From: Actinomadura sp. KC345
GTDB taxonomy: Bacteria > Actinomycetota > Actinomycetes > Streptosporangiales > Streptosporangiaceae
Direction: 5' to 3'
Length of the DNA: 64,000 nucleotides
NCBI RefSeq assembly: GCF_004348515.1
Contig: NZ_SMKH01000007.1
Location: 1-64,000 of the forward strand
The notes under the pieces were generated by a model. The model was not told where the DNA came from. It worked only from the letters and a program-made list of their open reading frames with translations, and did not search any database. Below are positions 1 to 64,000 of this stretch, in pieces. A program made the position numbers and the translations under genes. The number at the start of each line of letters is the position of its first letter. Position 1 is the stretch's first letter.

Positions 1-70
1 CGTAGACGCCACCCGCGCACGCTACATCGACGTCTACGAACGCCTCACCGGCCGCCCCTGGACCTCCTGA
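1..70 (+). CDS. purC: Phosphoribosylaminoimidazole-succinocarboxamide synthase, C-terminal end (partial)
   Basis: The window opens inside a gene read in the frame starting at base 2 and ending in TGA at 68-70. Only 22 residues are visible. They contain RYIDVYERLTGRPW, which looks like the conserved C-terminal tail of SAICAR synthetase (PurC), the enzyme that joins aspartate to CAIR in purine synthesis. The assignment rests on this tail alone, so it is moderate. The stop is followed after 9 bases by the next start, and the stop region itself carries the GGAG ribosome binding site of that next gene, so the two are probably cotranscribed. Confidence 0.6.
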   Translation, partial: VDATRARYIDVYERLTGRPWTS

Positions 71-79
71 GGAGCCCCC

Positions 80-445
80 ATGGCCGCATCACCCCGGATC
101 ACCCACATCTCTTGGGGCCGCATGGAAGTCGAGGGCCTGGCCCCCGGCAAGGATTTCAAGCTCTTCCCCGGCGGCGGCCGCCCCTGGGACTGGTCCGAGC
201 ACGGCACCCGGCACTCCCCCGGCATCCAGCCCGCCGACGTCCGGGAACTCCTCGACCACGGCAGCACGGTGATCGTGCTGAGCCGCGGCATGGAACTGCG
301 CCTCCAGACCATGCCCGAGACCCTGGAGCTCTTGGCAGACCACGAAGTCGCCGTGCACGTGGAGGAGACGACCGCAGCCGTAGCCCTCTACAACACCCTC
401 GCCGAGACCACCCCTGTAGGCGGCCTCTTCCACTCGACCTGCTGA
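80..445 (+). CDS. Mth938-like domain protein (AAMDC/DUF498 type)
   Basis: A 121-residue protein that matches the small Mth938-like fold family by the pattern ISWGRMEVEG near the N-terminus, then KLFPGGGRPWDW and a late segment in which a lone secondary-structure unit reads VIVLSRGMELRLQTMPET. Members are single-domain cytosolic proteins of unclear biochemical role, related to human AAMDC and the NDUFAF3 group. The ATG at 80 is preceded by TGAGGAG at a good distance. It follows the purC end by 9 bases and is probably in the same transcript. No catalytic motif is visible and I assign no reaction. Confidence 0.75.
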   Translation: MAASPRITHISWGRMEVEGLAPGKDFKLFPGGGRPWDWSEHGTRHSPGIQPADVRELLDHGSTVIVLSRGMELRLQTMPETLELLADHEVAVHVEETTAAVALYNTLAETTPVGGLFHSTC

Positions 446-467
446 CCCCCGTCCGAGCAGCGGGACG

Positions 468-857
468 TCAGAAGGACGAACGGTCTCCGCTCGGCACGAT
501 CTCCCGGCCCAGGGGCGCCAGTGACACCGGGATCAGCTTGAAGTTGGCGATGCCGAACGGGATGCCGATGATCGTGATGCAGAGCAGGGTCCCGGTGAAC
601 AGATGTCCGAGGGCGAGCCACCACCCGGCGACGATGATCCAGATGACGTTTCCCAGGAGGGAGCCCGCGCCCGCGTCCCTTCTCGGGACGGTCGTCCGGC
701 CGAACGGCCACAGCGCGAATCCCGCGATGCGGAACGAGGCGATGCCGAACGGGATCGTGATGATGAGGATGCAGCACACGATCCCGGCGAGCACGTAGCT
801 CACGGCCAGCCAGAATCCCGCCAGCACCAGCCACAGTAGGTTCAACAGCGTCCGCAC
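468..857 (-). CDS. yccF: YccF domain membrane protein
   Basis: A 129-residue membrane protein made of two copies of the YccF domain (about residues 3-50 and 70-120). Each copy has a hydrophobic helix followed by the signature IPFGIAxF (TIPFGIASF and GIPFGIANF) and then a PFGR or PLGR turn. The family is inner-membrane and of unknown function. The start is GTG at 857 with GGGAGGCC just upstream on the minus strand. It is convergent with the Mth938-like gene, with only 22 bases between the two stops. No operon partner is seen. Confidence 0.85.
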   Translation of the reverse strand: MRTLLNLLWLVLAGFWLAVSYVLAGIVCCILIITIPFGIASFRIAGFALWPFGRTTVPRRDAGAGSLLGNVIWIIVAGWWLALGHLFTGTLLCITIIGIPFGIANFKLIPVSLAPLGREIVPSGDRSSF

Positions 858-942
858 GAAGGCCTCCCGCCGCCCAGAATAGATCGTTCGGGCGAGGCGC
901 GTGGGACGCCGGCGGTCGGGTCATGCGGTCCGGCCGACGGTT

Positions 943-1257
943 TCAGAAGTGGCCGTCGAGGTCGGCGAGGAGGAGGCGCTTGGGCTTCGCGCCGACGATC
1001 TGCCGGACGACTTCACCGTCCCGGTAGAGGTTGAGCGTGGGGAACCCCATGACGCCGTACCGCGCCACGATCTCCGGGTGGTCGTCGCCGTTGAGCTTCG
1101 CGACCGTCAGCCGGTCGCCGTGCTCGGCCTCGATCTGCTCAAGGATCGGCGCGATCATCTTGCAGGGAGGGCACCAGTCCGCCCAGAATTCGACCAGTAC
1201 CGGCTTGTCGGCGTTGAGGACCTGCTCGTCGAAGTTCTCGGTCGTCAGCGTGATCAT
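943..1257 (-). CDS. trxA: Thioredoxin
   Basis: A 104-residue protein with the thioredoxin fold: FWADWCPPCKM with redox cysteines 29 and 32, and the cis-proline loop GFPTLN (Pro73). The active site is WCPPC rather than the usual WCGPC, which occurs in some actinobacterial thioredoxins and would be expected to shift redox potential. It should act as a cytosolic disulfide reductase. The ATG at 1257 has a strong GGAGGGGA site. The start lies inside the 3' end of the merR frame, so the two genes overlap by 119 bases and are surely cotranscribed from the MerR-type promoter near 1670. This suggests a redox- or metal-stress thioredoxin. Confidence 0.92.
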   Translation of the reverse strand: MITLTTENFDEQVLNADKPVLVEFWADWCPPCKMIAPILEQIEAEHGDRLTVAKLNGDDHPEIVARYGVMGFPTLNLYRDGEVVRQIVGAKPKRLLLADLDGHF

Positions 1258-1633
1258 TCGTCCCCTCCGGTGACAGCACGCAGCCCGGACAGGCCCGCGC
1301 GAGTTGACCGGCCACGTCGGCGCGACGGCGGATCAGGGTGCGTATCTCGGTGTCGATCTCGGCGAGCCTGCGCTGGTAGACCGCGACCGATTCCGGGCAT
1401 GCGGCGCCGTCCTCGTGTCCCGCGCGCAGGCAGTCGACGAACGGGCGGGCGTCCTCCAGCGTGAACCCGGTCGCCAGCAGGGAACGGATCTCCGCGACGA
1501 GCCGCAGGTCGGACTCCTCGTACTGCCGGTAGCCGTTTGCCGCGCGCCGCGCCGGAAGGAGACCCTGCTCCTCGTAGTAGCGCAGCGTGCGGGTACTCAC
1601 CCCCGCCCGTGCGGCCAGTTCGCCGATCCGCAT
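1139..1633 (-). CDS. MerR family regulator with four cysteines, overlapping trxA
   Basis: A 164-residue MerR-type regulator. The winged helix starts at residue 2 (IGELAARAGVSTRTLRYYEE) and is followed by a dimerisation helix. Cysteines lie at 68, 79, 115 and 118, the last two as ACPGC, a plausible metal or redox sensor. The ATG at 1633 has GAGGAGGAG upstream; the open frame continues further 5' but without family similarity. The last 40 or so residues, from base 1257 down to 1139, are read out of frame through trxA and look unlike MerR. Most likely the domain ends near residue 124 and the remainder is a neutral overlap. It probably regulates itself and trxA. Confidence 0.85.
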   Translation of the reverse strand: MRIGELAARAGVSTRTLRYYEEQGLLPARRAANGYRQYEESDLRLVAEIRSLLATGFTLEDARPFVDCLRAGHEDGAACPESVAVYQRRLAEIDTEIRTLIRRRADVAGQLARACPGCVLSPEGTNDHADDRELRRAGPQRRQAGTGRILGGLVPSLQDDRADP

Positions 1634-1664
1634 CCGGCTCCTCCTCGCTCCGCGGCCGCTTGCG

Positions 1665-1696
1665 ACGCTATCCCTTGACACCGGCGTGAAGGTCAA
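1665..1696 (-). promoter_or_regulatory. MerR-type promoter and operator of merR-trxA
   Basis: On the minus strand, TTGACC (1696-1691) and TAGCGT (1670-1665) are separated by exactly 20 bases, the elongated spacer typical of MerR-controlled promoters. The spacer itself (1671-1690, plus one flanking base) is an imperfect dyad, CCTTGACACC facing GGCGTGAAGG, with 8 of 10 positions matching. This is what an untwisting MerR activator would need. Confidence 0.7.
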
Positions 1697-1712
1697 GCCC
1701 GCCGCCGGACGG

Positions 1713-2753
1713 CTACGCGGGCGGTTGCGGGGGCGCGGCACCGAAGGGGCGTCCGGCAAGGTGGGTGACGAGCTGGGCGGCAGGGGTTTCCGTGGCCGAC
1801 CGGTAGGACTCGCCTGCCCACAGGTTGACGCCCTCCGGGTCGCCCTGGGCCGCCGACGCCTTGCGCAGCGGCGCGGTGACGTAGTGGACGTCGGGGTAAG
1901 CGGCCGGGGCGTGCGCAGAGTGCTCGGTGAGGAAGCGGTTGACCAGGCCGCGGGCGGGTCGTCCGCTGAACGCCCTGGTCATCGCGGTCGAGGTGAAGCG
2001 GGGGTCGGCCAGCGCCGCCTTGTGGACGGGGCTCGCGCCGCTCTCGGGGCAGCGGACGAACGCCGTACCGATCTGGGCGGCGACGGCGCCCAGATCCAGG
2101 ATCTCGGCGACGCCGGACGCGGTGGCGAGGCCGCCGGCGGCGATCAGCGGTTGCGCGGTGACGGCGCGGACGTCCCGGAGCAGGCGGCGCAGCGGCACGG
2201 GCTCGTCGACCGTGTCGGCGAACGAGCCGCGATGCCCGCCGGCCTCGGACCCCTGCACGCAGAGCGCGTCGGCGGCGGACGCCCGGCGCGCCTCGCCGGC
2301 GGTGGTCACGGTGACGATCACGACGGTGCCGCGCTCCTGGAAGGCGCGGATGACGCCGTCGCCGGGGCAGCCGAAGGTGAAGCTCACGAAGGGCGGCGGG
2401 TCGGCCAGGAGGTCGGTGATCTTGGCGTCGAAGGCGTCGTCGCGGGCGGACGGGACGCCCACGGGGACGCCGAGGCGTTCGGCTTCGGGGGCCAGGCGGT
2501 CGCGGTAGGCGGCGACGGCGGCCGGGTCGATGTCGTCCAGCGACGGCATGAAGAGGTTCATCCCGAACGGGCGCGACGTCAGCCGCCGCGTCGCGGCGAT
2601 GTCGGCGCGCATGGCCTCGACGGTCTTGTAGCCGGCGGCGAGGAAGCCGAGGCCGCCCGCGTCCGACACGGCGGCGGCCAGCTCCGGCGTGGAGGGCCCG
2701 CCCGCCATCGGCGCCTGCACGATCGGGAGTTCAGGCCACATGGCGCTGCTCAC
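1713..2753 (-). CDS. Nitronate monooxygenase (2-nitropropane dioxygenase family)
   Basis: A 346-residue FMN-dependent TIM-barrel enzyme. The N-terminus has PIVQAPMAGGPSTPELAAAV, the flavin-binding start of the family; GSEAGGHRG carries the catalytic-base histidine; and PLIAAGGLATASGVAEILDLGA is the phosphate-binding region, followed by GTAFVRCPESGA. It should oxidise alkyl nitronates or propionate-3-nitronate. The frame allows GTG at 2753 or ATG at 2741; the family sequence fits either. It is transcribed divergently from the hydroxyacid dehydrogenase at 2817, with a 63-base gap. No substrate partner is adjacent. Confidence 0.88.
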   Translation of the reverse strand: MSSAMWPELPIVQAPMAGGPSTPELAAAVSDAGGLGFLAAGYKTVEAMRADIAATRRLTSRPFGMNLFMPSLDDIDPAAVAAYRDRLAPEAERLGVPVGVPSARDDAFDAKITDLLADPPPFVSFTFGCPGDGVIRAFQERGTVVIVTVTTAGEARRASAADALCVQGSEAGGHRGSFADTVDEPVPLRRLLRDVRAVTAQPLIAAGGLATASGVAEILDLGAVAAQIGTAFVRCPESGASPVHKAALADPRFTSTAMTRAFSGRPARGLVNRFLTEHSAHAPAAYPDVHYVTAPLRKASAAQGDPEGVNLWAGESYRSATETPAAQLVTHLAGRPFGAAPPQPPA

Positions 2754-2816
2754 CGGGGGTCACCATCGGCTCCGTCATGGTCGGCACGATAATCCAGTGA
2801 ACGGAAAGGGGACGGC

Positions 2817-3725
2817 ATGCGGGTGTTGCTGCACTACGACATGGACCATGAGGAGGCCGGCCTGGACATCGTGAGCTGTTCGGAGCAGGACGACGAACGG
2901 TTCGCGGAGCTGCTCCCGGACACCGAGGTCCTCTGGCATGTGCTGCGTCCCCTCACCGCCGAGGACATGGACCGGGCGCCGAAGCTGCGGCTGGTCCAGA
3001 AGCTCGGCACGGGCGTGAACACGATCGATCTGGGCGCCGCCGAGGAGCGCGGGATCGCGGTGGCGAACATGCCCGGCCAGAACGCGCAGGCCGTCGCGGA
3101 GACGAGCCTGCTGCTGATGCTGGCGGCGTTGCGGAGGGTCGTCCCGTTCGACGCGCGGACGCGGCGCGGCGAGGGTTGGCCCGCCGACCGCTCGCTGGTC
3201 GGCGGGGAGCTGGCGGGACGGACGGTCGGCCTCCTCGGCGGCGGCCGGATCGCGGGGCTGCTGCGCGGGATGCTGGAGGCGGTCGGCGCGACCGTGCGGT
3301 ACACGTCCCGGACCGCGCGGCCCGGCGACCCCGCCTGGCGGGAGCTGGACGCGCTGCTGCGGGAGAGCGACATCGTGTCGGTGCACGTCCCGCTGACGGA
3401 CGAGACCCACCACCTGCTCGACGCGGAGCGGCTCGCGCTGCTCCCGGAGGGCGCGATCGTGGTGAACACGGCGCGCGGCGCGGTCATCGACGAGTCGGCG
3501 CTGGTGGCGGCGCTGGAGTCGGGGCGCCTGGGCGGCGCGGGGCTGGACGTCTTCGAGGAGGAGCCGGTGGACGCGGGCAACCCGCTGCTCGCCCTCGACA
3601 GCGTCGCGGTGATGCCGCACGTGGCGTGGCTGACCGGCGAGACCTGGGACCGGTACTTCGCGGTCGCGGCGGAGAACTGCCGCCGCCTCATGCGCGGCGA
3701 CGACCTCCTCCACCGCGTCGTCTAA
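2817..3725 (+). CDS. D-2-hydroxyacid dehydrogenase, NAD-binding
   Basis: A 302-residue member of the phosphoglycerate-dehydrogenase-like family. The NAD site is GLLGGGRIAG at about residue 142. The catalytic Arg lies in VNTARGAVID, the Glu in LDVFEEEP and the His in VMPHVAW, so the Arg-Glu-His triad is complete. It would interconvert a 2-keto acid and a D-2-hydroxy acid in the cytosol; the substrate cannot be read from the sequence. Its ATG is preceded by GGAAAGGGG. It converges on the alcohol dehydrogenase at 3737 with 11 bases between stops. Confidence 0.88.
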   Translation: MRVLLHYDMDHEEAGLDIVSCSEQDDERFAELLPDTEVLWHVLRPLTAEDMDRAPKLRLVQKLGTGVNTIDLGAAEERGIAVANMPGQNAQAVAETSLLLMLAALRRVVPFDARTRRGEGWPADRSLVGGELAGRTVGLLGGGRIAGLLRGMLEAVGATVRYTSRTARPGDPAWRELDALLRESDIVSVHVPLTDETHHLLDAERLALLPEGAIVVNTARGAVIDESALVAALESGRLGGAGLDVFEEEPVDAGNPLLALDSVAVMPHVAWLTGETWDRYFAVAAENCRRLMRGDDLLHRVV

Positions 3726-3736
3726 GGGCGCGGCGT

Positions 3737-4831
3737 CTACGGGATCAGCACCGGTTTGACGACCTTGCCGGACTGGGTGTCCGCCTCCGCCTGGTTGATC
3801 TGGTCGAGCGGATAGGACGTGATCAGCCGGTCGAAGGGGAACCGGCCCTGCCGCCACAGCTCGATCATCCTCGGGATGAACGTCTGCGGGACGGCGTCGC
3901 CCTCGATGATGCCCTTGACCGTCCGCCCCATGAGCAGGAGGTTCGCGTCGAGCGTGTACTCGGCGGCGCCGACGCCGACGAGCCCGCAGACGCCGGTGGT
4001 GCGCAGGGACGCGACGGCCGTCGCGACGACCTCCGGGACGGCGGTGGAGTCGAACGAGTACTGGACCCCCTCGCCGCCGGAGATCGCCCGGATCTGACCG
4101 GCGATGTCGTCGTCCGCGCCGTTCAGCACGTGGGTGGCGCCGAGGTCGCGGGCCAGGTCGAGCCGCGACTCGTGCAGGTCGACGGCGACGATCGTGGTCG
4201 CGCCCGCGACGCGCGCGGCCATCACGGCGGACAGGCCGACCGCGCCCGCGCCGAAGATCGCGATGCTGTCGCCGGCGCCGACGCCGAGCGAGATCAGCAC
4301 GGACGCGGCGCCGGTCTGGACGCCGCAGCCGAGCGGTCCGAGCTGCTCGATCGGGACGTCCCGGTCCACCGGGACGACGTTGTGGACGGTGCCGATCGCG
4401 TGGCCGGCGAACGACGACTGCCCGAACCAGCGGGTGTGGACGGCCTCGCCGTCGCCGGTCGTGGCGCGCGGCGTCCCGTCGAGCGGCATGGCGAGCATGT
4501 TGAGCGCCATCATCTGCGGGCAGGCGCCGGGGACGCCCGCACGGCAGTTCTCGCAGATCCCGCACGAGTCGAACGACATGACCACATGGTCGCCCCCGGT
4601 GACGCCGGTGACGCCGGGGCCGACCGCCTCGACCACGCCGGAGCCCTCGTGGCCGAGGACGACCGGCTTGGCGACCAGGTCGCCCGGGACCCGTCCGAGC
4701 AGGTCGGTGTGGCACATGCCGGCGCCCGCGACCCGCACCAGGATCTCGCCGGGGCCGGGGTCCGCCAGGTCGAGCGGCTCGATCATGTAGGGCGCGTCTG
4801 CGGCGCGCAGCACCGCGGCGTTGGTCTGCAC
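3737..4831 (-). CDS. Zinc-dependent alcohol dehydrogenase (aryl/alkyl alcohol type)
   Basis: A 364-residue medium-chain dehydrogenase. Catalytic zinc ligands are in GMCHTDLLG and VLGHEGSGVV; the structural zinc loop reads CGICENCRAGVPGAC; the Rossmann motif is IFGAGAVGLSA. It resembles benzyl alcohol or other NAD-dependent class III-like alcohol dehydrogenases. Start GTG at 4831 with GAGGAGAAG upstream. It lies 52 bases downstream of the P450 gene on the same strand, which suggests a P450 hydroxylation followed by alcohol oxidation within one operon. Confidence 0.88.
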   Translation of the reverse strand: MQTNAAVLRAADAPYMIEPLDLADPGPGEILVRVAGAGMCHTDLLGRVPGDLVAKPVVLGHEGSGVVEAVGPGVTGVTGGDHVVMSFDSCGICENCRAGVPGACPQMMALNMLAMPLDGTPRATTGDGEAVHTRWFGQSSFAGHAIGTVHNVVPVDRDVPIEQLGPLGCGVQTGAASVLISLGVGAGDSIAIFGAGAVGLSAVMAARVAGATTIVAVDLHESRLDLARDLGATHVLNGADDDIAGQIRAISGGEGVQYSFDSTAVPEVVATAVASLRTTGVCGLVGVGAAEYTLDANLLLMGRTVKGIIEGDAVPQTFIPRMIELWRQGRFPFDRLITSYPLDQINQAEADTQSGKVVKPVLIP

Positions 4832-4883
4832 CGGCTTCTCCTCAATCCAGGTGTTCCAGGGCGTCGGCGGGTCCGGGGCCCGG

Positions 4884-6155
4884 TCAGGTCAGGGAGTAGC
4901 GGATCGGCAGGCGCTTGAGGCCGCCGACGAACGTGGTGGCGGTGTTCTCCGGTGTCCCGGCGAGCTCGACCGAGCCGAGCCGGGGCAGCAGTTCCTCGAA
5001 GAACGCGCGGACCTCGATGCGCGCCAGCGCCGCGCCCAGGCAGTAGTGGACGCCGAAGCCGAACGCCAGGTGCTTGTTCGGGTCGCGTCCGACGTCGAAC
5101 CCGAACGGGTCGTCGAAGACGTCCTCGTCGCGGTTGGCCGACGGGTAGGACAGCAGCACCGCGTCGCCCTCGCGGATCGTGACGCCGCGCAGCTCGTAGT
5201 CCTCGGTGGCGGTGCGCATGAACTCCTTGACGGGCGTGACCCAGCGGATCATCTCGTCCACGGCGAACGGCATCAGCTCCGGCTTCGCGCGGAGCCGGTC
5301 GAGCTGGCCGGGGTGCTCGATGAGGGCGCGCAGGCCGCCGGAGATCGTCGCGCTGGTCGTGTCGTGCCCGGCGGTCGCGATGATGACGTAGTAGGAGGCC
5401 GTGTCGAAGTCGTTCAGCGGCTCGCCGACCCCACCCATTACGCCACCCGAACCCACCTTGGCGTTGGCGATCGCGGACGCGAGGTCGTCGGTGGGGTTCT
5501 TGCGGCGCGACTCCGTCAGCTCCTGGAAGTAGGCGAAGAAGTCGAGCAGGACCTGGAGCTTCTCCTCGTTGGTCGCGCCGCGCTGGAACTCGTCGTCATC
5601 GCCGCCGAACAGCTCCTGGGTGAGCTTCAGCATGCGGTCGAAGTCGCTCTCGGGAAGGCCGAGCAGCGAGAGGATCACGTAGAGGGGGAAGTGGACGGCG
5701 ACCTCCTGCGCGAAGTCGCATTCGCCGCCGAGATCGACCATCCGGTCGACGTACCGCTTCGCCAGCTCCTTGACGCGCGGTTCGAGGGCCCGCATCGCGC
5801 GGGGCCGGAACCAGTCGGCGCCGATCGCCCGGATGACCCGGTGGTCGGGATCGTCCATGTGGATCAGCGTGCGCAGCGCGATGCCCTGCTCGGCCCGCTG
5901 CCGGTTCAGCTCGTCGAACTCCGCGGTCCCGAGCAGCGGTCGCGGTGCGTTGAGGAACCTCTCGTGGTTGCGCTCGATCTCCAGGACGTCCTCGTGCTTG
6001 GTGATCGCCCAGAAGGGGGTGTAGTCGGGAGCGGCCACAGGGTGCACCGGCGACTCGCGGCGCAGCAGCGCGAGCGACTCGTGCAGGCGGCGGTCGTCGG
6101 CGTAGGCCTTCGGGTCGGCGAGGGCAAGGCCCGCCTCGTTCACGGTCAGCGGCAT
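4884..6155 (-). CDS. Cytochrome P450
   Basis: A 423-residue bacterial class I P450. The I-helix is ATAGHDTTSATISG, the K-helix ExxR motif is EMIRWV, and the haem-binding loop is FGFGVHYCLG with Cys372. No membrane anchor is present, so it is cytosolic and needs ferredoxin partners, which are not encoded nearby. The sequence style resembles the CYP108/CYP125/CYP142-like groups that act on terpenes, alkyl chains or steroids; I cannot place it more closely. Upstream lies a perfect 7-bp-arm dyad at 6196-6214, probably the operator of this P450-dehydrogenase operon. Confidence 0.93.
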   Translation of the reverse strand: MPLTVNEAGLALADPKAYADDRRLHESLALLRRESPVHPVAAPDYTPFWAITKHEDVLEIERNHERFLNAPRPLLGTAEFDELNRQRAEQGIALRTLIHMDDPDHRVIRAIGADWFRPRAMRALEPRVKELAKRYVDRMVDLGGECDFAQEVAVHFPLYVILSLLGLPESDFDRMLKLTQELFGGDDDEFQRGATNEEKLQVLLDFFAYFQELTESRRKNPTDDLASAIANAKVGSGGVMGGVGEPLNDFDTASYYVIIATAGHDTTSATISGGLRALIEHPGQLDRLRAKPELMPFAVDEMIRWVTPVKEFMRTATEDYELRGVTIREGDAVLLSYPSANRDEDVFDDPFGFDVGRDPNKHLAFGFGVHYCLGAALARIEVRAFFEELLPRLGSVELAGTPENTATTFVGGLKRLPIRYSLT

Positions 6156-6195
6156 CGCTGGGGCTCCTCCGTCACGCGTCCCCAGGAACCTACGG

Positions 6196-6214
6196 GACCG
6201 AATTTAGTTCGGTC
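6196..6214. promoter_or_regulatory. Palindromic operator upstream of the P450 operon
   Basis: GACCGAA, five bases (TTTAG), then TTCGGTC: a perfect 7-bp inverted repeat 41 bases upstream of the P450 start. Size and spacing suit a TetR-family repressor. No regulator gene is adjacent, so the cognate protein is unknown. Confidence 0.5.
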
Positions 6215-6247
6215 AACGACCCACGAACGTCGACCGGGTCGCCATCT

Positions 6248-6311
6248 CGTTGACTTGCGGCGTGTCGTTGTTTTCGACGCGCTTATAACAACAACACGCC
6301 GCAAGTCAACG
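6248..6311. repeat. 64-bp palindromic element, copy 1
   Basis: Two 25-base arms (6248-6272 and 6287-6311) pair at 24 of 25 positions around a 14-base loop. The arm begins CGTTGACTTGCGGCG. It lies 12 bases beyond the stop of the acyl-CoA dehydrogenase gene. Copies 2 (23579) and 3 (53016) have the same total length and the same position after a stop codon. Confidence 0.9.
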
Positions 6312-6323
6312 CACCCCGGTGGA

Positions 6324-8084
6324 CTAGCTGGCGATGAAGGCGCCGTCCATGAGGTCTTTGAAGCGCTCTAGGTCCGCCGCCGGGGTGTCTATGCCGCGCA
6401 GCGGGCCGGTGCCCGCTAGATGGGTCCGGGCGTAGAGGCGCGCGACGAGCGCCTTGCGATCGGCGCCCGAATCCGCACGCTCCCATCCGGCCTGTTCCAG
6501 CAGCAGGGCCGCCGCGTAGACGTCGGCCATGTACTGGGCCAGCGGGTAGAGCCTCGCTTCGGCGACGGTCCTGTCCAGGCCGCGCCACGCTTCTATGGCC
6601 TGCCGGAGATGCCCGATGCGCTCGCTCACCAGGCCGGCCGTGGCGTCGTCGCCCGCGGGAGCCCGCCGGACGGCCTCGGTGAGCCGGTCGAGGAACGGCT
6701 CGTGCGCGTCCTGCCGCTCGATGGCGCGGCGCACGTCCAGGCACAGGACGTTGTCGCCGCCCTCCCAGATGGGGTTGACCTGCGCGTCCCGGAGGATCCG
6801 CGCGACCGGCCACTGCTCGATGTAGCCGTTCCCGCCGTGGATCTCGATGGCGTCGCTCGCGGCCGTCACGCCCAGCCGCGCCGCCCTCAGCTTGATCAGT
6901 GCCGCGCCGACGCGCAGCCGCGGACGTCCCAGATAGCCGTCGAACACGAGCGCCTGGGCGGCCTCGGTCTCCACGATCAGTTCGGCGAGCTTCCTGCGCA
7001 TCAGCGGATGCTCGGCCAGCGGGGCGCCGAACGCCTCGCGCGCCGTCGCGTAGCAGAGCGACTCGACCAGCGCCCGCCGCGCGCACCCGAGGCCCATCAT
7101 CGAGATGCCGAGGCGGGCGCCGTTCGTCAGCTCCATCATCCGGGCGAGGCCCCTGCCGTCGCCGCCCTGTCCGGCGCTCGACGACGGGGCCAGCAGGAAC
7201 GCCTCCGCGTCGGTGAACTCGATCTCCGCCGACGCCACGGACCGGGTGCCGAGCTTGTCCTTGAGCCGCCGGATCCTGACTCCGTTGCGCGTCCCGTCAC
7301 GCCGCTCCTTGAGGACGAGGAACGGCGCGATCCCCCGCACCCCGTCGGCGGCGCCCTCCGACTTGGCCAGCACCACGAACGCCGACCCGTTCGCGTTGGA
7401 CGCGAACCACTTGAACCCGTTGAGCCGCCACGCATCCCCCTCCCTGGACGCGGTCGACTCCAGCGCGCCCAGGTCGGACCCGCCCGAGCGCTCGGTGAGC
7501 AGCTGCGCCGCCTCGCCGGACATCTCCCCCGCCGCGAACAGCTCCCGCACCCGCGCCTTCACGTCCTCGGGGGCGAACATCTCCGTCAGGCCCACGACCA
7601 TGTCGCCGCCGGTGCCGAGCGCGCACGCCATGCCGATGTCGGCCTGGTCCAGCAGGTAGCTCCAGGCCACGCCCATCGCGGCCGGGTCGGCGCCGTTCCG
7701 CTTCGCCTCCGCGGCGAAGTCCGGCCGTGTGAAGGACGTCGCCACGATGTCCCTCCTCGCCGCCTCGAACGACGGCGGCATGACGACCTCGCTGATGTCG
7801 CGTCCCCACCGGTCGTACTTCTCCAGCCGCGGCGGGTTCCGGTCGGTCTCCTCGGCCCGCTCCGCGACCGGGCCGCCCATCAGCGCGCCCATCTCCCGCA
7901 GCCGCGGCTCGGCCCAGCCGAACCCGTCCCCGAGGTGGCGGCGCATCAGGAACCCCAGCGTGGGATCGCAGTCGTACCAGTTGAGGCCCACGGCCCCCTG
8001 GTAGCGCTCGGTCGCGTACCGGCGGGCCTTGTCCGCGCCGCCGAACGGGAGCCGGTCGAACGGCTCGGTCAGATAGGACGCCAT
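6324..8084 (-). CDS. Acyl-CoA dehydrogenase, AidB-like
   Basis: A 586-residue flavoprotein of the acyl-CoA dehydrogenase superfamily, longer than the usual 380-400 residues and matching the AidB/FadE-like long subgroup. The FAD segment includes LLTERSGGSDLG followed by GFKWFASNANGSAFVVLAK; the C-terminal helical domain has EIHGGNGYIEQWPVARILRD and the IWEGGDNVL region where the family carries its catalytic or FAD-contacting residues. It probably oxidises a branched or unusual acyl-CoA. It is divergent from the PaaX-like regulator at 8175 (90-base gap) and ends just before the first 64-bp palindrome. Confidence 0.88.
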   Translation of the reverse strand: MASYLTEPFDRLPFGGADKARRYATERYQGAVGLNWYDCDPTLGFLMRRHLGDGFGWAEPRLREMGALMGGPVAERAEETDRNPPRLEKYDRWGRDISEVVMPPSFEAARRDIVATSFTRPDFAAEAKRNGADPAAMGVAWSYLLDQADIGMACALGTGGDMVVGLTEMFAPEDVKARVRELFAAGEMSGEAAQLLTERSGGSDLGALESTASREGDAWRLNGFKWFASNANGSAFVVLAKSEGAADGVRGIAPFLVLKERRDGTRNGVRIRRLKDKLGTRSVASAEIEFTDAEAFLLAPSSSAGQGGDGRGLARMMELTNGARLGISMMGLGCARRALVESLCYATAREAFGAPLAEHPLMRRKLAELIVETEAAQALVFDGYLGRPRLRVGAALIKLRAARLGVTAASDAIEIHGGNGYIEQWPVARILRDAQVNPIWEGGDNVLCLDVRRAIERQDAHEPFLDRLTEAVRRAPAGDDATAGLVSERIGHLRQAIEAWRGLDRTVAEARLYPLAQYMADVYAAALLLEQAGWERADSGADRKALVARLYARTHLAGTGPLRGIDTPAADLERFKDLMDGAFIAS

Positions 8085-8088
8085 ACCT

Positions 8089-8131
8089 GGGATATTACGC
8101 TTCTATTTCACATGATGGAAGACTGTAATCC
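8089..8131. promoter_or_regulatory. Candidate operator between acyl-CoA dehydrogenase and PaaX-like gene
   Basis: GGGATATTAC at 8089 faces GTAATCCC ending at 8131, an imperfect dyad in the 90-base divergent spacer. The position suggests a PaaX-like binding site controlling both genes. Spacing between arms is long (25 bases), so confidence is low. Confidence 0.3.
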
Positions 8132-8174
8132 CCTCTCGGTGCCCCTCTCGAACCCCGGTAAGGTCACAGCAGAC

Positions 8175-8942
8175 ATGGATGCGGCACACACGGACACGGG
8201 CGCGGCCGGCACCGGCGATCTGGAGATCCGCCCGCTCACGGCGCGTTCGGTGGTCCTGAGCACGTTGCTGGGCGTCCACCCGCCCCGGCTCCCGGCCCGC
8301 TACCTCGTCCGCGTCGGCGACCTGTTCGGCATCGCCGAGGGGACGATCCGGGTCGCGCTCTCCCGCATGGTCGCCGCGGGGGACCTCGTCCAGGCAGGCG
8401 GCACGTACGCGCTCACCGAACGCCTCCTCGAACGCCAGGCCCGCCAGGACGAGAGCCGCCTCCCCCCGCCCCTTCCCTGGGACGGCGCCTGGGAGATCGC
8501 CGTGATCACCGCGGAACGCCGTCCCGCCGCCGACCGCGCCGCCCTCCGGCACGCGATGTCCGTCCTCCGCCTGGCCGAACTCCGCGAAGGCACCTGGCTG
8601 CGTCCCGCCAACCTGACCCGTCGCCGCCCCGACATCGTCGCCCGCCAGTGCACGTTCATCTCCGGGCACCCGGAAGGCGACCCCGCCGCCCTGGCCGCCG
8701 TCCTCTGGGACCTCGACGCCTGGACGACCAAGGCGCACGCCCTCCGATCGGCGCTGACCGAGGCCGCCACGATCGCCGAACGCTTCACGCTGGCCGCAGC
8801 CGTCCTACGCCACCTGCTGAACGACCCGCTCCTCCCCGCGGCCCTCCTCCCGCCCGACTGGCCGGGCCCGGACCTCCGCACCCTCTACGAGCGTTTCGAA
8901 TCCGACTTCGCGAAGCTCCTCGCCGCCCACGTTCCCACCTGA
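8175..8942 (+). CDS. PaaX-like transcriptional regulator
   Basis: A 255-residue regulator. An N-terminal winged helix reads VGDLFGIAEGTIRVALSRMV (about residues 50-70), typical of PaaX where a GntR-like helix-turn-helix recognises DNA. The C-terminal half (WDGAWEIAVITAERR through WDLDAWTTKAHALR) matches the PaaX C-terminal domain. PaaX proteins respond to acyl-CoA thioesters, which fits the divergent acyl-CoA dehydrogenase. ATG at 8175 is chosen; in-frame ATGs at 8112 and 8115 would add about 20 residues. No strong ribosome binding site is visible at any of them. Confidence 0.8.
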   Translation: MDAAHTDTGAAGTGDLEIRPLTARSVVLSTLLGVHPPRLPARYLVRVGDLFGIAEGTIRVALSRMVAAGDLVQAGGTYALTERLLERQARQDESRLPPPLPWDGAWEIAVITAERRPAADRAALRHAMSVLRLAELREGTWLRPANLTRRRPDIVARQCTFISGHPEGDPAALAAVLWDLDAWTTKAHALRSALTEAATIAERFTLAAAVLRHLLNDPLLPAALLPPDWPGPDLRTLYERFESDFAKLLAAHVPT

Positions 8943-8975
8943 GCCGGGGCACCCGGGCCGCGTGAACGCCCCGGC
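8943..8975. terminator. Hairpin between convergent genes
   Basis: GCCGGGGC (8943-8950) pairs with GCCCCGGC (8968-8975). It lies directly after the PaaX-like stop and before the end of the convergent PlsC gene. No T-run follows, as is common in actinomycetes. Confidence 0.5.
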
Positions 8976-9013
8976 GGGGGGACGTGGTCAGGCCGGGAGC
9001 GGGCGGCCGGCGG

Positions 9014-9682
9014 TCACTCCTCGTCGGCGCGGGGGTTGTAGGCGTCGACCCCTTCGCGGTCCGAGAGTTTGCAGATGGCGTCCATGACCTCGTCGGTGAT
9101 GACGCGGCGGGCGCGGCCGGGCGGGAGGTCGCGGTAGCGGGTGAAGTCCATCGGCTCGCCGATGCGGATCGTGGGACGGACGCTGAGCCGCGGCCGCCAC
9201 GTGCCGAGCGGGATGATGTGGTCGGTGTCCCCGATGGCGACGGGGACGACCTTGGCGCCGGAGGCCATGGCCAGCCAGGCGACCCCCGTGCGGCCCCGGT
9301 AGATGCGGCCGTCCGGGGAACGGCTCCCCTCCGGGTAGATGGCGACGCCGCCGCCGGCGTGCAGGACTTCCGCGATCTGCTCCAGAGCGCGGACGGCGGC
9401 ACGGGTGGGGCCGCGCCTGACCGGGACGTTCCCCAGCGCGAAGAGGCCCCACCGGATCAGCCGTCCGAACCGGCCGGGCAGTTCGAAGTACTCCGACCTG
9501 GCGAGGTAGACGAGGCGGCGGCGGACGACCGGCGACAGCGCGAAGCTGTCGGCGAACGACAGGTGGTTGCTCGCCAGGATGAACGGACCCTCGGCCGGGA
9601 TGTTGGCCTTGCCCTCCACCTTGGGGCGCAGCAGAAGCCGTAGCACGGTCCCGGCCGTGAGCGAGAAGACACCGTAGATCAC
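9014..9682 (-). CDS. 1-acylglycerol-3-phosphate acyltransferase family protein (PlsC-like)
   Basis: A 222-residue lysophospholipid acyltransferase. The catalytic NHX4D motif is SNHLSFAD (about residue 39) and the glycerophosphate site is YPEGSRSPDG (about residue 115). A hydrophobic N-terminal segment (GVFSLTAGTVLRLLL) should anchor it at the membrane inner face. It would transfer an acyl group from acyl-CoA or acyl-ACP to lysophosphatidate or a related alcohol. Start GTG at 9682 with GGAGG at good spacing. It is a standalone gene, a distant paralogue of the PlsC at 22594. Confidence 0.87.
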   Translation of the reverse strand: MIYGVFSLTAGTVLRLLLRPKVEGKANIPAEGPFILASNHLSFADSFALSPVVRRRLVYLARSEYFELPGRFGRLIRWGLFALGNVPVRRGPTRAAVRALEQIAEVLHAGGGVAIYPEGSRSPDGRIYRGRTGVAWLAMASGAKVVPVAIGDTDHIIPLGTWRPRLSVRPTIRIGEPMDFTRYRDLPPGRARRVITDEVMDAICKLSDREGVDAYNPRADEE

Positions 9683-9779
9683 GCAGCCTCCTGCAGTCGG
9701 TAGCGCACCCGAATCTAAGGAGCCTCCGGCCGGGCGGAATCCGCCATGTGACGGGCGTCATGGTTCCGGGTCTGGTAAT

Positions 9780-9797
9780 TAATCGAACGAGCGATCA
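9780..9797. promoter_or_regulatory. Candidate TetR operator before the membrane-protein/TetR operon
   Basis: TAATCG, six bases, CGATCA: near-palindrome in an AT-richer patch 49 bases upstream of the membrane-protein start. It may be the site of the TetR encoded at 10933. A short T-run follows. Confidence 0.35.
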
Positions 9798-9845
9798 TTT
9801 TTTGGGTCTGAGAGCTGATGCGCAGGACGAGTCGAGGAGGCAACG

Positions 9846-10829
9846 ATGCAGGAGAAGGCGAAGCCCATCGCCGTGATGGTGGTGGTGGCGCTGCTCGGGC
9901 TGGTGTTCGCGGGATCGTTCCTGGGCGCGCTGCACCATGTCGAGCCGCACGGCGTCCCCGTCGCGGTGGTCGGTCCGGAGAACGCGGTGGACCGGCTCGG
10001 CACGCAGATGGACAAGCGCGCGGAGGGCGCGTTCGACCTCACCGCGTACGAGAACGAGGAGAAGGCGCAGGAGGCGCTGCTCGACCGGGACGTGGACGCG
10101 GTCTTCGTCCCCGGCCCGGGCGGGGCCGACCTGATCGTCGCGGGCGCGACGGGGAAGATCCAGAGCGCGGTGCTGACCCAGGCGTTCCAGGGGGCCGGGC
10201 AGGCCACCGGGCAGCCGGTCACGGTCACGGACGTCCGGCCGCTTCCGGCCGACGACGGCAACGGGGTGTCCGCGATGTTCCTCGTGATCACCACGGTGAT
10301 CCCGGCGGTGATCCTGGCGGTCATGCTCGCGTTCGCCGTGCCGGAGGCCGGCGCCGGGCGGCGGATCGGGCTGCTGGCCGCGGGTTCGGTCGTGCTGGGC
10401 GGGGTCAACGCCTGGGTCGCCGCGGGGCTGACCGGCGCGCTCGCCGGGGCGCCCTGGGAGCTGTGGGGGCTCGCCGCCCTGCTGGTGTTCGCGGTGAGCT
10501 CGTTCACGGCGGGCGCGCTGCGCGTCGGGGGCCCGCCCGCGGCGGGGCTGACCGTGCTGCTGCTGATCCCGATCGGGGTCCCGGCGAGCGGCGGCCCGAT
10601 CGGCCCGCGGTTCATCCCAGAGTGGTACGCGGCGTTCGGTGAGTGGCTGCCGGTGTCGGCCGCGATCAGCGCGGTGCGCAACACCGTCTACTTCGACGGC
10701 AGCGCGACCGGCGGGCCGCTGCTCGTGCTGACGCTGTGGGTCGTGGCGGGCCTGGCGCTCGTGCTGGTCCCCAAGAAGGCGCGGCAGCGCGGCCACGCGG
10801 CCGTCCCCGAGCCGGCCGCCGGTTCGTGA
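9846..10829 (+). CDS. Membrane protein with YhgE/Pip-like (ABC-2 type) architecture
   Basis: A 327-residue integral membrane protein. One N-terminal helix (VMVVVALLGLVFAGSFLGAL, residues 10-29) is followed by a soluble domain of about 110 residues and then five or six helices (from about residue 143 to 310), the layout of YhgE/Pip or ABC-2 permease-like proteins. I cannot assign a substrate. ATG at 9846 follows GAGGAGGCAACG. The TetR gene at 10933 lies downstream on the same strand, and a candidate operator lies upstream, so it may be an exporter under local TetR control. Confidence 0.6.
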   Translation: MQEKAKPIAVMVVVALLGLVFAGSFLGALHHVEPHGVPVAVVGPENAVDRLGTQMDKRAEGAFDLTAYENEEKAQEALLDRDVDAVFVPGPGGADLIVAGATGKIQSAVLTQAFQGAGQATGQPVTVTDVRPLPADDGNGVSAMFLVITTVIPAVILAVMLAFAVPEAGAGRRIGLLAAGSVVLGGVNAWVAAGLTGALAGAPWELWGLAALLVFAVSSFTAGALRVGGPPAAGLTVLLLIPIGVPASGGPIGPRFIPEWYAAFGEWLPVSAAISAVRNTVYFDGSATGGPLLVLTLWVVAGLALVLVPKKARQRGHAAVPEPAAGS

Positions 10830-10932
10830 GGAGCGGCCGGGAAGGACGGGTCCGCCGGAGCGTCCGGCGGGCCCGTCCGGCACGCTTCTCCTGTGAGATG
10901 GCCACTGGGACGAGCCCACGAGGAGGTAAGAG

Positions 10933-11607
10933 GTGTCCATGAAGTCGGGGGGCCCGGTCCGGCGGCGTCCCGGACGCCCGCCCAAGGCGGAGGCCGGGGA
11001 CACCAAGGCCGCGCTCGTCGAGGCGGCGCTGCGGCTCTTCGCGCAGAAGGGGTACACCGGCACCTCGATCCGCGCGATCGCCCGCGAGGTCGGTCTCAGC
11101 GAGAGCGTCCTTTACGCGCATTTCACCAGCAAGCAGGACATCTTCGATGCGGCCGTGGCCACGCTGGGGCCGCAGGGCCTGGTCTCCGGGCGGGAGAGCC
11201 TGGACCCGGGACTGGTCGACGACGACCCGGCCGCGTACCTGCGCGCGCTGGTCGAGCACGTCCTCGACGCCTGGGATTCGCCGAGCGGGCGGCTGTTCAT
11301 CAGCCTGATGGTCCGGGACGGCCTGGTCCACAGCGTCGCCATGGGCGACACGATCGCGCGGTCGATGGGCGAGATGGCCCCGCTGTTCCAGCACTGGGTC
11401 GACACCGGCCGGATCCCGCCGGATCTCGGCCGTCCCGCCGATCTGGCCTGGGCGCTGTTCGGGCCGATCGGCCAAGCACGGTTACTGTGGTTGCACGCCG
11501 ATGCCGCGCCCGAAGAACGGCAGGAGGCCAGGGGCAGGGCGCTGCGACACACCGAACTGTTCATCAGGGCTGTCTTCCGCGAGCAGCGGAAGTCCCCGGA
11601 CGGGTGA
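10933..11607 (+). CDS. TetR family transcriptional regulator
   Basis: A 224-residue TetR-type repressor. The DNA-binding domain (residues 25-72) has ALRLFAQKGYTGTSIRAIA and the recognition helix region GLSESVLYAHFTSKQDIFDA. A basic N-terminal tail (RRRPGRPPK) precedes it. The C-terminal ligand domain is of the AcrR style. GTG at 10933 and ATG at 10939 are both served by the strong AGGAGGTAAGAGG site. It follows the membrane protein by 103 bases and probably represses it. Confidence 0.88.
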   Translation: MSMKSGGPVRRRPGRPPKAEAGDTKAALVEAALRLFAQKGYTGTSIRAIAREVGLSESVLYAHFTSKQDIFDAAVATLGPQGLVSGRESLDPGLVDDDPAAYLRALVEHVLDAWDSPSGRLFISLMVRDGLVHSVAMGDTIARSMGEMAPLFQHWVDTGRIPPDLGRPADLAWALFGPIGQARLLWLHADAAPEERQEARGRALRHTELFIRAVFREQRKSPDG

Positions 11608-11627
11608 TCTGGAGGACGTGATCAGCG

Positions 11628-12287
11628 ATGGCGGGCCTGGACGGTGACGCGCCCCCGGGGCCGGTCGAGACCGTGCCCGGGGCGATCCGGATCCTGCTGG
11701 CCGAGGACGTCGCGCTGCTGCGCGGCGCGCTGACCGGCCTCCTGGACCTGGAGCCCGACCTGGAGGTCGTGGCGGAGATCGAGAGCGGGGACGCGATCGT
11801 CCAGGCGGCGCTGCGGCACCGGCCGGACGTCGCCGTCCTGGACGTCGACCTGCCCGGCGTGGACGGCGTCACCGCCGCAGCCGAACTGCACGAACGCCTT
11901 CCGGAGTGCCGGGTGCTCATCCTCACCGGGCTCGCGCGTCCCGGCGATCTTCGGCGGGCGCTCGACGCGCACGCGCACGGCTTCGTCCTCAAGGACGTGC
12001 CGCCCGAGGAGCTGGCCGCCGCGATCCGCCGGGTCGCGGCCGGCGAGCAGGTCGTCGACCCGCAGCTCGCGCTGGTGGCGCTGCGCCAGCCGGAGAGCCC
12101 CCTCACGCCGCGGGAGGCGCAGGTCCTGCGGCTGGCCGCGGAGGGCGCCGACGTGGACGACATCGCGCTGGCGCTCAACCTGACGGTCGGCACCGTCCGC
12201 AACTACCTGGCGAGCTGCATCACCAAGCTCAACGCCCGCAACCGGATCGACGCCGTCCGCATCGCCCGCGACTTCGGCTGGGTGTAG
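11628..12287 (+). CDS. NarL/DesR-type response regulator
   Basis: A 219-residue two-component response regulator. The receiver domain starts at about residue 20 (IRILLAEDVALLRGAL) with phosphoacceptor Asp in VAVLDVDLPG and the conserved Lys in FVLKDVPPEEL. The LuxR-type helix-turn-helix (about 155-215) reads LTPREAQVLRLAAEG. It resembles DesR of lipid-fluidity control. The ATG lies 21 bases after the TetR stop behind GGAGG. The nearest kinase with the matching DesK-like architecture is at 15274, separated by the LAL regulator gene, so pairing is possible but not shown. Confidence 0.9.
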   Translation: MAGLDGDAPPGPVETVPGAIRILLAEDVALLRGALTGLLDLEPDLEVVAEIESGDAIVQAALRHRPDVAVLDVDLPGVDGVTAAAELHERLPECRVLILTGLARPGDLRRALDAHAHGFVLKDVPPEELAAAIRRVAAGEQVVDPQLALVALRQPESPLTPREAQVLRLAAEGADVDDIALALNLTVGTVRNYLASCITKLNARNRIDAVRIARDFGWV

Positions 12288-12446
12288 GAACCGACCCGGC
12301 ACGGGCCGGACGAAGGTGGGGATGTGAGGAAAGCCTGGGTTTAGGGGCGGTATGAGAAACGCATGGCCGCACCCACGGGCGATTCATATCGGGATCGGTG
12401 AATACCGCACTGGCCAGGGCTGACGTGCGGTGACACGCTCCGAGGC

Positions 12447-15140
12447 ATGGTGCGGCAGGCGTTGTACGGGCGTGGGGCCGAGGTCGCCGAGATCGACCGG
12501 CTCGTGGGACGTGCGCGGGGCGGCGCGGGCGGCGGAGTCCTGATTCTGCGCGGGGAGGCCGGCATCGGCAAGACCGCGCTGCTCGACCACGCGCACGAGG
12601 TCGCGGACGGGATGCGCGTTCTGCGCGGGAGCGGGATAGAGGCGGAGGCCGAGGTCCCGTTCGCGGCGCTGCATCTTCTGCTCGGCGACCGTGTGCTCGG
12701 CGACCGTGCGGACCGGTTCGAGCGGCTTCCCGCCCCGCAGGCGGCGGCGCTGAGGGCGGCGCTCGGGCTGGCCCGGCCCCGCGCGGAGGACAGGCTTCTC
12801 GTCGGGCTGGCGCTGCTGACGCTGCTCGGCGGCCCCGGGGCGGACACGCCGGTCCTGTGCCTGGTGGACGACGCGCAGTGGCTCGACCGGGAGTCCGCGG
12901 ACGCGCTGCTGTTCGCCGCCCGCCGGGTCGCCGCACGGAACGTCGTCTTCCTGATCGCGGTCCGGGACGACATCGCGCCCCGGGACGACGCCACAGCCTG
13001 GTCCAGGGCGGGCCTTCCCGAACGTCGCCTGACCGGCCTCGACGCCGAGGACGCGCGGCTGCTGCTGGACGAGCGCGCACCCCACGTCCCCGCCGGACGG
13101 CGTGACCGCGTCGTCGAGCAGGCGCGCGGCAACCCCCTCGCCCTCATCGAGTTCGCCGGCGCGGGGGCCGGACGTCCCGCCCAGGTCCCGGTGGAGTTCG
13201 AGCGGGCCGTCCGCGACCTGCCCGAGCCGGCGCGGGTGCTGCTCGCCGTCGTGGCCGCGGACGACACCGGGGAGCCGGGCGTCGCGGTGCGGGCGGCGCG
13301 GAGCCTGGGCGTGCCGTTCGACGCGCTGGAGGCGGCCGAGAGCGCCGGTCTGGTGGCCGTCACCCGCGCCGCGATCGGCTTCCGGCATCCGCTGGCGCGG
13401 GCCGCCGCGTACCAGGGCGTCCCGGTCACGCGGCGGATCGCCGTCCACCGCGCGCTCGCCGAGGTGCACGCGCACGCGGGCGACGCGGACCTGCGGGTCC
13501 GGCACCTGGCCGCCGCGGCCCTCGGGACGGACGAGGCGGTCGCCGCCGAGCTGGAGGCGGCCGCGGGCGACATCCGGGACAAGGACGGCCCCCCGGCCGC
13601 GGCCTTCGCCTACGAGCGCGCCGCCCGGCTCGCGGGGGACCCGGAGGTCCGGGCCCGGCGGCTGGCGTCGGCGGCCGAGGGGGAGCTGGCCGGGGGACGT
13701 CCCGACCGGGCGCGTGCGCTGGCCGACGAGGCGGTACGGGCGGACTCCGGTCAGGAGACGGCGGCGCGCGCCGATCTGGTGCGGGCCGGTATCGAGCTGG
13801 AGCACGGCGTTCCGCAGGCGGCCGGGAGGCTGCTGCTCGACCGGGCCGGAAGCTGCGACGATCCGGCGATTCACACCCGGATGCTCGAAGAGGCCGTCGT
13901 CCACGCCTGGTCGTGCGGGGATCGGGAGACGGCCGTCCAGGCGAGGGACCGGCATGAGGGGTGGCGGGAGTCGGCGGTCATGCGCGGGCTGTCGGCGGCG
14001 CTCGACGGTGATCTCGCGGACGCCGGGCGCCTTCTCGGCGACATGGGCGGAGAGGCGGACGAGCGGCTGCGGCTGCTGGGCGCCGAGGTCGCGCTGCTGG
14101 CAGGCGACGACGCGGCCGCCGGGGAGATGTCCGCGCGACTGGTCGGGCGGTGCCGCGAACGCGGGCTGCTCTCGCTCGTGCCGCGCGGACTCGGGGTCCA
14201 GGCGTGGTCGCGGCTGTTCCACGGCGCGCATGACGACGCCCGTGCGCTGACCCGCGAGGCGCTGGAGATCGCCGAGGAGGCGGGGCAGCACCGACAGGCC
14301 GCCGCGCTGCGGGCGATCCAGGCGCGGCAGGCGGCGGTCGAGGGGGACGAGGTCCGCTGCCGCGCCCTGTCCGCCGACGGGCGGGCAGGGGACGCCCTCG
14401 GGCTGCTCGCTCTCGGTCTGGGACGCCCCGAGGACGCCTTGGAGCATTTGCAGGACACGCACAGGCATGAAGGACACGACGCGCAGCGGGTGGCGGCGTC
14501 CGGTCCGCTGGCGATCCTCGCGCTCGCGGACACCGTGGAGGCCGCCGTGGCGTCGGGGCGGCCCGGAGCGGGCGAGGAGCCGATGGCGCGGCTGGCGGCG
14601 TTCGCCCGCAACGCGCGGCAGCCGTGGGCGGACGGCGTCGCCTCGCGCTGCCGGGCGCTGCTCACCGGCGACGCGGGCGAGGAGGCGGAGCGGCATTTCG
14701 CGCTCGCGCTCGCCTCCCACCGGCTGGGCGGACGGCCGTTCGAGCGTGCCCGCACGGAGCTGCTGTACGGCGAGTGGCTGCGCAGGTCGCGGCGCCGCGC
14801 ACAGGCGAGGGTCCGGCTCGGCGCCGCACTGGAGATCTTCGAGCGGCTGGGCGCGGTGCCGTGGGCGGAGCGGGCCCGCGGGGAACTGCGCGCCGCCGGG
14901 CAGGGGGTGCGGTCCGGCGGGGACGATCCGCCGGGTCGATTGACCGCGCAGGAGATGCAGGTGGTGCGGCTGGCGATGACCGGCGCGACCAACCGGCAGA
15001 TCGCGGCCCGGCTGCGGCTGAGCCACCGGACGGTCGCGTACCACCTGTACAAGGCGTTCCCGAAGCTCGGTGTCGCCTCACGCGCCGAGCTGCACCGGTG
15101 CGTCCCGGCCCTGGAGGCCGGCGCGGACCGTCCCGCCTGA
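12447..15140 (+). CDS. LuxR family regulator with AAA ATPase domain (LAL type)
   Basis: An 897-residue large ATP-binding LuxR regulator. Walker A is GEAGIGKTALL (about residue 37) and Walker B LCLVDDAQWLD (about 138). A long alpha-helical TPR-like middle follows, and the C-terminal helix-turn-helix reads LTAQEMQVVRLAMTGATNRQ with LRLSHRTVAYHLYKAF. LAL proteins activate antibiotic or catabolic operons in response to small molecules. Long open frames on the opposite strand are GC-bias shadows. The 159-base gap upstream holds no clear gene; the gene stands alone between the response regulator and the kinase. Confidence 0.9.
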   Translation: MVRQALYGRGAEVAEIDRLVGRARGGAGGGVLILRGEAGIGKTALLDHAHEVADGMRVLRGSGIEAEAEVPFAALHLLLGDRVLGDRADRFERLPAPQAAALRAALGLARPRAEDRLLVGLALLTLLGGPGADTPVLCLVDDAQWLDRESADALLFAARRVAARNVVFLIAVRDDIAPRDDATAWSRAGLPERRLTGLDAEDARLLLDERAPHVPAGRRDRVVEQARGNPLALIEFAGAGAGRPAQVPVEFERAVRDLPEPARVLLAVVAADDTGEPGVAVRAARSLGVPFDALEAAESAGLVAVTRAAIGFRHPLARAAAYQGVPVTRRIAVHRALAEVHAHAGDADLRVRHLAAAALGTDEAVAAELEAAAGDIRDKDGPPAAAFAYERAARLAGDPEVRARRLASAAEGELAGGRPDRARALADEAVRADSGQETAARADLVRAGIELEHGVPQAAGRLLLDRAGSCDDPAIHTRMLEEAVVHAWSCGDRETAVQARDRHEGWRESAVMRGLSAALDGDLADAGRLLGDMGGEADERLRLLGAEVALLAGDDAAAGEMSARLVGRCRERGLLSLVPRGLGVQAWSRLFHGAHDDARALTREALEIAEEAGQHRQAAALRAIQARQAAVEGDEVRCRALSADGRAGDALGLLALGLGRPEDALEHLQDTHRHEGHDAQRVAASGPLAILALADTVEAAVASGRPGAGEEPMARLAAFARNARQPWADGVASRCRALLTGDAGEEAERHFALALASHRLGGRPFERARTELLYGEWLRRSRRRAQARVRLGAALEIFERLGAVPWAERARGELRAAGQGVRSGGDDPPGRLTAQEMQVVRLAMTGATNRQIAARLRLSHRTVAYHLYKAFPKLGVASRAELHRCVPALEAGADRPA

Positions 15141-15273
15141 CGCGTCCCGCCCGGCCCGTCCGCCCGGCCGGCGAGTCCTGGCGTCCGCGCCACAAAAAAC
15201 ATTCGGTCGATTACTTGTCTTGATCGTATGCCCCCGCCGTTTCATCATCCGAGGAGGCGGCGTTGGGGGGCCG

Positions 15274-17280
15274 GTGAACATAGCGCGATGGAACGAAGCC
15301 GTACGGCGGCGAGAGGAGCCGGCGGGCCGAGGGGGCCTCGCCGGCAGGACGCCGTTGTTCGCCAGGGTCATCACCGGCATGTACCTGGTGCTGATCCTGC
15401 AGACCCGGCTGCTGAAGCAGGCGGAGACCGGCCCGTCGCACATGCTGCTGTCGGCGACGATCGTGATCATCGGCATCTTCGGGGTGCAGTGGCTGCTCGT
15501 CCTGTACGGGCCGCGCTCGCAGCACCCCCGGCGCTGGGTGATCGTGACACATCTCACCGTGCAGACCGCGCTGGCGCTGCTGCCGCTCGCCGTGTTCGGC
15601 ACGCACTGGTACCCCGTCGTGGGCGGGTTCCTCGCCGGCGCGATGCTGCTCCTGCTGCGTCCGCCGCTGTCGTGGTTCATGGTGGGGCTCGTCCTGGCCG
15701 CTGAGGGTGTGCTGCGGTACTACCAGGGCTGGTCCGCGCAGGACGTGTCGTTCTGCGTGATGGCGACGATGAACGTCGGGCTGTCGATGTACGCGCTGAC
15801 ACGGCTGTCCGGGTTCGTCCGGGAGCTGCACGCCACCCGGGCGCAGTTCGCGGCGGCCGCGGCGGCGCGGGAGCGGCTGGAGGCGGCGGGCAGCCTGCGC
15901 GCGGTGCTGGGGGCCGCGCTCACCCGGATCGAGACCGTGAGCCGCCGCGCCCGCGACCGGCTCCCGGTCGACGCCGCCGCGGCGCGCACCGATCTGGACG
16001 AGGTCGCGCGGACCTCGCGGCGCGCCGCCACGGACGTCCGGTCGATCGTCGGCGCGCTCCAGGGCCCGTCCCCGCGGGGGCACCGGCCGGGACGCGTGAC
16101 GCAGTCGCGCCTCGCCTGGACGATCCTCCTCTTCGTCACCGTGGGTTTCGCCTGGCAGCAGGTCATGTACGTCCACAACGGGCCGGACGGGTCCTGGCGG
16201 ATGACCGCGGCGGCGGCCGTCGTGGCGGCCGCGATCTCGGCGCTGCAGCTGCGGCACTCCTCGACCGTGCTGCGCGGACGGCGGCCGAGGGGCGGGCGGT
16301 GGACGCTCTCCGCGCAGGTCCTGTTGATCTTCGTGCCGTACGCGCTGCTCGGCCCGGAGTGGGCGACGATGGCGTGCCTGGCGACCGGATCGGTGCTGCT
16401 GGTGTCGCGCGGGCGGTGGGCGTGGATCCTGTTCTCGCTGACGATCACGGCGTGGTGCGTTCCGGCGCTGTGGGCGTGGCAGGGGGCGCTGTTCTACCTC
16501 TACACGTCCGCCATCTCGGTGCAGATCGGCGTGGTCGTGTACGCGCTGTTCCGGCTTCCGCAGCTCGCCCGCGAGGTCGATGTCGCGCGCGAGCGGCTGG
16601 CGCGGATGGCGGCGCTGCACGAGCGGCTGCGGATCTCCCGCGACGTCCACGACCTGCTCGGGCTCGGGCTGTCGACGATCACCGTCAAGGCGGAGCTGGC
16701 GCGGCGGCTCGTCACCGCCGACCCGGCGCGGGCCAGGGCGGAACTGGACGAGCTCGCGGCGCTGGCCCAGCGGTCGAGGGCGGAGGCCAGCACGGTCGCC
16801 GAGGAGGACCGGGCGCTGTCGCTGCGGGACGAGGCGGTGTCGGCCCGCGCCGCGCTGGCGGCCGCCGGCGCCGAGGTCCGGCTACACCTGCCCGGCCTCG
16901 CCGACCTGCCGCCGTCGTCCCCGGCCGACGGGGCGCTGGCGGCCGTGCTGCGAGAATCCGTCACCAACGTCCTGCGGCACGCGCATCCGGAGCGGTGCGA
17001 CATCTCGGTCACCGTCCACCGCGGGATCGTGCGGCTCACGGTCGGCAACGACGGCGTCATCCCGCCGTCCTACACCGGGTCCGATCCGGGCACCGGCAAG
17101 GGGCTGTCGAACCTGACCGTCCGCACCGGCGCGCTCGGCGGCTCCCTCTCGGCGGGCACGGACGGCCACGGCGGGTTCACGCTCATCGCGGAGATCCCCC
17201 TCATCACGGTCGCCCCCGGCGCGGGCGCGGGGGAAGAGCCCCGTCAGATGACGGATTCGCCCCTTCCCTTCGGTGCCTAG
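15274..17280 (+). CDS. DesK-type sensor histidine kinase with two sensor modules
   Basis: A 668-residue membrane kinase from GTG at 15274 (ribosome binding site GAGGAGG at 15251, somewhat distant; start uncertain). Residues 1-190 carry about five or six helices, then 195-262 form a coiled segment resembling a HisKA_3 dimerisation domain that lacks its histidine. A second set of about six helices follows, then a genuine HisKA_3 domain with RISRDVHDLLGLG (His459) and a HATPase domain with RESVTNVLRHAH and GKGLSNL. The protein therefore looks like a kinase whose sensor and dimerisation parts were duplicated, with the first copy inactive. It directly precedes the LarA operon, by 10 bases to the small peptide start. 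Confidence 0.8.
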   Translation: MNIARWNEAVRRREEPAGRGGLAGRTPLFARVITGMYLVLILQTRLLKQAETGPSHMLLSATIVIIGIFGVQWLLVLYGPRSQHPRRWVIVTHLTVQTALALLPLAVFGTHWYPVVGGFLAGAMLLLLRPPLSWFMVGLVLAAEGVLRYYQGWSAQDVSFCVMATMNVGLSMYALTRLSGFVRELHATRAQFAAAAAARERLEAAGSLRAVLGAALTRIETVSRRARDRLPVDAAAARTDLDEVARTSRRAATDVRSIVGALQGPSPRGHRPGRVTQSRLAWTILLFVTVGFAWQQVMYVHNGPDGSWRMTAAAAVVAAAISALQLRHSSTVLRGRRPRGGRWTLSAQVLLIFVPYALLGPEWATMACLATGSVLLVSRGRWAWILFSLTITAWCVPALWAWQGALFYLYTSAISVQIGVVVYALFRLPQLAREVDVARERLARMAALHERLRISRDVHDLLGLGLSTITVKAELARRLVTADPARARAELDELAALAQRSRAEASTVAEEDRALSLRDEAVSARAALAAAGAEVRLHLPGLADLPPSSPADGALAAVLRESVTNVLRHAHPERCDISVTVHRGIVRLTVGNDGVIPPSYTGSDPGTGKGLSNLTVRTGALGGSLSAGTDGHGGFTLIAEIPLITVAPGAGAGEEPRQMTDSPLPFGA

Positions 17281-17283
17281 CGT
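17278..17283 (+). promoter_or_regulatory. TAGCGT -10 element for a leaderless start at 17291
   Basis: TAGCGT followed by 7 bases and then ATG. The same spacing of TAGCGT to start codon occurs at 34227, 48863 and 56988, which supports transcription beginning at or next to the start codon. No clear -35 box is seen. Confidence 0.45.
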
Positions 17284-17290
17284 TCCGGGC

Positions 17291-17419
17291 ATGACGCAGG
17301 ATCACCGCATTCCCCCGTCGGTCTCCTTCCAGGCCACCGCCGCGCCCCAGGCGTCCACCGGCGACCTGCCCTCCGTCGAAGCCTGGGGTGCCGCCGGGCA
17401 CCGGAAGCGTGCCGCATGA
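17291..17419 (+). CDS. Small 42-residue protein coupled to the acyl-reductase operon
   Basis: ATG at 17291 to TGA at 17419, 42 residues. The stop overlaps the ATG of the next gene as ATGA, so translation is probably coupled. The peptide begins MTQDHRIPPSVSFQA, is rich in Ala, Pro and Ser and ends in the basic RKRAA. There is no signal peptide and no Cys, so a classical RiPP precursor is unlikely. It could be a real regulator or subunit, or simply a leader peptide that feeds ribosomes into the operon. I do not recognise a family. Confidence 0.5.
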   Translation: MTQDHRIPPSVSFQATAAPQASTGDLPSVEAWGAAGHRKRAA

Positions 17420-19713
17420 GCGGGGGGAGCCTGGGTCTCGCCGGGCGCACCGTCCTGCTGACCGGCGTCACCGGGTTCATCGGGCAGGCCCTCCTTGAGC
17501 GCCTTCTGTCCGGGTATCCCGACACCCGGATCGTGGCGATCCTGCGGGGACGGCCGGGCGTGACCGCGGAGCAGCGGCTGGACGAGGTGGTCGGCAAGCC
17601 GGTGTTCGCGCCGTGGCGGGAGCGGGTCGGCGAGGACGAGGCCCGCGCGATCGTGCGGGACCGGGTACGGGTCGTCGAGTCCGACATCACCGAGTCCGTG
17701 CCCGACCTGCCGGACGACGTGGACGTGGCCATCCACGGCGCGTCCATCGTGTCGTTCGACCCGCCGATCGACGAGGCGTTCGCCACCAACGTCGTCGGCA
17801 CGACCAACCTGTACGAGGCGGTCCGGCGCGCCGCGGAGGGCTCCGGGAAGTCGCCGCACATCGTGCACGTCTCCACCGCCTACGTCGCGGGCTCGCGGAA
17901 GGGGATCGTCCCCGAGACGACCCTGGACCACGCGATCGACTGGCCCACCGAGCTGGAGTACGCGGGCGAGGCGCGCCGGTCCGTCGAGCGCGACTCGCGG
18001 CGGCCCGAGGTCCTCGGGCGGCTGCGCGCCGCCGCGCTCAAGGAGCAGGGCAAGGCCGGCCCGACCGCCGTGGCGGCCGACACCGAGCGCCGCCGCCGCG
18101 AGGAGGTCGACAGCAGGCTGACCGACTACGGGCGCGAGCGCGCCCGGAGCCTCGGCTGGCCCGACGTCTACACGTTCACCAAGGCCCTCGGGGAACGCGC
18201 CGCCGAGGAGACCGCCCGCGAGTTGCCGCTGTCGATCGTCCGCCCGGCGATCGTGGAGAGCGCGCTGCGGCACCCGTACCCCGGCTGGATCGACGGCTTC
18301 AAGATGGCCGACCCGCTGATCCTCGCCTACGGGCAGGGGATGCTGCGGGCGCTCGCCGGCATCCCGGACGGGATCGTCGACATCATCCCCGTGGACATGG
18401 TGGTGAACGCGCTGATCGCCGCCGCCGCGGCGCCGCCCGAGCCCGGCGAACCCGCCTACTACCACGTCGGGTCCGGCGCCCGGAATCCGCTCACGCTGCA
18501 GCGGCTGGTCGAACTCGTCCAGGAGTACTTCACCGAGCATCCGCTGCCCGGGAGCGACGGGCGCGGCGCGATCCGCCCCCGCGACGTGACGCTGCTCAGC
18601 GACGGCCGCGCCGAGAAGATGCTGGGCACGGCGGAGCGCGCGATGGACGTCGCCGAACGCGCGCTGATGATGCTGCCCAGCGGGGAGCGTACCCGCGGCT
18701 GGCAGCGCAACCTGCACAAGCAGGGGCGCGAGGTCCGGATGCTGCGCCGCTACCGCGACCTGTACGGGGCGTACGGCGCGGCCGAGGTCGTCTACGCCGA
18801 CTCCGGGACGCTAGCGCTCGACCGTTCGCTGCCGGACGGCGAGGGCTGCGACTCCGCGGTCATCGACTGGGCGCACTACCTCCGCGACGTGCACTGCCCC
18901 GCGGTGACGGCCGCGTTCCGGCTCGCTCCGCCGCACCACCCGGAGCCGCGCCCGGCGGTGACGTCGCGCCCGGCTCCGCCTCCGGCGCGGTTCGAGGAGC
19001 GGCGGGACGTCGCGGCCGTGTTCGACCTCGACGGCACGATCGTCGCGTCCGACGTGGTCGAGGCGCACCTGTGGGCGCGGCTGCTGGACGTCCCCGTCCG
19101 GACCTGGCCGGGGACGCTGCTGCCCGTCCTGAAGTCGGCGCCCAAGTACATGCGCATGGAGCACCGTGACCGCGGGGAGTTCCTGCGCGAGTTCGTCCGC
19201 CGGTACGAGGGCGCGAACGAGGAGCAGCTGCGGGCGCTGGCCCGGGAGCGGCTCGCGGACGTGCTGCTGCGCCGGGCCTGGCCGCAGGCGATCCGCCGGA
19301 TCCGCGGCCACCGCGCCGCCGGGCACCGGACCGTCCTGCTCACCGGGACCGTGGACGTGTTCGTCGAGCCGCTCCGCACGCTGTTCGACGACGTCCTGGC
19401 CGCCCGGCTCCGCGTCGTCGACGGGCACTACACCGGGCACTTCGAACGGCCCCCGCTCATCGGGGAGGCGCGTGCCGCCTGGCTGCGCTCCTGGGCCCGC
19501 GCGGAGGGCGTCGACCTGGCCGGGAGCTGGGCGTACGGGGACCACTACTCCGACCGCCCCGTCCTGGAGCAGGTCGGCAACCCGGTCGCCGTCAATCCCG
19601 ACCCCCGGCTGTACCGGCACGCCAAGCGGCAGCGCTGGACGATCGCGGACTGGGACGGCGACACCGGCGCCGTGTCCACCCTGCTCGACGCGGCCTTGGA
19701 GGAGGCGCGATGA
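17416..19713 (+). CDS. Fatty-acyl-reductase-like SDR fused to a HAD-IB phosphatase
   Basis: A 765-residue fusion. Residues 10-340 form an extended SDR of the male-sterility/fatty-acyl-CoA reductase or thioester-reductase type: LLTGVTGFIGQALLERLL for NAD(P), then VSTAYVAG, and the catalytic pair in YTFTK (about 252-256). Residues 530-760 form a HAD-IB phosphatase: FDLDGTI (about 536), LLTGTVD, and YGDHYSDRPVLEQVG (about 708). It should reduce an acyl thioester and also remove a phosphate from a lipid-like or serine-like product. First large gene of a five-gene operon with ATGA overlaps on both sides; its PlsC partner at 22594 supports a lipid role. The exact substrate is unknown. Confidence 0.8.
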   Translation: MSGGSLGLAGRTVLLTGVTGFIGQALLERLLSGYPDTRIVAILRGRPGVTAEQRLDEVVGKPVFAPWRERVGEDEARAIVRDRVRVVESDITESVPDLPDDVDVAIHGASIVSFDPPIDEAFATNVVGTTNLYEAVRRAAEGSGKSPHIVHVSTAYVAGSRKGIVPETTLDHAIDWPTELEYAGEARRSVERDSRRPEVLGRLRAAALKEQGKAGPTAVAADTERRRREEVDSRLTDYGRERARSLGWPDVYTFTKALGERAAEETARELPLSIVRPAIVESALRHPYPGWIDGFKMADPLILAYGQGMLRALAGIPDGIVDIIPVDMVVNALIAAAAAPPEPGEPAYYHVGSGARNPLTLQRLVELVQEYFTEHPLPGSDGRGAIRPRDVTLLSDGRAEKMLGTAERAMDVAERALMMLPSGERTRGWQRNLHKQGREVRMLRRYRDLYGAYGAAEVVYADSGTLALDRSLPDGEGCDSAVIDWAHYLRDVHCPAVTAAFRLAPPHHPEPRPAVTSRPAPPPARFEERRDVAAVFDLDGTIVASDVVEAHLWARLLDVPVRTWPGTLLPVLKSAPKYMRMEHRDRGEFLREFVRRYEGANEEQLRALARERLADVLLRRAWPQAIRRIRGHRAAGHRTVLLTGTVDVFVEPLRTLFDDVLAARLRVVDGHYTGHFERPPLIGEARAAWLRSWARAEGVDLAGSWAYGDHYSDRPVLEQVGNPVAVNPDPRLYRHAKRQRWTIADWDGDTGAVSTLLDAALEEAR

Positions 19714-21023
19714 TCCTGGCGCTGGAGTACCATCGCTCGCCCGCCCGCTACCTCGCCGCCGCGCGCCTGCCCGGACGGCTCCGCCCGGCCGCCGTCCCCT
19801 CGCTCGCCCCGCTGCGACTGTCGCACCGCCAGCCGCCCGGGAAGCCGGGGCCCGGATGGGTGCGGCTGAAGACCGTGCTGTCGGGGATCTGCGGATCCGA
19901 CCTCGCGATGGCCGCCGGGAAGGTGTCCCCGTACCTGGGGCCGCTCACGTCGATGCCGTTCGTGCCCGGCCACGAGATCCTCGCGGAACTGCTCGACGAC
20001 ACCGACGGCATGCCCGCCGGGACGCGCGTGGTCATCGACCCGGTGCTGCCGTGCCGGGCGCGCGGGACGGGTCCCTGCCCGCCCTGCGCCGACGGCCACG
20101 AGAACCGGTGCGACCACGTGAACGCCGGACGGATCTCCTCGGGACTGCAGACCGGGTTCTGCTCCGACACCGGGGGCGGCTGGTCGGAACGCCTCGTCGC
20201 GCACCGCAGCCAGCTGCACCGGGTGCCGGAGTCGCTGCCGTCCGAACGGGCCGTGCTGGCGGAGCCGCTCGCGTGCGCCGTGCGGTCCGTCCGGCGCATC
20301 GACGTCCCCCGCGGCACGTCGATCGTCGTGGTCGGCGCCGGGACGGTCGGGCTGCTGACCGTCCTCGCGCTGCGCGAGCTGACCGCCGCCGGGCCGATCA
20401 CCGTCATCGCCCGGCACGCCGGGCAGCGGCGGCGCGCCCGCGAGCTGGGCGCGACCGAGACGATCGACCCCTCGGCGGCGCTGCGCGGGCTGCGGCGCAT
20501 CACCGGCGGGTCCCTCGTCCGTCCCGAACTCGGCCCCGGCTACCTGCTCGGCGGCGCCGACATCGTCGTCGAGTGCACCGGCGGCGAGGGCCTCGACACC
20601 GCGCTGCGGCTCGTCCGCGCGGGCGGGACGGTGCTGCTGTCGGGCATGCCGTCCAAGCCCGTCGACCTGACGCCCGCCTGGTTCCGGGAGCTGAACATCG
20701 TCGGCTCCTACGCCAGCCGCGGCGCGGACGACTTCCAGGCCGCGATCGACCTGGCCGCGCACGACGGCCTCGAAGGCTTCGTCGACAGCATCTACCCCCT
20801 CACCCGCTGGCGGGACGCGCTGTCGCACGCGCTGTCCGCCGGACGTTCGGGCAGCGTCAAGATCGCCTTCGCTCCCCACAACGGCACGTCCATGCACGAC
20901 GGCACGGCCTCGCGGGACATCACGGCCCCCAAGAACGGCGGCGCCCCCGCGCTGAGCGGCGGCACGCCTCCGCTCAACGGCGACAGCACCGACCACCTCG
21001 ATCGCGAAGGAGCCGATGGATGA
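19710..21023 (+). CDS. Zinc-binding medium-chain dehydrogenase
   Basis: A 437-residue alcohol dehydrogenase-like enzyme, longer than usual because of a C-terminal low-complexity tail of about 50 residues rich in Gly, Asn and Pro. Zinc residues are in SGICGSDLAMAAG and FVPGHEI; the structural zinc loop includes CPPCADGHENRC; the nucleotide site is VVGAGTVGLLTVLAL. It begins with ATG overlapping the stop of the SDR-HAD gene (ATGA) and ends in ATGA overlap with the LarA-like gene. In this operon it most likely interconverts an alcohol and aldehyde or ketone that the SDR and LarA-like proteins also handle. Confidence 0.85.
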   Translation: MILALEYHRSPARYLAAARLPGRLRPAAVPSLAPLRLSHRQPPGKPGPGWVRLKTVLSGICGSDLAMAAGKVSPYLGPLTSMPFVPGHEILAELLDDTDGMPAGTRVVIDPVLPCRARGTGPCPPCADGHENRCDHVNAGRISSGLQTGFCSDTGGGWSERLVAHRSQLHRVPESLPSERAVLAEPLACAVRSVRRIDVPRGTSIVVVGAGTVGLLTVLALRELTAAGPITVIARHAGQRRRARELGATETIDPSAALRGLRRITGGSLVRPELGPGYLLGGADIVVECTGGEGLDTALRLVRAGGTVLLSGMPSKPVDLTPAWFRELNIVGSYASRGADDFQAAIDLAAHDGLEGFVDSIYPLTRWRDALSHALSAGRSGSVKIAFAPHNGTSMHDGTASRDITAPKNGGAPALSGGTPPLNGDSTDHLDREGADG

Positions 21024-22597
21024 GCAGACCGGGACTCGTGCTGGAGGTGGACGAGCGGACCCCCCCGATCCTCGTCCACGAAGGGGAGGGGTTCCGGCTG
21101 GAGCGGTTCCCGCTCGGCACCCGCGTGATCTACCCGCCGGACTCGCTGCCCGGCATCCGCGACGTGAACGGCCGGATCCGCGAGGCGCTGCTGCACCCCC
21201 TCGGCAGCGAGCCGCTGCCGGAACTGCTGCACTCGGGCATGCGGCTGACGATCGTGTTCGACGACCTGTCGCTGCCGCTGCCGCCGATGCGGGCGCCCGA
21301 CGTCCGGCAGCGGGTGATCGAGCAGGTCCTCGAGATGGCCGCGGCCGCCGGCGTCGACGACGTCGAGCTCATCGCCGGGAACGCCCTGCACCGCCGGATG
21401 ACGCCCGCGGAGATCAAGCACATCGTCGGGGAGCGGGTCTTCGACTCCTTCTGGCCCGACAAGCTCCGCAACCACGACGCCGAGGACCGCGACGACCTCA
21501 AGGCGCTCGGGCAGACCCGGCACGGCGAGGACGTCGAGATCAACAAGCGGGCCGCCGAGAGCGACCTGCTGGTGTACGTGAACATCAACCTGGTGGCGAT
21601 GAACGGCGGCGCGAAGTCCGTCGCGGTGGGGCTCGCCTCGTACAAGAGCCTGCGCCACCACCACAACGTCCACACGCTGCGGGAGTCGCGCTCGTTCAAC
21701 GACCCGCCGAACTCGGCGATGCACCACTCCTACGACCGGATGCACAAGCTGCTGTCGGAGTCGGTGCGGGTCTTCCACATCGAGTGCACCCTCAACAACG
21801 ACCAGTTCCCGTCGCCGTTCGAGTTCCTGAACAAGCGCGAGTGGGAGTGGACGCTGAAGGACCAGGCGAAGTTCCTCGCCGCCAAGCGCGCCAACGACAT
21901 CGCCCCGGCCGGCGCGCGGCACCGCGTGTGGCAGAACATGCGGGCGCCGTACGGGGTCACGGGCGTGCACGCGGGCGCCACCGACGAGGTCCACGAGCGG
22001 ACGCTCGCGGCGGTGCACCGCCAGCAGATGACCGAGGTGCACGGCCAGTCGGACGTGCTGATGCTGGGCCTGCCGTACCTGTGCCCCTACAACGTCAACT
22101 CGGTGATGAACCCGATCCTCGTGTACAGCCTGGGGCTCGGCTACTACTTCAACATGTACCGGAACAAGCCCCTGGTACGCGAGGGCGGCGCCCTCATCAT
22201 GTACCACCCGATGAAGTCGGAGTTCCATCCGCTGCACCACCCCAGCTACATCGACTTCTACGAGGAGGTGCTGACGCAGACGACGGACCCGGCGACGATC
22301 GAGACGAAGTTCGAGGAGCAGTACGCCACCGACCCCTGGTACGTCCACCTGTACCGGAACTCGTACGCCTACCACGGCGTCCACCCGTTCTACATGTGGT
22401 ACTGGGGCGCGCACGCGCTCTCCCACCTGGGCGACGTCATCTGCGTGGGGGCCGACCGCAAGGTCGCGTCTCGGCTCGGGTTCCGCGCGGCCAGCAGCCT
22501 CGCCGACGCGCTGGAGATGGCGGGCGAGTCGGTCGGCCGCAGCCCCAGCCTCACCTACCTCCACACCCCGCCGATGACGCTGGCGGACGTCCGATGA
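21020..22597 (+). CDS. LarA-like (lactate racemase domain, DUF2088) protein
   Basis: A 525-residue protein, about 100 residues longer than Lactobacillus LarA (about 424). The LarA N-terminal signature appears as FDDLSLP (Asp81, Asp82), then NALHRRM (His124), GGAKSVAVG (Lys199) and a HHH run at 213-215, in the order of the NPN-binding and nickel-ligand residues of LarA. Two features differ: the Arg of the usual DDxTRP motif is Leu85 here, and the GHVxPHxFAG segment before the Lys has become NINLVAMNG, losing a catalytic His. ATG at 21020 overlaps the upstream stop. With larE-larB-larC next door it probably uses an NPN-type cofactor in epimerising or dehydrogenating a 2-hydroxy-acid-like group. 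Confidence 0.8.
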   Translation: MSRPGLVLEVDERTPPILVHEGEGFRLERFPLGTRVIYPPDSLPGIRDVNGRIREALLHPLGSEPLPELLHSGMRLTIVFDDLSLPLPPMRAPDVRQRVIEQVLEMAAAAGVDDVELIAGNALHRRMTPAEIKHIVGERVFDSFWPDKLRNHDAEDRDDLKALGQTRHGEDVEINKRAAESDLLVYVNINLVAMNGGAKSVAVGLASYKSLRHHHNVHTLRESRSFNDPPNSAMHHSYDRMHKLLSESVRVFHIECTLNNDQFPSPFEFLNKREWEWTLKDQAKFLAAKRANDIAPAGARHRVWQNMRAPYGVTGVHAGATDEVHERTLAAVHRQQMTEVHGQSDVLMLGLPYLCPYNVNSVMNPILVYSLGLGYYFNMYRNKPLVREGGALIMYHPMKSEFHPLHHPSYIDFYEEVLTQTTDPATIETKFEEQYATDPWYVHLYRNSYAYHGVHPFYMWYWGAHALSHLGDVICVGADRKVASRLGFRAASSLADALEMAGESVGRSPSLTYLHTPPMTLADVR

Positions 22598-23517
22598 GCG
22601 GGGGGCGCATGAAGCTGGTCCAGGAGGTCCGGCTGCTGCGGCGCGGGCGCGACTGGCGCGGCCGCGCCCCCGCGCCGCGCTCCGCCCAGCCGTGGACGGA
22701 AGGCCCGCCCGCACGGTCCTTCCCCACCGAGTGGGCACGGACACCGCTCGCCGCGGCCGCCCGGACGGTCGTGTTCGACGGCATGCTGAGAACCGTCACG
22801 TGGAACCAGACGCGACCCGAGATTCACGGCCTGGACCTCCTCGAAGGCGTGAAGGGCCCGGCGGTGTTCGTCGCGAACCACGCAAGCCACCTCGACACGC
22901 CGCTCATCCTCGGGTCGCTGCCCGCCCAGGTGCGTCACCGTGTCGCGGTCGCCGCGGCGGCCGACTACTTCTTCGACGCCCGCTGGCGCGCGATCGCCAC
23001 CGCGCTCACGTTCAACGCGTTCCCGATCGAGCGGCGCGGCGTCGAACGCTCCCTGGAGCTCGCCTCCGAGCTCATCGAGGACGGCTGGAGCCTGCTCATC
23101 TACCCGGAGGGGACCCGGTCGCCGGACGGCTGGGCCCGCCGCTTCCGGATGGGCGCCGCGCTGCTGTGCCGCGAGAACGGCATCCCGGCCGTCCCGCTGG
23201 TGCTGCGCGGCACGTACCAGGCGATGCCGCGCGGCGGGTTCTGGCCGAAGAAGGGCCGTCCCGTCGTGTCGGTGCGCTACGGCCGGCCGCTCCACCCCGA
23301 CCCGGAGGAGTCGACGGGCACGTTCAACGCCCGGCTGGAGGACGAGGTCGGCCGCCTGTGGGTCGAGCACGACGAGGGCTGGTGGGCGTCCATGCACTCC
23401 CCCGACCGCCGCCGCGCCCCGCGCGGCCCGGAGGCGTCCGAGTGGCGCCGCAAGTGGGAGTCGACCCGCCCGACGTCACCGTCGACCCGCCACCACCGCA
23501 TCTGGCGCCGCCGCTGA
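22594..23517 (+). CDS. 1-acylglycerol-3-phosphate acyltransferase family protein (PlsC-like), last gene of the LarA operon
   Basis: A 307-residue acyltransferase with the NHX4D motif in VANHASHLDTP (about residue 90) and the second motif in YPEGTRSPDG (about 170). There is an unusual basic N-terminal extension and a basic Arg-rich C-terminus. The start ATG at 22594 overlaps the LarA-like stop as ATGA. Being fused by overlap to an acyl-reductase, dehydrogenase and LarA-like gene, it probably acylates the hydroxyl product of that pathway. A GC-rich hairpin and the second 64-bp palindrome follow. Confidence 0.87.
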   Translation: MSGGRMKLVQEVRLLRRGRDWRGRAPAPRSAQPWTEGPPARSFPTEWARTPLAAAARTVVFDGMLRTVTWNQTRPEIHGLDLLEGVKGPAVFVANHASHLDTPLILGSLPAQVRHRVAVAAAADYFFDARWRAIATALTFNAFPIERRGVERSLELASELIEDGWSLLIYPEGTRSPDGWARRFRMGAALLCRENGIPAVPLVLRGTYQAMPRGGFWPKKGRPVVSVRYGRPLHPDPEESTGTFNARLEDEVGRLWVEHDEGWWASMHSPDRRRAPRGPEASEWRRKWESTRPTSPSTRHHRIWRRR

Positions 23518-23540
23518 CGGCCGGCTCCCCGTAGGAACGC

Positions 23541-23574
23541 GGGCGCCGCCGGCCAACGAAGCCCGGCGGCGCCC
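23541..23574. terminator. GC-rich hairpin after the LarA operon
   Basis: Perfect 12-base arms GGGCGCCGCCGG (23541-23552) and CCGGCGGCGCCC (23563-23574) with a 10-base loop, 23 bases after the acyltransferase stop. The 64-bp palindrome begins 4 bases later, so two stacked hairpins separate the convergent operons. Confidence 0.75.
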
Positions 23575-23578
23575 GCCC

Positions 23579-23642
23579 CGTTGACTTGCGGCGAGTTGTT
23601 GTCATGGCGGGCCGGATAACAACAACTCGCCGCAAGTCAACG
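23579..23642. repeat. 64-bp palindromic element, copy 2
   Basis: Perfect 24-base arms (23579-23602 and 23619-23642) with a 16-base loop. Relative to copies 1 and 3, GCGTG in the left arm is GCGAG and the right arm has CTCGC, a compensated change that keeps pairing. It ends 1 base before the larC stop and serves the convergent operon ends. Confidence 0.92.
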
Positions 23643-23643
23643 T

Positions 23644-24372
23644 CTAGGGGGTCTCGCCCAGGACCGCCTGGGTGACGTTGGGGAAGTCGCCGAAGATCTT
23701 CGTGCCCGCGCCGAAGCCGTTGCCGGTCACCGTCATCGCGGGCATCGGGCCGAACTCGGCGGCGAGCGTGACCAGCAGCGCGGTCCCGGTGGGGGTGGCC
23801 ATCTCGGCGTCGATGTCGTGGCCGTGGATCGGCGCGCGGGCGCGGGCCAGGAGTTCGACGACCGCCGGGCCCGGGTTGGGGATCAGGCCGTGGCGGCACC
23901 GGATGAAGCCGCGCCCGACCGGGATCGGGGCGGCGCGCACCTCGTCCACGCCGAGGGTCTCCAGGGCGGCGCACGTCCCGACGATGTCGACGATCGCGTC
24001 GTGGCCGCCGACCTCGTGGAAGTGCACGTCCTCCGGCGGCGTGCCGTGCACGGCTCCCTCGGCCTCGGCGAGCGTCCGGAACACGGCGAGCGCCCGGTCG
24101 CGGACGCGGCCCGGCAGCGGGGCCGAGCCGACGACGTCCTCGATGACGGCGTGCGTCCGGGACACGGCGTCGTCCTCCACGCCGACGACGGCGCGGGTGG
24201 CGGCGATGCCGCGCCGCGACACGCGCTCGGTGTCCAGGGACCAGCCGGGGACGTCCAGGCCCTTGAGCATGGCGCGCACCTCGTCGAGGTCGGCGCCCGC
24301 GTCGAGGAGGGAACCGAGGGCCATGTCGCCGGCCACGCCGGCGAAGCAGTTGAAATAGGCGATGTTCTTCAC
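23644..24372 (-). CDS. larC: LarC-like protein, LarC1 part only
   Basis: A 242-residue LarC-type protein. It starts NIAYFNCFAGVAGDMALGSL, has VHFHEVGGHDAIVDIVG and EMATPTGTALLVTLAAEFGP, and ends GDFPNVTQAVLGETP. This is the complete LarC1 region of LarC, the CTP-dependent nickel insertase for the NPN cofactor. The LarC2 half, which in Lactobacillus is reached by frameshift and binds CTP, is absent: the stop at 23644 is followed at once by the 64-bp palindrome. Start is GTG at 24372, overlapping the larB stop (GTGA). Last gene of the operon. Confidence 0.82.
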   Translation of the reverse strand: MKNIAYFNCFAGVAGDMALGSLLDAGADLDEVRAMLKGLDVPGWSLDTERVSRRGIAATRAVVGVEDDAVSRTHAVIEDVVGSAPLPGRVRDRALAVFRTLAEAEGAVHGTPPEDVHFHEVGGHDAIVDIVGTCAALETLGVDEVRAAPIPVGRGFIRCRHGLIPNPGPAVVELLARARAPIHGHDIDAEMATPTGTALLVTLAAEFGPMPAMTVTGNGFGAGTKIFGDFPNVTQAVLGETP

Positions 24373-24986
24373 GTGAGCAACCTCCGCGCTAGTACTGCGG
24401 CCCCCAGCCCGTCGTCGATTCCGGTGACGGCCAGGCCCGGTGCGCCCGAGGCCAGCAACGCGGCCAGGGCCGCGAGACCGCCGTCCGAGCTGCCGTAGCC
24501 GACGCTGGTCGGCACGGCCACCACGGGACGGGACGACACCTTGGCCACGACCGAGGGCAGCGCGCCGTCCATCCCGGCGACGACGATGAGGAGCCGCGCC
24601 CGGTCGAGTTCCTCCCGGACGGCGAGGAGGCGGTGCAGGCCCGCGACGCCGACGTCCGCGGTCAGCGTTGCGGCCAGGCCGAACGTGGTCGCCGCGACCA
24701 GCGCCTCCTCCGCCACCGGCAGGTCGGCCGTCCCCGCCGAGACGACGGCGACCGGCAGCGGCACCTGGGAACAGGGGCGGGGACGCGGCGGGGCCAGCAC
24801 CACGAGCCCGGACCGTTCGTGGCGGACGGCGTCGGGGGCGGCCTCGCGCGCCGCCTCGTACTGGTGCCGGGACGCCCGCCGGAGGAAGGCCGCCTCGGCG
24901 TCGCGGGCGAGCAGTTCCTTGACGCGCTCGCGTATCCGCTCCGGGCCGAGGTCCCCGGCGTGGGCGGCGGCGATCGGGCGGCTCAC
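24369..24986 (-). CDS. larB: LarB-like protein, second copy (short)
   Basis: A 205-residue LarB-like protein from GTG at 24986, which overlaps the stop of the first larB by GTGA. It keeps VSAGTADLPVAEEA, VAGMDGALPSVVAKV and PTSVGYGSSDGG, all characteristic of LarB, the carboxylase/hydrolase that makes the pyridinium dicarboxylate from nicotinic acid adenine dinucleotide. It lacks the N-terminal GFPEVxxxEGKT-type segment, and the position of the catalytic Cys (Cys221 in Lactobacillus LarB) reads LASGAPG, without Cys. So it looks inactive on its own and possibly complements the first copy. Confidence 0.8.
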   Translation of the reverse strand: MSRPIAAAHAGDLGPERIRERVKELLARDAEAAFLRRASRHQYEAAREAAPDAVRHERSGLVVLAPPRPRPCSQVPLPVAVVSAGTADLPVAEEALVAATTFGLAATLTADVGVAGLHRLLAVREELDRARLLIVVAGMDGALPSVVAKVSSRPVVAVPTSVGYGSSDGGLAALAALLASGAPGLAVTGIDDGLGAAVLARRLLT

Positions 24987-25672
24987 TCGTGCCCCCGGGA
25001 GTTGATCAGGTGGGCGGCGTATCCGGCGCCGTACCCGTTGTCGATGTTGACCGTGACGACCCCGGGCGAGCACGCGTTCAGCGCGGACAGCAGCGCGGCC
25101 TTGCCCGGCAGTTCACCGCTCGCCGAGGTCGGCAGTGCGATGACCATGCGGTCGACCAGGCCGGACACCAGGGTGGGCAGGGCCCCGCCGGTCCCGTCCG
25201 CGACGATGAGCACCTCGGGGCCGTCCTGCTCGCGAAGCCAGCCGGGCAGGGCGGCGGGATCGTGGACGGGCGCGTCATAGCGCCGCACGACCCGGCTCCC
25301 CATCGCCTCCGCCACCAGTGCGGCCTCCTCGGCGGCGGGCTCGTCCTCGGGCCGCCCGCACACGACCTCGACCCGTCCGATGCCGCGTCCCGCGACCGGG
25401 GACAGGACGGCCAGCCGAGCGCGCTCGTGGACCACCGCCCCGGAGAAGGCCGCGCGGAGCGCCCGCAGGGTCTCGGCGGACGCGCGGGTCGCGAGCACGT
25501 TGACAGCGCCCGCGCCGGTCAGGCTCTCGGCGATCGCGACGACCTCGGCCGTCGTCTTGCCCTCGCAGAACACCGCCTCGGGATGGCCGCGGCGGTGCCC
25601 TCGCCCGATGTCGACCCGGGCGAAGCCCAGTTCATCGATCGCATCCGTACCGGTCGTTGGGGGGCCGGTCAT
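24983..25672 (-). CDS. larB: LarB-like protein, first copy
   Basis: A 229-residue LarB homologue. The N-terminal segment GFARVDIGRGHRRGHPEAVF and EGKT is the LarB start, and the C-terminal ALNACSPGVVTVNIDNGYGAGY keeps the Cys equivalent to Cys221. By contrast PTSASGELPGKA replaces the conserved SVGYGASFGG loop, and CGRPEDEPAAEEA replaces the AGTxDxPVAEEA motif. So it retains the nucleophile but has lost the substrate loops that the second copy preserves. Start ATG at 25672 overlaps the larE stop. It lies between larE and the second larB. Confidence 0.8.
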   Translation of the reverse strand: MTGPPTTGTDAIDELGFARVDIGRGHRRGHPEAVFCEGKTTAEVVAIAESLTGAGAVNVLATRASAETLRALRAAFSGAVVHERARLAVLSPVAGRGIGRVEVVCGRPEDEPAAEEAALVAEAMGSRVVRRYDAPVHDPAALPGWLREQDGPEVLIVADGTGGALPTLVSGLVDRMVIALPTSASGELPGKAALLSALNACSPGVVTVNIDNGYGAGYAAHLINSRGHE

Positions 25673-26526
25673 GAAGCGGCCGCCCGCACGCGGGGAAGTC
25701 CGAGGACGGCGTTGTGGCTGCCCTGCCGGTAGGGCTCCAGGTCGAGGGTCACGTAGCGGAAACCGGCGTCCTTGAGGAGGGCTGCGATCTCGGACGCCCG
25801 GCCGGCGGCACGCGCGATGTCCGCGGCCTCCACCTCGATGCGGGCCAGGTCTCCGCCCTGGTCGCGGACGCGGAACCGTCCGCCGAACCCGGCGCGGCGG
25901 AGTGCGTCCTCGGCGTCCTCGATCCGCCGGAGTGCCTCCCGGGTGACGGGCACACCGTAAGCGAGGCGCGACGACAGGCAGGCCGAGGCCGGTTTGTCGG
26001 ACGTAGGCAGCCCCAACCCACGTGCGGCGTCCCGCACATCGTCCTTGCTGAGGCCCGCGTCCACCATCGGGAACTTCGCGCCCATCCGGCGGGCGGCGCT
26101 CTGACCGGGCCGGTGGTCGCCCAGGTCGTCGGTGTTCACGCCGAGCAGGACGGGCCAGTCCCCCGCCTCGGCCGCCACCGCGTTCAGCACCGAGACGAGG
26201 GCCTCCTTGCAGAACCGGCAGCGGTCGGCGCCGTTGGCCGCGTACCGCTCGTCGTCCAGCTCGCCGGTCGTCACCACCCGGTGGCGGATCCCCAGCCGCG
26301 CGGCCTGGGCGCGGGCGTCCGCCAGCTCCGACCGGGCCAGCGACGCCGAGTCGGCGGTGACCGCGACGGCCCGCTCCCCCAGCTCCCGGTGCGCCAAGTA
26401 GGCCAGGAGCGAGCTGTCCACACCACCCGAGTAGGCGACCACGGCACCCGGCAGCGAGGCCAGCGCCTCGCGCAACGCCGCGACCTTCGGCGTGTCCGGG
26501 AGCCGCGAAACGGGCCTGTCGGCCAT
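25669..26526 (-). CDS. larE: ATP-dependent sacrificial sulfur transferase LarE
   Basis: A 285-residue ATP-pyrophosphatase. SGGVDSSLLAYLAH (about residue 34) is the PP-loop, CRFCKEAL a CxxC at about 105, and KPASACLSSR carries a Cys at the position of the sacrificial Cys176 of Lactobacillus LarE. It should convert the pyridinium dicarboxylate mononucleotide to the bis-thiocarboxylate, using its own Cys sulfur. ATG at 26526 follows AAGGAGATCC. It is the first gene of a four-gene operon (larE-larB-larB-larC) in which every junction is a 4-base overlap. Confidence 0.9.
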   Translation of the reverse strand: MADRPVSRLPDTPKVAALREALASLPGAVVAYSGGVDSSLLAYLAHRELGERAVAVTADSASLARSELADARAQAARLGIRHRVVTTGELDDERYAANGADRCRFCKEALVSVLNAVAAEAGDWPVLLGVNTDDLGDHRPGQSAARRMGAKFPMVDAGLSKDDVRDAARGLGLPTSDKPASACLSSRLAYGVPVTREALRRIEDAEDALRRAGFGGRFRVRDQGGDLARIEVEAADIARAAGRASEIAALLKDAGFRYVTLDLEPYRQGSHNAVLGLPRVRAAAS

Positions 26527-26624
26527 GGGGATCTCCTTCGGCGTAGTCCTCCGCCTGGTGACGCTAGGCGCGAAGCCCCCACACCGAATCCGTCATCCGA
26601 CGGGCGACTTGAAGCACGACACAG

Positions 26625-26687
26625 CACGGCGCCCGCCAGGCCGCGAGGAAAGGTTCTGAGCACGATCCCGGCCTGGCGGGCGCCGTG
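26625..26687 (-). terminator. Terminator of the superoxide dismutase gene
   Basis: Perfect 18-base arms (26625-26642 and 26670-26687, CACGGCGCCCGCCAGGCC and its complement) around a 27-base loop, 21 bases after the sod stop on the minus strand. It separates sod from larE. Confidence 0.75.
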
Positions 26688-26708
26688 GGTCCAGCCGCCC
26701 GCCTCCCG

Positions 26709-27308
26709 TCAGCCGCGAGCCGCGTCGAAGCGGGCCTTGACGTCCGTCCAGTCGACGAGCGACCAGAGCTTCTCGACGTAATCCGGGCGGACGTTGCGGT
26801 ATTGCAGGTAGTAGGCGTGCTCCCAGGCGTCGAAGACCAGCAGCGGCGTCGTGTTCATCCCGACGTTGCCGTGGTGGTCGTAGACCTGTTCGACCACGAG
26901 CCGCCGCCCCAGCGGCTCCCACGCGAGCACGCCCCAACCGGAGCCCTGCACGGTGGACGTCGCGGCCGTGAGCTGCTTCCGGAACGCCTCGAACGAGCCG
27001 AAGTGCTCGTCGATCGCCGCCGCCAGTTCCCCGTCGGGACGGTCGCCGCCGTCCGGCGACAGGTTGTCCCAGAAGATCGAGTGCAGGACGTGCCCGGACA
27101 GGTTGAACGCGAACGTCTTCTCCAGGCCGACCAGCCCGCCGAACTGCTCCTTGTCCCGCGCCTCGGCGAGCTTCTCCAGCGTGTCGTTGGCGCCCTTGAC
27201 GTACGCCGCGTGGTGCTTCGAATGGTGCAGCTCCAAGATCTCCCCGGTGATGGCGGGCTCCAGAGCGGCGTAGTCGTAGGGCAGGTCGGGAAGCACGTAG
27301 TCAGCCAT
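26709..27308 (-). CDS. sodA: Superoxide dismutase (Fe/Mn type)
   Basis: A 199-residue iron/manganese superoxide dismutase. Metal ligands fit [26 protein letters not shown] and [15 protein letters not shown], and the C-terminal VDWTDV region is typical. It converts superoxide to peroxide and oxygen in the cytosol. ATG at 27308. Neighbours are the lar operon downstream, beyond the hairpin, and small repeat-protein genes upstream. Metal choice (Fe, Mn or cambialistic) cannot be told from this. Confidence 0.95.
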
Positions 27309-27375
27309 AGGGCCACTATTGCAAAGAACTCGCAGTTACGTCCAACATGCAACTTCATCCGTTCGGCAGAACGAA

Positions 27376-27402
27376 GGGCCCGCTCCACAGAGGAGCGGGC
27401 CC
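27376..27402 (-). terminator. Terminator of the small repeat-protein gene
   Basis: GGGCCCGCTCC, loop ACAGA, GGAGCGGGCCC: perfect 11-base arms, 15 bases after the stop at 27418 on the minus strand. Confidence 0.8.
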
Positions 27403-27417
27403 GTCGCGGACACTCGT

Positions 27418-27711
27418 TCAGTGGCGGCGGCCGCCACGCAGCCGGGCCATCAGGCTGCGGGCCTTCTCCTGGTTGCGCGGATCGTTCACGAACCGCTCCG
27501 CCCGTGCACGCGCCTTCTGCGCCTGCGGGCTCCGCGCGGCCTGCTCGGCCTTGGCCCGCGCCTTCTGCGCCTGGGGACTGCGAGCGAACTGCTCGGCCTT
27601 CCCCCGCGCCTTCTGCGCCTGCGGACTCCGCGCGGCCTGCTCGGCCTTGGCCCGCGCCTTCTGCGCCTGAGGCCCCCGCGCGAACCGCATGATCCGATCT
27701 ATCAACGCCAT
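27418..27711 (-). CDS. Small basic protein with four tandem 16-residue repeats
   Basis: 97 residues from ATG at 27711 behind GGGGAGGAATCACT. After MALIDRIMRF come four near-identical 16-residue units of the form ARSPQAQKARAKAEQA, the last degenerating to ARARAERFVNDPR, then a tail ending RLRGGRRH. The units predict continuous positively charged helix. The DNA period is 48 bases, and alternate units are nearly identical, indicating duplication of a 96-base block. A paralogue with one unit lies at 30053. The function is unknown; nucleic-acid or membrane binding is only a guess. Confidence 0.75.
   Translation of the reverse strand: MALIDRIMRFARGPQAQKARAKAEQAARSPQAQKARGKAEQFARSPQAQKARAKAEQAARSPQAQKARARAERFVNDPRNQEKARSLMARLRGGRRH
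27473..27680. repeat. Tandem 48-bp coding repeat
   Basis: Units begin at about 27521, 27569, 27617 and 27665 (a further degenerate one from 27473). The copies at 27521 and 27617 differ by a single base, so the array likely grew by duplication of 96 bases. Confidence 0.8.
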
Positions 27712-27779
27712 AGTGATTCCTCCCCTAGGCCCAACGACCACCCACCCCGGAAAGTTCAGAGCCCGCGGGGAGCCGTGGG

Positions 27780-28511
27780 TCAGCAGAAGCGGCCGTCGGC
27801 CACCTCGGCGGCGGTCTGGAAACCTCTCCCGCACTCCGGGCACGCGGTGGTCCCGAACAGGTGGAGCAGCTGATTCATGATCTTCGACCGCCCGGCGGCC
27901 TCGGCCGCGAGGTAGAGGCGCCGAGCCAGCGGTTCGAGATCGTCCGGAGCCGCCGGCACCACCGCACTCGTCGCCTCGACTCCGCTGACGTAGACGTAGA
28001 ACGACGGCTCATCGAGGATGACGTGCATGCACTCATCGCAATCCTCGCAATAGAGTTCGAACTCGCCGGAGGCGAGAGCGGTGAGCCGCTCGCTCCAGAC
28101 GGGCACGTCCTCGAAGGCCAGGATGGACTGGAGCAGGTCGAGGAAGGAGTACTCCCCGACCTCGCCGCCGACCGCCTCCAGGGTCACCTCGGCCAGCCGC
28201 AGCAGCTCCGTGATCTCGGCCGCGTGCTCGGCGCGGACGTCCCCCAGCCCGTGGTCCTGGTCCGCACCGGCCACGATGCTCCCGGACAGCGACAGGGGCC
28301 ACAGGCGGTCGGCCGGCGCCCACTCCCGCGCGAACTCCGTCAGCCTGGGCAGCGCGGCGAAGCTCGCCGAGTAGACCGTCCCCTGATGGCAGATGGCCGA
28401 CGACAGCTCCGTCCACACCTCGGCCCCGTCGTCCGGGACGAGCCGGTCGAGCATTCCGGGCACGTCGTCCGCCCGTCCGTAGGCGTGCCTCAGTTGCGTC
28501 CAGTCAGTCAT
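27780..28511 (-). CDS. Uncharacterised protein with C-terminal CxxC motif
   Basis: A 243-residue cytosolic protein. An early segment, SSAICHQGTVYSASFAALPR, resembles one seen in HEAT-like or immunity-type proteins of actinomycetes. It has a central ELYCEDCDECMHVIL with four Cys and a C-terminal TACPECGRGF, so zinc binding is plausible. ATG at 28511. It sits with other accessory small genes on the minus strand; three hairpins lie upstream. No enzyme motif is visible. Confidence 0.6.
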   Translation of the reverse strand: MTDWTQLRHAYGRADDVPGMLDRLVPDDGAEVWTELSSAICHQGTVYSASFAALPRLTEFAREWAPADRLWPLSLSGSIVAGADQDHGLGDVRAEHAAEITELLRLAEVTLEAVGGEVGEYSFLDLLQSILAFEDVPVWSERLTALASGEFELYCEDCDECMHVILDEPSFYVYVSGVEATSAVVPAAPDDLEPLARRLYLAAEAAGRSKIMNQLLHLFGTTACPECGRGFQTAAEVADGRFC

Positions 28512-28556
28512 GACCGGAACCTAGCCCTTCAGTGCCCGGCGCGGCCCCGAGAAGTT

Positions 28557-28643
28557 CAAGCCCGGCGGTGTGCGCCGGGCTTGACGTTCCACCGGACATA
28601 CGGGCCCGCATGTCCGGTGCGTGAGGAGGGCGGACGCCCTCCT
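28557..28643. other. Cluster of three tandem hairpins
   Basis: Hairpin one: CAAGCCCGGCG (28557-28567) with CGCCGGGCTTG (28573-28583). Hairpin two: CACCGGACAT (28590-28599) with ATGTCCGGTG (28610-28619), with CGGGCCCG inside. Hairpin three: AGGAGGGC (28624-28631) with GCCCTCCT (28636-28643). They lie between the truncated Nudix gene and the next minus gene, and could be stacked terminators or the worn end of an insertion sequence. Confidence 0.75.
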
Positions 28644-28708
28644 ACTCGCTTGTGATCCTCAGGCTTACCCGAGCGACGCGATAAGCATCGCGCGGTGGCC
28701 TGCGGAGA

Positions 28709-29074
28709 TCACCTCGCCGCCTCCACGGAGGTCTCCCCCAGGTCCCGGAAGCCACCCGGAAAGCCCCAGCCGCGTCCGCGGTTCCGCTCGACCAAGACGG
28801 TCCAGAGGTCGCCGTACTCGTCCGAAACCGAGGCGTTCGCATCGGCGACCAGATTCTCGCCCCAGCGGCCCAACTCGTTGCGGCCGCGCTGGATGCGCGT
28901 CTCGCCCGGCAGCTTCTTGCACGGGTTGACCGGACGGCCATCGATCACCTTGAAGGGGATCGCGGCCGCAGCCTGCCGAGCCGCCCAGTCGATGTCGGCC
29001 GGGTCCGTCTCGGGGTCCGCCCAGCCCAGGCGGACACCAGATGTCAGCACCTTCGGTGCCGTGTACTCGATCAT
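28709..29074 (-). pseudogene. Truncated Nudix hydrolase
   Basis: ATG at 29074 behind AAGGAGAACCGAA opens a frame of 121 residues that follows a Nudix domain normally (NELGRWGENLVADANA, LWTVLVERNRGRGWGFPGG) and stops in the middle of the Nudix box, just after GETSVEAAR. The catalytic REUXEE half is missing and no other frame continues it convincingly. The hydrolase cannot be active as written. The break lies 66 bases from a three-hairpin cluster. Confidence 0.75.
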
Positions 29075-29235
29075 TTCGGTTCTCCTTGTTTGTTCCGACT
29101 TGATCGGTAGGGCGGTTGTTTCCGCTCCGCACGGACACAGTACGGGAATCCGCACCGTCGCCAGTTCGCCGCGACGTTTCACGCAGTGGTCCGACCGCGC
29201 TGCGGAGCCGGAGCGTTCGCGGCAGGATGGCGGGC

Positions 29236-29946
29236 ATGTCGCTTCTCGCCCAGTTGATCCACCTGCTTCCGGGAGAGAATCCGGACGAGGACCGGGATCT
29301 CGATGACGAGTTCGACAGGATCACCGAGTTGACCGGCGCGCTGATCCACGGCGCCGATCTCACGCTGGTCCCCGAACTGGAGGGGCACCTGGAGACCTTC
29401 CTGGAGCGGGAGGACTTCTACGGGCGCGACGTGATCGGGGAGGTTCTGGCGGGCATCGCGGGCGCGGACGCGCTCCCGGTACTCCTACGCGCCTCGGCCC
29501 GGGACCTGGGCGACGACCAGGACACCTTCGGGATGATCATCTGCGATCTGCTGGAGCAGGACCCCGCGCGGGCGCGTCCGGCAGTGCTCGACCTGGTCGG
29601 CGCCGACGACGGCGAGCTGCGCGCCACCGGCGTCTGGGCCCTGGACTTCATCCTCTCCGATGAGGATCTTCCCCGGGTGACGGCCGCGCTCGGCGATCCG
29701 GACCCCGGCGTCCGGTCCGCGGCGGCGGGCCCCGCCGGCCGGCTCGCCCGGCGGTTCCCGGAGGCCATGGACGCGATGGCCGCCGCGCTGAAGGACCGCG
29801 ACCCGCAGGTCCGGATATCAGTGCTCTCCTCACTCGGCTATACCAAGTCCGCCGCCGCGGTCCCGCACGTCACACGGCTCCGCGACGACCCCGACCACCG
29901 GGTGCGGGAGTGGGCCGCCATCGCCCTGAACCAGCTCCCCGGATAG
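29236..29946 (+). CDS. HEAT-like repeat protein
   Basis: A 236-residue acidic protein with helical repeats (VLLRASARDLGDD, LDFILSDEDLPRVTAALGD, AVPHVTRLRDDPDHRVRE). The last unit has the HEAT/PBS-lyase pattern of a D-D-H-x-V-R turn. Such proteins are often scaffolds or immunity-like proteins next to antagonistic modules; no toxin is seen here. ATG at 29236 is chosen (another at 29227); the frame is open further upstream but without repeat character. Confidence 0.65.
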   Translation: MSLLAQLIHLLPGENPDEDRDLDDEFDRITELTGALIHGADLTLVPELEGHLETFLEREDFYGRDVIGEVLAGIAGADALPVLLRASARDLGDDQDTFGMIICDLLEQDPARARPAVLDLVGADDGELRATGVWALDFILSDEDLPRVTAALGDPDPGVRSAAAGPAGRLARRFPEAMDAMAAALKDRDPQVRISVLSSLGYTKSAAAVPHVTRLRDDPDHRVREWAAIALNQLPG

Positions 29947-29993
29947 CGCGGACCGCTCGCGCAGCAGCAGAGCCGCGGAGCCCCGGCACGGGA

Positions 29994-30024
29994 AGACCCC
30001 GTCCCGGGGAGTGGGACGGGGTCT
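29994..30024. terminator. Terminator between convergent genes
   Basis: AGACCCCGTCCC (29994-30005), 7-base loop, GGGACGGGGTCT (30013-30024): perfect 12-base stem between the HEAT-like gene and the small minus-strand gene. Confidence 0.85.
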
Positions 30025-30052
30025 CTCGCCGTCTGCGGGGGACCGCCGGGAA

Positions 30053-30208
30053 TCAGTAGCGGCGGCCTCCACCGCGGAACTTGGAGAGCAGGCCGCGGGC
30101 CTTGGCCTGGGTGCGCGGGTCCCGGGCCATCCGCTGCGCCCTGGCCCTCGCCTTCTGCCCCTGCGGACTCCGGAGAAATTTCTTTATCCGGTCGACGATG
30201 GAAGCCAT
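30053..30208 (-). CDS. Small basic protein, single-repeat paralogue
   Basis: 51 residues from ATG at 30208 behind the strong GAGGAGGAAGAAG. It begins MASIVDRIKKFLRSPQGQKA and ends LLSKFRGGGRRY, matching both ends of the 97-residue protein at 27418 but holding only one repeat unit. The two are clear paralogues 2.3 kb apart. The predicted product is a strongly basic helix. The function is unknown. Confidence 0.75.
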   Translation of the reverse strand: MASIVDRIKKFLRSPQGQKARARAQRMARDPRTQAKARGLLSKFRGGGRRY

Positions 30209-30296
30209 CTTCTTCCTCCTCGGCCTAGCGTTTGACAGTTCAACGCCTGCCCACTCAGGAAAGTTCGGAACGTGGCTCCGCGGGTAGGCCCGGGTG

Positions 30297-31487
30297 TCAC
30301 GTCCTCCGGGCGGTTCGGACGGCCAGGAAGGTCAGGGCGGTGAAGATCGCGGCCAACCACAGGACGGCGGTGGTGGAGGCGGCGTCGACCACGAGGCCGC
30401 CCAGCAGGGCGCCCACGGCGATGGCCAGGTTGAACAGGACGGTGTTGAGGGCGGTGGCGGCTTCGGCGTGGTCCGGGGCGGCCTTGAAGATCCACATCTG
30501 GACGCCCACGGGCACGCCGCCGAAGGCCAGGCCCCACAGGACCAGGAAGGCGATGCCGGTGGCCTGGGTGGCGCCGGCCAGAGGGAACAGCACCAGGACG
30601 AGGGTCAGCGCGACGCTGACGGCGACGATGGTGGCGCGGACGTTGCGTCCGGCGGCGGCTCCCGCGGCGAAGGTGCCGACGATGCCCGCGGCGCCGAACA
30701 CCAGCAGGAGGGGGCCGATCAGGTCCTCGCTGATGCCGGAGACGTCCTGGAGGATGGGGCTGATGAAGGTGTAGGCCGCCATGTGCCCGGTGACCAGCAG
30801 GAACGTGGTCATCGTGGCGGCGCGGACGACCGGGTTGCCGAACAGCCCGAACAGGGCCCCGAGCCGGATGGAGCCGGAGGCGGGGATGCTCGGCAGCAGC
30901 GCGAACAGCGCGGTGACGGCCAGGAGGCCGAGCCCCGCCAGCGTGAGGAACGCGATGCGCCAGTCGGTGAGCCCGCCGATGAGGGTGCCCGCCGGGACGC
31001 CCAGGACGTTGGCCGCGGTGGCGCCGCCGAAGGCGATCGAGGTGGCGCGGGGCACGTGGCCGTCCGGGACGAGGCGGACGGCGATCCCCGCCGCCAGCGC
31101 CCAGAAACCGCCGATGCTCACGCCCACCAGGAACCGCGAGGCCAGCAGGATCGGGAAGTTCGGGGCCAGGAAGGACAGCACGTTGGCCGCCACCATCAGC
31201 GTGATCAGGGCGAGCAGGACCACGCGGCGGTCCAGGCGTCCGATCACCACCGGGACCAGCAGCGCGCTGGCGGCGGCGACCAGGCCGGGCACGGTGACCA
31301 TCAGCCCCGCGGCGCCCTCGGAGACCCCGAGGTCACCGCCGACGGAGGTGAGCAGGCCGACGGGCAGCTGTTCGGCCGTGACGACGAGGAACGTCCCGAC
31401 CGCGACCGCCACGACGGCCAGCCAGCGCTTGAAGGGCAGGTGTTCGGAGTCGGGCTTCGCGGGTGCGGGGGCGTCGATATGACTCAT
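30297..31487 (-). CDS. MFS transporter, drug/sugar exporter type
   Basis: A 396-residue major facilitator of the DHA1/AraJ type with about 12 helices. The cytoplasmic loop motif between helices 2 and 3 appears as VIGRLDRRVVLLA, and helix 5 has the antiporter-like motif SIAFGGATAANVLGVPAG. Proton-driven export of drugs or metabolites is likely. It lies 36 bases downstream of the EamA gene on the same strand, and both diverge from the MarR gene, so they form an efflux pair under MarR control. Confidence 0.9.
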   Translation of the reverse strand: MSHIDAPAPAKPDSEHLPFKRWLAVVAVAVGTFLVVTAEQLPVGLLTSVGGDLGVSEGAAGLMVTVPGLVAAASALLVPVVIGRLDRRVVLLALITLMVAANVLSFLAPNFPILLASRFLVGVSIGGFWALAAGIAVRLVPDGHVPRATSIAFGGATAANVLGVPAGTLIGGLTDWRIAFLTLAGLGLLAVTALFALLPSIPASGSIRLGALFGLFGNPVVRAATMTTFLLVTGHMAAYTFISPILQDVSGISEDLIGPLLLVFGAAGIVGTFAAGAAAGRNVRATIVAVSVALTLVLVLFPLAGATQATGIAFLVLWGLAFGGVPVGVQMWIFKAAPDHAEAATALNTVLFNLAIAVGALLGGLVVDAASTTAVLWLAAIFTALTFLAVRTARRT

Positions 31488-31523
31488 GGTTCTCGGGTCC
31501 TTCGAGTCGACGGGCCGGGGGTC

Positions 31524-32459
31524 TCAGGCGGCCAGGTCCGCGGACGCCGGCCGGTGCCGCGGGGGGCGCACGGTGGGACCGGGCGGCGTCGGGGACTTCG
31601 CGGAGGTCTGGCCGAGCAGCGTGCCGCCGAGCGCGATGACCATGCCGAGAAGCTGGAGCGGGGAGAGCGCCTGGCCGAGGGCGGCCCAGCCGATGACGGC
31701 CGCGGACAGCGGGCTCAGCAGGGCGAGGAACGCGACCGAGGTGGCGGGCAGGCGGGAGATGCCGCGGAACCAGATCCAGTATGCGACGGCGGTGCCGGCG
31801 ACGCCGAGGTAGAGGTAGCCGGCGACGGCCTGTCCGTCGAGCGCGGGCGGCGCGCCCTCGATCAGCAGGGCCACGGGCAGGAGCAGCAGGCCGCCGGCGG
31901 TGAGCTGCCAGCCGGTGAAGGTCAGCGCGCCTGTCCCGTCCGGCCGTCCCCAGCGCTTGGTGAGGACCGTCCCGGCGGACATGGACGCGGCCCCGGCCAG
32001 CCCGGCGATGATCCCGACGGTGTCGAGGGCCGCGCCGGCGCGCAGCACCACCAGGCTCACCCCGAGCACCCCGGCGAACCCGGCCAGGATCTTCCGGCTC
32101 GTGGGCCGCTCGGACAGCAGCATGGCCGCGAAGCCGAGCGCGAACAGCGGGCCCGCCGCGCCGAGGACGGCGGCGACACCGCCCGGGAGCCGGTAGGCGG
32201 CCAGGAAGAGCAGCGGGAAGAACGCGCCGATGTTCAGGGCGCCAAGGACCGCGGCCCGCCCGATCCACGCGCCTCGGGGCAGGGTCCGGGTGATGGCCAG
32301 CAGCACCAAGCCGGCGGGCAGTGCCCGCAGCAGCGCGGTCAGCAGAGGGCGGTCGGGCGGGAGGAACTCGGTGGTGACGGCGTAGGTCGATCCCCAGACG
32401 AGAGGGGTGTACGCGGTGAGCGCGATCGTCCCGGAGGCGTGCTGCGCGGTACTGGACAT
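31524..32459 (-). CDS. EamA/DMT family transporter
   Basis: A 311-residue member of the drug/metabolite transporter superfamily with ten predicted helices arranged as two EamA domains (residues 15-145 and 155-295). Typical markers are WGSTYAVTTEFLPPDRPL near the start and AYWIWFRGISRLPATSVAFL in the second domain. It probably exports a small metabolite. It is the first gene of the minus operon that continues with the MFS gene. Divergent from the MarR gene at 32566. Confidence 0.9.
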   Translation of the reverse strand: MSSTAQHASGTIALTAYTPLVWGSTYAVTTEFLPPDRPLLTALLRALPAGLVLLAITRTLPRGAWIGRAAVLGALNIGAFFPLLFLAAYRLPGGVAAVLGAAGPLFALGFAAMLLSERPTSRKILAGFAGVLGVSLVVLRAGAALDTVGIIAGLAGAASMSAGTVLTKRWGRPDGTGALTFTGWQLTAGGLLLLPVALLIEGAPPALDGQAVAGYLYLGVAGTAVAYWIWFRGISRLPATSVAFLALLSPLSAAVIGWAALGQALSPLQLLGMVIALGGTLLGQTSAKSPTPPGPTVRPPRHRPASADLAA

Positions 32460-32481
32460 CCTGCTACCTTCCCGTTCATAA

Positions 32482-32525
32482 TTTCAATGTTGAGATAATC
32501 CCTCCGGGTGAGCTTCAATGTCAAG
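32482..32525. promoter_or_regulatory. Direct repeats, probable MarR operators
   Basis: TTCAATGTTGAG at 32483 and TTCAATGTCAAG at 32514 start 31 bases apart (about three helical turns) in an AT-rich patch between eamA and marR. This is a likely pair of sites for the MarR regulator. Confidence 0.45.
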
Positions 32526-32565
32526 TAGATGAACGTTAAGATTTATACCGTGAAGAGGGTCGACG

Positions 32566-33066
32566 ATGAGTGACGCGGTGGACCAGATCCTGGAGCAGTG
32601 GAAGCGGGAGCGGCCCGACGTGGCCGCCTGGCCGATGGGGATCATCGGGCGGATCTCCCGGCTGTCGCTGCTGCTGGACCGCGAGCTGCGGGAGTTCTTC
32701 GGCGCGCACGGGCTGGAGAAGTGGGAGTTCGACGTGCTGGCCACGCTCCGCCGGTCGGGACCGCCCTACGAGCTGACGGCCGGCGCCCTGAACAGGTCCG
32801 CCATGGTCACCTCCGGCGCGATCACCAACCGGATCGACCGGCTCGCGGCCAGGGGGCTCGTCGAGCGGATCCGGGACGAGGGCGACCGGCGGTCGGTGCG
32901 GGTCCGGCTGACCGATCAGGGCTGGGCGCTGATCGAGGAGGTGCTCCCGCTCCACACGGCGAACGAGGCGCGCCTTCTGGAGTCGCTCGGCCCGCAGGAA
33001 CGGGAGCAGTTGGCGGATGCTCTACGGGGGCTACTGGAAGTACTCGGCGATACATCGCTGAAGTAA
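32566..33066 (+). CDS. MarR family transcriptional regulator
   Basis: A 166-residue winged-helix protein. The recognition region is GALNRSAMVTSGAITNRIDR (about residues 75-94) and the wing GLVERIRDEGDRRSVRVRLT. It is dimeric by family. It lies 106 bases from and divergent to the EamA-MFS exporters and is the natural candidate to repress them until a ligand (drug or phenolic acid) is bound. ATG at 32566. Confidence 0.92.
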   Translation: MSDAVDQILEQWKRERPDVAAWPMGIIGRISRLSLLLDRELREFFGAHGLEKWEFDVLATLRRSGPPYELTAGALNRSAMVTSGAITNRIDRLAARGLVERIRDEGDRRSVRVRLTDQGWALIEEVLPLHTANEARLLESLGPQEREQLADALRGLLEVLGDTSLK

Positions 33067-33073
33067 GGGGCCT

Positions 33074-33104
33074 GGCCCGTCCCAGGACGTTCCCGGAACG
33101 GGCC
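33074..33104. terminator. Weak hairpin between marR and nrdB
   Basis: GGCCCGT (33074-33080) pairs with ACGGGCC (33098-33104) around a 17-base loop between the convergent stops. Short arms, so only a candidate. Confidence 0.35.
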
Positions 33105-33121
33105 GTGCGCGGGCGGTCCTG

Positions 33122-34117
33122 TCAGAACGCCTCGTCGAAGGCGACGTCGCCTTCCACGCCCCTCTGGTAGGCCGACACCCGGCGTTCGAAGAAGTTGGAG
33201 AGTTCCTGGACGTCCTGCAACTCCATGAACGCGAACGGGTTCGCCGTGCCGTAGCGGATGGGGAGGCCAAGGCGAGCCAAGCGCTGGTCGGCGACGTATT
33301 CGAGGTAGGCGCGCATGTCGTCGGCGCTCATGCCGGGCAGGCCGTCCCCGCACAGGTCGTGCGCGAAGGCGAGTTCCGCTTGGACGGCCTCTTCCATCAT
33401 CTGGACGACCTGGTCCGTCAGGTCGGCGTCGAACAGTTCGGGCTCTTCGGCCCGGACGGTGTCCACGACGGAGAACGCGAACTCCATGTGCATGGACTCG
33501 TCCCGGAAGACCCAGTTGGTTCCGGAGGCGAGGCCGTTCAGGAGGCCGCGGGACCGCAGCCAGTAGACGTAGGCGAAGGCGCCGTAAAAGAACAGGCCCT
33601 CGATGCACGCCGCGAAGCAGATGAGGTTCAGCAGGAAGGCGCGCCGGTCGGCGGCGGTGCGCAGTTCGTCCAGGGAGCCGAGTGAGTCGATCCAGCGGAA
33701 GCAGAACTCGGCCTTCGAGCGGATGGACGGGATGTGCTCGATGGCCGCGAACGCCTTCACCCGCTCGTCCTGGTCGGGCAGGTAGGTGTCCAGGAGGGTC
33801 AGGTAGAACTGGACGTGGACGGCCTCCTCGAAGAGCTGCCGCGACAGGTAGAGGCGGGCCTCCGGGGCGTTCACGTGCTTGTAGAGGTTGAGCACCAGGT
33901 TGTTGGCCACGATGGAGTCGCCGGTGGCGAAGAAGGCGACCAGGCGGTTGACGAGGTGCAGTTCGGCGGGTGTGAGACGGGCCAGGTCCACGAGGTCGGA
34001 CGCGAGATCCACCTCCTCGACCGTCCACGTGTTGCGGATCGCGGCGCGGTAGCGCTCGTAGAAGTCGGGGTAGCGCATGGGCCGCAGGGTCAGGTCCATA
34101 CCGGGATCGAGCAGCAT
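33122..34117 (-). CDS. nrdB: Ribonucleoside-diphosphate reductase beta subunit (class Ia)
   Basis: A 331-residue diiron R2 protein. Metal ligands and radical site are intact: Asp67 in FATGDSIVANN, Glu98 and His101 in FEEAVHVQFY, radical Tyr105 four residues after the His, then Glu173, Glu207 and His210 in FRDESMHMEF. With NrdA it makes deoxyribonucleotides aerobically. ATG at 34117 has GGAAGG upstream; an open extension to 34198 enters the tnpB element and is not used. The tnpB element now separates it from nrdA, so read-through or a new promoter is required. Confidence 0.93.
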   Translation of the reverse strand: MLLDPGMDLTLRPMRYPDFYERYRAAIRNTWTVEEVDLASDLVDLARLTPAELHLVNRLVAFFATGDSIVANNLVLNLYKHVNAPEARLYLSRQLFEEAVHVQFYLTLLDTYLPDQDERVKAFAAIEHIPSIRSKAEFCFRWIDSLGSLDELRTAADRRAFLLNLICFAACIEGLFFYGAFAYVYWLRSRGLLNGLASGTNWVFRDESMHMEFAFSVVDTVRAEEPELFDADLTDQVVQMMEEAVQAELAFAHDLCGDGLPGMSADDMRAYLEYVADQRLARLGLPIRYGTANPFAFMELQDVQELSNFFERRVSAYQRGVEGDVAFDEAF

Positions 34118-34226
34118 GCCGCGGCCTTCCGTTCGCGCGCTCACCGTGCTTCTGGGGCGGAGGCCCCGTCCTTCAGGGCGGGGAGGAAGACCCTCCATCT
34201 GGTCATGTTCTGTCGGACCCTTCCGT

Positions 34227-34232
34227 TAGCGT
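34227..34232 (+). promoter_or_regulatory. TAGCGT -10 element of tnpB
   Basis: TAGCGT, then 7 bases, then GTG at 34240. The same arrangement as at 17278, 48863 and 56988, suggesting a leaderless tnpB message. Confidence 0.45.
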
Positions 34233-34239
34233 CGTGTGC

Positions 34240-35433
34240 GTGTCCCGTTACCGTTTGCTGTTGACGCCTGTCCAGGAGGCGGGGCTGCTGGAGCATTGCG
34301 GGCACGCCCGGTTCGTGTGGAACCTCGCCGTTGAGCAGCAGTCCTGGTGGACGCCCCGTCGCGGCCCGGCGCCGGGGTTCGCCGTCCAGTGCCGCCAGCT
34401 CACCGAGGCCCGCGCAGCGTTCGAGTGGCTTCGCGGCGGGTCGGTGACCGTGCAACAGCAGGCGTTGAAGGACTTCGCGAAGGCCATGGCGAACTTCTTC
34501 GCCGGGACGCACCGCCGCCCGACGTGGCGCAAGGCCGGACGGCACGAGGGGTTCCGGATCGTCGCGGTCAAACCCGGCGACGTGCGGCGCCTGTCCCGCC
34601 GGACCGGCGAGGTGAAGATCGCGAAGGTGGGGTGGGTGCGGTTCCGCTGGTCGCGCCCCGTCCCCGGCGGCGTCAAGTCGTTCCGGGTCACCCGCGACCG
34701 GGCCGGGCGCTGGCACGTCGCGTTCGCCGCGATCCCCGACCCCATCCCCGCACCCGGCAACGGTGCGGCCGTGGGTGTCGACCGTGGCCTCACCGTGAGC
34801 GCGGCGCTGTCGAACGGGGAACTCCTGCACGCGCCCGGCCTCACCGACCGGGAAGGTCAACGCCTCCTGCGCCTGCAGCGCCGCCTGGCCCGCGCGAAGA
34901 AGGGGTCGAACCGCCGCGCCCGCATCAAGACCGCCATCGCCCGCCTCAAGGCACGCGAGAGCGACCGGCGCCGCGACTGGGTGGAGAAGACCACCACCCG
35001 CCTGGCCGCCGAGTTCGACCTGATCGCGGTCGAGGACCTGAACGTGCGGGGCATGACCCGCTCCGCTAAAGGCACCATCGACGTCCCCGGCGTCAACGTC
35101 GCGCAGAAGGCCGGGCTGAACCGGGGCATCCTCGCCAACGGGTGGAGTGCCCTCGTCCGGCGGCTGGAGCACGAGGCACCCGGCCGCGTCATCGAGGTCG
35201 ACCCGCGTCACACGTCGCAGACCTGCCATGCCTGCGGGCACCGCGCCCCGGACAACCGCGAGAGCCAAGCGGTGTTCCGATGCGCTGCCTGCGGACACGC
35301 GGCCAACGCCGACGTCAACGCCGCGAACAACATCCGAGACACCGCCGTGGGACGCACGGTGGCCGCGCGGGGAGGCACGCCGCTGGGCGGGCCGATGAAC
35401 CGCGAACCTCAACCCGACCCCCTCTCAGCGTAG
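34240..35433 (+). CDS. tnpB: RNA-guided endonuclease TnpB
   Basis: About 397 residues (399 if GTG at 34234 is used). RuvC-like catalytic acidic residues are all present: Asp in VGVDRGLTVSAAL, Glu in LIAVEDLNVRGM and Asp in NADVNAANNI. The C4 zinc finger is CHACGHRAP and CAACGH. TnpB uses the element's right-end transcript (omega RNA) as a guide and cuts DNA that has the target motif. Here the guide would read nrdA sequence starting at 35477. The gene is intact and antisense to nrdA and nrdB. Confidence 0.93.
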   Translation: MSRYRLLLTPVQEAGLLEHCGHARFVWNLAVEQQSWWTPRRGPAPGFAVQCRQLTEARAAFEWLRGGSVTVQQQALKDFAKAMANFFAGTHRRPTWRKAGRHEGFRIVAVKPGDVRRLSRRTGEVKIAKVGWVRFRWSRPVPGGVKSFRVTRDRAGRWHVAFAAIPDPIPAPGNGAAVGVDRGLTVSAALSNGELLHAPGLTDREGQRLLRLQRRLARAKKGSNRRARIKTAIARLKARESDRRRDWVEKTTTRLAAEFDLIAVEDLNVRGMTRSAKGTIDVPGVNVAQKAGLNRGILANGWSALVRRLEHEAPGRVIEVDPRHTSQTCHACGHRAPDNRESQAVFRCAACGHAANADVNAANNIRDTAVGRTVAARGGTPLGGPMNREPQPDPLSA

Positions 35434-35472
35434 GAACGGTTGGAATCCCCCGCCTTCAGACGGGGGAGGACG

Positions 35473-37818
35473 TCAATGGCACGCCTCGCAGGTCTCGGGG
35501 TTCTCCAGCGAGCAGGTGGCCGCGGCGACCGTCGTCTGCGCGATGCGCGTCGCCGGGCGGGACCGCAGGTAGTAGGTCGTCTTGAGGCCGCGCCGCCACG
35601 CGTAGGCGTACATCGAGGAGAGCTTGCCGATCGTCGGCGTCTCCATGAACAGGTTCAGCGAATGGGACTGGTCGATGTACGGGGTGCGGGCGGCGGCGAG
35701 GTCGATCAGGGACTTCTGCGGCAGTTCCCAGGCCGTCCGGTAGAGGGTCCGCATCTCGTCCGGGAGGTCGACGAGGCCCTGCACGGAGCCGTTCGCCTTC
35801 TTGATCGCCTCCCGGACCGCCGGGGTCCAGAGACCGAGCGACTTCAGGTCGTCCACCAGGTAGGCGTTGATCTGGAGGAACTCGCCGGACAGCGTCTCGC
35901 GCTTGAACAGGTTGGACACCTGCGGCTCGACGCACTCGTAGCAGCCGGCGATGGAGGCGATCGTGGCCGTCGGCGCGATGGCGATGAGGAGGGAGTTGCG
36001 GAGGCCGACGTCGGCGACGCGCTTCCGGAGGCTCTCCCACTCGGCGGGACGGGTGGGCGTCGCGTCCGGGAAGTGGTCCGGATGGAGCCGGCCGCGGGCC
36101 GTGCGGGTCCGGTCGTAGGCGGGCAGCGGGCCGTGCGCGGCGGCCAGGTCGGCGGACGCGCCGTAGGCGGCCAGCGCGATCTCCTCGGAGATGCGCGCCG
36201 AAAGGTCACGGGCCTCCGGGGAGTCGAACGGGAGGCGGAGCGTGAAGAACACGTCCGCGAGACCCATCACGCCCAGGCCGATCGGCCGCCACTTGCCGTT
36301 CGCCGCCTCCGCCTCGGGGGTCGGGTAGTAGCCCCGGTCGATGGTGCGGTCCAGGAACCGGACGGCGGTGCGGACGGTGGCGCGGAGCCGTTCCCAGTCC
36401 ACACCGGACGGGCCGACGTGCGCGGCCAGGTTCACCGAACCCAGGTTGCACACGGCCGCCTCGCCGTCGTTCGTCACCTCCAGGATCTCCGTGCAGAGGT
36501 TGGAGAGGTGCACCGTCTGGCCCGGCTCGGCGGTCTGGTTGCAGGCGCGGTTGGCGGCGTCCTTGAACGTCATCCATCCGTTCCCGGTCTCCGCAAGGGT
36601 TCGCATCATCCGCCCGTACAGCTTGCGGGCCGGGATCTGCCGGACGTAGCGGCCCTCCTTCTCGGCCGTCCGGTACGCCTCGTCGAAGGCGTCGCCCCAC
36701 AGGTCGGCCAGTTCGGGGACCTTCTTGGGGTCGAACAGCGACCAGGTCGCGTCGTCCTCGACGCGGCGCATGAACTCGTCCGGGATCCAGTTCGCCAGGT
36801 TGAGGTTGTGGGTGCGGCGCGCGTCCTCGCCCGTGTTGTCGCGCAGCTCCAGGAACTCCTCGACGTCGGCGTGCCACGGCTCCAGGTACACGCATGCCGC
36901 GCCCTTGCGGCGCCCGCCCTGGTTGACGGCGGCGACGGACGCGTCGAGCGTGCGCAGCCACGGGACGATCCCGTTCGAGTGCCCGTTGGTGCCGCGGATC
37001 AGCGAGCCCCGCGACCGCACCTTCGTCCAGGAGATCCCGATGCCGCCCGCGTACTTGCTGAGCCGCGCCACCTGCCCGTACCGCTCGTAGATCGACTCCA
37101 GCTCGTCCCGGGGCGAGTCGAGCAGGAAGCACGACGAGAGCTGGGGACGGCGGGCGGCCGAGTTGAACAGGGTCGGCGAGCTGGGGAGGTAGGAAAGCGT
37201 GCTGAGCAGGCCGTACAGCTCGGCCGCATCGTCCACCGAATCGGCGCTCCCCGAGGGGGGACGACCCCCCGCACCCCCCGGATCGACTTCGTCGGGGTAG
37301 GAGAGCCCGCACGCGACGCGCAGGAGGAAGTGCTGCGGACGTTCGAGGACGAGGCGGGTCCGCGGATGCCTCAGCAGGTACCGGTCGTAGAGGGTCCGGA
37401 GGCCGAAGTACTCGAAGCGGTCGTCGGCCGATTCGTCGATGAGGGCGTCGAGCGCGGGCGCGTTGGCGGCGACGAACGCGGCCGGGGCATCGGCCAGCAG
37501 CCCCGCCCGGTGCGCGGCGGCGACCGATTCGGCGAACGTCCGGACTCCGGCGGCACGCGCCTCCTCCCGGATCCGGGTACCGAGCAGCCGTGCGGCGACC
37601 CGGGAGTAGCCGGGCTCGGCGGCCACCAGCGCGCCGGCCTCCCCGATCGCGAGGTCCCGCAGCGCCGCCGCGTCCGTCCCGTCCCCGGCCCGGACGGCGG
37701 CCAGCACCCGTCCCGCCTCGACGTCCGGTATCCCGCCGCAGGCGGCCTCCACCTCGGCGGTGAACTCGGCGATCGGCGCCGCCGCGGGTGCCGGCGGCGC
37801 GGCCAGGTCCTGTGTCAC
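35473..37818 (-). CDS. nrdA: Ribonucleoside-diphosphate reductase alpha subunit (class Ia)
   Basis: A 781-residue R1 protein from GTG at 37818 (GGGGAGAGAG upstream). Active-site features: SSCFLLDSP, THNLNLANW, NLCTEILEV (Asn-Cys-Glu), AVCNLGSVNL and the radical-transfer tyrosines in TTYYLRSRP. The C-terminus CSLENPETCEACH supplies the redox CxxC. No N-terminal ATP cone is evident. The last residue His is made by a tnpB element inserted at the stop codon; the ancestral residue was probably Gln. It is governed by the upstream B12 riboswitch and pairs with nrdB beyond the element. Confidence 0.94.
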   Translation of the reverse strand: MTQDLAAPPAPAAAPIAEFTAEVEAACGGIPDVEAGRVLAAVRAGDGTDAAALRDLAIGEAGALVAAEPGYSRVAARLLGTRIREEARAAGVRTFAESVAAAHRAGLLADAPAAFVAANAPALDALIDESADDRFEYFGLRTLYDRYLLRHPRTRLVLERPQHFLLRVACGLSYPDEVDPGGAGGRPPSGSADSVDDAAELYGLLSTLSYLPSSPTLFNSAARRPQLSSCFLLDSPRDELESIYERYGQVARLSKYAGGIGISWTKVRSRGSLIRGTNGHSNGIVPWLRTLDASVAAVNQGGRRKGAACVYLEPWHADVEEFLELRDNTGEDARRTHNLNLANWIPDEFMRRVEDDATWSLFDPKKVPELADLWGDAFDEAYRTAEKEGRYVRQIPARKLYGRMMRTLAETGNGWMTFKDAANRACNQTAEPGQTVHLSNLCTEILEVTNDGEAAVCNLGSVNLAAHVGPSGVDWERLRATVRTAVRFLDRTIDRGYYPTPEAEAANGKWRPIGLGVMGLADVFFTLRLPFDSPEARDLSARISEEIALAAYGASADLAAAHGPLPAYDRTRTARGRLHPDHFPDATPTRPAEWESLRKRVADVGLRNSLLIAIAPTATIASIAGCYECVEPQVSNLFKRETLSGEFLQINAYLVDDLKSLGLWTPAVREAIKKANGSVQGLVDLPDEMRTLYRTAWELPQKSLIDLAAARTPYIDQSHSLNLFMETPTIGKLSSMYAYAWRRGLKTTYYLRSRPATRIAQTTVAAATCSLENPETCEACH

Positions 37819-37933
37819 GTGCTCTCTCCCCTCGCAAGCCGCCTCGCGGAGGCATGCGAACGGGACGCGAGCCGCCCCGCCGGGGCATGCCGCGATCCGT
37901 CCCGAGGCCCACCCGCGAAGCCTGGACGAACAG

Positions 37934-38135
37934 CGTGCGGGCAGGTCTTCGGACTCGCGGGCGCCGCGCCTCTGGACGAGGCGCGCCCTACTGGCCGTCG
38001 CTTCCCGGGCCCGCAGGCCCAGTGCTTCATGACGGCGGTCGTTCCCGCTCACCGCTGCGGGGCAGTCCCGGACTCGCACCGGGTTCCCTCTTGCGCCGCC
38101 CCCGCCGCGAAACGGCGGGGGCGGACCAGCACGGG
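37934..38135 (-). promoter_or_regulatory. Cobalamin riboswitch upstream of nrdA
   Basis: On the minus strand, GTGCTGGTCC opens a P1 that closes with the 3' end GCGAGTCCGAAGACCTGCC. Internal landmarks include GGGAACCCGGTGCGAGTCCG, GACTGCCCCGCAGCGGTGA and GAAGCACTGG, the B12 box region. The riboswitch sits about 120 bases before nrdA and should turn off the class Ia reductase when cobalamin is abundant, as in streptomycetes that also have the B12-dependent NrdJ (not in this window). The remaining gap, 38136-38252, holds no gene I can see. Confidence 0.9.
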
Positions 38136-38252
38136 ATTGAACCCTACATCTAGTTCACGATCTTTGTGCAACCCCAAGATGTTGGGCGCGTCGGAGGGGA
38201 TTCCCGGGGTCGGCTGCGGGCCTGGCGGACCGGGTGGGAGGATGGTGGGGCC

Positions 38253-38897
38253 ATGTCCCCGCATGTCCCGCAAGCTGCGTCCCGAACCGCACGCGCGGTG
38301 GTGTTCGCCACCGTGTGCGTGACGCTTGCGATCGCCGGGCACGTGCTGGCGGCGGGAACGGTTCCGGCCTGGGCCGCGGTGGCGGGATTCTGCGCCGTGC
38401 TGGGCGTGACGCTCATGCTGGCGGGCCACGAACGCTCGCTGGCGACGATCCTGGGCGGTCTCCTCGGCGGGCAGTTCGCGCTGCACACCCTGTTCACGGC
38501 CGCGTCCGACCCCGTGTACCACCAGCTTCACGGAGCGGCGCACGGCGGCGTGCACGGCGCCGCCGTGCCGGGCGGCGCCGACGTCCTGCTCCCGGTCGCG
38601 CACGGCTCGGGCGGGACGGCGATGACGCTCGCGCACACCGTGGCCGCGCTGGTCGCGGCATGGTGGCTGCGGCGCGGCGAGCGGTCCACGTGGGCGCTGG
38701 CCCGGCGCGTCGCCGCCGCGGCGGACCGTCCGGTCCGGCTGCTGATCGCCCTCCTCACCGTCGAACCCGCGGCCCCTCCGCGGCGTACCCCGGTGGTGAC
38801 GGCGGCCGGCGCCGTCATGGCCGTCGGCCGCGTGCTCCGGCACCAGGTCGTCCGGCGGGGTCCCCCGCCGCGTTCGAGGGCGCTCGCCCGCAGCTGA
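38253..38897 (+). CDS. Membrane protein, five helices, His-rich loop
   Basis: A 214-residue integral membrane protein with about four or five helices (for example VVFATVCVTLAIAGHVLAAG and VAGFCAVLGVTLMLAGHE). A loop at about residues 90-110 is rich in His (YHQLHGAAHGGVHGAA), suggestive of metal binding. It lies 107 bases before the YcnI and CopC genes, so a role in copper handling is plausible. I do not recognise a family. ATG at 38253 follows GGGAGGATGG. Confidence 0.6.
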   Translation: MSPHVPQAASRTARAVVFATVCVTLAIAGHVLAAGTVPAWAAVAGFCAVLGVTLMLAGHERSLATILGGLLGGQFALHTLFTAASDPVYHQLHGAAHGGVHGAAVPGGADVLLPVAHGSGGTAMTLAHTVAALVAAWWLRRGERSTWALARRVAAAADRPVRLLIALLTVEPAAPPRRTPVVTAAGAVMAVGRVLRHQVVRRGPPPRSRALARS

Positions 38898-39004
38898 GCG
38901 AGCGCCGTACGTCACCGGACGCCGGTCTCCCGGCGCTTCCGGGCCACCGGGCGCCGCTCCCCGGCGCCTCCGGTTCTCCCGTACGACTCGAACGGAGTTC
39001 TGTC

Positions 39005-39709
39005 ATGTCCTTCGCACCGCATGCCCGCAGGGCCGGCGCCGTCGCGTCCCTGTCGGCCCTGGCCGTGGCCGTGCCGGCCACGGCCGCGTCCGCGCACGTC
39101 ACCGCCAACCCCGACTCCGCCGAGCAGGGCTCGTACGCCAAGGTGGCGTTCCGGGTGCCGAACGAGCGCGACAACGCGTCCACGGTCAAGGTCGTGGTCC
39201 ACCTGCCCGCCGAGCACCCGCTGTCGTCGGTGTCGGTCCGCCCCACCCCCGGCTGGAAGGTGAAGGTGGAGAAGTCCAAGCTCCCGGAGCCGATCAAGGC
39301 GCACGGCGCCACGCTCACCGAGGCCGTCAGCACGATCACCTGGTCCGGCGGCGAGATCGAGCCCGGCCAGTTCCAGGAGTTCGACGTCTCGATGGGGCGG
39401 CTGCCGACGGACACCGGCCAGATGATCTTCAAGGCCGACCAGACGTACTCGAACGACGAGGTCGTCAAGTGGGAGGAACCCCCGGTCGAGGGCGGAGCCG
39501 AGCCCGAGCATCCCGCGCCGGTCCTCAAGCTCCTCCCGGAAGGCGGCACGGAAACGGCCGGGCTGACCGCCCAGAAGAAGCCCGCCGAACCCGCGGCGGC
39601 GTCCGATGACGGGACGGCCCGGCTGCTCGGCGGCCTCGGCATCGCCGCCGGCGTGATCGGCGCCGGCATCGGCGGCCTCGGCCTGACGCGCGCCCGGAGC
39701 CGGTCATGA
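39005..39709 (+). CDS. ycnI: YcnI family copper-binding protein
   Basis: A 234-residue exported protein. The signal peptide (to about residue 32, ending ASAHVTANP) leaves an N-terminal His, as used in the YcnI copper site, and the DUF1775 domain follows with YAKVAFRVPNE and VSMGRLPTD. A C-terminal helix (LLGGLGIAAGVIGAGIG) anchors it at the membrane. The family is thought to be a periplasmic-type Cu(II) chaperone. The stop overlaps the CopC start by ATGA. ATG at 39005. Confidence 0.88.
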   Translation: MSFAPHARRAGAVASLSALAVAVPATAASAHVTANPDSAEQGSYAKVAFRVPNERDNASTVKVVVHLPAEHPLSSVSVRPTPGWKVKVEKSKLPEPIKAHGATLTEAVSTITWSGGEIEPGQFQEFDVSMGRLPTDTGQMIFKADQTYSNDEVVKWEEPPVEGGAEPEHPAPVLKLLPEGGTETAGLTAQKKPAEPAAASDDGTARLLGGLGIAAGVIGAGIGGLGLTRARSRS

Positions 39710-40317
39710 GCCGCCCGGTCATGAGCCGCCCGGTCATGGGGCCGCTCGTGCGGGCCGCGCGGATCGCCGCGGCGGGCGCCGCCGCGGTGCTGATGGTGCT
39801 GGCGACGTCCGCGACCCCGGCGGCGGCGCACGACACGCTGACGGGTTCCAGCCCCAAGAAGGACGCGACGGTCGAGGCGCCGTCCGAGATCGTCCTGACG
39901 TTCTCGGGCTCGGTGCGGCTGCCGCGCGTGATCGTCACGGACGCGTCGGGGAAGGAGTACCAGGCCGGGGAGCCCGAGGCGGTCGACAACGAGGTCACGG
40001 CCGCGCTCGGCAGTGCGCCGTCCAACGGCGAGTACACGGTGGCATGGCGGGTCGTGTCCTCGGACGGCCACCCGATCCAGGGCACCTACACGTTCACCGT
40101 GAAGGGCTCACCGGCGGGATCGCCCGGCGATGCGTCCAGCGCGCCGTCCAGCGCCGCCGCGCCCCCGGCCCCGGAGCCGTCCGCGACGAACGCCGTGGGC
40201 ACCGAGGAGTCGGGCGGGTCGTCGGGCTGGCTGTGGATCGGCCTGATCGCGCTCGTCATCGCGGCGGCCGCCGGCGCGGTCGCCTGGTTCCGCCGCTCGC
40301 CGGCCTCGGGGGACTGA
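39706..40317 (+). CDS. copC: CopC domain copper-resistance protein
   Basis: A 203-residue exported protein. After the signal sequence ending PAAAHDTLTGSSP the mature N-terminal His is a copper ligand, and VSSDGHPIQGTYTF carries the second Asp/His site. A Pro/Ala-rich linker and one C-terminal helix (GWLWIGLIALVIAAAAG) tether it. It binds Cu(II) outside the membrane. The start has a doubled 15-base unit (ATGAGCCGCCCGGTC), giving MSRPVMSRPVM, so the true ATG may be 39706, 39721 or 39736. Coupled to YcnI. Confidence 0.88.
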   Translation: MSRPVMSRPVMGPLVRAARIAAAGAAAVLMVLATSATPAAAHDTLTGSSPKKDATVEAPSEIVLTFSGSVRLPRVIVTDASGKEYQAGEPEAVDNEVTAALGSAPSNGEYTVAWRVVSSDGHPIQGTYTFTVKGSPAGSPGDASSAPSSAAAPPAPEPSATNAVGTEESGGSSGWLWIGLIALVIAAAAGAVAWFRRSPASGD

Positions 40318-40346
40318 CCGGCAGGCGACACCTGCGTGCACGCCTC

Positions 40347-40374
40347 GCAGCCCTTCCCTCCGGGGAAGGGCTGC
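40347..40374 (+). terminator. Intrinsic terminator of the YcnI-CopC operon
   Basis: GCAGCCCTTCCC, loop TCCG, GGGAAGGGCTGC: perfect 12-base stem followed by ACTCTTTTC. The truncated MMPL frame begins only 14 bases later. Confidence 0.88.
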
Positions 40375-40387
40375 ACTCTTTTCAGCG

Positions 40388-42022
40388 GTGTCGGTCGAGG
40401 GCGCCGGTGAACTGCTCGGAGTGGTCGCCGCCGCGATCGTCCTGCTGGTCACCCTGGGATCGCTCGTCGCCGCCGGGCTGCCGCTGCTGACGGCCGCCGC
40501 CGGGATCGCCATCGGCGTCTCGGCCGTCACCGCCGCCGGCGCCTTCGTCGAGCTGAACTCCGACACCCCGGCGCTCGCGCTCATGCTCGGCCTCGCCGTC
40601 GCGATCGACTACGCGCTGTTCATCATCTCCCGCTACCGGCAGGAGGTCGCGGGCGGGCGGGAACCCGTGGACGCGGCCGGGCAGGCGGCGGGCACCGCCG
40701 GATCCGCCGTCGTCTTCGCGGGCCTGACGGTCGTGATCGCGCTGGCGGGCCTGGCCGTCGTGGACATCCCCATCCTCACCCAGCTCGGCCTCGCCGCCGC
40801 GTTCACCGTGACCGTCGCGGTCCTCGTCGCCCTCACGCTGCTGCCCGCCCTGCTCGCCTTCGCCGGACACCGCGCCCTGGCCCGCGGACGTTCCACATCC
40901 TCCGGCGGACGCCGCTGGGGACGGTTCGTCACGTCCCGTCCGCTCCCGGTGGCGCTCCTGGCCGCCGCCGGGCTGCTCGTCGCGGCCACGCCCGCGCTCG
41001 ACCTGCGGCTCGGGCTGCCCGACGACGGCGCCGCCCCGGCCGGGACGACCCAGCGGGCGGCCTACGACCTGCTCGCGGACGGATTCGGACCCGGCGTCAA
41101 CGGCCCGCTGACCCTCGTCGTGCAGGCTCCACGCGACACGAAGGCCGCCGCGGACCGTGTCGCGAAGGACGTCACGTCGCTGACCGGCGTCGCCTCCGTC
41201 GAGACCCCGGTGGTGAACGCGGCCGGTGACACCGCGCTCGTCGGCGTCGTTCCCGCCGCCGGACCGACCGGCGAGGCCACCGAGGACCTCATCCACACCA
41301 TCCGCGACCGGTTCGGTTCCCACGGCGGGACCACGGTCGCCGTCACCGGGCAGACGGCGATCGACATCGACACGTCCGAGAAGCTCGCGGGCGCGCTCGT
41401 CCCCTATCTGGCGGTCGTCGTCGGCCTCGCGTTCCTGCTGCTGACGCTGGTGTTCCGCTCGATCCTGGTGCCGCTGAAGGCGACGCTCGGCTTCCTGCTC
41501 AGCGTCGCCGCCACGTTCGGCGCGGTCGTGGCCGTGTTCCAGTGGGGCTGGCTGAACGGCCTTCTCGGCGTCCACTCGTCCGGCGTCATCGTCCATCTGC
41601 TGCCGGTCATGCTGATCGGCATGGTGTTCGGGCTGGCGATGGACTACCAGGTCTTCCTCGTCACCCGGATGCGCGAGGAGCACGTCCGCGGCGCGTCCCC
41701 GACCGACGCCGCCGTCACCGGCCTGGCCCACGGCGCCCGCGTCGTCACCGCCGCCGCCGTCATCATGATCAGCGTCTTCTCGGGGTTCATGCTGTCGGAC
41801 ACGCCCATGGTGCAGTCGTTCGGCTTCGCGCTGGCCGTCGCGGTGTTCTTCGACGCGTTCCTCGTCCGGATGACGATCGTCCCCGCGGTGATGGCGCTGC
41901 TCGGCCGCGCAGGATGGTGGCTGCCCGCCCGCCTGGACGGCGCCCTCCCCCACGTCGACGTGGAAGGCGAACGCCTCCACGCGGAACCGGCGATTGTAGG
42001 CTCCACGTCCAGGACGGAGTGA
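40388..42022 (+). pseudogene. MMPL family transporter lacking its N-terminal part
   Basis: A 544-residue open frame that is clear MMPL transporter, with YRQEVAGG and FGLAMDYQVFLVTRMREEH in the two membrane halves, but the first helix and first extracellular domain (about 170 residues in family members of about 720) are missing. The frame opens at GTG 40388, 14 bases after an intact terminator, and no upstream frame supplies the N-terminus. Probably a 5'-truncated remnant; expression would need a new promoter. Confidence 0.75.
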
Positions 42023-42037
42023 CGAAGGGCTGGGGTG

Positions 42038-42619
42038 ATGGCGCCGAAGCCGGGCTTGCGGGAGCTGAAGAAGGCGAGGACGCGCGCCGCGATCCAGCGG
42101 GAGGCGCTGCGGCTGTTCGGCGAGCGCGGCTACGAGGCGACGACCGTCGAACAGGTCGCGCAGGCGGCGGAGGTCGCGCACACCACCGTCTTCCGCTACT
42201 TCCCCACCAAGGAGGACCTCGTCATCACCGACGAGGCCGACCCGGAGTTCTTCGAGGCGCTGCGCAACCAGCCGCCGGAGCTGACCCCGATCCAGACCCT
42301 GCGCACCGCCGTCCGCACGATGCTCGTCACCCTGTCCTCCGACGACCTCGCCGCCGGACGTGAGCGGACCGTCCTCATCCTGTCGGTCCCCGCTCTGCGC
42401 GGCGCCGCCTTCGGCAACTACATCGAGACCATGCGGACGGTGACCGCGATCCTCGCCGAACGCGCCGGGGTCGGCCCGGACGACGTCGCCGTCCGCACCC
42501 TCACCGGTGCGGCCTTCGGCGTCATGCTCGACATCATGCTCCGCTGGAAGGACGACCCGTCCTTGGACCTCGCCCAAGCCTTGGACGAGGCGCTGTCCAC
42601 CCTCGACCCCACCGGCTAA
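42038..42619 (+). CDS. TetR family transcriptional regulator
   Basis: About 193 residues. The DNA-binding domain (10-60) has ALRLFGERGYEATTVEQVA and AHTTVFRYFPTKEDLV. The C-terminal part is AcrR-like. It lies 15 bases after the MMPL remnant, its probable original target. Starts are GTG at 42035 or ATG at 42038. It converges on the TetR gene at 42644 with a small hairpin between. Confidence 0.9.
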   Translation: MAPKPGLRELKKARTRAAIQREALRLFGERGYEATTVEQVAQAAEVAHTTVFRYFPTKEDLVITDEADPEFFEALRNQPPELTPIQTLRTAVRTMLVTLSSDDLAAGRERTVLILSVPALRGAAFGNYIETMRTVTAILAERAGVGPDDVAVRTLTGAAFGVMLDIMLRWKDDPSLDLAQALDEALSTLDPTG

Positions 42620-42630
42620 GGCCCCGCGAA

Positions 42631-42652
42631 GCCCCCGTGGGGTTCAGGGGGC
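42631..42652. terminator. Hairpin between convergent TetR genes
   Basis: GCCCCC (42631-42636) pairs with GGGGGC (42647-42652). Short, so a weak candidate; it overlaps the end of the minus-strand TetR gene. Confidence 0.4.
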
Positions 42653-43237
42653 GAAGGCGCGGAGGGTCGCCTCTACCAGCGCGTCGGCATAGTCCGGGGT
42701 GAGCGGTCCCGCCCGGTGGAGCCAGCGCAGGTTGAGCGGGGCATAGAGCACCTCCAGGACGAGGTCGAGGTCGGCGTCCGCAGCGAGCTGCCCCGCTCGC
42801 TGGGCGCTGCGCAGCCTCTCCTTCTTGGCCTCGTCCACGGGGCCGGCCAGCTTCTCGCGGTACTGGGCCGCGAGAGCGGGGTCGGCGATGACCTCCATGG
42901 TGAGCGCTCTGATGGGCGCCTCGAACGCCGGGTCGGTGAACTCCGCGACGGTCGCCCGCATGACGGTCTTGAGGTCGGCCTCAAGGTCGCCGGTGTCGGG
43001 CAGCCGCATGCCCGCGTCCGTCTCGCTGAGCTCCAGGAACGACTCGACGATCACCGCGCCCTTGGACGGCCACCAGCGGTAGATCGTCTGCTTGCCCACG
43101 CCCGCACGGGCGGCGATGGCCTCGATCGACACCTTGGCGTACCCGAGTTCGGAGACCAGTTCACGGGCGGCGCCGAGGACGGCCCGCCGGGATCGCTCGC
43201 TCCGCCGGGCGGGGTTCGGCTTTCCGGGGTGGGACAC
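42644..43237 (-). CDS. TetR family transcriptional regulator
   Basis: A 197-residue TetR with AARELVSELGYAKVSIEAIA and AGVGKQTIYRWWPSKGAVIV, the WWPSK type found in regulators of dehydrogenase genes. A C-terminal TetR_C domain follows. Its own start at 43237 is 24 bases from an inverted-repeat operator pair, so it is likely autoregulated and originally controlled the broken SDR on the other side. Confidence 0.9.
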   Translation of the reverse strand: MSHPGKPNPARRSERSRRAVLGAARELVSELGYAKVSIEAIAARAGVGKQTIYRWWPSKGAVIVESFLELSETDAGMRLPDTGDLEADLKTVMRATVAEFTDPAFEAPIRALTMEVIADPALAAQYREKLAGPVDEAKKERLRSAQRAGQLAADADLDLVLEVLYAPLNLRWLHRAGPLTPDYADALVEATLRAFAP

Positions 43238-43260
43238 GTCCGGAAGCGTAGCATCTGAAC

Positions 43261-43337
43261 GAGACGAGACGGTCCGTCTTGACGATCGACCGGCGCGTCC
43301 CCGTACTCCTCATTAACAAGACGAACCGTCTCGTCTC
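43261..43337. promoter_or_regulatory. Duplicated, inverted TetR operators
   Basis: The 21-base arms at 43261-43281 and 43317-43337 are reverse complements with one mismatch. Each arm contains its own palindromic core, AGACGGTCCGTCT (43267-43279) and AGACGAACCGTCT (43319-43331). The duplicated site lies between tetR and the SDR remnant. Confidence 0.7.
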
Positions 43338-44021
43338 ACCGCACCCGGACGGCCTCGTACGGCTGACCCTCGACGTCACCGACCGGGAGGCCGTCCGGAA
43401 GGTGGTCGATCAGGCCGCGGCGGCGTTCGGACGGCTCGACGTCGTCGTCAACAACGCGGGGGCGATGCTGCTCGGCATGGTCGAGGAGGCGGGCGAGGAG
43501 CAGATCCGCGCCCAGTTCGACGTCAACTTCTTCGGCGCGGTCTGGGTGACACAGGCGGTGACGCCGCATCTGCGCGCCCAAGGGTCCGGCCACATCCTGC
43601 AGGTCACCTCGAGGGGACCGGCGGCGGCGTCGCCTCCACCGGGTTCTACGGCGCGAGCAAGTCGGCGCTCGACTCGCTGGGCCAGGCGCTGGCGATGGAG
43701 ATGGCCCCGTTCGGGGTCAAGGTGACGATCGTGCAGCCCGGCGGATACGGCACGGACCTGTTCACGCGGGGCACCACGATGACGGAGCCCCGCCCGGAGT
43801 ACGACACGCTGCGCGCACGGTTGGCCGAGATATGGGGCGAGGACGCAGGCCCGCGCCCGAGCACCGCGGCACCGGTGATCATGGAGTTGGCCGGCCTGGC
43901 GGAGCCGCCGCTGCGGCTGATCGTCGGCGGCGCCTCCTACGACATGGTGCGGCAGCTGGAAGAGGCCCGGACCGCCGAGTACCGGGCGTGGGAGCACCTC
44001 AGCCGGAAGGCGCCGGGCTGA
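43279..44021 (+). pseudogene. SDR oxidoreductase remnant, truncated and frameshifted
   Basis: Two frames together cover an SDR that has lost its N-terminal Rossmann glycine motif. The first (to about 43615) retains LDVVVNNAGAMLLG and GHILQVTS; the second (from about 43620, reading VASTGFYGASKSALDSLGQA) carries the catalytic Tyr-Lys and the end EHLSRKAPG. The break is between bases 43600 and 43630, a shift of reading frame. The start of the enzyme seems replaced by the operator duplication. No active reductase can be made. Confidence 0.8.
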
Positions 44022-44113
44022 TTCCGCAGGAATTTCGCCGGGGGTGTCTGTCCGGCCCCGTCGATCTCGTCATCACTACAAGACATCACCACGTGAAGGG
44101 GAAGGCTACGGAC

Positions 44114-44491
44114 ATGCGCTACATGCTGCTGTTCCACTACACCGAAGAGACCGACGAGTCGCTCGGGGCCGAGACGATGGCCGCCGGCAGGAACGCGTTC
44201 GACGCCTACGCCGCGACGCTGGAGCAGGCCGGGATCCTGGTGAGCGGCCAGGTCCTCCAGCCGTCGGCCGCCTCGACCACGCTCACGCTCGCCGGCGGGG
44301 AGCCGCGGATCCAGGACGGCCCGTTCGCCGACACCAAGGAGCAGCTCGGCGGTGTGATGATCATCGACGTCCCGGACCTCGACGCCGCACTGGAGTGGGC
44401 GCGGCAGGCGCCGCCGGCCTCGTGGGGCACGGTCGAGGTCCGGCCCGGCGCCGTGCACACCGAGGCCGGGGCGTGGGTTCCGTCGTCGTGA
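44114..44491 (+). CDS. DGPF/YCII-related domain protein
   Basis: A 125-residue protein with MRYMLLFHY at the start, GGEPRIQDGPFADTKEQLGG (the DGPF signature) and a short alpha-beta fold. Its companion is an ECF42 sigma factor, with which DGPF genes are usually linked; they are thought to act in the same signal pathway. ATG at 44114 follows GAAGGGGAAGG. The stop overlaps the sigma gene start as GTGA. Confidence 0.9.
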   Translation: MRYMLLFHYTEETDESLGAETMAAGRNAFDAYAATLEQAGILVSGQVLQPSAASTTLTLAGGEPRIQDGPFADTKEQLGGVMIIDVPDLDAALEWARQAPPASWGTVEVRPGAVHTEAGAWVPSS

Positions 44492-45711
44492 CCGGTGAGA
44501 CCGCCGCCGGCGTCGCCGAGCGCACCGCGCGGGCGTCGTACGGCCGGCTGGTCGCGCTCCTCGCCGCGCCGACGGGCGACCTCCAGCTCGCCGAGGACAC
44601 CCTGGCGCAGGCGTTCGAGCAGGCGCTGGCCACGTGGCCGCGCGACGGCGTCCCGGCCAACCCGGAGGGCTGGCTGCTCACGGTCGCACGGAACCGGCAG
44701 CGGGACGTCTGGAAGTCCGCCGGGCACCGCCGCCACGCTCCCCTGGAGGCCGCCGCCGGCGTCGAACCCGTGCTGGGCGGACCCGCGCTGGACGAGGCCG
44801 ACCCGGACGAGATCCCCGACCGGCGGCTGGCCCTGCTCTTCGTGTGCGCGCACCCGGCGATCGCCGCGAACGTCCGCACGCCGCTGATGCTGCAGGTCGT
44901 CCTCGGCTTCGAGTCCGCCCAGATCGCGCGGGCGTTCGCCGTGCCCGACGGGGCGATGTCGCAACGGCTGGTGCGGGCCAAGCGGCGCATCCGGGACGCC
45001 CGGATCCCGTTCGCCGTCCCGGGGCGGCAGGCGATGCCGGAACGGCTGCCGCCGGTGCTCGAAGCGGTGTACGGCTGCTACACGCTGGCGTGGCCGGACC
45101 GCGGCGACAGCGGTTCGCTCGCCGGTGAGGCGCGGTACCTGGCCGTCACCCTGGCCACGCTGCTCCGCGACCAGGCGGAGCCGTGGGGCCTGGCCGCCCT
45201 GCTCACCCTGGCGTCGGCGCGGGCGAGGGCGCCCGGTCTGCCGTTCCTGCCGCTGGACGAGCAGGATCCGTCCGGCTGGGACCGCCGCCTCATCGAGGAG
45301 GGCGAGTCCTACCTCCACAAGGCCGAACGGCCAGGCCAGGCGCCCGGACGGTTCCAGCTGGAGGCGGCGATCCAGGCCGTCCACTGCGACCGTGCCCGCA
45401 CCGGCGAAACGGACTGGACGTCGCTCCGCACCCTCTACGCCGCGTTGGTCGCCGTCGCCCCGAGCCTCGGGAGCCACGTGGCGAACGCGGCCGTCGTCGG
45501 GCGGACCGGGTCACCGGAACGCGGGCTCGGACTGCTCGACGCGCTACCGCCGGAACGGGAACGGTTCCAGCCGTACCACGCGACCCGCGGCGACCTGCTG
45601 GCACGGCTGGGCCGGCCGGACGACGCGGCGGCCGCCTACACCGAAGCGGCGGCGCTCACCGACGACCCGGCGGCGCGAAGGTTCCTCGAACGGCGCGCCG
45701 GAAGGGCGTAG
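44488..45711 (+). CDS. ECF42-type RNA polymerase sigma factor with TPR-like C-terminus
   Basis: A 407-residue sigma factor from GTG at 44488. Region 2 reads AEDTLAQAFEQALATWPRDG with WLLTVARNR, region 4 reads LLQ-like RTPLMLQVVLGFESAQIARA. Beyond it, about 200 residues of helical repeats end in RGDLLARLGRPDDAAAAYTE. This long extension replaces an anti-sigma factor in the ECF42 group. Coupled to the DGPF gene; no anti-sigma gene is nearby. Confidence 0.9.
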   Translation: MTGETAAGVAERTARASYGRLVALLAAPTGDLQLAEDTLAQAFEQALATWPRDGVPANPEGWLLTVARNRQRDVWKSAGHRRHAPLEAAAGVEPVLGGPALDEADPDEIPDRRLALLFVCAHPAIAANVRTPLMLQVVLGFESAQIARAFAVPDGAMSQRLVRAKRRIRDARIPFAVPGRQAMPERLPPVLEAVYGCYTLAWPDRGDSGSLAGEARYLAVTLATLLRDQAEPWGLAALLTLASARARAPGLPFLPLDEQDPSGWDRRLIEEGESYLHKAERPGQAPGRFQLEAAIQAVHCDRARTGETDWTSLRTLYAALVAVAPSLGSHVANAAVVGRTGSPERGLGLLDALPPERERFQPYHATRGDLLARLGRPDDAAAAYTEAAALTDDPAARRFLERRAGRA

Positions 45712-45718
45712 CCGGGCC

Positions 45719-46033
45719 TCATACACCGGCGGGCGGCTGCGGGGTCCGCGCCGCCGCGACGATCTGCTCCAGGGCGGCGGCGTGGCGCTGGAACGCTTCG
45801 CGCCCCTGGAGCGTGAGCTGCACGTGCGTCCGCCGGACGGCCCCGTCCCGCCTCTTGCGGACGGTGACGTAGCCGGCGTTCGCGAGCGCCGTGATCTGCT
45901 TCGACAGGGCCGAGTCGCTGGTCCCGATGCTGTCGCGGATGAAGCCGAACTCCGCCCAGCCCGCGGGGGCCAGCAGCGCGACGATCGACAACCGCGCCGG
46001 CACGTGCAGGAACTCGTCGAATCGCGCGTCCAT
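45719..46033 (-). CDS. Winged-helix transcriptional regulator
   Basis: A 104-residue single-domain regulator of the MarR/ArsR style: HVPARLSIVALLAPAGWAEF, then SDSALSKQITALANAGYVTV as recognition helix and VRKRRDGAVRRTHVQLT as wing. ATG at 46033 overlaps the stop of the membrane-protein gene. The two palindromes upstream of that gene are the probable operators, so this should be an autorepressor of the two-gene operon. Confidence 0.88.
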   Translation of the reverse strand: MDARFDEFLHVPARLSIVALLAPAGWAEFGFIRDSIGTSDSALSKQITALANAGYVTVRKRRDGAVRRTHVQLTLQGREAFQRHAAALEQIVAAARTPQPPAGV

Positions 46034-46488
46034 CAGCCGCTGCGGACGATCGAACCGAACAGGCGGCGGACGGGCACCGCTACGGCAAGGGCCGTGAGCG
46101 CGAGCGCGGCGCCCGTGATCGTGTGCTGGACGGGCAGGTCGAACGCGAACGCACCCAGCGCGCTGGCGATGCTGTAGGCGATGAACGCGCCGATGAGGAT
46201 CACGCCCATCGCCACTTGGAACATCACCTCCGGGACGGTGGGCTTCCTCTGGACGGGAGCGCGACGCCGCTGCACGAGCGCCGACGCCACCAGGATCCCC
46301 TCACCCACGAGGAAGACCACGATCTGCCAGGGCTGCGGGAAGTCGAGCGACGCCACGGCGACGAACAGGCCGAGCGCCGAGAGCAACATGTACGAGCGGG
46401 CGAAACTGTGCCGGACGTACTCGTCCCGCGTCCGCTCCTGAAGCCGGTGGATGTCATCGAGCGAACTACGTGCTTCCTCGGGGTTCAC
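46033..46488 (-). CDS. Four-helix membrane protein with cytosolic N-terminus
   Basis: A 151-residue protein from GTG at 46488, placed 5 bases from AGGAGG. Residues 1-30 are hydrophilic; four helices follow (SYMLLSALGLFVAVASL, IVVFLVGEGILVASALV, VAMGVILIGAFIAYSIAS and TGAALALTALAVAV). The function is unknown, but its tie to the small winged-helix regulator (ATGA overlap) is a common actinomycete pair. Confidence 0.7.
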   Translation of the reverse strand: MNPEEARSSLDDIHRLQERTRDEYVRHSFARSYMLLSALGLFVAVASLDFPQPWQIVVFLVGEGILVASALVQRRRAPVQRKPTVPEVMFQVAMGVILIGAFIAYSIASALGAFAFDLPVQHTITGAALALTALAVAVPVRRLFGSIVRSG

Positions 46489-46499
46489 GCACACCTCCT

Positions 46500-46544
46500 A
46501 CTTTCCTATGGAGAAAGTAGCATGCACTTTCCTCACAGGAAAGT
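46500..46544. promoter_or_regulatory. Two operator palindromes of the winged-helix regulator
   Basis: ACTTTCCT, 3 bases, AGGAAAGT is perfect at 46526-46544; ACTTTCCT, 3 bases, GAGAAAGT at 46500-46518 is a close copy, 26 bases away. They lie just upstream of the membrane-protein/regulator operon and may also affect the gene at 46587. Confidence 0.7.
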
Positions 46545-46586
46545 AGCGGGGCCGGGCGGCCGGGGAGCGCGCCCTATGGTCGTTCG

Positions 46587-48446
46587 GTGTTCATGGGGCG
46601 TTCGCCGGGCGGTGGTTGGGTGGCGTGCATGCGTGCTTGTTTAGTCGTGTCCGCGCGGGAGCGCGGTGAGCGGATCGCGGACGGGGTGCTCGCGGCTGCT
46701 CGGCGGGCCATCGAGGAGGCCGTGCCCGCGCCCGCCGACCGGTGGCGTACCGCGGAGTGGGTCTCGCCGGACGGCGCCACCGCGATGCTGGTGTGGTCCA
46801 ACGAACCGGTCGAGGAGCCGTTCCCCGAACCGATCCTCACGTCCGGCGGCCGCGCCCTGGCCTACTGCGGCTACCTGGGCGGCAAGGGGGACGCCGACCT
46901 GCTGCTGGGCGCCGCCGCGCTCGGGGACGGCCTGGACGACATCGGCGGCTGCTTCTCGGTGTTCCGGGCCGGGGAGGACGGGTTCGAGGCCGCCACGTCC
47001 GTCACGCGGGCGTGCCCCGTCTACCACGCCGAGGCGGGCGGGCTGCGGTTCGCGGCGTCCCGTGCCCTGCTGGCGCACCTCGCGGCGCGGGCGGCGGCGA
47101 CCGGGCTGGCCCGCCCGGCGCCCGCCTACGACCTGATGGCGCTCCAGTCGATCGTGCGGCACGGGTTCTTCGTCTCGGACGAGACGCCGTTCGAGGGCGT
47201 GCGGGCGGTCCCGAACGCGGCCGCGTACGTCGCGCGGCACGGCCGGGCCGCCGAGGTCGTCGTGCGGCCGCTGCCCGAGCAGGGACCCGAGCCGGGCGGC
47301 CGCAAGGAGGCACGCGCACGGGTGGAGCCGCTGGCCGAGGCGCTGCTGGCGGCCGTCGAGCCGTTCCGGCGGCACGACCGGCCGATGCGGCTGGCGCTGT
47401 CCGGCGGACGCGACAGCCGGCTGATCGCCGCCGCCTGCCACGCCGCCGGGGTCCCGTTCTTCGGCGCCACCCACGGCCTGGCCGGCAGCCCCGACGTGGT
47501 CCTGGCGCAGCGGGTGGCCGAGGTGCTGGGCGTGGAGTGCCGGGTCACGGTCGACAGGCAGGAGGCCGGCGCGGTCGTCGTCCGCCACCCGGTGCGGCGC
47601 GCCCACGCGCTGGTCCGCATGTGCGAGGGCATGAACTCGGCGTACGAGGGCGTGAACCGGTGGGCGGCCTACGATCCGGAGCCGCGCAGTTCCGGCTCCG
47701 GCGGGGAGCGGCTGCGCGGCGGCTTCCTGGCCGATCAGGGCGACCTGACGCGGGACGGCGTCCACCGGCGGCTCAAGACCATCTTCCTGGCCCAGCGCGA
47801 GTTCCTCAGCGCGGAGGCCAACGCCTACGCCGAGAGCTACTACGACGAGTGGGCCGCCCGCTACGAGCGCGACGGCGTCGACGTGCTCGACAAGCTGCAC
47901 ATGTTCTACAAGACCGGCCGCTGGCTGGCGGGCTCGCACACCGCGACCCTCATGAACTGGGCTTACTACCACCCGTTCCTCGACAACCGGGTGGCGCGCG
48001 CCGCTCTGGCGCTGCCCGTGGAGTGGCGGCTGAGCGAGGAGCCGGTCGCGCTGGTGCTGAACATGTTCGCACCGCGGCTGCGCGACGTGCCGTTCGACGG
48101 CAAGCGGTGGCGGTTCGAGCGGGAGCGGGCCCGCTCGCTCCGCGAGTGGCCGGGCTGGCGGCGCCGCGCCACGCCGCCGAGCACGGGCGCCGCCGGGTTC
48201 AACTGGCGCAAGTCGTACGGGTCGGAGCTGGCCGGGGTGTTCCGCGAGCACATCCTGGACGCGCCGGCCGAGCTGTTCTCCATCGTCGACCGCGGCGCGG
48301 TCGAGCGGCGGCTCGCCGAGGTGCCGCCGCGCCGCCCCGGGCAGAGCTGGCACCTGCTCTCGCTGAGCGTCCTGCTGTCGGGCGCCTGGCGCGAGCCCGA
48401 GCCGGTCGACCTGCCGGACGTCGCGGTGCCCATCCCCGCCTCGTGA
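46587..48446 (+). CDS. Asparagine-synthetase-like protein
   Basis: A 619-residue protein. The C-terminal ATP-pyrophosphatase domain has the PP-loop RLALSGGRDSRLIAAA (about residue 263), a variant of SGGxDS, and later HPFLDNRVARAALALP. The N-terminal glutaminase-like half lacks Cys at position 2 for the common starts, so ammonia from glutamine is unlikely. GTG at 46587 is preceded by TATGGT at 6 bases, suggesting a leaderless start; ATG at 46593 or 46629 are alternatives. It could amidate or cyclise a peptide, as in related lasso cyclases, but no precursor is seen next to it. Confidence 0.75.
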   Translation: MFMGRSPGGGWVACMRACLVVSARERGERIADGVLAAARRAIEEAVPAPADRWRTAEWVSPDGATAMLVWSNEPVEEPFPEPILTSGGRALAYCGYLGGKGDADLLLGAAALGDGLDDIGGCFSVFRAGEDGFEAATSVTRACPVYHAEAGGLRFAASRALLAHLAARAAATGLARPAPAYDLMALQSIVRHGFFVSDETPFEGVRAVPNAAAYVARHGRAAEVVVRPLPEQGPEPGGRKEARARVEPLAEALLAAVEPFRRHDRPMRLALSGGRDSRLIAAACHAAGVPFFGATHGLAGSPDVVLAQRVAEVLGVECRVTVDRQEAGAVVVRHPVRRAHALVRMCEGMNSAYEGVNRWAAYDPEPRSSGSGGERLRGGFLADQGDLTRDGVHRRLKTIFLAQREFLSAEANAYAESYYDEWAARYERDGVDVLDKLHMFYKTGRWLAGSHTATLMNWAYYHPFLDNRVARAALALPVEWRLSEEPVALVLNMFAPRLRDVPFDGKRWRFERERARSLREWPGWRRRATPPSTGAAGFNWRKSYGSELAGVFREHILDAPAELFSIVDRGAVERRLAEVPPRRPGQSWHLLSLSVLLSGAWREPEPVDLPDVAVPIPAS

Positions 48447-48448
48447 TC

Positions 48449-48475
48449 CCCCGGCCGGGGCCGGTCCGGCCGGGG
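48449..48475. terminator. Terminator between convergent genes
   Basis: CCCCGGCCGG (48449-48458), 7-base loop, CCGGCCGGGG (48466-48475), perfect 10-base arms between the stops of the synthetase-like and EF-hand genes. Confidence 0.75.
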
Positions 48476-48691
48476 TCAGCGGTCCCAGGCGACGAGGAAC
48501 TCCGCCTGGGAGATGCGGCCGTCGGCGTCGCCGTCGCGCCCGTCCGCCACCCGGAAGATCGAGTCGAGTTCCGCCGGGGTGACCTCCTCGCCGCGCGCCT
48601 TCATGGCGGCGGTGAACTCCTCACGGGTGATGTAGCCGTCGCCGTCGGCGTCGAACTCCTTGAACGTGGCGGTCGGGTCCAGGTCGGCCAT
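48476..48691 (-). CDS. EF-hand calcium-binding protein
   Basis: 71 residues with two canonical EF-hand loops: DADGDGYITREE (about residue 13) and DGDADGRISQAE (about 53). It is a small cytosolic calcium sensor or buffer of the calmodulin-like type found in actinomycetes. ATG at 48691 follows AAAGG. The open frame continues upstream but without domain character. Upstream, the 184-base gap holds a TAGCGT promoter for the next plus-strand gene. Confidence 0.9.
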   Translation of the reverse strand: MADLDPTATFKEFDADGDGYITREEFTAAMKARGEEVTPAELDSIFRVADGRDGDADGRISQAEFLVAWDR

Positions 48692-48862
48692 GGCAAAACC
48701 TTTCGATCCACACATTCCAGACAAACAACATCGAAGCATGACCGTGTGTCCCGGCGTGCCGGATTGCTCGATACCGCGCACCACGGCCGGCGGCCGGACG
48801 GTGGTGCTTCCCCTACCCCGCGGGTGGTGCTGGACCGTTGGTGAGGGGCCGCGGGCCGCTCG

Positions 48863-48868
48863 TAGCGT
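48863..48868 (+). promoter_or_regulatory. TAGCGT -10 element of the hydrolase remnant
   Basis: TAGCGT, 7 bases, then ATG at 48876: the leaderless arrangement also seen at 17278, 34227 and 56988. Confidence 0.45.
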
Positions 48869-48875
48869 CGCCGTC

Positions 48876-49474
48876 ATGAGCGAATCCACCGGCAGCACGG
48901 GAACCGGCACCACGAGACGGACGGCTCTGCGGGGCCTGGGGCTGGCGGCGGGCGGCGCCGCGCCGGCGACCGGGCTCGGGACCGCGGAGGCGGCGGCGGA
49001 CACCCGGCGCAGGACCACCACCTACGTGCTGGTGCACGGCACTCACAGCGCCGGCGCATTCTGGACGCCGATCACGCGGGAACTGGCCCTGCGCGGCCAC
49101 CGCGTCGTCCCGGTGGACCAGCCGTGGCACGGCGCGGAGGCGTTCGTGCCCGCGTCGTACCAGTGATCTGCGCGGACTACCCCGACGCGGCCTTCCGCCG
49201 CGTGCTCGCCGACCTGCAGAGCGACGAGTCCGTCGCCGTCTACGCGGGCCGGGCCGCGGGCCGGGCGAGCAGGTGGGGGCGCATCCCCCGCACCTACCTG
49301 TGGTTCGGCAGGGACCTGACGATCGCCGCCCCGCTCCAGGACAGGATGGTCGAAGAGGCCGACGCGCTCACCCCCCGCAACCGCTTCCGCGTGCACGACT
49401 TTCCCAAGGCGTCGCACATCGGCCCCCTGGATCCCGCGCCTGTCGCGGAGATCCTGGACGGCCTCGCGGCGTGA
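48876..49474 (+). pseudogene. Alpha/beta hydrolase with internal deletion
   Basis: The first frame gives a twin-Arg-like signal (TRRTALRGLGLAAGGA) and the hydrolase start YVLVHGTHSAGAFWTPI, then stops at 49166 after AFVPASYQ. A second frame resumes at 49164 with ICADYPDAAFRRVLADL and runs to the end with FRVHDFPKASHIGP, the His-containing end. The central part with the nucleophile elbow GHSxGG is missing, perhaps 100 residues, and the frame shifts. So the gene is dead in this genome or assembly. Confidence 0.8.
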
Positions 49475-49695
49475 TCCGTCGCCCCGAGACGCGGGAGGAC
49501 GGCTCACATCCCGGCGGGAGCTGGTCAGCCGCACATGGCACCGCTGCTCCGGTCGGCGTTCGTCGCTAACGGGGAGGACGACGGACGGGCTTCGCCGGGT
49601 TCCCGGACGGGTACCCCCGTTCGGGGGTGGCGTGCGTCACGCGGCGTGGCGACGATCCTCCGTACCGGTTGTCCGTGCGGCTTCGAGGAGAGACC

Positions 49696-51378
49696 ATGCC
49701 CGCTGTCGAGTTCCGTGCGGCGCGCGACTTCCTGCTCGCGCATCGCGATGACTACGCGACCGCGTACGAGAAGTTCCGCTGGCCGGTGCTGACCGGCTTC
49801 AACTGGGCGCTGGACTGGTTCGACAGGATCGCCGAGAGCAACGACTCCCCCGCGCTGTGGATCGTGGAGGAGGACGGCTCGGAGGCGAAGTACTCGTTCT
49901 CGCAGATGTCGCGGCGGTCGAACCAGGTGGCGAACCTGCTGCGGCGGTCGGGGGTGCGGCGCGGCGACCGGATCATCCTGATGCTCGGCAACCAGGTCGA
50001 ACTCTGGGAGACGGTCCTGGCCGCGATGAAGATCGGCGCGGTCCTGATCCCGTGCACGCCGCTGCTCGGCACGGCCGACCTCCAGGACCGGCTGACGCGC
50101 GGCGACGCCCGGCACGTGGTGGCCGGCTCCGACCACACCGGCAAGTTCGACGGCGTGGAGGGCGAGTACACGAAGATCGCCGTGGGCGACCCGGTGGACG
50201 GATGGGTGCGCTACCAGGAGGCGTACGAGGAGGCGGACCAGTTCACGCCGTACGGCCTCACCATGTCGCAGGACACGCTGCTGCTGTACTTCACGTCCGG
50301 GACGACGGCGAAGCCGAAGCTCGTCGAGCACACGCACGCCACGTACCCGGCCGGTCACCTGTCCACGATGTACTGGATCGGGCTGCGGCCCGGGGACGTC
50401 CACCTGAACATCTCGTCGCCGGGATGGGCGAAGCACGCGTGGAGCAACATCTTCGCGCCGTGGGACGCCGAGGCGTGCGTGTTCATCTTCAACTACACGC
50501 GGTTCGACGCCGACCGGCTGCTCGACACGATCGAACGCTGCGGCATCACGAGCTTCTGCGCGCCGCCCACGGTGTGGCGGATGCTGATCCAGTCCGACCT
50601 GGGACGGCTCGCGACGCCGCCCCGGGAGGTCGTCGCGGCCGGTGAGCCGCTGAACCCGGAGGTGATCGAGCGGGTTCGGGACGCGTGGAACCTGACGATC
50701 CGGGACGGGTTCGGGCAGACCGAGACGACCGTCCAGATCGCCAACACGCCGGGCCAGCCGGTCAAGCCGGGGTCGATGGGACGCGCCGTGCCCGGCTACA
50801 AGGTGGCGCTGATCGACCCGCTCACCGGGCGGCCCGGCGACGAGGGCGAGATCTGCCTCGAACTGGAGGACCGCCCGCTCGGCCTGATGGTCGGCTACCA
50901 CGGCGACGAGGCGCGCACCGAGGAGGCGATGGCGGGCGGCTACTACCACACCGGCGACATCGGCTCCCGGGACGAGGACGGATACATCACCTACGTCGGG
51001 CGGGCCGATGACGTCTTCAAGGCGTCCGACTACAAGATCTCGCCGTTCGAGCTGGAGAGCGTGCTGATCGAGCACGAGGCCGTCGCGGAGGCCGCGGTCG
51101 TGCCCTCGCCCGACCCGGTCCGGGCGGCCGTGCCGAAGGCGTACGTGACGCTCGCCGCCGGCTGGGAGCCGGACGCGCAGACGGCCAGGGCGATCTTCGA
51201 GCACAGCCGGGCGCAGCTGTCCCCGTACAAGCGGGTCCGGCTGCTGGAGTTCGGCGAGCTGCCCAAGACGATCTCCGGCAAGATCCGCCGGGTCGAGCTG
51301 CGGACCAGCGAGTTCGACAAGCACCCGGGCGCGGACGACCGGCCCCCGGGCGAGTTCCGCGAGGAGGACCTGCGATGA
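49696..51378 (+). CDS. Medium-chain acyl-CoA synthetase-like AMP-binding protein
   Basis: A 560-residue adenylating enzyme. P-loop-like core [20 protein letters not shown] (about residue 197), [24 protein letters not shown] and a C-terminal ISGKIRR with the catalytic Lys. The [22 protein letters not shown] segment is typical of AcsM/AAE medium-chain or aromatic acid-CoA ligases. ATG at 49696 behind GAGGAGAG. Its stop overlaps the next synthetase start as ATGA. Confidence 0.92.
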
Positions 51379-53012
51379 CGCTCTCCTACGCGTCCGGTGT
51401 CTCCGCCACCCCGCTGCTCGGCGACACGATCGGCGCGAACCTCGACAGAACGGTCGCCGCCTTCCCCGAACGCGACGCGCTCGTCGAGACCGCCTCCGGC
51501 CGCCGCTGGACCTACGAGCGCTTCTCCGACGACGTCGACGCCGTCGCGCTCGGCCTGCGCGGACTCGGCGTCGTCAAGGGCGACCGGGTCGGGATCTGGG
51601 CGCCCAACTGCGCCGAGTGGATGCTCGTCCAGTACGCCACCGCCAAGCTCGGCGCGATCCTCGTCAACATCAACCCCGCGTACCGCGTCCACGAGCTGGA
51701 GTTCGTCCTCAACCAGGCGGGCGTCAGGACGCTGGTCTCGGCGAAGGCGTTCAGGACGTCCGACTACGCGGCCATGATCGAGGAGGTCCGGCCGGCGTGC
51801 GACGCGCTCCGGGACGTCGTGCTGATCGGCGGCCCGGAGTGGGACGCGCTCGTGGAGTCGGGCCGCGCGGGCGACCCGTCCGCGCTCATCGAGATCGGCC
51901 GGACGCTCAGCACCGACGACCCGATCAACATCCAGTACACGTCCGGGACGACGGGCTTCCCCAAGGGCGCGACGCTGTCGCACCACAACATCCTCAACAA
52001 CGGCTACTTCGTCGGTGAACTCTGCGGCTACGACGAAGAGGACCGCGTGTGCGTGCCGGTGCCCTTCTACCACTGCTTCGGCATGGTGATGGGCAACCTG
52101 GCGGCGACCAGCCACGGCGCGTGCGTCGTGATCCCGGCGCCGGCGTTCGACCCGAAGGCGACACTGGAGGCGGTCGCGGCCGAGCGCTGCACGTCGCTGT
52201 ACGGGGTGCCGACGATGTTCATCGCCGTCCTCGGCGACCCGGCGCTCGACGGCCTGGACCTGTCCGCCCTCCGCACCGGCATCATGGCCGGGTCGCCGTG
52301 CCCGGTCGAGGTGATGAAGCAGGTCATCGAGCGGCTCGGCATGAGCGAGGTCGCGATCTGCTACGGCATGACGGAGACGTCACCGGTGTCGACGCAGACC
52401 CGCGCGGGCGACTCCCTCGACCGCCGCGTCTCCACGGTCGGGACCGTCCTCCCGCACCTGGAGGTCAAGGTCATCGACCCGGCGACCGGCGTCACCGTCC
52501 CGCGCGGCGAGCCCGGCGAGTTCTGCACGCGCGGCTACTCGGTGATGCTCGGCTACTGGGAGGAGCCGGACAGGACGGCCGAGGCCGTGGACGCGGCCCG
52601 CTGGATGCACACCGGCGACCTCGCGGTGATGGACGACGACGGCTACGTCACCATCACCGGCCGGATCAAGGACATGGTCATCCGGGGCGGCGAGAACATC
52701 TACCCGCGCGAGATCGAGGAGTTCCTCTACGGCCATCCGGACATCGTCGACGCGCAGGTCATCGGCGTCCCGGACGAGAAGTACGGCGAGGAGCTGATGG
52801 CGTGGGTACGGCTGCGCGAGGGCGCGCCGGACCTGACCGCCGGCGATCTGCGCTCGTTCTGCGAGGGCAGGCTCGCCCACTTCAAGATCCCCCGCTACGT
52901 GCACGTCGTGGACGAGTTCCCGATGACGGTCACCGGCAAGGTCCGCAAGGTGCAGATGCGCACCGAGGCCGTGGACATCCTGGGCCTGGACGAGTCCGCC
53001 ACCGACGCCTGA
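51375..53012 (+). CDS. fadD: Acyl-CoA synthetase (FadD type)
   Basis: A 545-residue AMP-dependent synthetase. Core motif [20 protein letters not shown] (about residue 185), [40 protein letters not shown] and VTGKVRK with the catalytic Lys. Family members activate fatty acids of various length as CoA esters. The ATG overlaps the preceding gene. It is followed 3 bases after its stop by the third 64-bp palindrome, then by a GAF-LuxR regulator. Confidence 0.93.
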
Positions 53013-53015
53013 ACA

Positions 53016-53079
53016 CGTTCACTTGCGGCGTGTTGTTGTTCTGAAGGCCCGCATAACAACAACACGCCGCAAGTCGACG
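53016..53079. repeat. 64-bp palindromic element, copy 3
   Basis: 25-base arms (53016-53040 and 53055-53079) pair at 23 of 25 positions with a 14-base loop. The arm starts CGTTCACTTGCGGCG. It begins 3 bases after the acyl-CoA synthetase stop. See copies at 6248 and 23579. Confidence 0.9.
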
Positions 53080-53126
53080 GGCGGGCGGGCTTTCGTGACC
53101 GGGCTCGGGCGGGGCATGCTCTGAGC

Positions 53127-53951
53127 ATGGGCGATGACGCGGGTGCCGTCCGGTCGGCCGTGCTGACGCTGCAGCGCACGACGGGGTTGCCGATGGTCTT
53201 CGGCGGCGCCGTGTCCGGCCGCCAGGACCGCCTGCGCATCACCGAACTGGTCGGCAACACCACCGACTCGCTGGACGGCCTCGTCGTCCGCCACGGCAAC
53301 GGGCTCGGCGGCAAGGCGATGGCCATGGCGCGCCCCCTGTGGGTGAGCAACTATCCGTGCTCGGCTTCGATCAGCCACGACTACGACAAGCCCGTCGGCC
53401 GCGAGGGGCTGCTGTCGATCGTCGCGGTCCCGATCGTCGTGCGGCGGCGGGTGCGCGGTGTCCTGTACGGGGCGCTGCGGGAGCCGCTGTCGCTCGCGGA
53501 CCGCGTCGTGGGCGCCGCCGTCGAGACCGCCCGCGACCTCGAGCAGGATCTCGCCGTCCAGGACAGGGCGGACGAGGCGCTCGCCCGCACGCGTCCCAGC
53601 ACGTCCACGGCCCGCTGGGAAGAGGTCAGGGCCGTGCACGCCGAGCTGCGGGCTCTGGCGGAGGAGGTCCGCGACCTGCCGACCCGTGACCGGCTCCGCG
53701 AGGCGTCGCTGCGCCTGGCCGCCGCCGGGCTGGACGAGCCCGACGCGTCCCCGCGCCCCGTACTCTCGCCGCGCGAGCTGGACGTCCTGTCATACGTCGC
53801 GATCGGCTGCACCAACGCGGAGGCCGCCGAACGCCTCGGCCTGCTGCCCGAGACCGTGAAGAGCTACCTGCGCTCGGCGATGCGCAAACTCGACAGCCAC
53901 ACCCGCCTGGAAGCGGTCACCACCGCCCGCCGCGCGGGCCTGCTGCCGTGA
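53127..53951 (+). CDS. GAF domain LuxR-type regulator
   Basis: A 274-residue regulator. Residues 15-145 resemble a GAF sensor (GLPMVFGGAVSGRQDRLRI, GREGLLSIVAVPIVVRRRV), then a coiled linker, then a LuxR helix-turn-helix: LSPRELDVLSYVAIGCTNAE (about 210-265). Such proteins regulate acyl-CoA synthetase or catabolic genes, fitting the two synthetases just upstream. ATG at 53127. Confidence 0.88.
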   Translation: MGDDAGAVRSAVLTLQRTTGLPMVFGGAVSGRQDRLRITELVGNTTDSLDGLVVRHGNGLGGKAMAMARPLWVSNYPCSASISHDYDKPVGREGLLSIVAVPIVVRRRVRGVLYGALREPLSLADRVVGAAVETARDLEQDLAVQDRADEALARTRPSTSTARWEEVRAVHAELRALAEEVRDLPTRDRLREASLRLAAAGLDEPDASPRPVLSPRELDVLSYVAIGCTNAEAAERLGLLPETVKSYLRSAMRKLDSHTRLEAVTTARRAGLLP

Positions 53952-54265
53952 GGGCAGGCCGATAGGGCCGGGCAGGGCACCACGGGGCCGCGCGGTGCTT
54001 CCGGCCGGATCGGGCCCGGCGACGGGGTCAGCTGCGCGTGGCGTACTTCGTCCAGGACAGATCGGCCCCCGTGGCGCACTGGCTGGACGGAACGGTCACC
54101 ACGCGCCGGCTGCGCCGGGCCGTGATCGCACGGACGCCCGCCCCGTTCCAGGACAAGGGCGACCGGTCCCCGATATGCACTGAAACCGTAACAGCTCGGC
54201 GAACAACATTGTTCGCCGTTAATCGATTTCATCATGCGGCCAGAGCCCGTTGATAGCTTGTACGG
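53952..54265. other. Intergenic region (314 bases)
   Basis: Between the GAF-LuxR and TetR genes. It holds a clear TetR-like operator (54197-54218) and a TAGCTT box (54254) before the GTG start. A 71-residue plus-strand frame at 54038 lacks a good ribosome binding site and similarity, so I do not call it a gene. Confidence 0.6.
54197..54218. promoter_or_regulatory. Perfect palindrome, TetR operator
   Basis: CGGCGAACAA, two bases, TTGTTCGCCG: a perfect 10-base-arm inverted repeat 47 bases before the TetR start. It is a strong candidate for autoregulation by the TetR at 54266. Confidence 0.65.
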
Positions 54266-54895
54266 GTGGACTCCGACGGCTTCACCTCCCTGCCGCGCGG
54301 GCGCCATCACCTCACCCGCGAACAGGTCGCGGCCTCCCAGCGGGACCGCCTGCTCCAGGGCATGACGCAGGCGGTGGGGGAGAAGGGATACGCCCGCACC
54401 TCCGTCGCGGACGTGCTCAAGCGAGCGCACGTGTCCCGCGAGACGTTCTACGAGCACTTCGCCGACAAGCAGGCGTGCTTCCTGGCGGCCTACGAGGCGG
54501 CCGCCGCGCGCTTCCTGGGCGCGGTCAACGACGCGCTCGCGGCCCGCGACCAGCCCCTGATGCTGAGGCTTGAGGGCGCGCTGTGCGCCTACCTGCGGGA
54601 ACTGGCGGCCGACGGGGGCGCGGCGCGCACGTTCCTGCTGGAGATCTACGCGGCGGGACCCGCCGCGACGTCGCTGCGGTACACGGCGCAGCGCGGGTTC
54701 GAAGAGATCATCGACGGGCTGCTGTCCGAGGACGAGCGGTTCCGCGCGCTGCCCGATCCCCAGTTCGCGTGCCGGATGCTCCTCGGCGGGGTGGCGTCGC
54801 TGGTGACCGGGAAGGTCGCGATGGGGCAGCACGCCGCGCTCCCCAAGCTGTGCGCGCCGATCCTCGCGCACTTCAGGTCGCTGCTCGACCACTGA
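54266..54895 (+). CDS. TetR family transcriptional regulator
   Basis: A 209-residue TetR from GTG at 54266; TAGCTT lies 6 bases before it, so the message may be leaderless. The DNA-binding domain has MTQAVGEKGYARTSVADVLK and AHVSRETFYEHFADKQACFL. It ends just before the convergent deaminase. Its operator (54197-54218) sits in front; what else it controls is not evident. Confidence 0.9.
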   Translation: MDSDGFTSLPRGRHHLTREQVAASQRDRLLQGMTQAVGEKGYARTSVADVLKRAHVSRETFYEHFADKQACFLAAYEAAAARFLGAVNDALAARDQPLMLRLEGALCAYLRELAADGGAARTFLLEIYAAGPAATSLRYTAQRGFEEIIDGLLSEDERFRALPDPQFACRMLLGGVASLVTGKVAMGQHAALPKLCAPILAHFRSLLDH

Positions 54896-54896
54896 T

Positions 54897-56153
54897 TCAG
54901 AACCACGTCCGGATGTAGTCGACGACCGTGGGGTGCCCGGCGCCGGCGTCGTCGACGACCGGGATCATCGTCCACTTGTCGAGCGCCGTGCAGGGGTGGG
55001 AGAGGCCGAGCCTGACCACGTCGCCGATCTCGGGGGTGCCGTCCACCAGGTAGGCGTGCTGGTCGTTGAGGGCGGTGATCCGCGCCCCGTCCACCGGTCC
55101 GGGCCCCTTGCCCCGGACGACCTGCGGTTCGGGCAGGCCCTGGTCGAACGGCAGGTCGCGCCTGCCCGCGTCCAGGATCGCCAGGCCGGCCTCCGGGCGG
55201 GACACCACACGCGCCCAGGCGTGCATGGCGGAGCGCAGCCGCGAGCCGGCGCCGCCCGCGCCTCGCGCGAACGGGGAGATGCCGCGGTAGAAGCCGTCGT
55301 CGTGGACGATGTACGCGCCCGACCGCAGCAGGACCCGGCCGCCGAGGCCGCCGAGGACCTCCGCCACCTGGTCGAAGAACGCGCTGCCGCCCGCCGACAC
55401 GACCGGCTCGCCGACCTCGAACTCGAGACCCTCGTACAGGTTCCCGAGCCTGCGCAGGTAGGCGTCCACCGCGCCGCGCCCCTCCTCGGACGCGTCGTGG
55501 GCGAGAGCGCCCTCGTACCCGGCGATCCCGGCGAGGCGGAGCGTCGGGGCCCTCCGGACGGCGTCGGCGATCGTCCGGGCGTCGCCGTCGTCGCGGACGC
55601 CGGTGCGCCCGCCGGGGCCGCCGAGTTCGACGCAGACGTCGACCTGGCGCTGGGCGCGGGCCAGGCGCAGGGCGTCGTCCATGAGCTCGACGGTGCGCAC
55701 CGAGTCGACCCAGCTCAGGAACTCGAACTCGGGGTTCCACTCCAGCTCGGCCGCCAGCCAGGCGAGGCCGGCGGGGTCGATGAGGGTGTTGGCGAGCAGG
55801 ACGTGGCGGACGCCGAACGCGCGGGCGACGCGGAGCTGCGGCAGGTTCGCGATCGTGATGCCCCACGCGCCGGCGTCCAGCTGCCTCCGCCACAGGGCCG
55901 GGGCCATCGTCGTCTTGCCGTGCGGCGCGAGCTCCAGTCCGGCCGCGTCCGCCCACTCGGCCATCGCCCGGACGTTGTGGTCGAGGGCGCCCGCGTCGAG
56001 GGTGAGCAGCGGCGTCCCGAAGTCGTCCAGGGGCAGCCGCGCCCGGCGCGCCTCGGCGACCGTCATCCCGTGCGCGGACGCCGGGACCGCCTTGAACCGC
56101 CAGTCGAGCCGCTCGTCGCCGAGCGCGTCCACGGCCTTGCCGTCGATACCCAC
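54897..56153 (-). CDS. D-serine deaminase-like PLP enzyme (alanine racemase fold)
   Basis: A 418-residue PLP enzyme of the D-threonine aldolase/D-serine dehydratase-like group. The PLP lysine is in LELAPHGKTTMAP (about residue 80). A second domain ends with GLSHPCTALDKW, the His-x-Cys metal site of eukaryotic-type D-serine dehydratases. Related proteins are called amino acid deaminases. Start GTG at 56153 directly abuts the TAA of the permease gene, so the two form an operon. Confidence 0.85.
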   Translation of the reverse strand: MGIDGKAVDALGDERLDWRFKAVPASAHGMTVAEARRARLPLDDFGTPLLTLDAGALDHNVRAMAEWADAAGLELAPHGKTTMAPALWRRQLDAGAWGITIANLPQLRVARAFGVRHVLLANTLIDPAGLAWLAAELEWNPEFEFLSWVDSVRTVELMDDALRLARAQRQVDVCVELGGPGGRTGVRDDGDARTIADAVRRAPTLRLAGIAGYEGALAHDASEEGRGAVDAYLRRLGNLYEGLEFEVGEPVVSAGGSAFFDQVAEVLGGLGGRVLLRSGAYIVHDDGFYRGISPFARGAGGAGSRLRSAMHAWARVVSRPEAGLAILDAGRRDLPFDQGLPEPQVVRGKGPGPVDGARITALNDQHAYLVDGTPEIGDVVRLGLSHPCTALDKWTMIPVVDDAGAGHPTVVDYIRTWF

Positions 56154-56918
56154 TTACGACCTCCCCTTCGAAGTTGCGCCGTGCAGGCGGCCGGTCGCCA
56201 CCAGTTCCAGTGTGATGAGGACCGCGATGGACTCGATGGCCAGGAGGCCGATGAGGACCAGAAGCTGGATCGCGCCCGCCTCCACCGGGTCGGCGCCGCC
56301 GAGCAGCACGCCGACGAACGCGCCGGGAAGCGTGACCAGCCCGACCGTGCGGGTCTGGTCCAGGGCGGGGACCAGCGCGAGCGCGGCGGCCGGGCGGCAC
56401 ACCTCCAGTGCCGCGTCCCTGCGGACGAGGCCGAGCGCGAGCCCGCCCTCGTACTCGCCGCGCCGCGTGGTCAGCTCGTCCAGCGCGCGTCGCCCGGTGA
56501 GCCCGGTCGCGGTCATCGCGCCGCCGATGAAGATCCCCGCGATCGGCAGCACCGCCACCGGGCGCGGCGGCACCAGCGTCGTGGCGAGCAGCAGTGCCAG
56601 GACGGGCGCGACCCCGGCGGCGATCGGCAGCACGGTCCACCAGCCGGGCCCGGCGGTGCGGCCGGTGACGCGCCGTCCCGCGGTCGCGGCGGCGACCACG
56701 ACCATGCCCACGACGAAGGCGGCCGTCCAGCCCGCGCTGCGCAGCACCGCGACGATGAGCAGCGAGACGGCCGTGAGCTGGACGGCGGCCCGCACCGAGA
56801 CGACGATCACGTCCCGGCCGAGCCCGAGACCGCCGAGCCGGACCAGCAGCGCCGCGGACGCCGCGAGCGCGAGGAGCACGAGCCCCAGGACCGGCCCGAC
56901 CTCGGGTGCGGCGCTCAT
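56154..56918 (-). CDS. UPF0014/FetB family membrane protein
   Basis: A 254-residue membrane protein with about seven helices. The conserved segment RGEYEGGLALGLVRRDA and LDQTRTVGLVTLPGAFVGVLLGGADPVEAG, with a basic cytoplasmic loop, are the FetB/YbbM features. Members pair with an ATPase in E. coli iron export; no ATPase is nearby. The deaminase gene follows with no gap. Divergent from the NodB gene at 57001. Confidence 0.85.
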   Translation of the reverse strand: MSAAPEVGPVLGLVLLALAASAALLVRLGGLGLGRDVIVVSVRAAVQLTAVSLLIVAVLRSAGWTAAFVVGMVVVAAATAGRRVTGRTAGPGWWTVLPIAAGVAPVLALLLATTLVPPRPVAVLPIAGIFIGGAMTATGLTGRRALDELTTRRGEYEGGLALGLVRRDAALEVCRPAAALALVPALDQTRTVGLVTLPGAFVGVLLGGADPVEAGAIQLLVLIGLLAIESIAVLITLELVATGRLHGATSKGRS

Positions 56919-56987
56919 ACCCTCACCCGTCCGCCAAGTGAGCCGATTGTGATCTCATAGACCACCTCTTACCCCTAAAAACCCCGA

Positions 56988-56993
56988 TAGCGT
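56988..56993 (+). promoter_or_regulatory. TAGCGT -10 element of the NodB gene
   Basis: TAGCGT, 7 bases, then GTG at 57001, the same leaderless spacing as at 17278, 34227 and 48863. The divergent spacer is only 82 bases. Confidence 0.45.
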
Positions 56994-57000
56994 TGAGGTT

Positions 57001-57831
57001 GTGGAGGTTGGTGTCGCCGGTGGGACGTCCCGCCGCAGAGCGCTATTGATCATGGGGGCGGTGACCGGTCTCACCGCACTCGGCGCCGACGGTACCCGCC
57101 CGCCGGACGGGGCATCGGCATCGGAGCGGACGGTTCCGCGGGGCGTACCGCCCGCCAAGCCGGCGCCGACGCCGACCCCCACGCCCACACCGCGTCCCGC
57201 GGCCTGGACGCCGGCGAAGCTGACCGCGCTGGAGACGCCCGTCCGGGAGCTTTCGCAGCTCTCGCCCGCGGCGCCGCCGAAGTCGATCGCGCTGACCCTC
57301 GACGACGGGCCCCATCCGGAGTGGACGCCGCGGATCCTCGACCTGCTGGCCGAGGAGGAGGTCCGCGCGACGTTCTTCATCATCGGCGAGCAGGTGAAGG
57401 AGTATCCGCGGCTCACCCGGCGCATCGCCGACTCCGGGCACCAGATCTGCAACCACACCGAGACGCACCCGATGTCCTTCGACGGTCTACCGAAGAAGAA
57501 GATCCGCAAGGAGATCGCCGACGCGCACGACCGGATCGCGGACGCGACCGGCGTCGTGCCGCAGTTCTTCCGGGCCCCGGGAGGGGCCTGGTCCAAGGCC
57601 GTCCTTGAGCTGACCGCCGAGAAGGGCATGCTGCCGATCGACTGGGCGGTCGACCCGCGCGACTGGGCGCGGCCGGGCGTCCGGCGCATCCGCAAGGCGC
57701 TCCTCAAGGGCAAGGACGGCCAGATCCTCCTGTGCCACGACGGCGGCGGCGACCGCTCGCAGACGCTCAAGGCCCTTGAGGACGCCATCCCGAAACTGAA
57801 GAAGCGCGGCCTCACCTTCGTCGCACTTTGA
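57001..57831 (+). CDS. NodB-type polysaccharide deacetylase
   Basis: A 276-residue exported or lipid-linked deacetylase. The N-terminus has a twin-Arg-like SRRRALLIMGAV, then a Pro/Thr-rich spacer (PTPTPTPTPR). Motifs: TLDDGPHPEW with the Asp pair, CNHTETHPMS with the zinc His residues, FRAPGG and LLCHDGGGDRSQ. It would remove N- or O-acetyl groups from peptidoglycan or chitin-like polymers. GTG at 57001 appears leaderless. A hairpin and then a two-component system follow. Confidence 0.92.
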   Translation: MEVGVAGGTSRRRALLIMGAVTGLTALGADGTRPPDGASASERTVPRGVPPAKPAPTPTPTPTPRPAAWTPAKLTALETPVRELSQLSPAAPPKSIALTLDDGPHPEWTPRILDLLAEEEVRATFFIIGEQVKEYPRLTRRIADSGHQICNHTETHPMSFDGLPKKKIRKEIADAHDRIADATGVVPQFFRAPGGAWSKAVLELTAEKGMLPIDWAVDPRDWARPGVRRIRKALLKGKDGQILLCHDGGGDRSQTLKALEDAIPKLKKRGLTFVAL

Positions 57832-57839
57832 AACACCCA

Positions 57840-57865
57840 CAGGGGTGCACTCAGGTACACCCCTG
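57840..57865 (+). terminator. Hairpin after the NodB gene
   Basis: CAGGGGTG, 10-base loop, CACCCCTG (57840-57865), 8 bases after the stop. It likely ends the deacetylase message. Confidence 0.5.
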
Positions 57866-57947
57866 GTTCGGGTTGCGGGCACACTGTGCTCATAGGCGCA
57901 TGCCAGAAGACTGGATCCAGACGGCAAGCGACCTGCGGAGGACCACG

Positions 57948-59261
57948 GTGAGCGGCGAACTGGTGAAAGAGACACGACTGCGGCAGCACGTCAGGACCCC
58001 ATGGCGCGGGATCAAGCTGTGGGTGCTGGGCATCCCGGCGTTCTTCCTCGGGCTGTGGTTCATCACCGTGGTCTCCATGATCACGAGCGTGATCGGGGTG
58101 CTGCTGTTCCCGTCCGCGGTGACGCTGCTGCGCGACCGGCTGGACGCGTACCGGCAACTGGTCAACGAGTACACCGGCATCGCGATCCAGCGCCCTTACC
58201 TGCGGGAACGCGAGTACGAGCACGGCGCCAGCGGCATCCTCAAGCGGTTCGTCGACAAGTTCGTCGAGCCGGCGACCTGGCGTGACTACCTGTGGACCGC
58301 CGCCGACCCGATCGTCATCATGTTCACCGCGGCGCTGCCCGCCCTCCTCATCGCGTACGGGCTGTGGGGCTACCTCCTGGCCGCGTTCACCGGCGGGCTC
58401 ATCGCCGACCACGGCGGCAACGAGTGGTACACCTGGATCCACGTCGACTCCGGCTACGCCGGCGACGCCGGGCTGCGCGCGGCCACCGTCGCCGTCGGCA
58501 CCGCCTTCATCGCGGCCGGGTTCGCCGTCGGGCCGAAGATGCTCGCCGCGTACGGGCGCTGGTGCAGGCTGCTCCTGGGCCCCACCAAGAAGACGGAGCT
58601 GGCGCTGCGCGTCGACCGCCTCACCGAGACCCGGTCGGAGGCCGTGGACGCGTCCGCCGCCGAGCTGCGCCGCATCGAGCGCGACCTGCACGACGGCGCG
58701 CAGGCCCGGCTCGTCGCGATGGGCATGAGCCTCGGCGCGATCGAGCACCTGCTCGACAAGGACCCGGAGAAGGCGCGGCTGCTGCTGTCGGAGACCCGCA
58801 AGTCGTCGGCGCAGGCGCTGAACGAGCTGCGCGACCTCGTCCGCGGCATCCACCCGCCGGTGCTCGCCGACCGCGGCCTCGGCGACGCGGTGAAGGCCCA
58901 GGCCCTGGACCACCCGATGCGGCCCGAGGTCACGGTCGAGATGCCCGGACGGGCGGAGCCGCCGGTCGAGTCCGCCGCCTACTTCGCGATCTCGGAGATC
59001 CTCACCAACGCCGCCAAGCACTCCGGGGCGTCCAACGTCTGGATCGACCTGCGCCACGAGAACGGCATGCTGCGGATCACCGTCACCGACGACGGGCAGG
59101 GCGGCGCCACGCTGGACGGCGGCACGGGCCTGCGCGGGATCGAGCGCAGGATCGGTACATTCGACGGGATCCTCGCCCTCAGCTCACCGGTGGGCGGCCC
59201 GACGATCGTGACCATGGAGCTGCCGTGCGCGTTGTCCTCGCCGAAGACCTCGCTCTCCTGA
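57948..59261 (+). CDS. Sensor histidine kinase (NarL/DesK class)
   Basis: A 437-residue membrane kinase from GTG at 57948 behind GCGGAGGA (an ATG at 57900 in the same frame is less well placed). Several helices (GLWFITVVSMITSVIGVLLF and FTAALPALLIAYGLWGYLL and others) precede the HisKA_3 motif RRIERDLHDGAQARL and the HATPase with ILTNAAKHSG and TGLRGIERR. Its partner regulator begins inside its 3' end. Confidence 0.92.
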   Translation: MSGELVKETRLRQHVRTPWRGIKLWVLGIPAFFLGLWFITVVSMITSVIGVLLFPSAVTLLRDRLDAYRQLVNEYTGIAIQRPYLREREYEHGASGILKRFVDKFVEPATWRDYLWTAADPIVIMFTAALPALLIAYGLWGYLLAAFTGGLIADHGGNEWYTWIHVDSGYAGDAGLRAATVAVGTAFIAAGFAVGPKMLAAYGRWCRLLLGPTKKTELALRVDRLTETRSEAVDASAAELRRIERDLHDGAQARLVAMGMSLGAIEHLLDKDPEKARLLLSETRKSSAQALNELRDLVRGIHPPVLADRGLGDAVKAQALDHPMRPEVTVEMPGRAEPPVESAAYFAISEILTNAAKHSGASNVWIDLRHENGMLRITVTDDGQGGATLDGGTGLRGIERRIGTFDGILALSSPVGGPTIVTMELPCALSSPKTSLS

Positions 59262-59869
59262 GAGAGGGCCTGGTCAGCCTCCTGGAAACGCACGACTTCG
59301 AGATCGCGGCCGCCGTCGACAACGGACCCTCGCTCCTGAAGGCACTGCTCGACCACCGCCCGGACGTGGCGGTGGTCGACGTGCGTCTGCCGCCGTCCTT
59401 CACCGACGAGGGGCTGCAGGCGGCGCTGGCGGCGCGCCGGCAGATCTCCGGGCTGCCGGTCCTCGTGCTGTCGCAGTACGTCGAGCAGCTCTACGCGCGC
59501 GAGCTGCTCGCGGACGGCACCGGAGGCATCGGCTACCTGCTGAAGGACCGGGTGTTCGACGCGGGCCAGTTCGTCGACGCGATCCGCCGGGTCGCGGCGG
59601 GCGGCACCGCGATGGACCCGGAGGTCGTCTCCCGGCTCGTCGCCAGCCAGACCCGCGACACGCCGCTGAGCCGCCTCACCGCGCGCGAGACGGAGGTCCT
59701 GGAGCTGATGGCGCAGGGCCGCTCCAACGCCGCGATCGCGGAGCGGCTCGTCGTCACCGAGCGGGCCGTGACCAAGCACACCGCGAACATCTTCAGCAAG
59801 CTCGACCTGGCCGTCACCGGCGACGACAACCGCCGCGTCCTCGCGGTTCTCGCCTACCTCAACCGCTGA
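59225..59869 (+). CDS. LuxR-type response regulator
   Basis: A 214-residue response regulator from GTG at 59225, overlapping the kinase by 37 bases. Receiver: VRVVLAEDLALLREGLVSLL, phospho-Asp in VAVVDVRLPP and Lys in GYLLKDRVFD. Helix-turn-helix: LTARETEVLELMAQGRSNAA. This overlap suits a coupled two-component pair; the adjacent deacetylase may be a target, but no site is visible. Confidence 0.92.
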   Translation: MRVVLAEDLALLREGLVSLLETHDFEIAAAVDNGPSLLKALLDHRPDVAVVDVRLPPSFTDEGLQAALAARRQISGLPVLVLSQYVEQLYARELLADGTGGIGYLLKDRVFDAGQFVDAIRRVAAGGTAMDPEVVSRLVASQTRDTPLSRLTARETEVLELMAQGRSNAAIAERLVVTERAVTKHTANIFSKLDLAVTGDDNRRVLAVLAYLNR

Positions 59870-59966
59870 CCCGTCCAGCGAAGTCTTTCCTCACGGCCAT
59901 ATCGGTCTATCCGGGCCCGCGCCGGGTGACATAGGTTGCTCGGCGAGATGGCCCCGGGAGGACGCG

Positions 59967-60860
59967 ATGACCGTGATCCTGGTCCTGCTCTGCTTGGCGA
60001 TCGCCGGGCGGGAACTGTATTCGGCGTTCGAGCGCAGGCGGTCGCCGGGCGCCCCCGAGATCGCCGACATCCGCACCCAGCTCCGCGCGCTGAAGGGGAC
60101 ACGGGACGAGCTGGAGGGCTTCCGGACGTCCCAGGCGGAGCGGCTGGACCGGCTGACACGGGAACAGGACCGCGACCGCGAGGCGCTCGGCGAGGCCGAC
60201 GCGCGGATCCGATCGCTGATCTCGCAGATCAACGACCGGCTGGTGCCGGACGTCAACCAGCGGCTGGGCCGCCAGCGGGAGGCCGCCGACCTGCAGCGCG
60301 AGGCCGTGGAACGGCTGGCCGCCGAGGTCGCCGGGTTACGCGCGCACCTGGTGGGACGACTCGACCAGGCCGTCGCGGCGTCCCTGGGCGCCGGTCCCGC
60401 CGACGTGGTCGCCGGGACCCTCACCGTCCAGCCGTCCGCGGTGCGGCCCACGCTGACCGGCCCGTTCCAACGGTTCGCCGAGCTGCACGGGCTGCGCGTG
60501 GAGCTGACCGACCGGGACCGCTACTACCTTTCGGGCCGCAGCCCCCGCGGACTGGAGAGCGACTTCATCGACCTGGTGCGGGGGCTGTGCACGAACTGCG
60601 CGGAATCCATCGAGAAGGTCCGGCCTCTGCTGGCCGCTCTGCGCGACACGGACCGGGGCGGTGCGCGGATCGGGCCGTTCCTCCTCGTCCGGACGCCGGA
60701 GTCGCTGCTGTGCGGGGTGCTTCCGCTGGCCGAGCTGCTTCGTCCCGAGATCGCCGGGCTGCTGGACGATCCCGCCGTCGCGGCCCGGCGGCTGCGCCGG
60801 CTCCCCGAGGGCCGGGTCTGCGACATGACCGCGTCCGCCGCCCGCGACCCGTCCGGGTGA
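59967..60860 (+). CDS. Membrane-anchored coiled-coil protein
   Basis: A 297-residue protein. A single N-terminal helix (VILVLLCLAIAGRELYSA) is followed by a coiled coil (about residues 35-125, rich in Glu, Arg and Leu heptads such as RLDRLTREQDRDREALGEAD) and a mixed C-terminal domain with CTNC and LLCGVLPLAELL. ATG at 59967 follows GGGAGGAC. I recognise no family; it may scaffold a membrane complex. Confidence 0.6.
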   Translation: MTVILVLLCLAIAGRELYSAFERRRSPGAPEIADIRTQLRALKGTRDELEGFRTSQAERLDRLTREQDRDREALGEADARIRSLISQINDRLVPDVNQRLGRQREAADLQREAVERLAAEVAGLRAHLVGRLDQAVAASLGAGPADVVAGTLTVQPSAVRPTLTGPFQRFAELHGLRVELTDRDRYYLSGRSPRGLESDFIDLVRGLCTNCAESIEKVRPLLAALRDTDRGGARIGPFLLVRTPESLLCGVLPLAELLRPEIAGLLDDPAVAARRLRRLPEGRVCDMTASAARDPSG

Positions 60861-60873
60861 GTCCGGCCCCGGG

Positions 60874-61653
60874 TCAGCGGACCGGGGACGTCCAGGGGAA
60901 GTCGGGGGCGCGGCGTTCGAGGAACGCGGCGATGCCCTCCTCGACCTCGCCGCTGGCCGCGACCTCCTCCAGCCACCGCCGGGCGCTGTCCGCGACCGGG
61001 CCGGCGGCGGCGATGGCGATGGCGTCCACGATGTCCTTGGTCGCCCGCTGGGTGAGCAGGGAACGGGACGCGAGGGTCTCGGCGAACCCGGCGACGCGCT
61101 CGCGCAGGCCGTCCGCCGGGACGACCTCGTCCAGCAGCCCGATCCGCAGCGCGTGCTCGGCGCCGATCAGGTCCGCCGAGTAGAGCAGGTACTTCGCGGC
61201 GGACGGGCCGACGAGGCGGACGAGGCGGGTCGTCGCCGGGGCCGGGTAGACGATGCCGAGTTTGGCCGGGGTGACTCCGACCCGGGAGCCGTCCGCCGCG
61301 AACCGCAGGTCGCAGGCCACCGCGAGCTGGCAGCCGCCGCCGACGCAGTAGCCCTCGATCGCCGCGAGGGTCGGCTTCGGGAACGCGGCCAGGGCCCGCT
61401 CGGCGACCGTCGACAGGTGCGAGTCGTCGTCGCGGTGGATGTCGGCCAGTTCGGAGATGTCCGCGCCCGCGCAGAAGTCGCCGCCCGCCCCCGTCAGCAC
61501 CACGACGCGCACGGCCGTGTTCGCGGCCAGATCGTCCAGGAGGGCGGGGAGGGCCCGCCACATGTCCGCCGACATGGCGTTGCGCTTGGCCGGACGGTCG
61601 ATCGTGATCGTCCCGACGCCCTCGGCTACCTCGGCGTGGAGCCCGGCGACCAT
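60874..61653 (-). CDS. Enoyl-CoA hydratase/isomerase family protein
   Basis: A 259-residue crotonase-family enzyme. The start is VGTITIDRPAKRNAMSADMW; the oxyanion hole is made by GAGGDFCAGADI and the EGYCVGGGCQLAVACDLR loop. The C-terminal helix ends near FPWTSPVR. It would hydrate or isomerise enoyl-CoA in beta-oxidation. ATG at 61653 with GGGGG upstream. No linked dehydrogenase is nearby. Confidence 0.9.
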   Translation of the reverse strand: MVAGLHAEVAEGVGTITIDRPAKRNAMSADMWRALPALLDDLAANTAVRVVVLTGAGGDFCAGADISELADIHRDDDSHLSTVAERALAAFPKPTLAAIEGYCVGGGCQLAVACDLRFAADGSRVGVTPAKLGIVYPAPATTRLVRLVGPSAAKYLLYSADLIGAEHALRIGLLDEVVPADGLRERVAGFAETLASRSLLTQRATKDIVDAIAIAAAGPVADSARRWLEEVAASGEVEEGIAAFLERRAPDFPWTSPVR

Positions 61654-61841
61654 CGTTCCCCCTATGCTTCGACGCGGCTCATCGTACGGAGCCGGGTTCA
61701 CCGGGCCGCTTCCCGGGGTACCGCAGTCGCCGATGGCCGTGATCCAGGGTCGTCGGCCTGATCGGAACCTTGCGGCCGGACGGGGAGTCATAAGGAACGT
61801 AGGCATCATCCATCGGGAACGGATCGCGCCGGGGGCCGCGC

Positions 61842-61900
61842 GCCCGCCACCCGATCGCCCGCCACCACGAGCCCGCCATCACAGTGCCCGCCACCACAGG
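61842..61900. repeat. Four tandem repeats of about 15 bases
   Basis: Units starting GCCCGCCAC or GCCCGCCAT at 61842, 61857, 61871 and 61886. Degenerate tandem array between the hydratase and rho genes. No function is evident. Confidence 0.6.
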
Positions 61901-61974
61901 GGATCACCTGCATGAACATCGTCACCGCCCTCCGGGAATGCGGAACCGTCCCGGAGTGCTGTACTCTCAAGACA

Positions 61975-62010
61975 ACGCCTTCGGGTTTCCGCGAATCGCG
62001 GCGAGGGCGT
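61975..62010 (+). promoter_or_regulatory. Attenuator-like hairpin in the rho leader
   Basis: ACGCCTTCG with CGAGGGCGT (one G-U pair) encloses CCGCG-AAT-CGCGG, and TTTCTTCC follows. It lies directly after a candidate promoter and about 220 bases before rho. It may control rho by premature termination. Confidence 0.5.
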
Positions 62011-62232
62011 TTCTTCCCCGCCCGGGTCATCTGAGCGCCCGGTGATTTTCCCGGTTCGGTACACGCAGGCCGGTGTTCCGGACCGCCGCACGAGGGAGTC
62101 GACGCCAGCCCCGTGAACGGAGCTGCATTTCTCATTCTTGTCTCGCGTACGCGCCGCGGACTCCGCCGCCGTACGCGGACTTCGACCCCGGGCCGCGCGG
62201 CACGCTCCGCGCCGGCCTGAGAAGGGACCCAC

Positions 62233-63471
62233 ATGTCCGCTTCCACCCTCACCACCGAACGGCCCGCCACAGAGCGCCGCGCCACCGATCAGAAGGCGCA
62301 CGGCGTCCCCGCTCCCGGCAACCGCAGGAGCGGACGCCAGGGACGGCGTCCCGCCCCCGATGACGCACCGGCCGTTCCCTTCCACGGCATCCTCGCCGTC
62401 CAGGACAAGCACGCCTTCGTCCGCACCTCCGGCTACCACTCCGGGCACGACGACGTGCATGTCTCCCTGACCCAGGTCAAGGCCAACAACCTTCGTCCCG
62501 GCGACGCCGTCACCGGGACCGCCAGGCCCCCGAAGACCAACCGGGACAAGTTCTCCTCGCTCGCCCACGTCGAGACCGTGAACGGAGTGGCGCCCGCCGA
62601 GGCGGGAGGCCGTCCCGAGTTCGCCAAGCTGACCCCCCTGTTCCCCAACGAGAGGCTGCGCCTGGACACCGGCGCGCTCGCCACCCGCGTGATCGACCTG
62701 GTGGCGCCGATCGGCAAGGGGCAGCGCGGGCTCATCGTGTCGCCGCCCAAGGTCGGCAAGACGATGGTGCTGCAGGCCCTCGCCAACGCGATCGCGGAGA
62801 ACAACCCCGAGGTGCACCTCATGGTCGTGCTCGTCGACGAGCGCCCGGAGGAGGTCACCGACCTGGAGCGGTCGGTGCGCGGCGAGGTCATCCACTCGAC
62901 GTTCGACCGCCCGGCGCACGACCACACGTCGCTCGCCGAACTCGCCGTCGAGCGGGCCAAGCGCCTCGTCGAGCAGGGCCACGACGTGGTCATGCTCCTG
63001 GACTCCATCACCCGGCTCGGCCGGGCCTACAACCTGGCGGCGCCGTCCAGCAGCCGCATCCTGGCGGGCGGTGTCGCGACCACCGCGATCTACCCGCCGA
63101 AGAAGTTCTTCGGCGCCGCGCGCAACATCGAGAACGGCGGGTCGCTGACCATCCTCGCCACCGCGCTGGTGGAGACCGGATCCCGCATGGACGACGTCTT
63201 CTTCGAGGAGTACAAGGGCACCGGCAACATGGAGCTCAAGCTCGACCGGGGCCTCGCCGACCGCCGCGTCTTCCCCGCCGTCGACATCGAGGCGTCCGGC
63301 ACGCGCCGCGACGAGCTGCTCATGTCCCCCGAGGAACTCGCGCTCTCCTGGCGGCTGCGCCGCGCCCTCCAGGGCCTGGAGAAGCAGCAGGCCGCCGAGC
63401 AGCTCCTGGAGAAGATGAAGGGCACCTCGTCCAACGCCGAGTTCCTCCTCAGGCTCCAGCAGACGACCTGA
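62233..63471 (+). CDS. rho: Transcription termination factor Rho, short form
   Basis: A 412-residue RNA-dependent ATPase. Residues 1-45 are basic and low-complexity instead of the Rho_N helix bundle; the cold-shock-like RNA domain spans about 48-105 (PFHGILAVQDKHAFVRTSGY); the ATPase has SPPKVGKTMVLQALAN (about 171) and VVMLLDSITRLGRAYNLAAP. Walker A is PPKVGKT rather than the common APPKAGKT. Most actinobacterial Rho proteins are longer, so this may be a second, compact paralogue. ATG at 62233 follows GAGAAGGG. Confidence 0.92.
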   Translation: MSASTLTTERPATERRATDQKAHGVPAPGNRRSGRQGRRPAPDDAPAVPFHGILAVQDKHAFVRTSGYHSGHDDVHVSLTQVKANNLRPGDAVTGTARPPKTNRDKFSSLAHVETVNGVAPAEAGGRPEFAKLTPLFPNERLRLDTGALATRVIDLVAPIGKGQRGLIVSPPKVGKTMVLQALANAIAENNPEVHLMVVLVDERPEEVTDLERSVRGEVIHSTFDRPAHDHTSLAELAVERAKRLVEQGHDVVMLLDSITRLGRAYNLAAPSSSRILAGGVATTAIYPPKKFFGAARNIENGGSLTILATALVETGSRMDDVFFEEYKGTGNMELKLDRGLADRRVFPAVDIEASGTRRDELLMSPEELALSWRLRRALQGLEKQQAAEQLLEKMKGTSSNAEFLLRLQQTT

Positions 63472-63495
63472 CCGGCAGCCGTACCCGCCCGGGTC

Positions 63496-64000
63496 TCAGG
63501 CGTGGTCGGGACGGAACGAAACCAGGATCTTGTCATAGAGGCGCTGGCCCGGCGTCCACCCCTGATCGGGCGCGTAGAAGCAGAACTCGTATCCCGCCGC
63601 CCGGCTGCACAGCACGTGCCTGACGCCGTTCTCGAACGTGCGGGTCGGTTCGCCCTTCCAGGTGAACTCCCACTCCGCGGCCCCGGCGATGACCTCCGGG
63701 ACGCGCTGGAGCCGCAGCCGGTGGTATCCCGGGTACCGGTGTTCCGCCACGGCCTCGCGCTCCGCCGCGCGGAGGCCCGCCAAGGGGTCCCCGGGCGCCG
63801 GCGTGAGGCGAAGCCCCCGCCCGGTGTGGACGTCCTTCCACCGCATGACGGAGCCGCTCCGCTCGGCCTGCCACCCCGCCGGCACGCGCACCGAGTAGGC
63901 GCCCGCCTCCCGGTACTCCGTCGTCTTGGCCCTCACGCCCGCCGCCGGACGCAGCGCCACCGAATCCCCCTTGCCGACCGCCGTCCACCGGGCCGCCCAG
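63496..64000 (-). CDS. C-terminal extracytoplasmic domain of an unknown protein (partial)
   Basis: The frame is open to the window end and its N-terminal part is outside. The visible 167 residues start with Trp and Gly/Ser stretches (AARWTAVGKG) and form a compact domain: YSVRVPAGWQ, TGRGLRLTPAPGDP, AAEWEFTWKGEPTRTF and GYEFCFYAPDQGW. This layout is like the C-terminal sensor domains of actinomycete serine/threonine protein kinases, but the kinase part is not visible. GTG at 63960 is an internal possibility only. Confidence 0.55.
   Translation of the reverse strand, partial: WAARWTAVGKGDSVALRPAAGVRAKTTEYREAGAYSVRVPAGWQAERSGSVMRWKDVHTGRGLRLTPAPGDPLAGLRAAEREAVAEHRYPGYHRLRLQRVPEVIAGAAEWEFTWKGEPTRTFENGVRHVLCSRAAGYEFCFYAPDQGWTPGQRLYDKILVSFRPDHA

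Follow-up and report, generated by a model that had tools for sequence, protein, structure and literature searches.

What does a LarA-like protein do in an operon of lipid genes, and what does that operon make? The question is raised by a locus of Actinomadura sp. KC345 (contig NZ_SMKH01000007.1, positions 1 to 64,000; this whole stretch of 64,000 nucleotides is the window referred to below). A plus-strand operon there converges on genes for the nickel-pincer nucleotide (NPN) cofactor of LarA enzymes, with the following features:

17291-17419, plus strand: 42-aa upstream ORF, read from the sequence, ending in the ATGA of the FAR-HAD gene
17416-19713, plus strand: fatty acyl-CoA reductase (FAR; NAD_binding_4) fused to a HAD-IB phosphatase, 765 aa (Pfam, PDB, TIGR01490)
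19710-21023, plus strand: MDR zinc dehydrogenase of polyol type, 437 aa (ADH_N and ADH_zinc_N)
21020-22597, plus strand: LarA-like protein of the LarAH14/15/16 family, 525 aa, with a single catalytic His (Lar_N; NF052592); LarA14 below
22594-23517, plus strand: PlsC acyltransferase, 307 aa (Pfam Acyltransferase 66.4 bits, cut-off 23)
23579-23642, no strand: two terminator-like hairpins, forming an inverted pair in the gap where the operons converge (consensus match only)
23644-24372, minus strand: larC, LarC1 part only, 242 aa (Ni_insertion; TIGR00299)
24369-24986, minus strand: larB2 (NF033503 LarB 186 bits, cut-off 175)
24983-25672, minus strand: larB1 (NF033503 LarB 168 bits, just below the cut-off of 175)
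25669-26526, minus strand: larE sulfur transferase, 285 aa (TIGR00268 279.4 bits, cut-off 150)

A preliminary description of this DNA had the plus-strand lipid genes convergent with larE-larB-larB-larC; its coordinates and gene order agree with the sequence, and direct reading of the bases bears out its statement that every junction inside both operons is ATGA or GTGA, including the larB-larB overlap, provided that the second larB starts at GTG 24986. Two hairpins were observed at 23579-23642, against a mean of 0.2 in shuffled sequences. The 42-aa ORF, earlier counted as a small peptide of the operon, lacks a conserved body: five Actinomadura loci could be read at this place (a further four could not), and what they share is limited to the first few residues at best, with bodies and lengths that vary. 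Judged from this comparison it is probably not a conserved gene, and the small peptide was dropped as a functional part.

The first long reading frame encodes a protein with Pfam NAD_binding_4 (161 bits) and HAD (121 bits) domains that also exceeds the cut-off of the HAD-IB model TIGR01490. Its best solved match is a fatty acyl-CoA reductase (PDB 7eoz, E 2.2e-47), so that what had been called an acyl-reductase-like SDR can be named more specifically as a FAR homologue. A C-terminal FAR_C (Sterile) domain was not reported for the window protein; its orthologue in locus L221 scores 36.8 bits (cut-off 35.4). The nearest solved relative of the dehydrogenase is 4ej6, an unassigned zinc dehydrogenase, followed by 1e3j, a ketose reductase, and further by xylitol and sorbitol dehydrogenases; all NCBIfam polyol models scored below their cut-offs. 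LarA14 matches Lar_N (Pfam, 145 bits) and NF052592 (924.6 bits, cut-off 740), the LarAH14/15/16 family that corresponds to group 14 of Desguin 2020 with Frankia LarAH14; Frankia loci (67-68% identity) are among its relatives.

The four-gene arrangement (FAR-HAD, dehydrogenase, LarA14, PlsC) is far beyond chance, because the same order and strand recur in 67 of the 69 loci with enough flanking sequence; the decayed locus L165 is without the dehydrogenase, and L116 is without PlsC. Across a sample of 396 genomes of the phylum, FAR-HAD was found in 92, LarA14 in 86 and both together in 82, and fragments or contig ends account for 13 of the 14 mismatches (the remaining one is genome G486).

The cofactor genes belong with the lipid operon, as had been supposed. 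Among 99 related genomes, LarE above cut-off was found in 23/23 with LarA14 versus 15/76 without it, and LarC in 22/23 versus 16/76, the one miss being a genome of 77% completeness. No LarA14 without larE, the case named earlier as contradicting the link, was seen in these 99 relatives, and in Actinomadura 18 of 60 genomes encode a LarA of any kind, and exactly these have LarE above cut-off. The larC product, the sole match in the window's genome, is LarC1 alone (TIGR00299, 197.7 bits), because it aligns to positions 1-235 of the 375 in the Ni_insertion model. In alignment, larB1 keeps the conserved Cys and an N-terminal GHPEAVFCEGKT-type motif and lacks the DVGVAGLHRLL and AGMEGALPS motifs; larB2 has neither that Cys nor the N-terminal motif.

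As judged by alignment, LarA14 keeps the cofactor residues and the first catalytic His of LarA (His108): Asp82, His124, Lys199 and His215, equivalent to LarA Asp72, His108, Lys184 and His200, are each invariant in 124/124 homologous strings (all distinct and 50% or more identical; some could represent a single protein with different trimming). The second catalytic His occurs in none of them, the His174 position being Asn in 99, Thr in 23 and Ser in 2, beside an invariant Asn188. Arg75, which in LarA contacts the substrate carboxylate and the cofactor phosphate, is likewise kept in 0/124 (Leu 95, Ile 27, Val 1, Cys 1). Fold comparison gave Z scores of 26.4-36.4 to 11 entries titled LarA-type or racemase, and 20.2 to 4nar. 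The L. plantarum enzyme (5huq, Z 28.2) shares the four cofactor and catalytic residues but differs in His174 and Arg75, and LarA14 is about 90 residues longer than its solved chain (433 residues). Nearest in fold are the single-His LarA proteins of Streptococcus plurextorum (LarASp; 9q2u/9q3k, Z 36.4 to 9q3k) and Blautia wexlerae (9q3j, Z 34.0), with which LarA14 aligns at the catalytic His, Lys, Ni-His, Tyr307 and His401; identity in the fold alignment is 25%, the gene neighbours differ, and in LarA14 the Lys76/78 position is Leu and His306 is Pro. In the accessible text of the two studies concerned, NPN enzymes with established activity are racemases or epimerases of 2-hydroxy acids, and no reaction is reported for LarA proteins without the second His (PMC7583248; PMC12611868). 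For group 14, the main text of the open-licence literature yielded neither a reaction nor a link to FAR-HAD, PlsC or the swap with alkylglycerone-phosphate synthase (AGPS) described below.

A substitution within one family, the Jiangellaceae, bears on the role of LarA14. FAR-HAD is present in 20 of 22 Jiangellaceae genomes. AGPS, an SDR and PlsC accompany it in 14 of the 17 clusters examined, and one more (L245) ends with its contig before AGPS; the other two, from Haloactinopolyspora and a genus mate, encode the dehydrogenase, LarA14 and PlsC together with larE, larB and larC. No lar genes were seen beside the AGPS-type clusters fetched. The identity of AGPS is well supported in L221 (PDB 2uuu, E 2e-128; 4bby, E 2e-91). 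In a FAR-HAD tree of the quick kind, midpoint-rooted and with near-duplicate loci of the same genomes removed by hand (17 listed plus short duplicates), the 15 AGPS-type rows, L245 included, form one clade (SH-aLRT 100) that is sister to Haloactinopolyspora and nested within the LarA-type rows, four of which (L225-L228) lie on contigs that stop short of LarA. The swap is a single event in one family. The product of the operon may have changed with it, because the PlsC of the AGPS type has a long branch and does not group as sister with the Haloactinopolyspora PlsC. LarA14 and the dehydrogenase were exchanged as a pair, and therefore the swap does not single out which of them replaced AGPS. The AGPS-type cluster otherwise has an orthologous FAR-HAD and the same PlsC family as the window, with AGPS and SDR in place of LarA14 and the MDR dehydrogenase, and can be likened to the eukaryotic FAR1-AGPS-reductase pathway. 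A ferritin-like gene is common to some clusters of both types.

From the observed operon, its conservation, the lar linkage, the LarA14 residues and the swap, we infer that the plus strand carries an ether-lipid (alkyl-glycerol) operon for which the lar genes supply NPN, with LarA14 and the dehydrogenase in place of AGPS and SDR; we put the probability of this reading at about one half (0.52), and its product, substrate and reaction are predictions. FAR would convert an acyl thioester to a fatty alcohol (or to an aldehyde on the way); LarA14 and the MDR dehydrogenase would attach the alkyl chain to a three-carbon backbone and set the C2 hydroxyl, the work performed in the sister operon by AGPS and the short-chain reductase; PlsC would add an acyl chain, the HAD domain would remove phosphate, and the larE, larB and larC products would make the NPN needed by LarA14. 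The earlier proposal of an acyl-thioester pathway in which a hydroxyl is epimerised or oxidised thus stands in its connection of a lipid operon to NPN, and the Jiangellaceae swap replaces its generic hydroxyl step with an AGPS-like role. Chemically, the substrate could be a glycerol phosphate acylated (or activated) at position 1, with NPN accepting its C2 hydride; the transient ketone would let the C1 group depart and the fatty alcohol add, and the hydride would return. Such a route needs one acid/base His and no inversion, which would agree with the missing second His. Only tentatively, at somewhat less than even odds, do we suggest that LarA14 itself is an NPN-dependent alkyl ether synthase, which would couple a fatty alcohol (or aldehyde) to glycerol phosphate while the C2 hydride is transiently removed, an independent counterpart of the flavoenzyme AGPS that is ancestral in much of Actinomycetota and was displaced by AGPS in Jiangella and its kin.

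If the ether-lipid reading is correct, a widespread actinobacterial group of single-His LarA proteins would gain a concrete substrate class and a natural swap by which to test it. Ether lipids would then be predicted in Kribbella, Nocardioides, Frankia, Actinomadura and Haloactinopolyspora; a search of the open-licence literature found none from organisms that bear the operon. The operon would represent a further bacterial ether-lipid route besides AGPS, ElbD and Ger, a new way to form ether bonds, and it would put organonickel chemistry to a new use. The elb operon (ElbA-E) of Myxococcus xanthus also combines a FAR-like domain, an acyltransferase, HAD and dehydrogenases and has no AGPS, but its ElbD is one multidomain protein (FAR-ACS-ACP-AT), whereas the FAR of the window is fused to HAD only and PlsC is separate; in the accessible text of that study ElbC has no assigned function and LarA is not mentioned (PMC9131029). 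The glycerol ester reductase Ger / PlsA, as described in the accessible text of its source, provides another bacterial route to alkyl-glycerols by reducing an existing ester (PMC11150832).

The most serious competitor, which we consider unlikely, is a lipid that contains a fatty alcohol or a polyol, in which LarA14 would isomerise or epimerise a polyol or glycerol backbone (e.g., glycerol phosphate or a sugar alcohol) together with a polyol-type dehydrogenase; the ether bond would be made elsewhere or there would be none, and the product would have changed when Jiangella later acquired AGPS. This agrees with the long PlsC branch at the swap and with the dehydrogenase, which is nearest to polyol dehydrogenases after one unassigned protein, although the NCBIfam polyol models remain below their cut-offs. 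It also agrees with the racemase and epimerase activities of the characterised LarA relatives and, in the accessible text of its source, with the assignment of LarASp, the nearest solved relative, to sugar (carbohydrate) metabolism by its authors (PMC12611868). Against it, the second His of inversion-type enzymes is absent from LarA14, and in 34 of 53 genomes, those lacking an AGPS-like match, the fatty alcohol from FAR would have no partner enzyme.

The main evidence against the ether-lipid reading is an AGPS homologue in the window's own genome, outside the operon. Matches were judged by the whole ORF rather than by single pieces, with the motif HHH taken by us to mark an AGPS homologue and GEHGxG a glycolate-oxidase-like protein. 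Homologues of about 40% identity are encoded in 58 of 60 Actinomadura genomes, that of the window included, with or without LarA14, and HHH is present in all three that were read; in all 14 Actinomadura genomes with LarA14 the homologue is on another contig or more than 1.5 Mb from the operon. Genome-wide mutual exclusion of AGPS and LarA14 in the genus is accordingly rejected, homologues being found in 72 of the 99 relatives whatever their LarA content. Among the 51 other LarA14 genomes of the phylum sample that are at least 95% complete (all such genomes, the window's own left out), 19 likewise have an AGPS-like protein (16 ORFs read; G318, G366 and G466 on scores alone). In all these genomes the ether bond could therefore come from the AGPS homologue, and LarA14 would act before or after ether formation, for example in backbone supply or trimming, within an ether-lipid operon whose bond is made by that distant homologue or another enzyme. 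This is improbable in our view: the Actinomadura homologue does not track LarA14, since 44 of the 46 genomes lacking LarA14 also carry it, and no AGPS-like protein was found in the two Haloactinopolyspora genomes or, by score, in the other 32 of the 51 (four best matches read, the rest scoring lower). All matches in these two sets are weaker and glycolate-oxidase-like; the six best were read, and they carry GEHGxG rather than HHH.

A role of LarA14 as racemase or epimerase of a 2-hydroxy acid that becomes part of the lipid, as first proposed, would suit the hydroxyacid isomerase name of its NCBIfam family, the LarA fold and the retained cofactor residues, but is very unlikely because the second catalytic His and Arg75 are both absent, and, according to the accessible text of its source, Frankia LarAH14 was inactive in seven racemase and epimerase tests in which full cofactor loading was not assured (PMC7583248).

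A search of plasmid records for LarA returned 10 weak matches (about 25% identity), none covering 80% of the query. The sister LarA proteins L201-L204 (about 42% identity) and L205 (37%) are not beside FAR-HAD, and therefore the lipid-pathway claim is not extended to them; two of this set adjoin a CoA-transferase family III gene.

Two gene sets converge between positions 17291 and 26526 of the window (genome assembly 8.27 Mb, 600 contigs), with two terminator-like hairpins in inverted orientation between them:

Plus strand, in order: a 42-aa ORF; a fatty-acyl-reductase-like SDR fused to HAD-IB (FAR-HAD); an MDR zinc dehydrogenase; a LarA-like protein (LarA14); PlsC
Minus strand, in order: larE; larB; larB; larC

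Every internal junction of both sets is an ATGA or GTGA overlap, in agreement with the preliminary description. The nearest relative found has a LarA 99% identical to the window's. The region immediately before the operon (11628-17280) encodes a response regulator, a LuxR-type AAA regulator and a histidine kinase; because the kinase (10) and the LuxR protein (9) recur upstream in Actinomadura loci, the window counted, these genes may control the operon. The larE strand also carries an iron/manganese superoxide dismutase gene (26712-27308), just upstream of larE.

The SDR half of FAR-HAD matches NAD_binding_4 (161 bits), and its best solved relative is the fatty acyl-CoA reductase 7eoz (E 2e-47); the FAR C-terminal domain Sterile is passed by the orthologue in the Jiangellaceae locus L221, with no Sterile match reported for the window protein. 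The other half is HAD-IB (TIGR01490 exceeds its cut-off). For the dehydrogenase, the closest solved structures are one unassigned protein and then polyol dehydrogenases.

The gene order is widely conserved. A scan of species genomes retained the best 80 loci of at least 570 encoding stretches, spanning Actinomadura, Actinoallomurus, Kribbella, Nocardioides, Frankia, Phytohabitans, Streptomyces and many MAGs. FAR-HAD, dehydrogenase, LarA and PlsC occur in fixed order and strand in 68 of these 80 (10 of the remaining 12 are short of sequence on one side), and in 67 of the 69 with sufficient flank (3.7 kb or more upstream, 0.9 kb or more downstream); the exceptions are L116, without PlsC, and L165, where FAR-HAD is decayed and the dehydrogenase missing. 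In the f45 family, loci L210 and L211 keep the first three genes, with PlsC not seen beside them; in L210, a protoglobin gene (10807-11394) lies between dehydrogenase and LarA. Across a phylum sample of 396 genomes, LarA14 exceeds its cut-off in 86 and FAR-HAD (E 1e-60) is found in 92, with both in 82. Of the 14 mismatches, the 13 examined comprise five with LarA14 fragments and eight where a contig stops within the operon or next to it; the other genome is G486 (60% complete).

The proposal that the NPN cofactor genes belong with this operon also finds support: among 99 relatives, LarE exceeds its cut-off in 23/23 with LarA14 vs 15/76 without it (Fisher 8e-13, with no correction for relatedness), and LarC is found in 22/23 vs 16/76. 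LarA14 is patchy in Actinomadura (14/60 genomes), and the genomes with any LarA are identical to those with LarE over cut-off (18/60). LarE, LarB and LarC all fall within the available flank in 24 of the best 80 loci; in the remainder, the lar genes must be located elsewhere.

At 24369-25672, LarB1 retains the conserved Cys together with the N-terminal motif, and LarB2 retains the DVGVAGLHRLL, AGMDGALPS and PTSVGYG motifs without that Cys; where other lineages have one LarB, the aligned proteins carry the complete C-terminal motif set. The two are complementary remnants and look like a split obligate pair; an alignment with three further Actinomadura loci shows the same pattern there. LarC (23644-24372, 242 aa) is LarC1 only. 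In all 14 Actinomadura genomes with the operon, the LarC match reaches only as far as profile position 235-242 (profile length 375), with no second LarC match, vs lengths of 387-413 aa in 8/9 loci read from other lineages; nickel insertion in these Actinomadura may proceed without the LarC C-terminal domain. Two genomes of another family (loci L077 and L078) also have a LarC1-only match, with neither a LarA nor a LarE above cut-off.

LarA14 is the only Lar_N match in the window's genome and scores 924.6 bits against NF052592 (LarAH14/15/16; cut-off 740). We mapped residues, in lactate racemase LarA numbering, from alignments of LarA proteins across 128 distinct homologous strings, of which 124 share at least 50% identity with the window protein. 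All 124 keep the residues equivalent to Asp72, His108, Lys184 and His200. In place of His174 they have Asn (99), Thr (23) or Ser (2), two residues after an invariant Asn188 (numbered as in the window protein), and in place of Arg75 they have Leu (95), Ile (27), Val (1) or Cys (1). The expected action on 2-hydroxy acids thus finds no support, both positions being changed in every string; because the cofactor residues are invariant and these two are substituted, the sequences indicate an intact cofactor site and a 2-hydroxy-acid site that is not. The AlphaFold model (mean pLDDT 85.5) is closest in fold to two LarA proteins with a single histidine, from S. plurextorum (9q3k, Z 36.4) and B. wexlerae (9q3j, Z 34.0), followed by lactate racemases (Z up to 29.7). 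The account of those two structures does not identify a substrate (Gatreddi 2025, PMC12611868). Desguin 2020 (PMC7583248) describes a Frankia LarAH14 as negative for all seven activities assayed, and proposes that groups without His174 may catalyse another hydride-mediated reaction.

A FAR-HAD orthologue above 500 bits occurs in 23/23 relatives with LarA14 vs 2/76 without. One of the two (G051) is cut by a contig end; in the other (G081, locus L221), SDR, PlsC (48% identical to the window's) and a flavoprotein lie opposite FAR-HAD. The flavoprotein is an alkylglycerone-phosphate synthase (AGPS), both by its domains (FAD_binding_4 and FAD-oxidase_C) and by its PDB matches, 2uuu at E 2e-128 and the peroxisomal AGPS 4bby at E 2e-91. 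FAR-HAD is found in 20/22 genomes of the family to which G081 belongs, Jiangellaceae, and 17 of the 20 clusters were compared. In nine, all from one genus, FAR-HAD, SDR, PlsC and AGPS run in one direction; in four, the last three lie opposite FAR-HAD; L249 has the AGPS-type genes rearranged, and L245 is cut before AGPS. G488, whose PlsC is identical to that of Haloactinopolyspora alba (L115, Jiangellaceae), and its genus mate G489 instead encode FAR-HAD, dehydrogenase, LarA14 and PlsC, with larE, larB and larC adjoining. Lar_N occurs in 3/22 Jiangellaceae genomes: these two and G500, whose 460-codon frame seems to be a different LarA. In a 107-row tree of FAR-HAD, all 15 rows of the AGPS type fall into a single clade that is sister to Haloactinopolyspora (support 99) and nested inside the LarA type; their PlsC belongs to the same PlsC family, but its branch is long and does not adjoin Haloactinopolyspora. 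A gene for a ferritin-like protein of ~305 aa recurs beside some clusters of each type (L108:2157-3071, L222:8252-9184, L246-L249 and L250); of three scanned, two match Rubrerythrin weakly and L108 not at all. The protein is possibly a desaturase of the lipid.

Searched for AGPS, G488 and G489 (99-100% complete) give at best a glycolate-oxidase-like protein (GEHGxG, no HHH motif). The phylum sample holds 51 further LarA14 genomes with a completeness of 95% or more (window's own excluded); 19 of them encode an AGPS-like protein, with HHH in all 16 read; the other 32 gave weaker matches only, the four best read all being GEHGxG. Counting against an absence of AGPS, 58/60 Actinomadura genomes carry a homologue, among them the window's own. 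Where LarA14 is also present (14 genomes), the homologue is on a different contig or >1.5 Mb from the operon. The three Actinomadura AGPS loci read have HHH, with no FAR or PlsC of the operon within about 6 kb.

Animal aerobic ether-lipid synthesis is described as requiring FAR1, an acyltransferase and AGPS (PMC9131029), with DHRS7B as alkyl-glycerone phosphate reductase (PMC13200781). The AGPS-type Jiangella operon holds this same set, plus HAD. DHRS7B is an SDR. The LarA-type operon has LarA14 and the MDR dehydrogenase in place of the AGPS and SDR of the AGPS-type operon. The simplest reading is that both pairs perform the same net job. By analogy with the NAD-dependent S-adenosylhomocysteine hydrolase, the NPN cofactor would transiently oxidise C2, a group would be exchanged at C1, and the hydride would be returned. 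A reductive route via the fatty aldehyde is just as plausible. The transient-oxidation mechanism would account for one histidine sufficing and for the loss of the carboxylate-binding arginine; if demonstrated, LarA14 chemistry would be new in kind.

Available accounts ascribe bacterial alkyl-glycerol synthesis to ElbD or Ger (PMC11150832), and give an AGPS gene of Myxococcus a minor part (PMC9131029). In the literature searched, no paper combining lactate racemase and ether lipid was found; the component families are known, and their combination and the swap are new as far as the searches extend. LarA relatives at ~42% identity in L203 and L204 likewise have no second histidine, and a CoA-transferase family III gene adjoins LarA in L204 (by Pfam) and L203 (by a similar protein start), a second context for single-histidine LarA.
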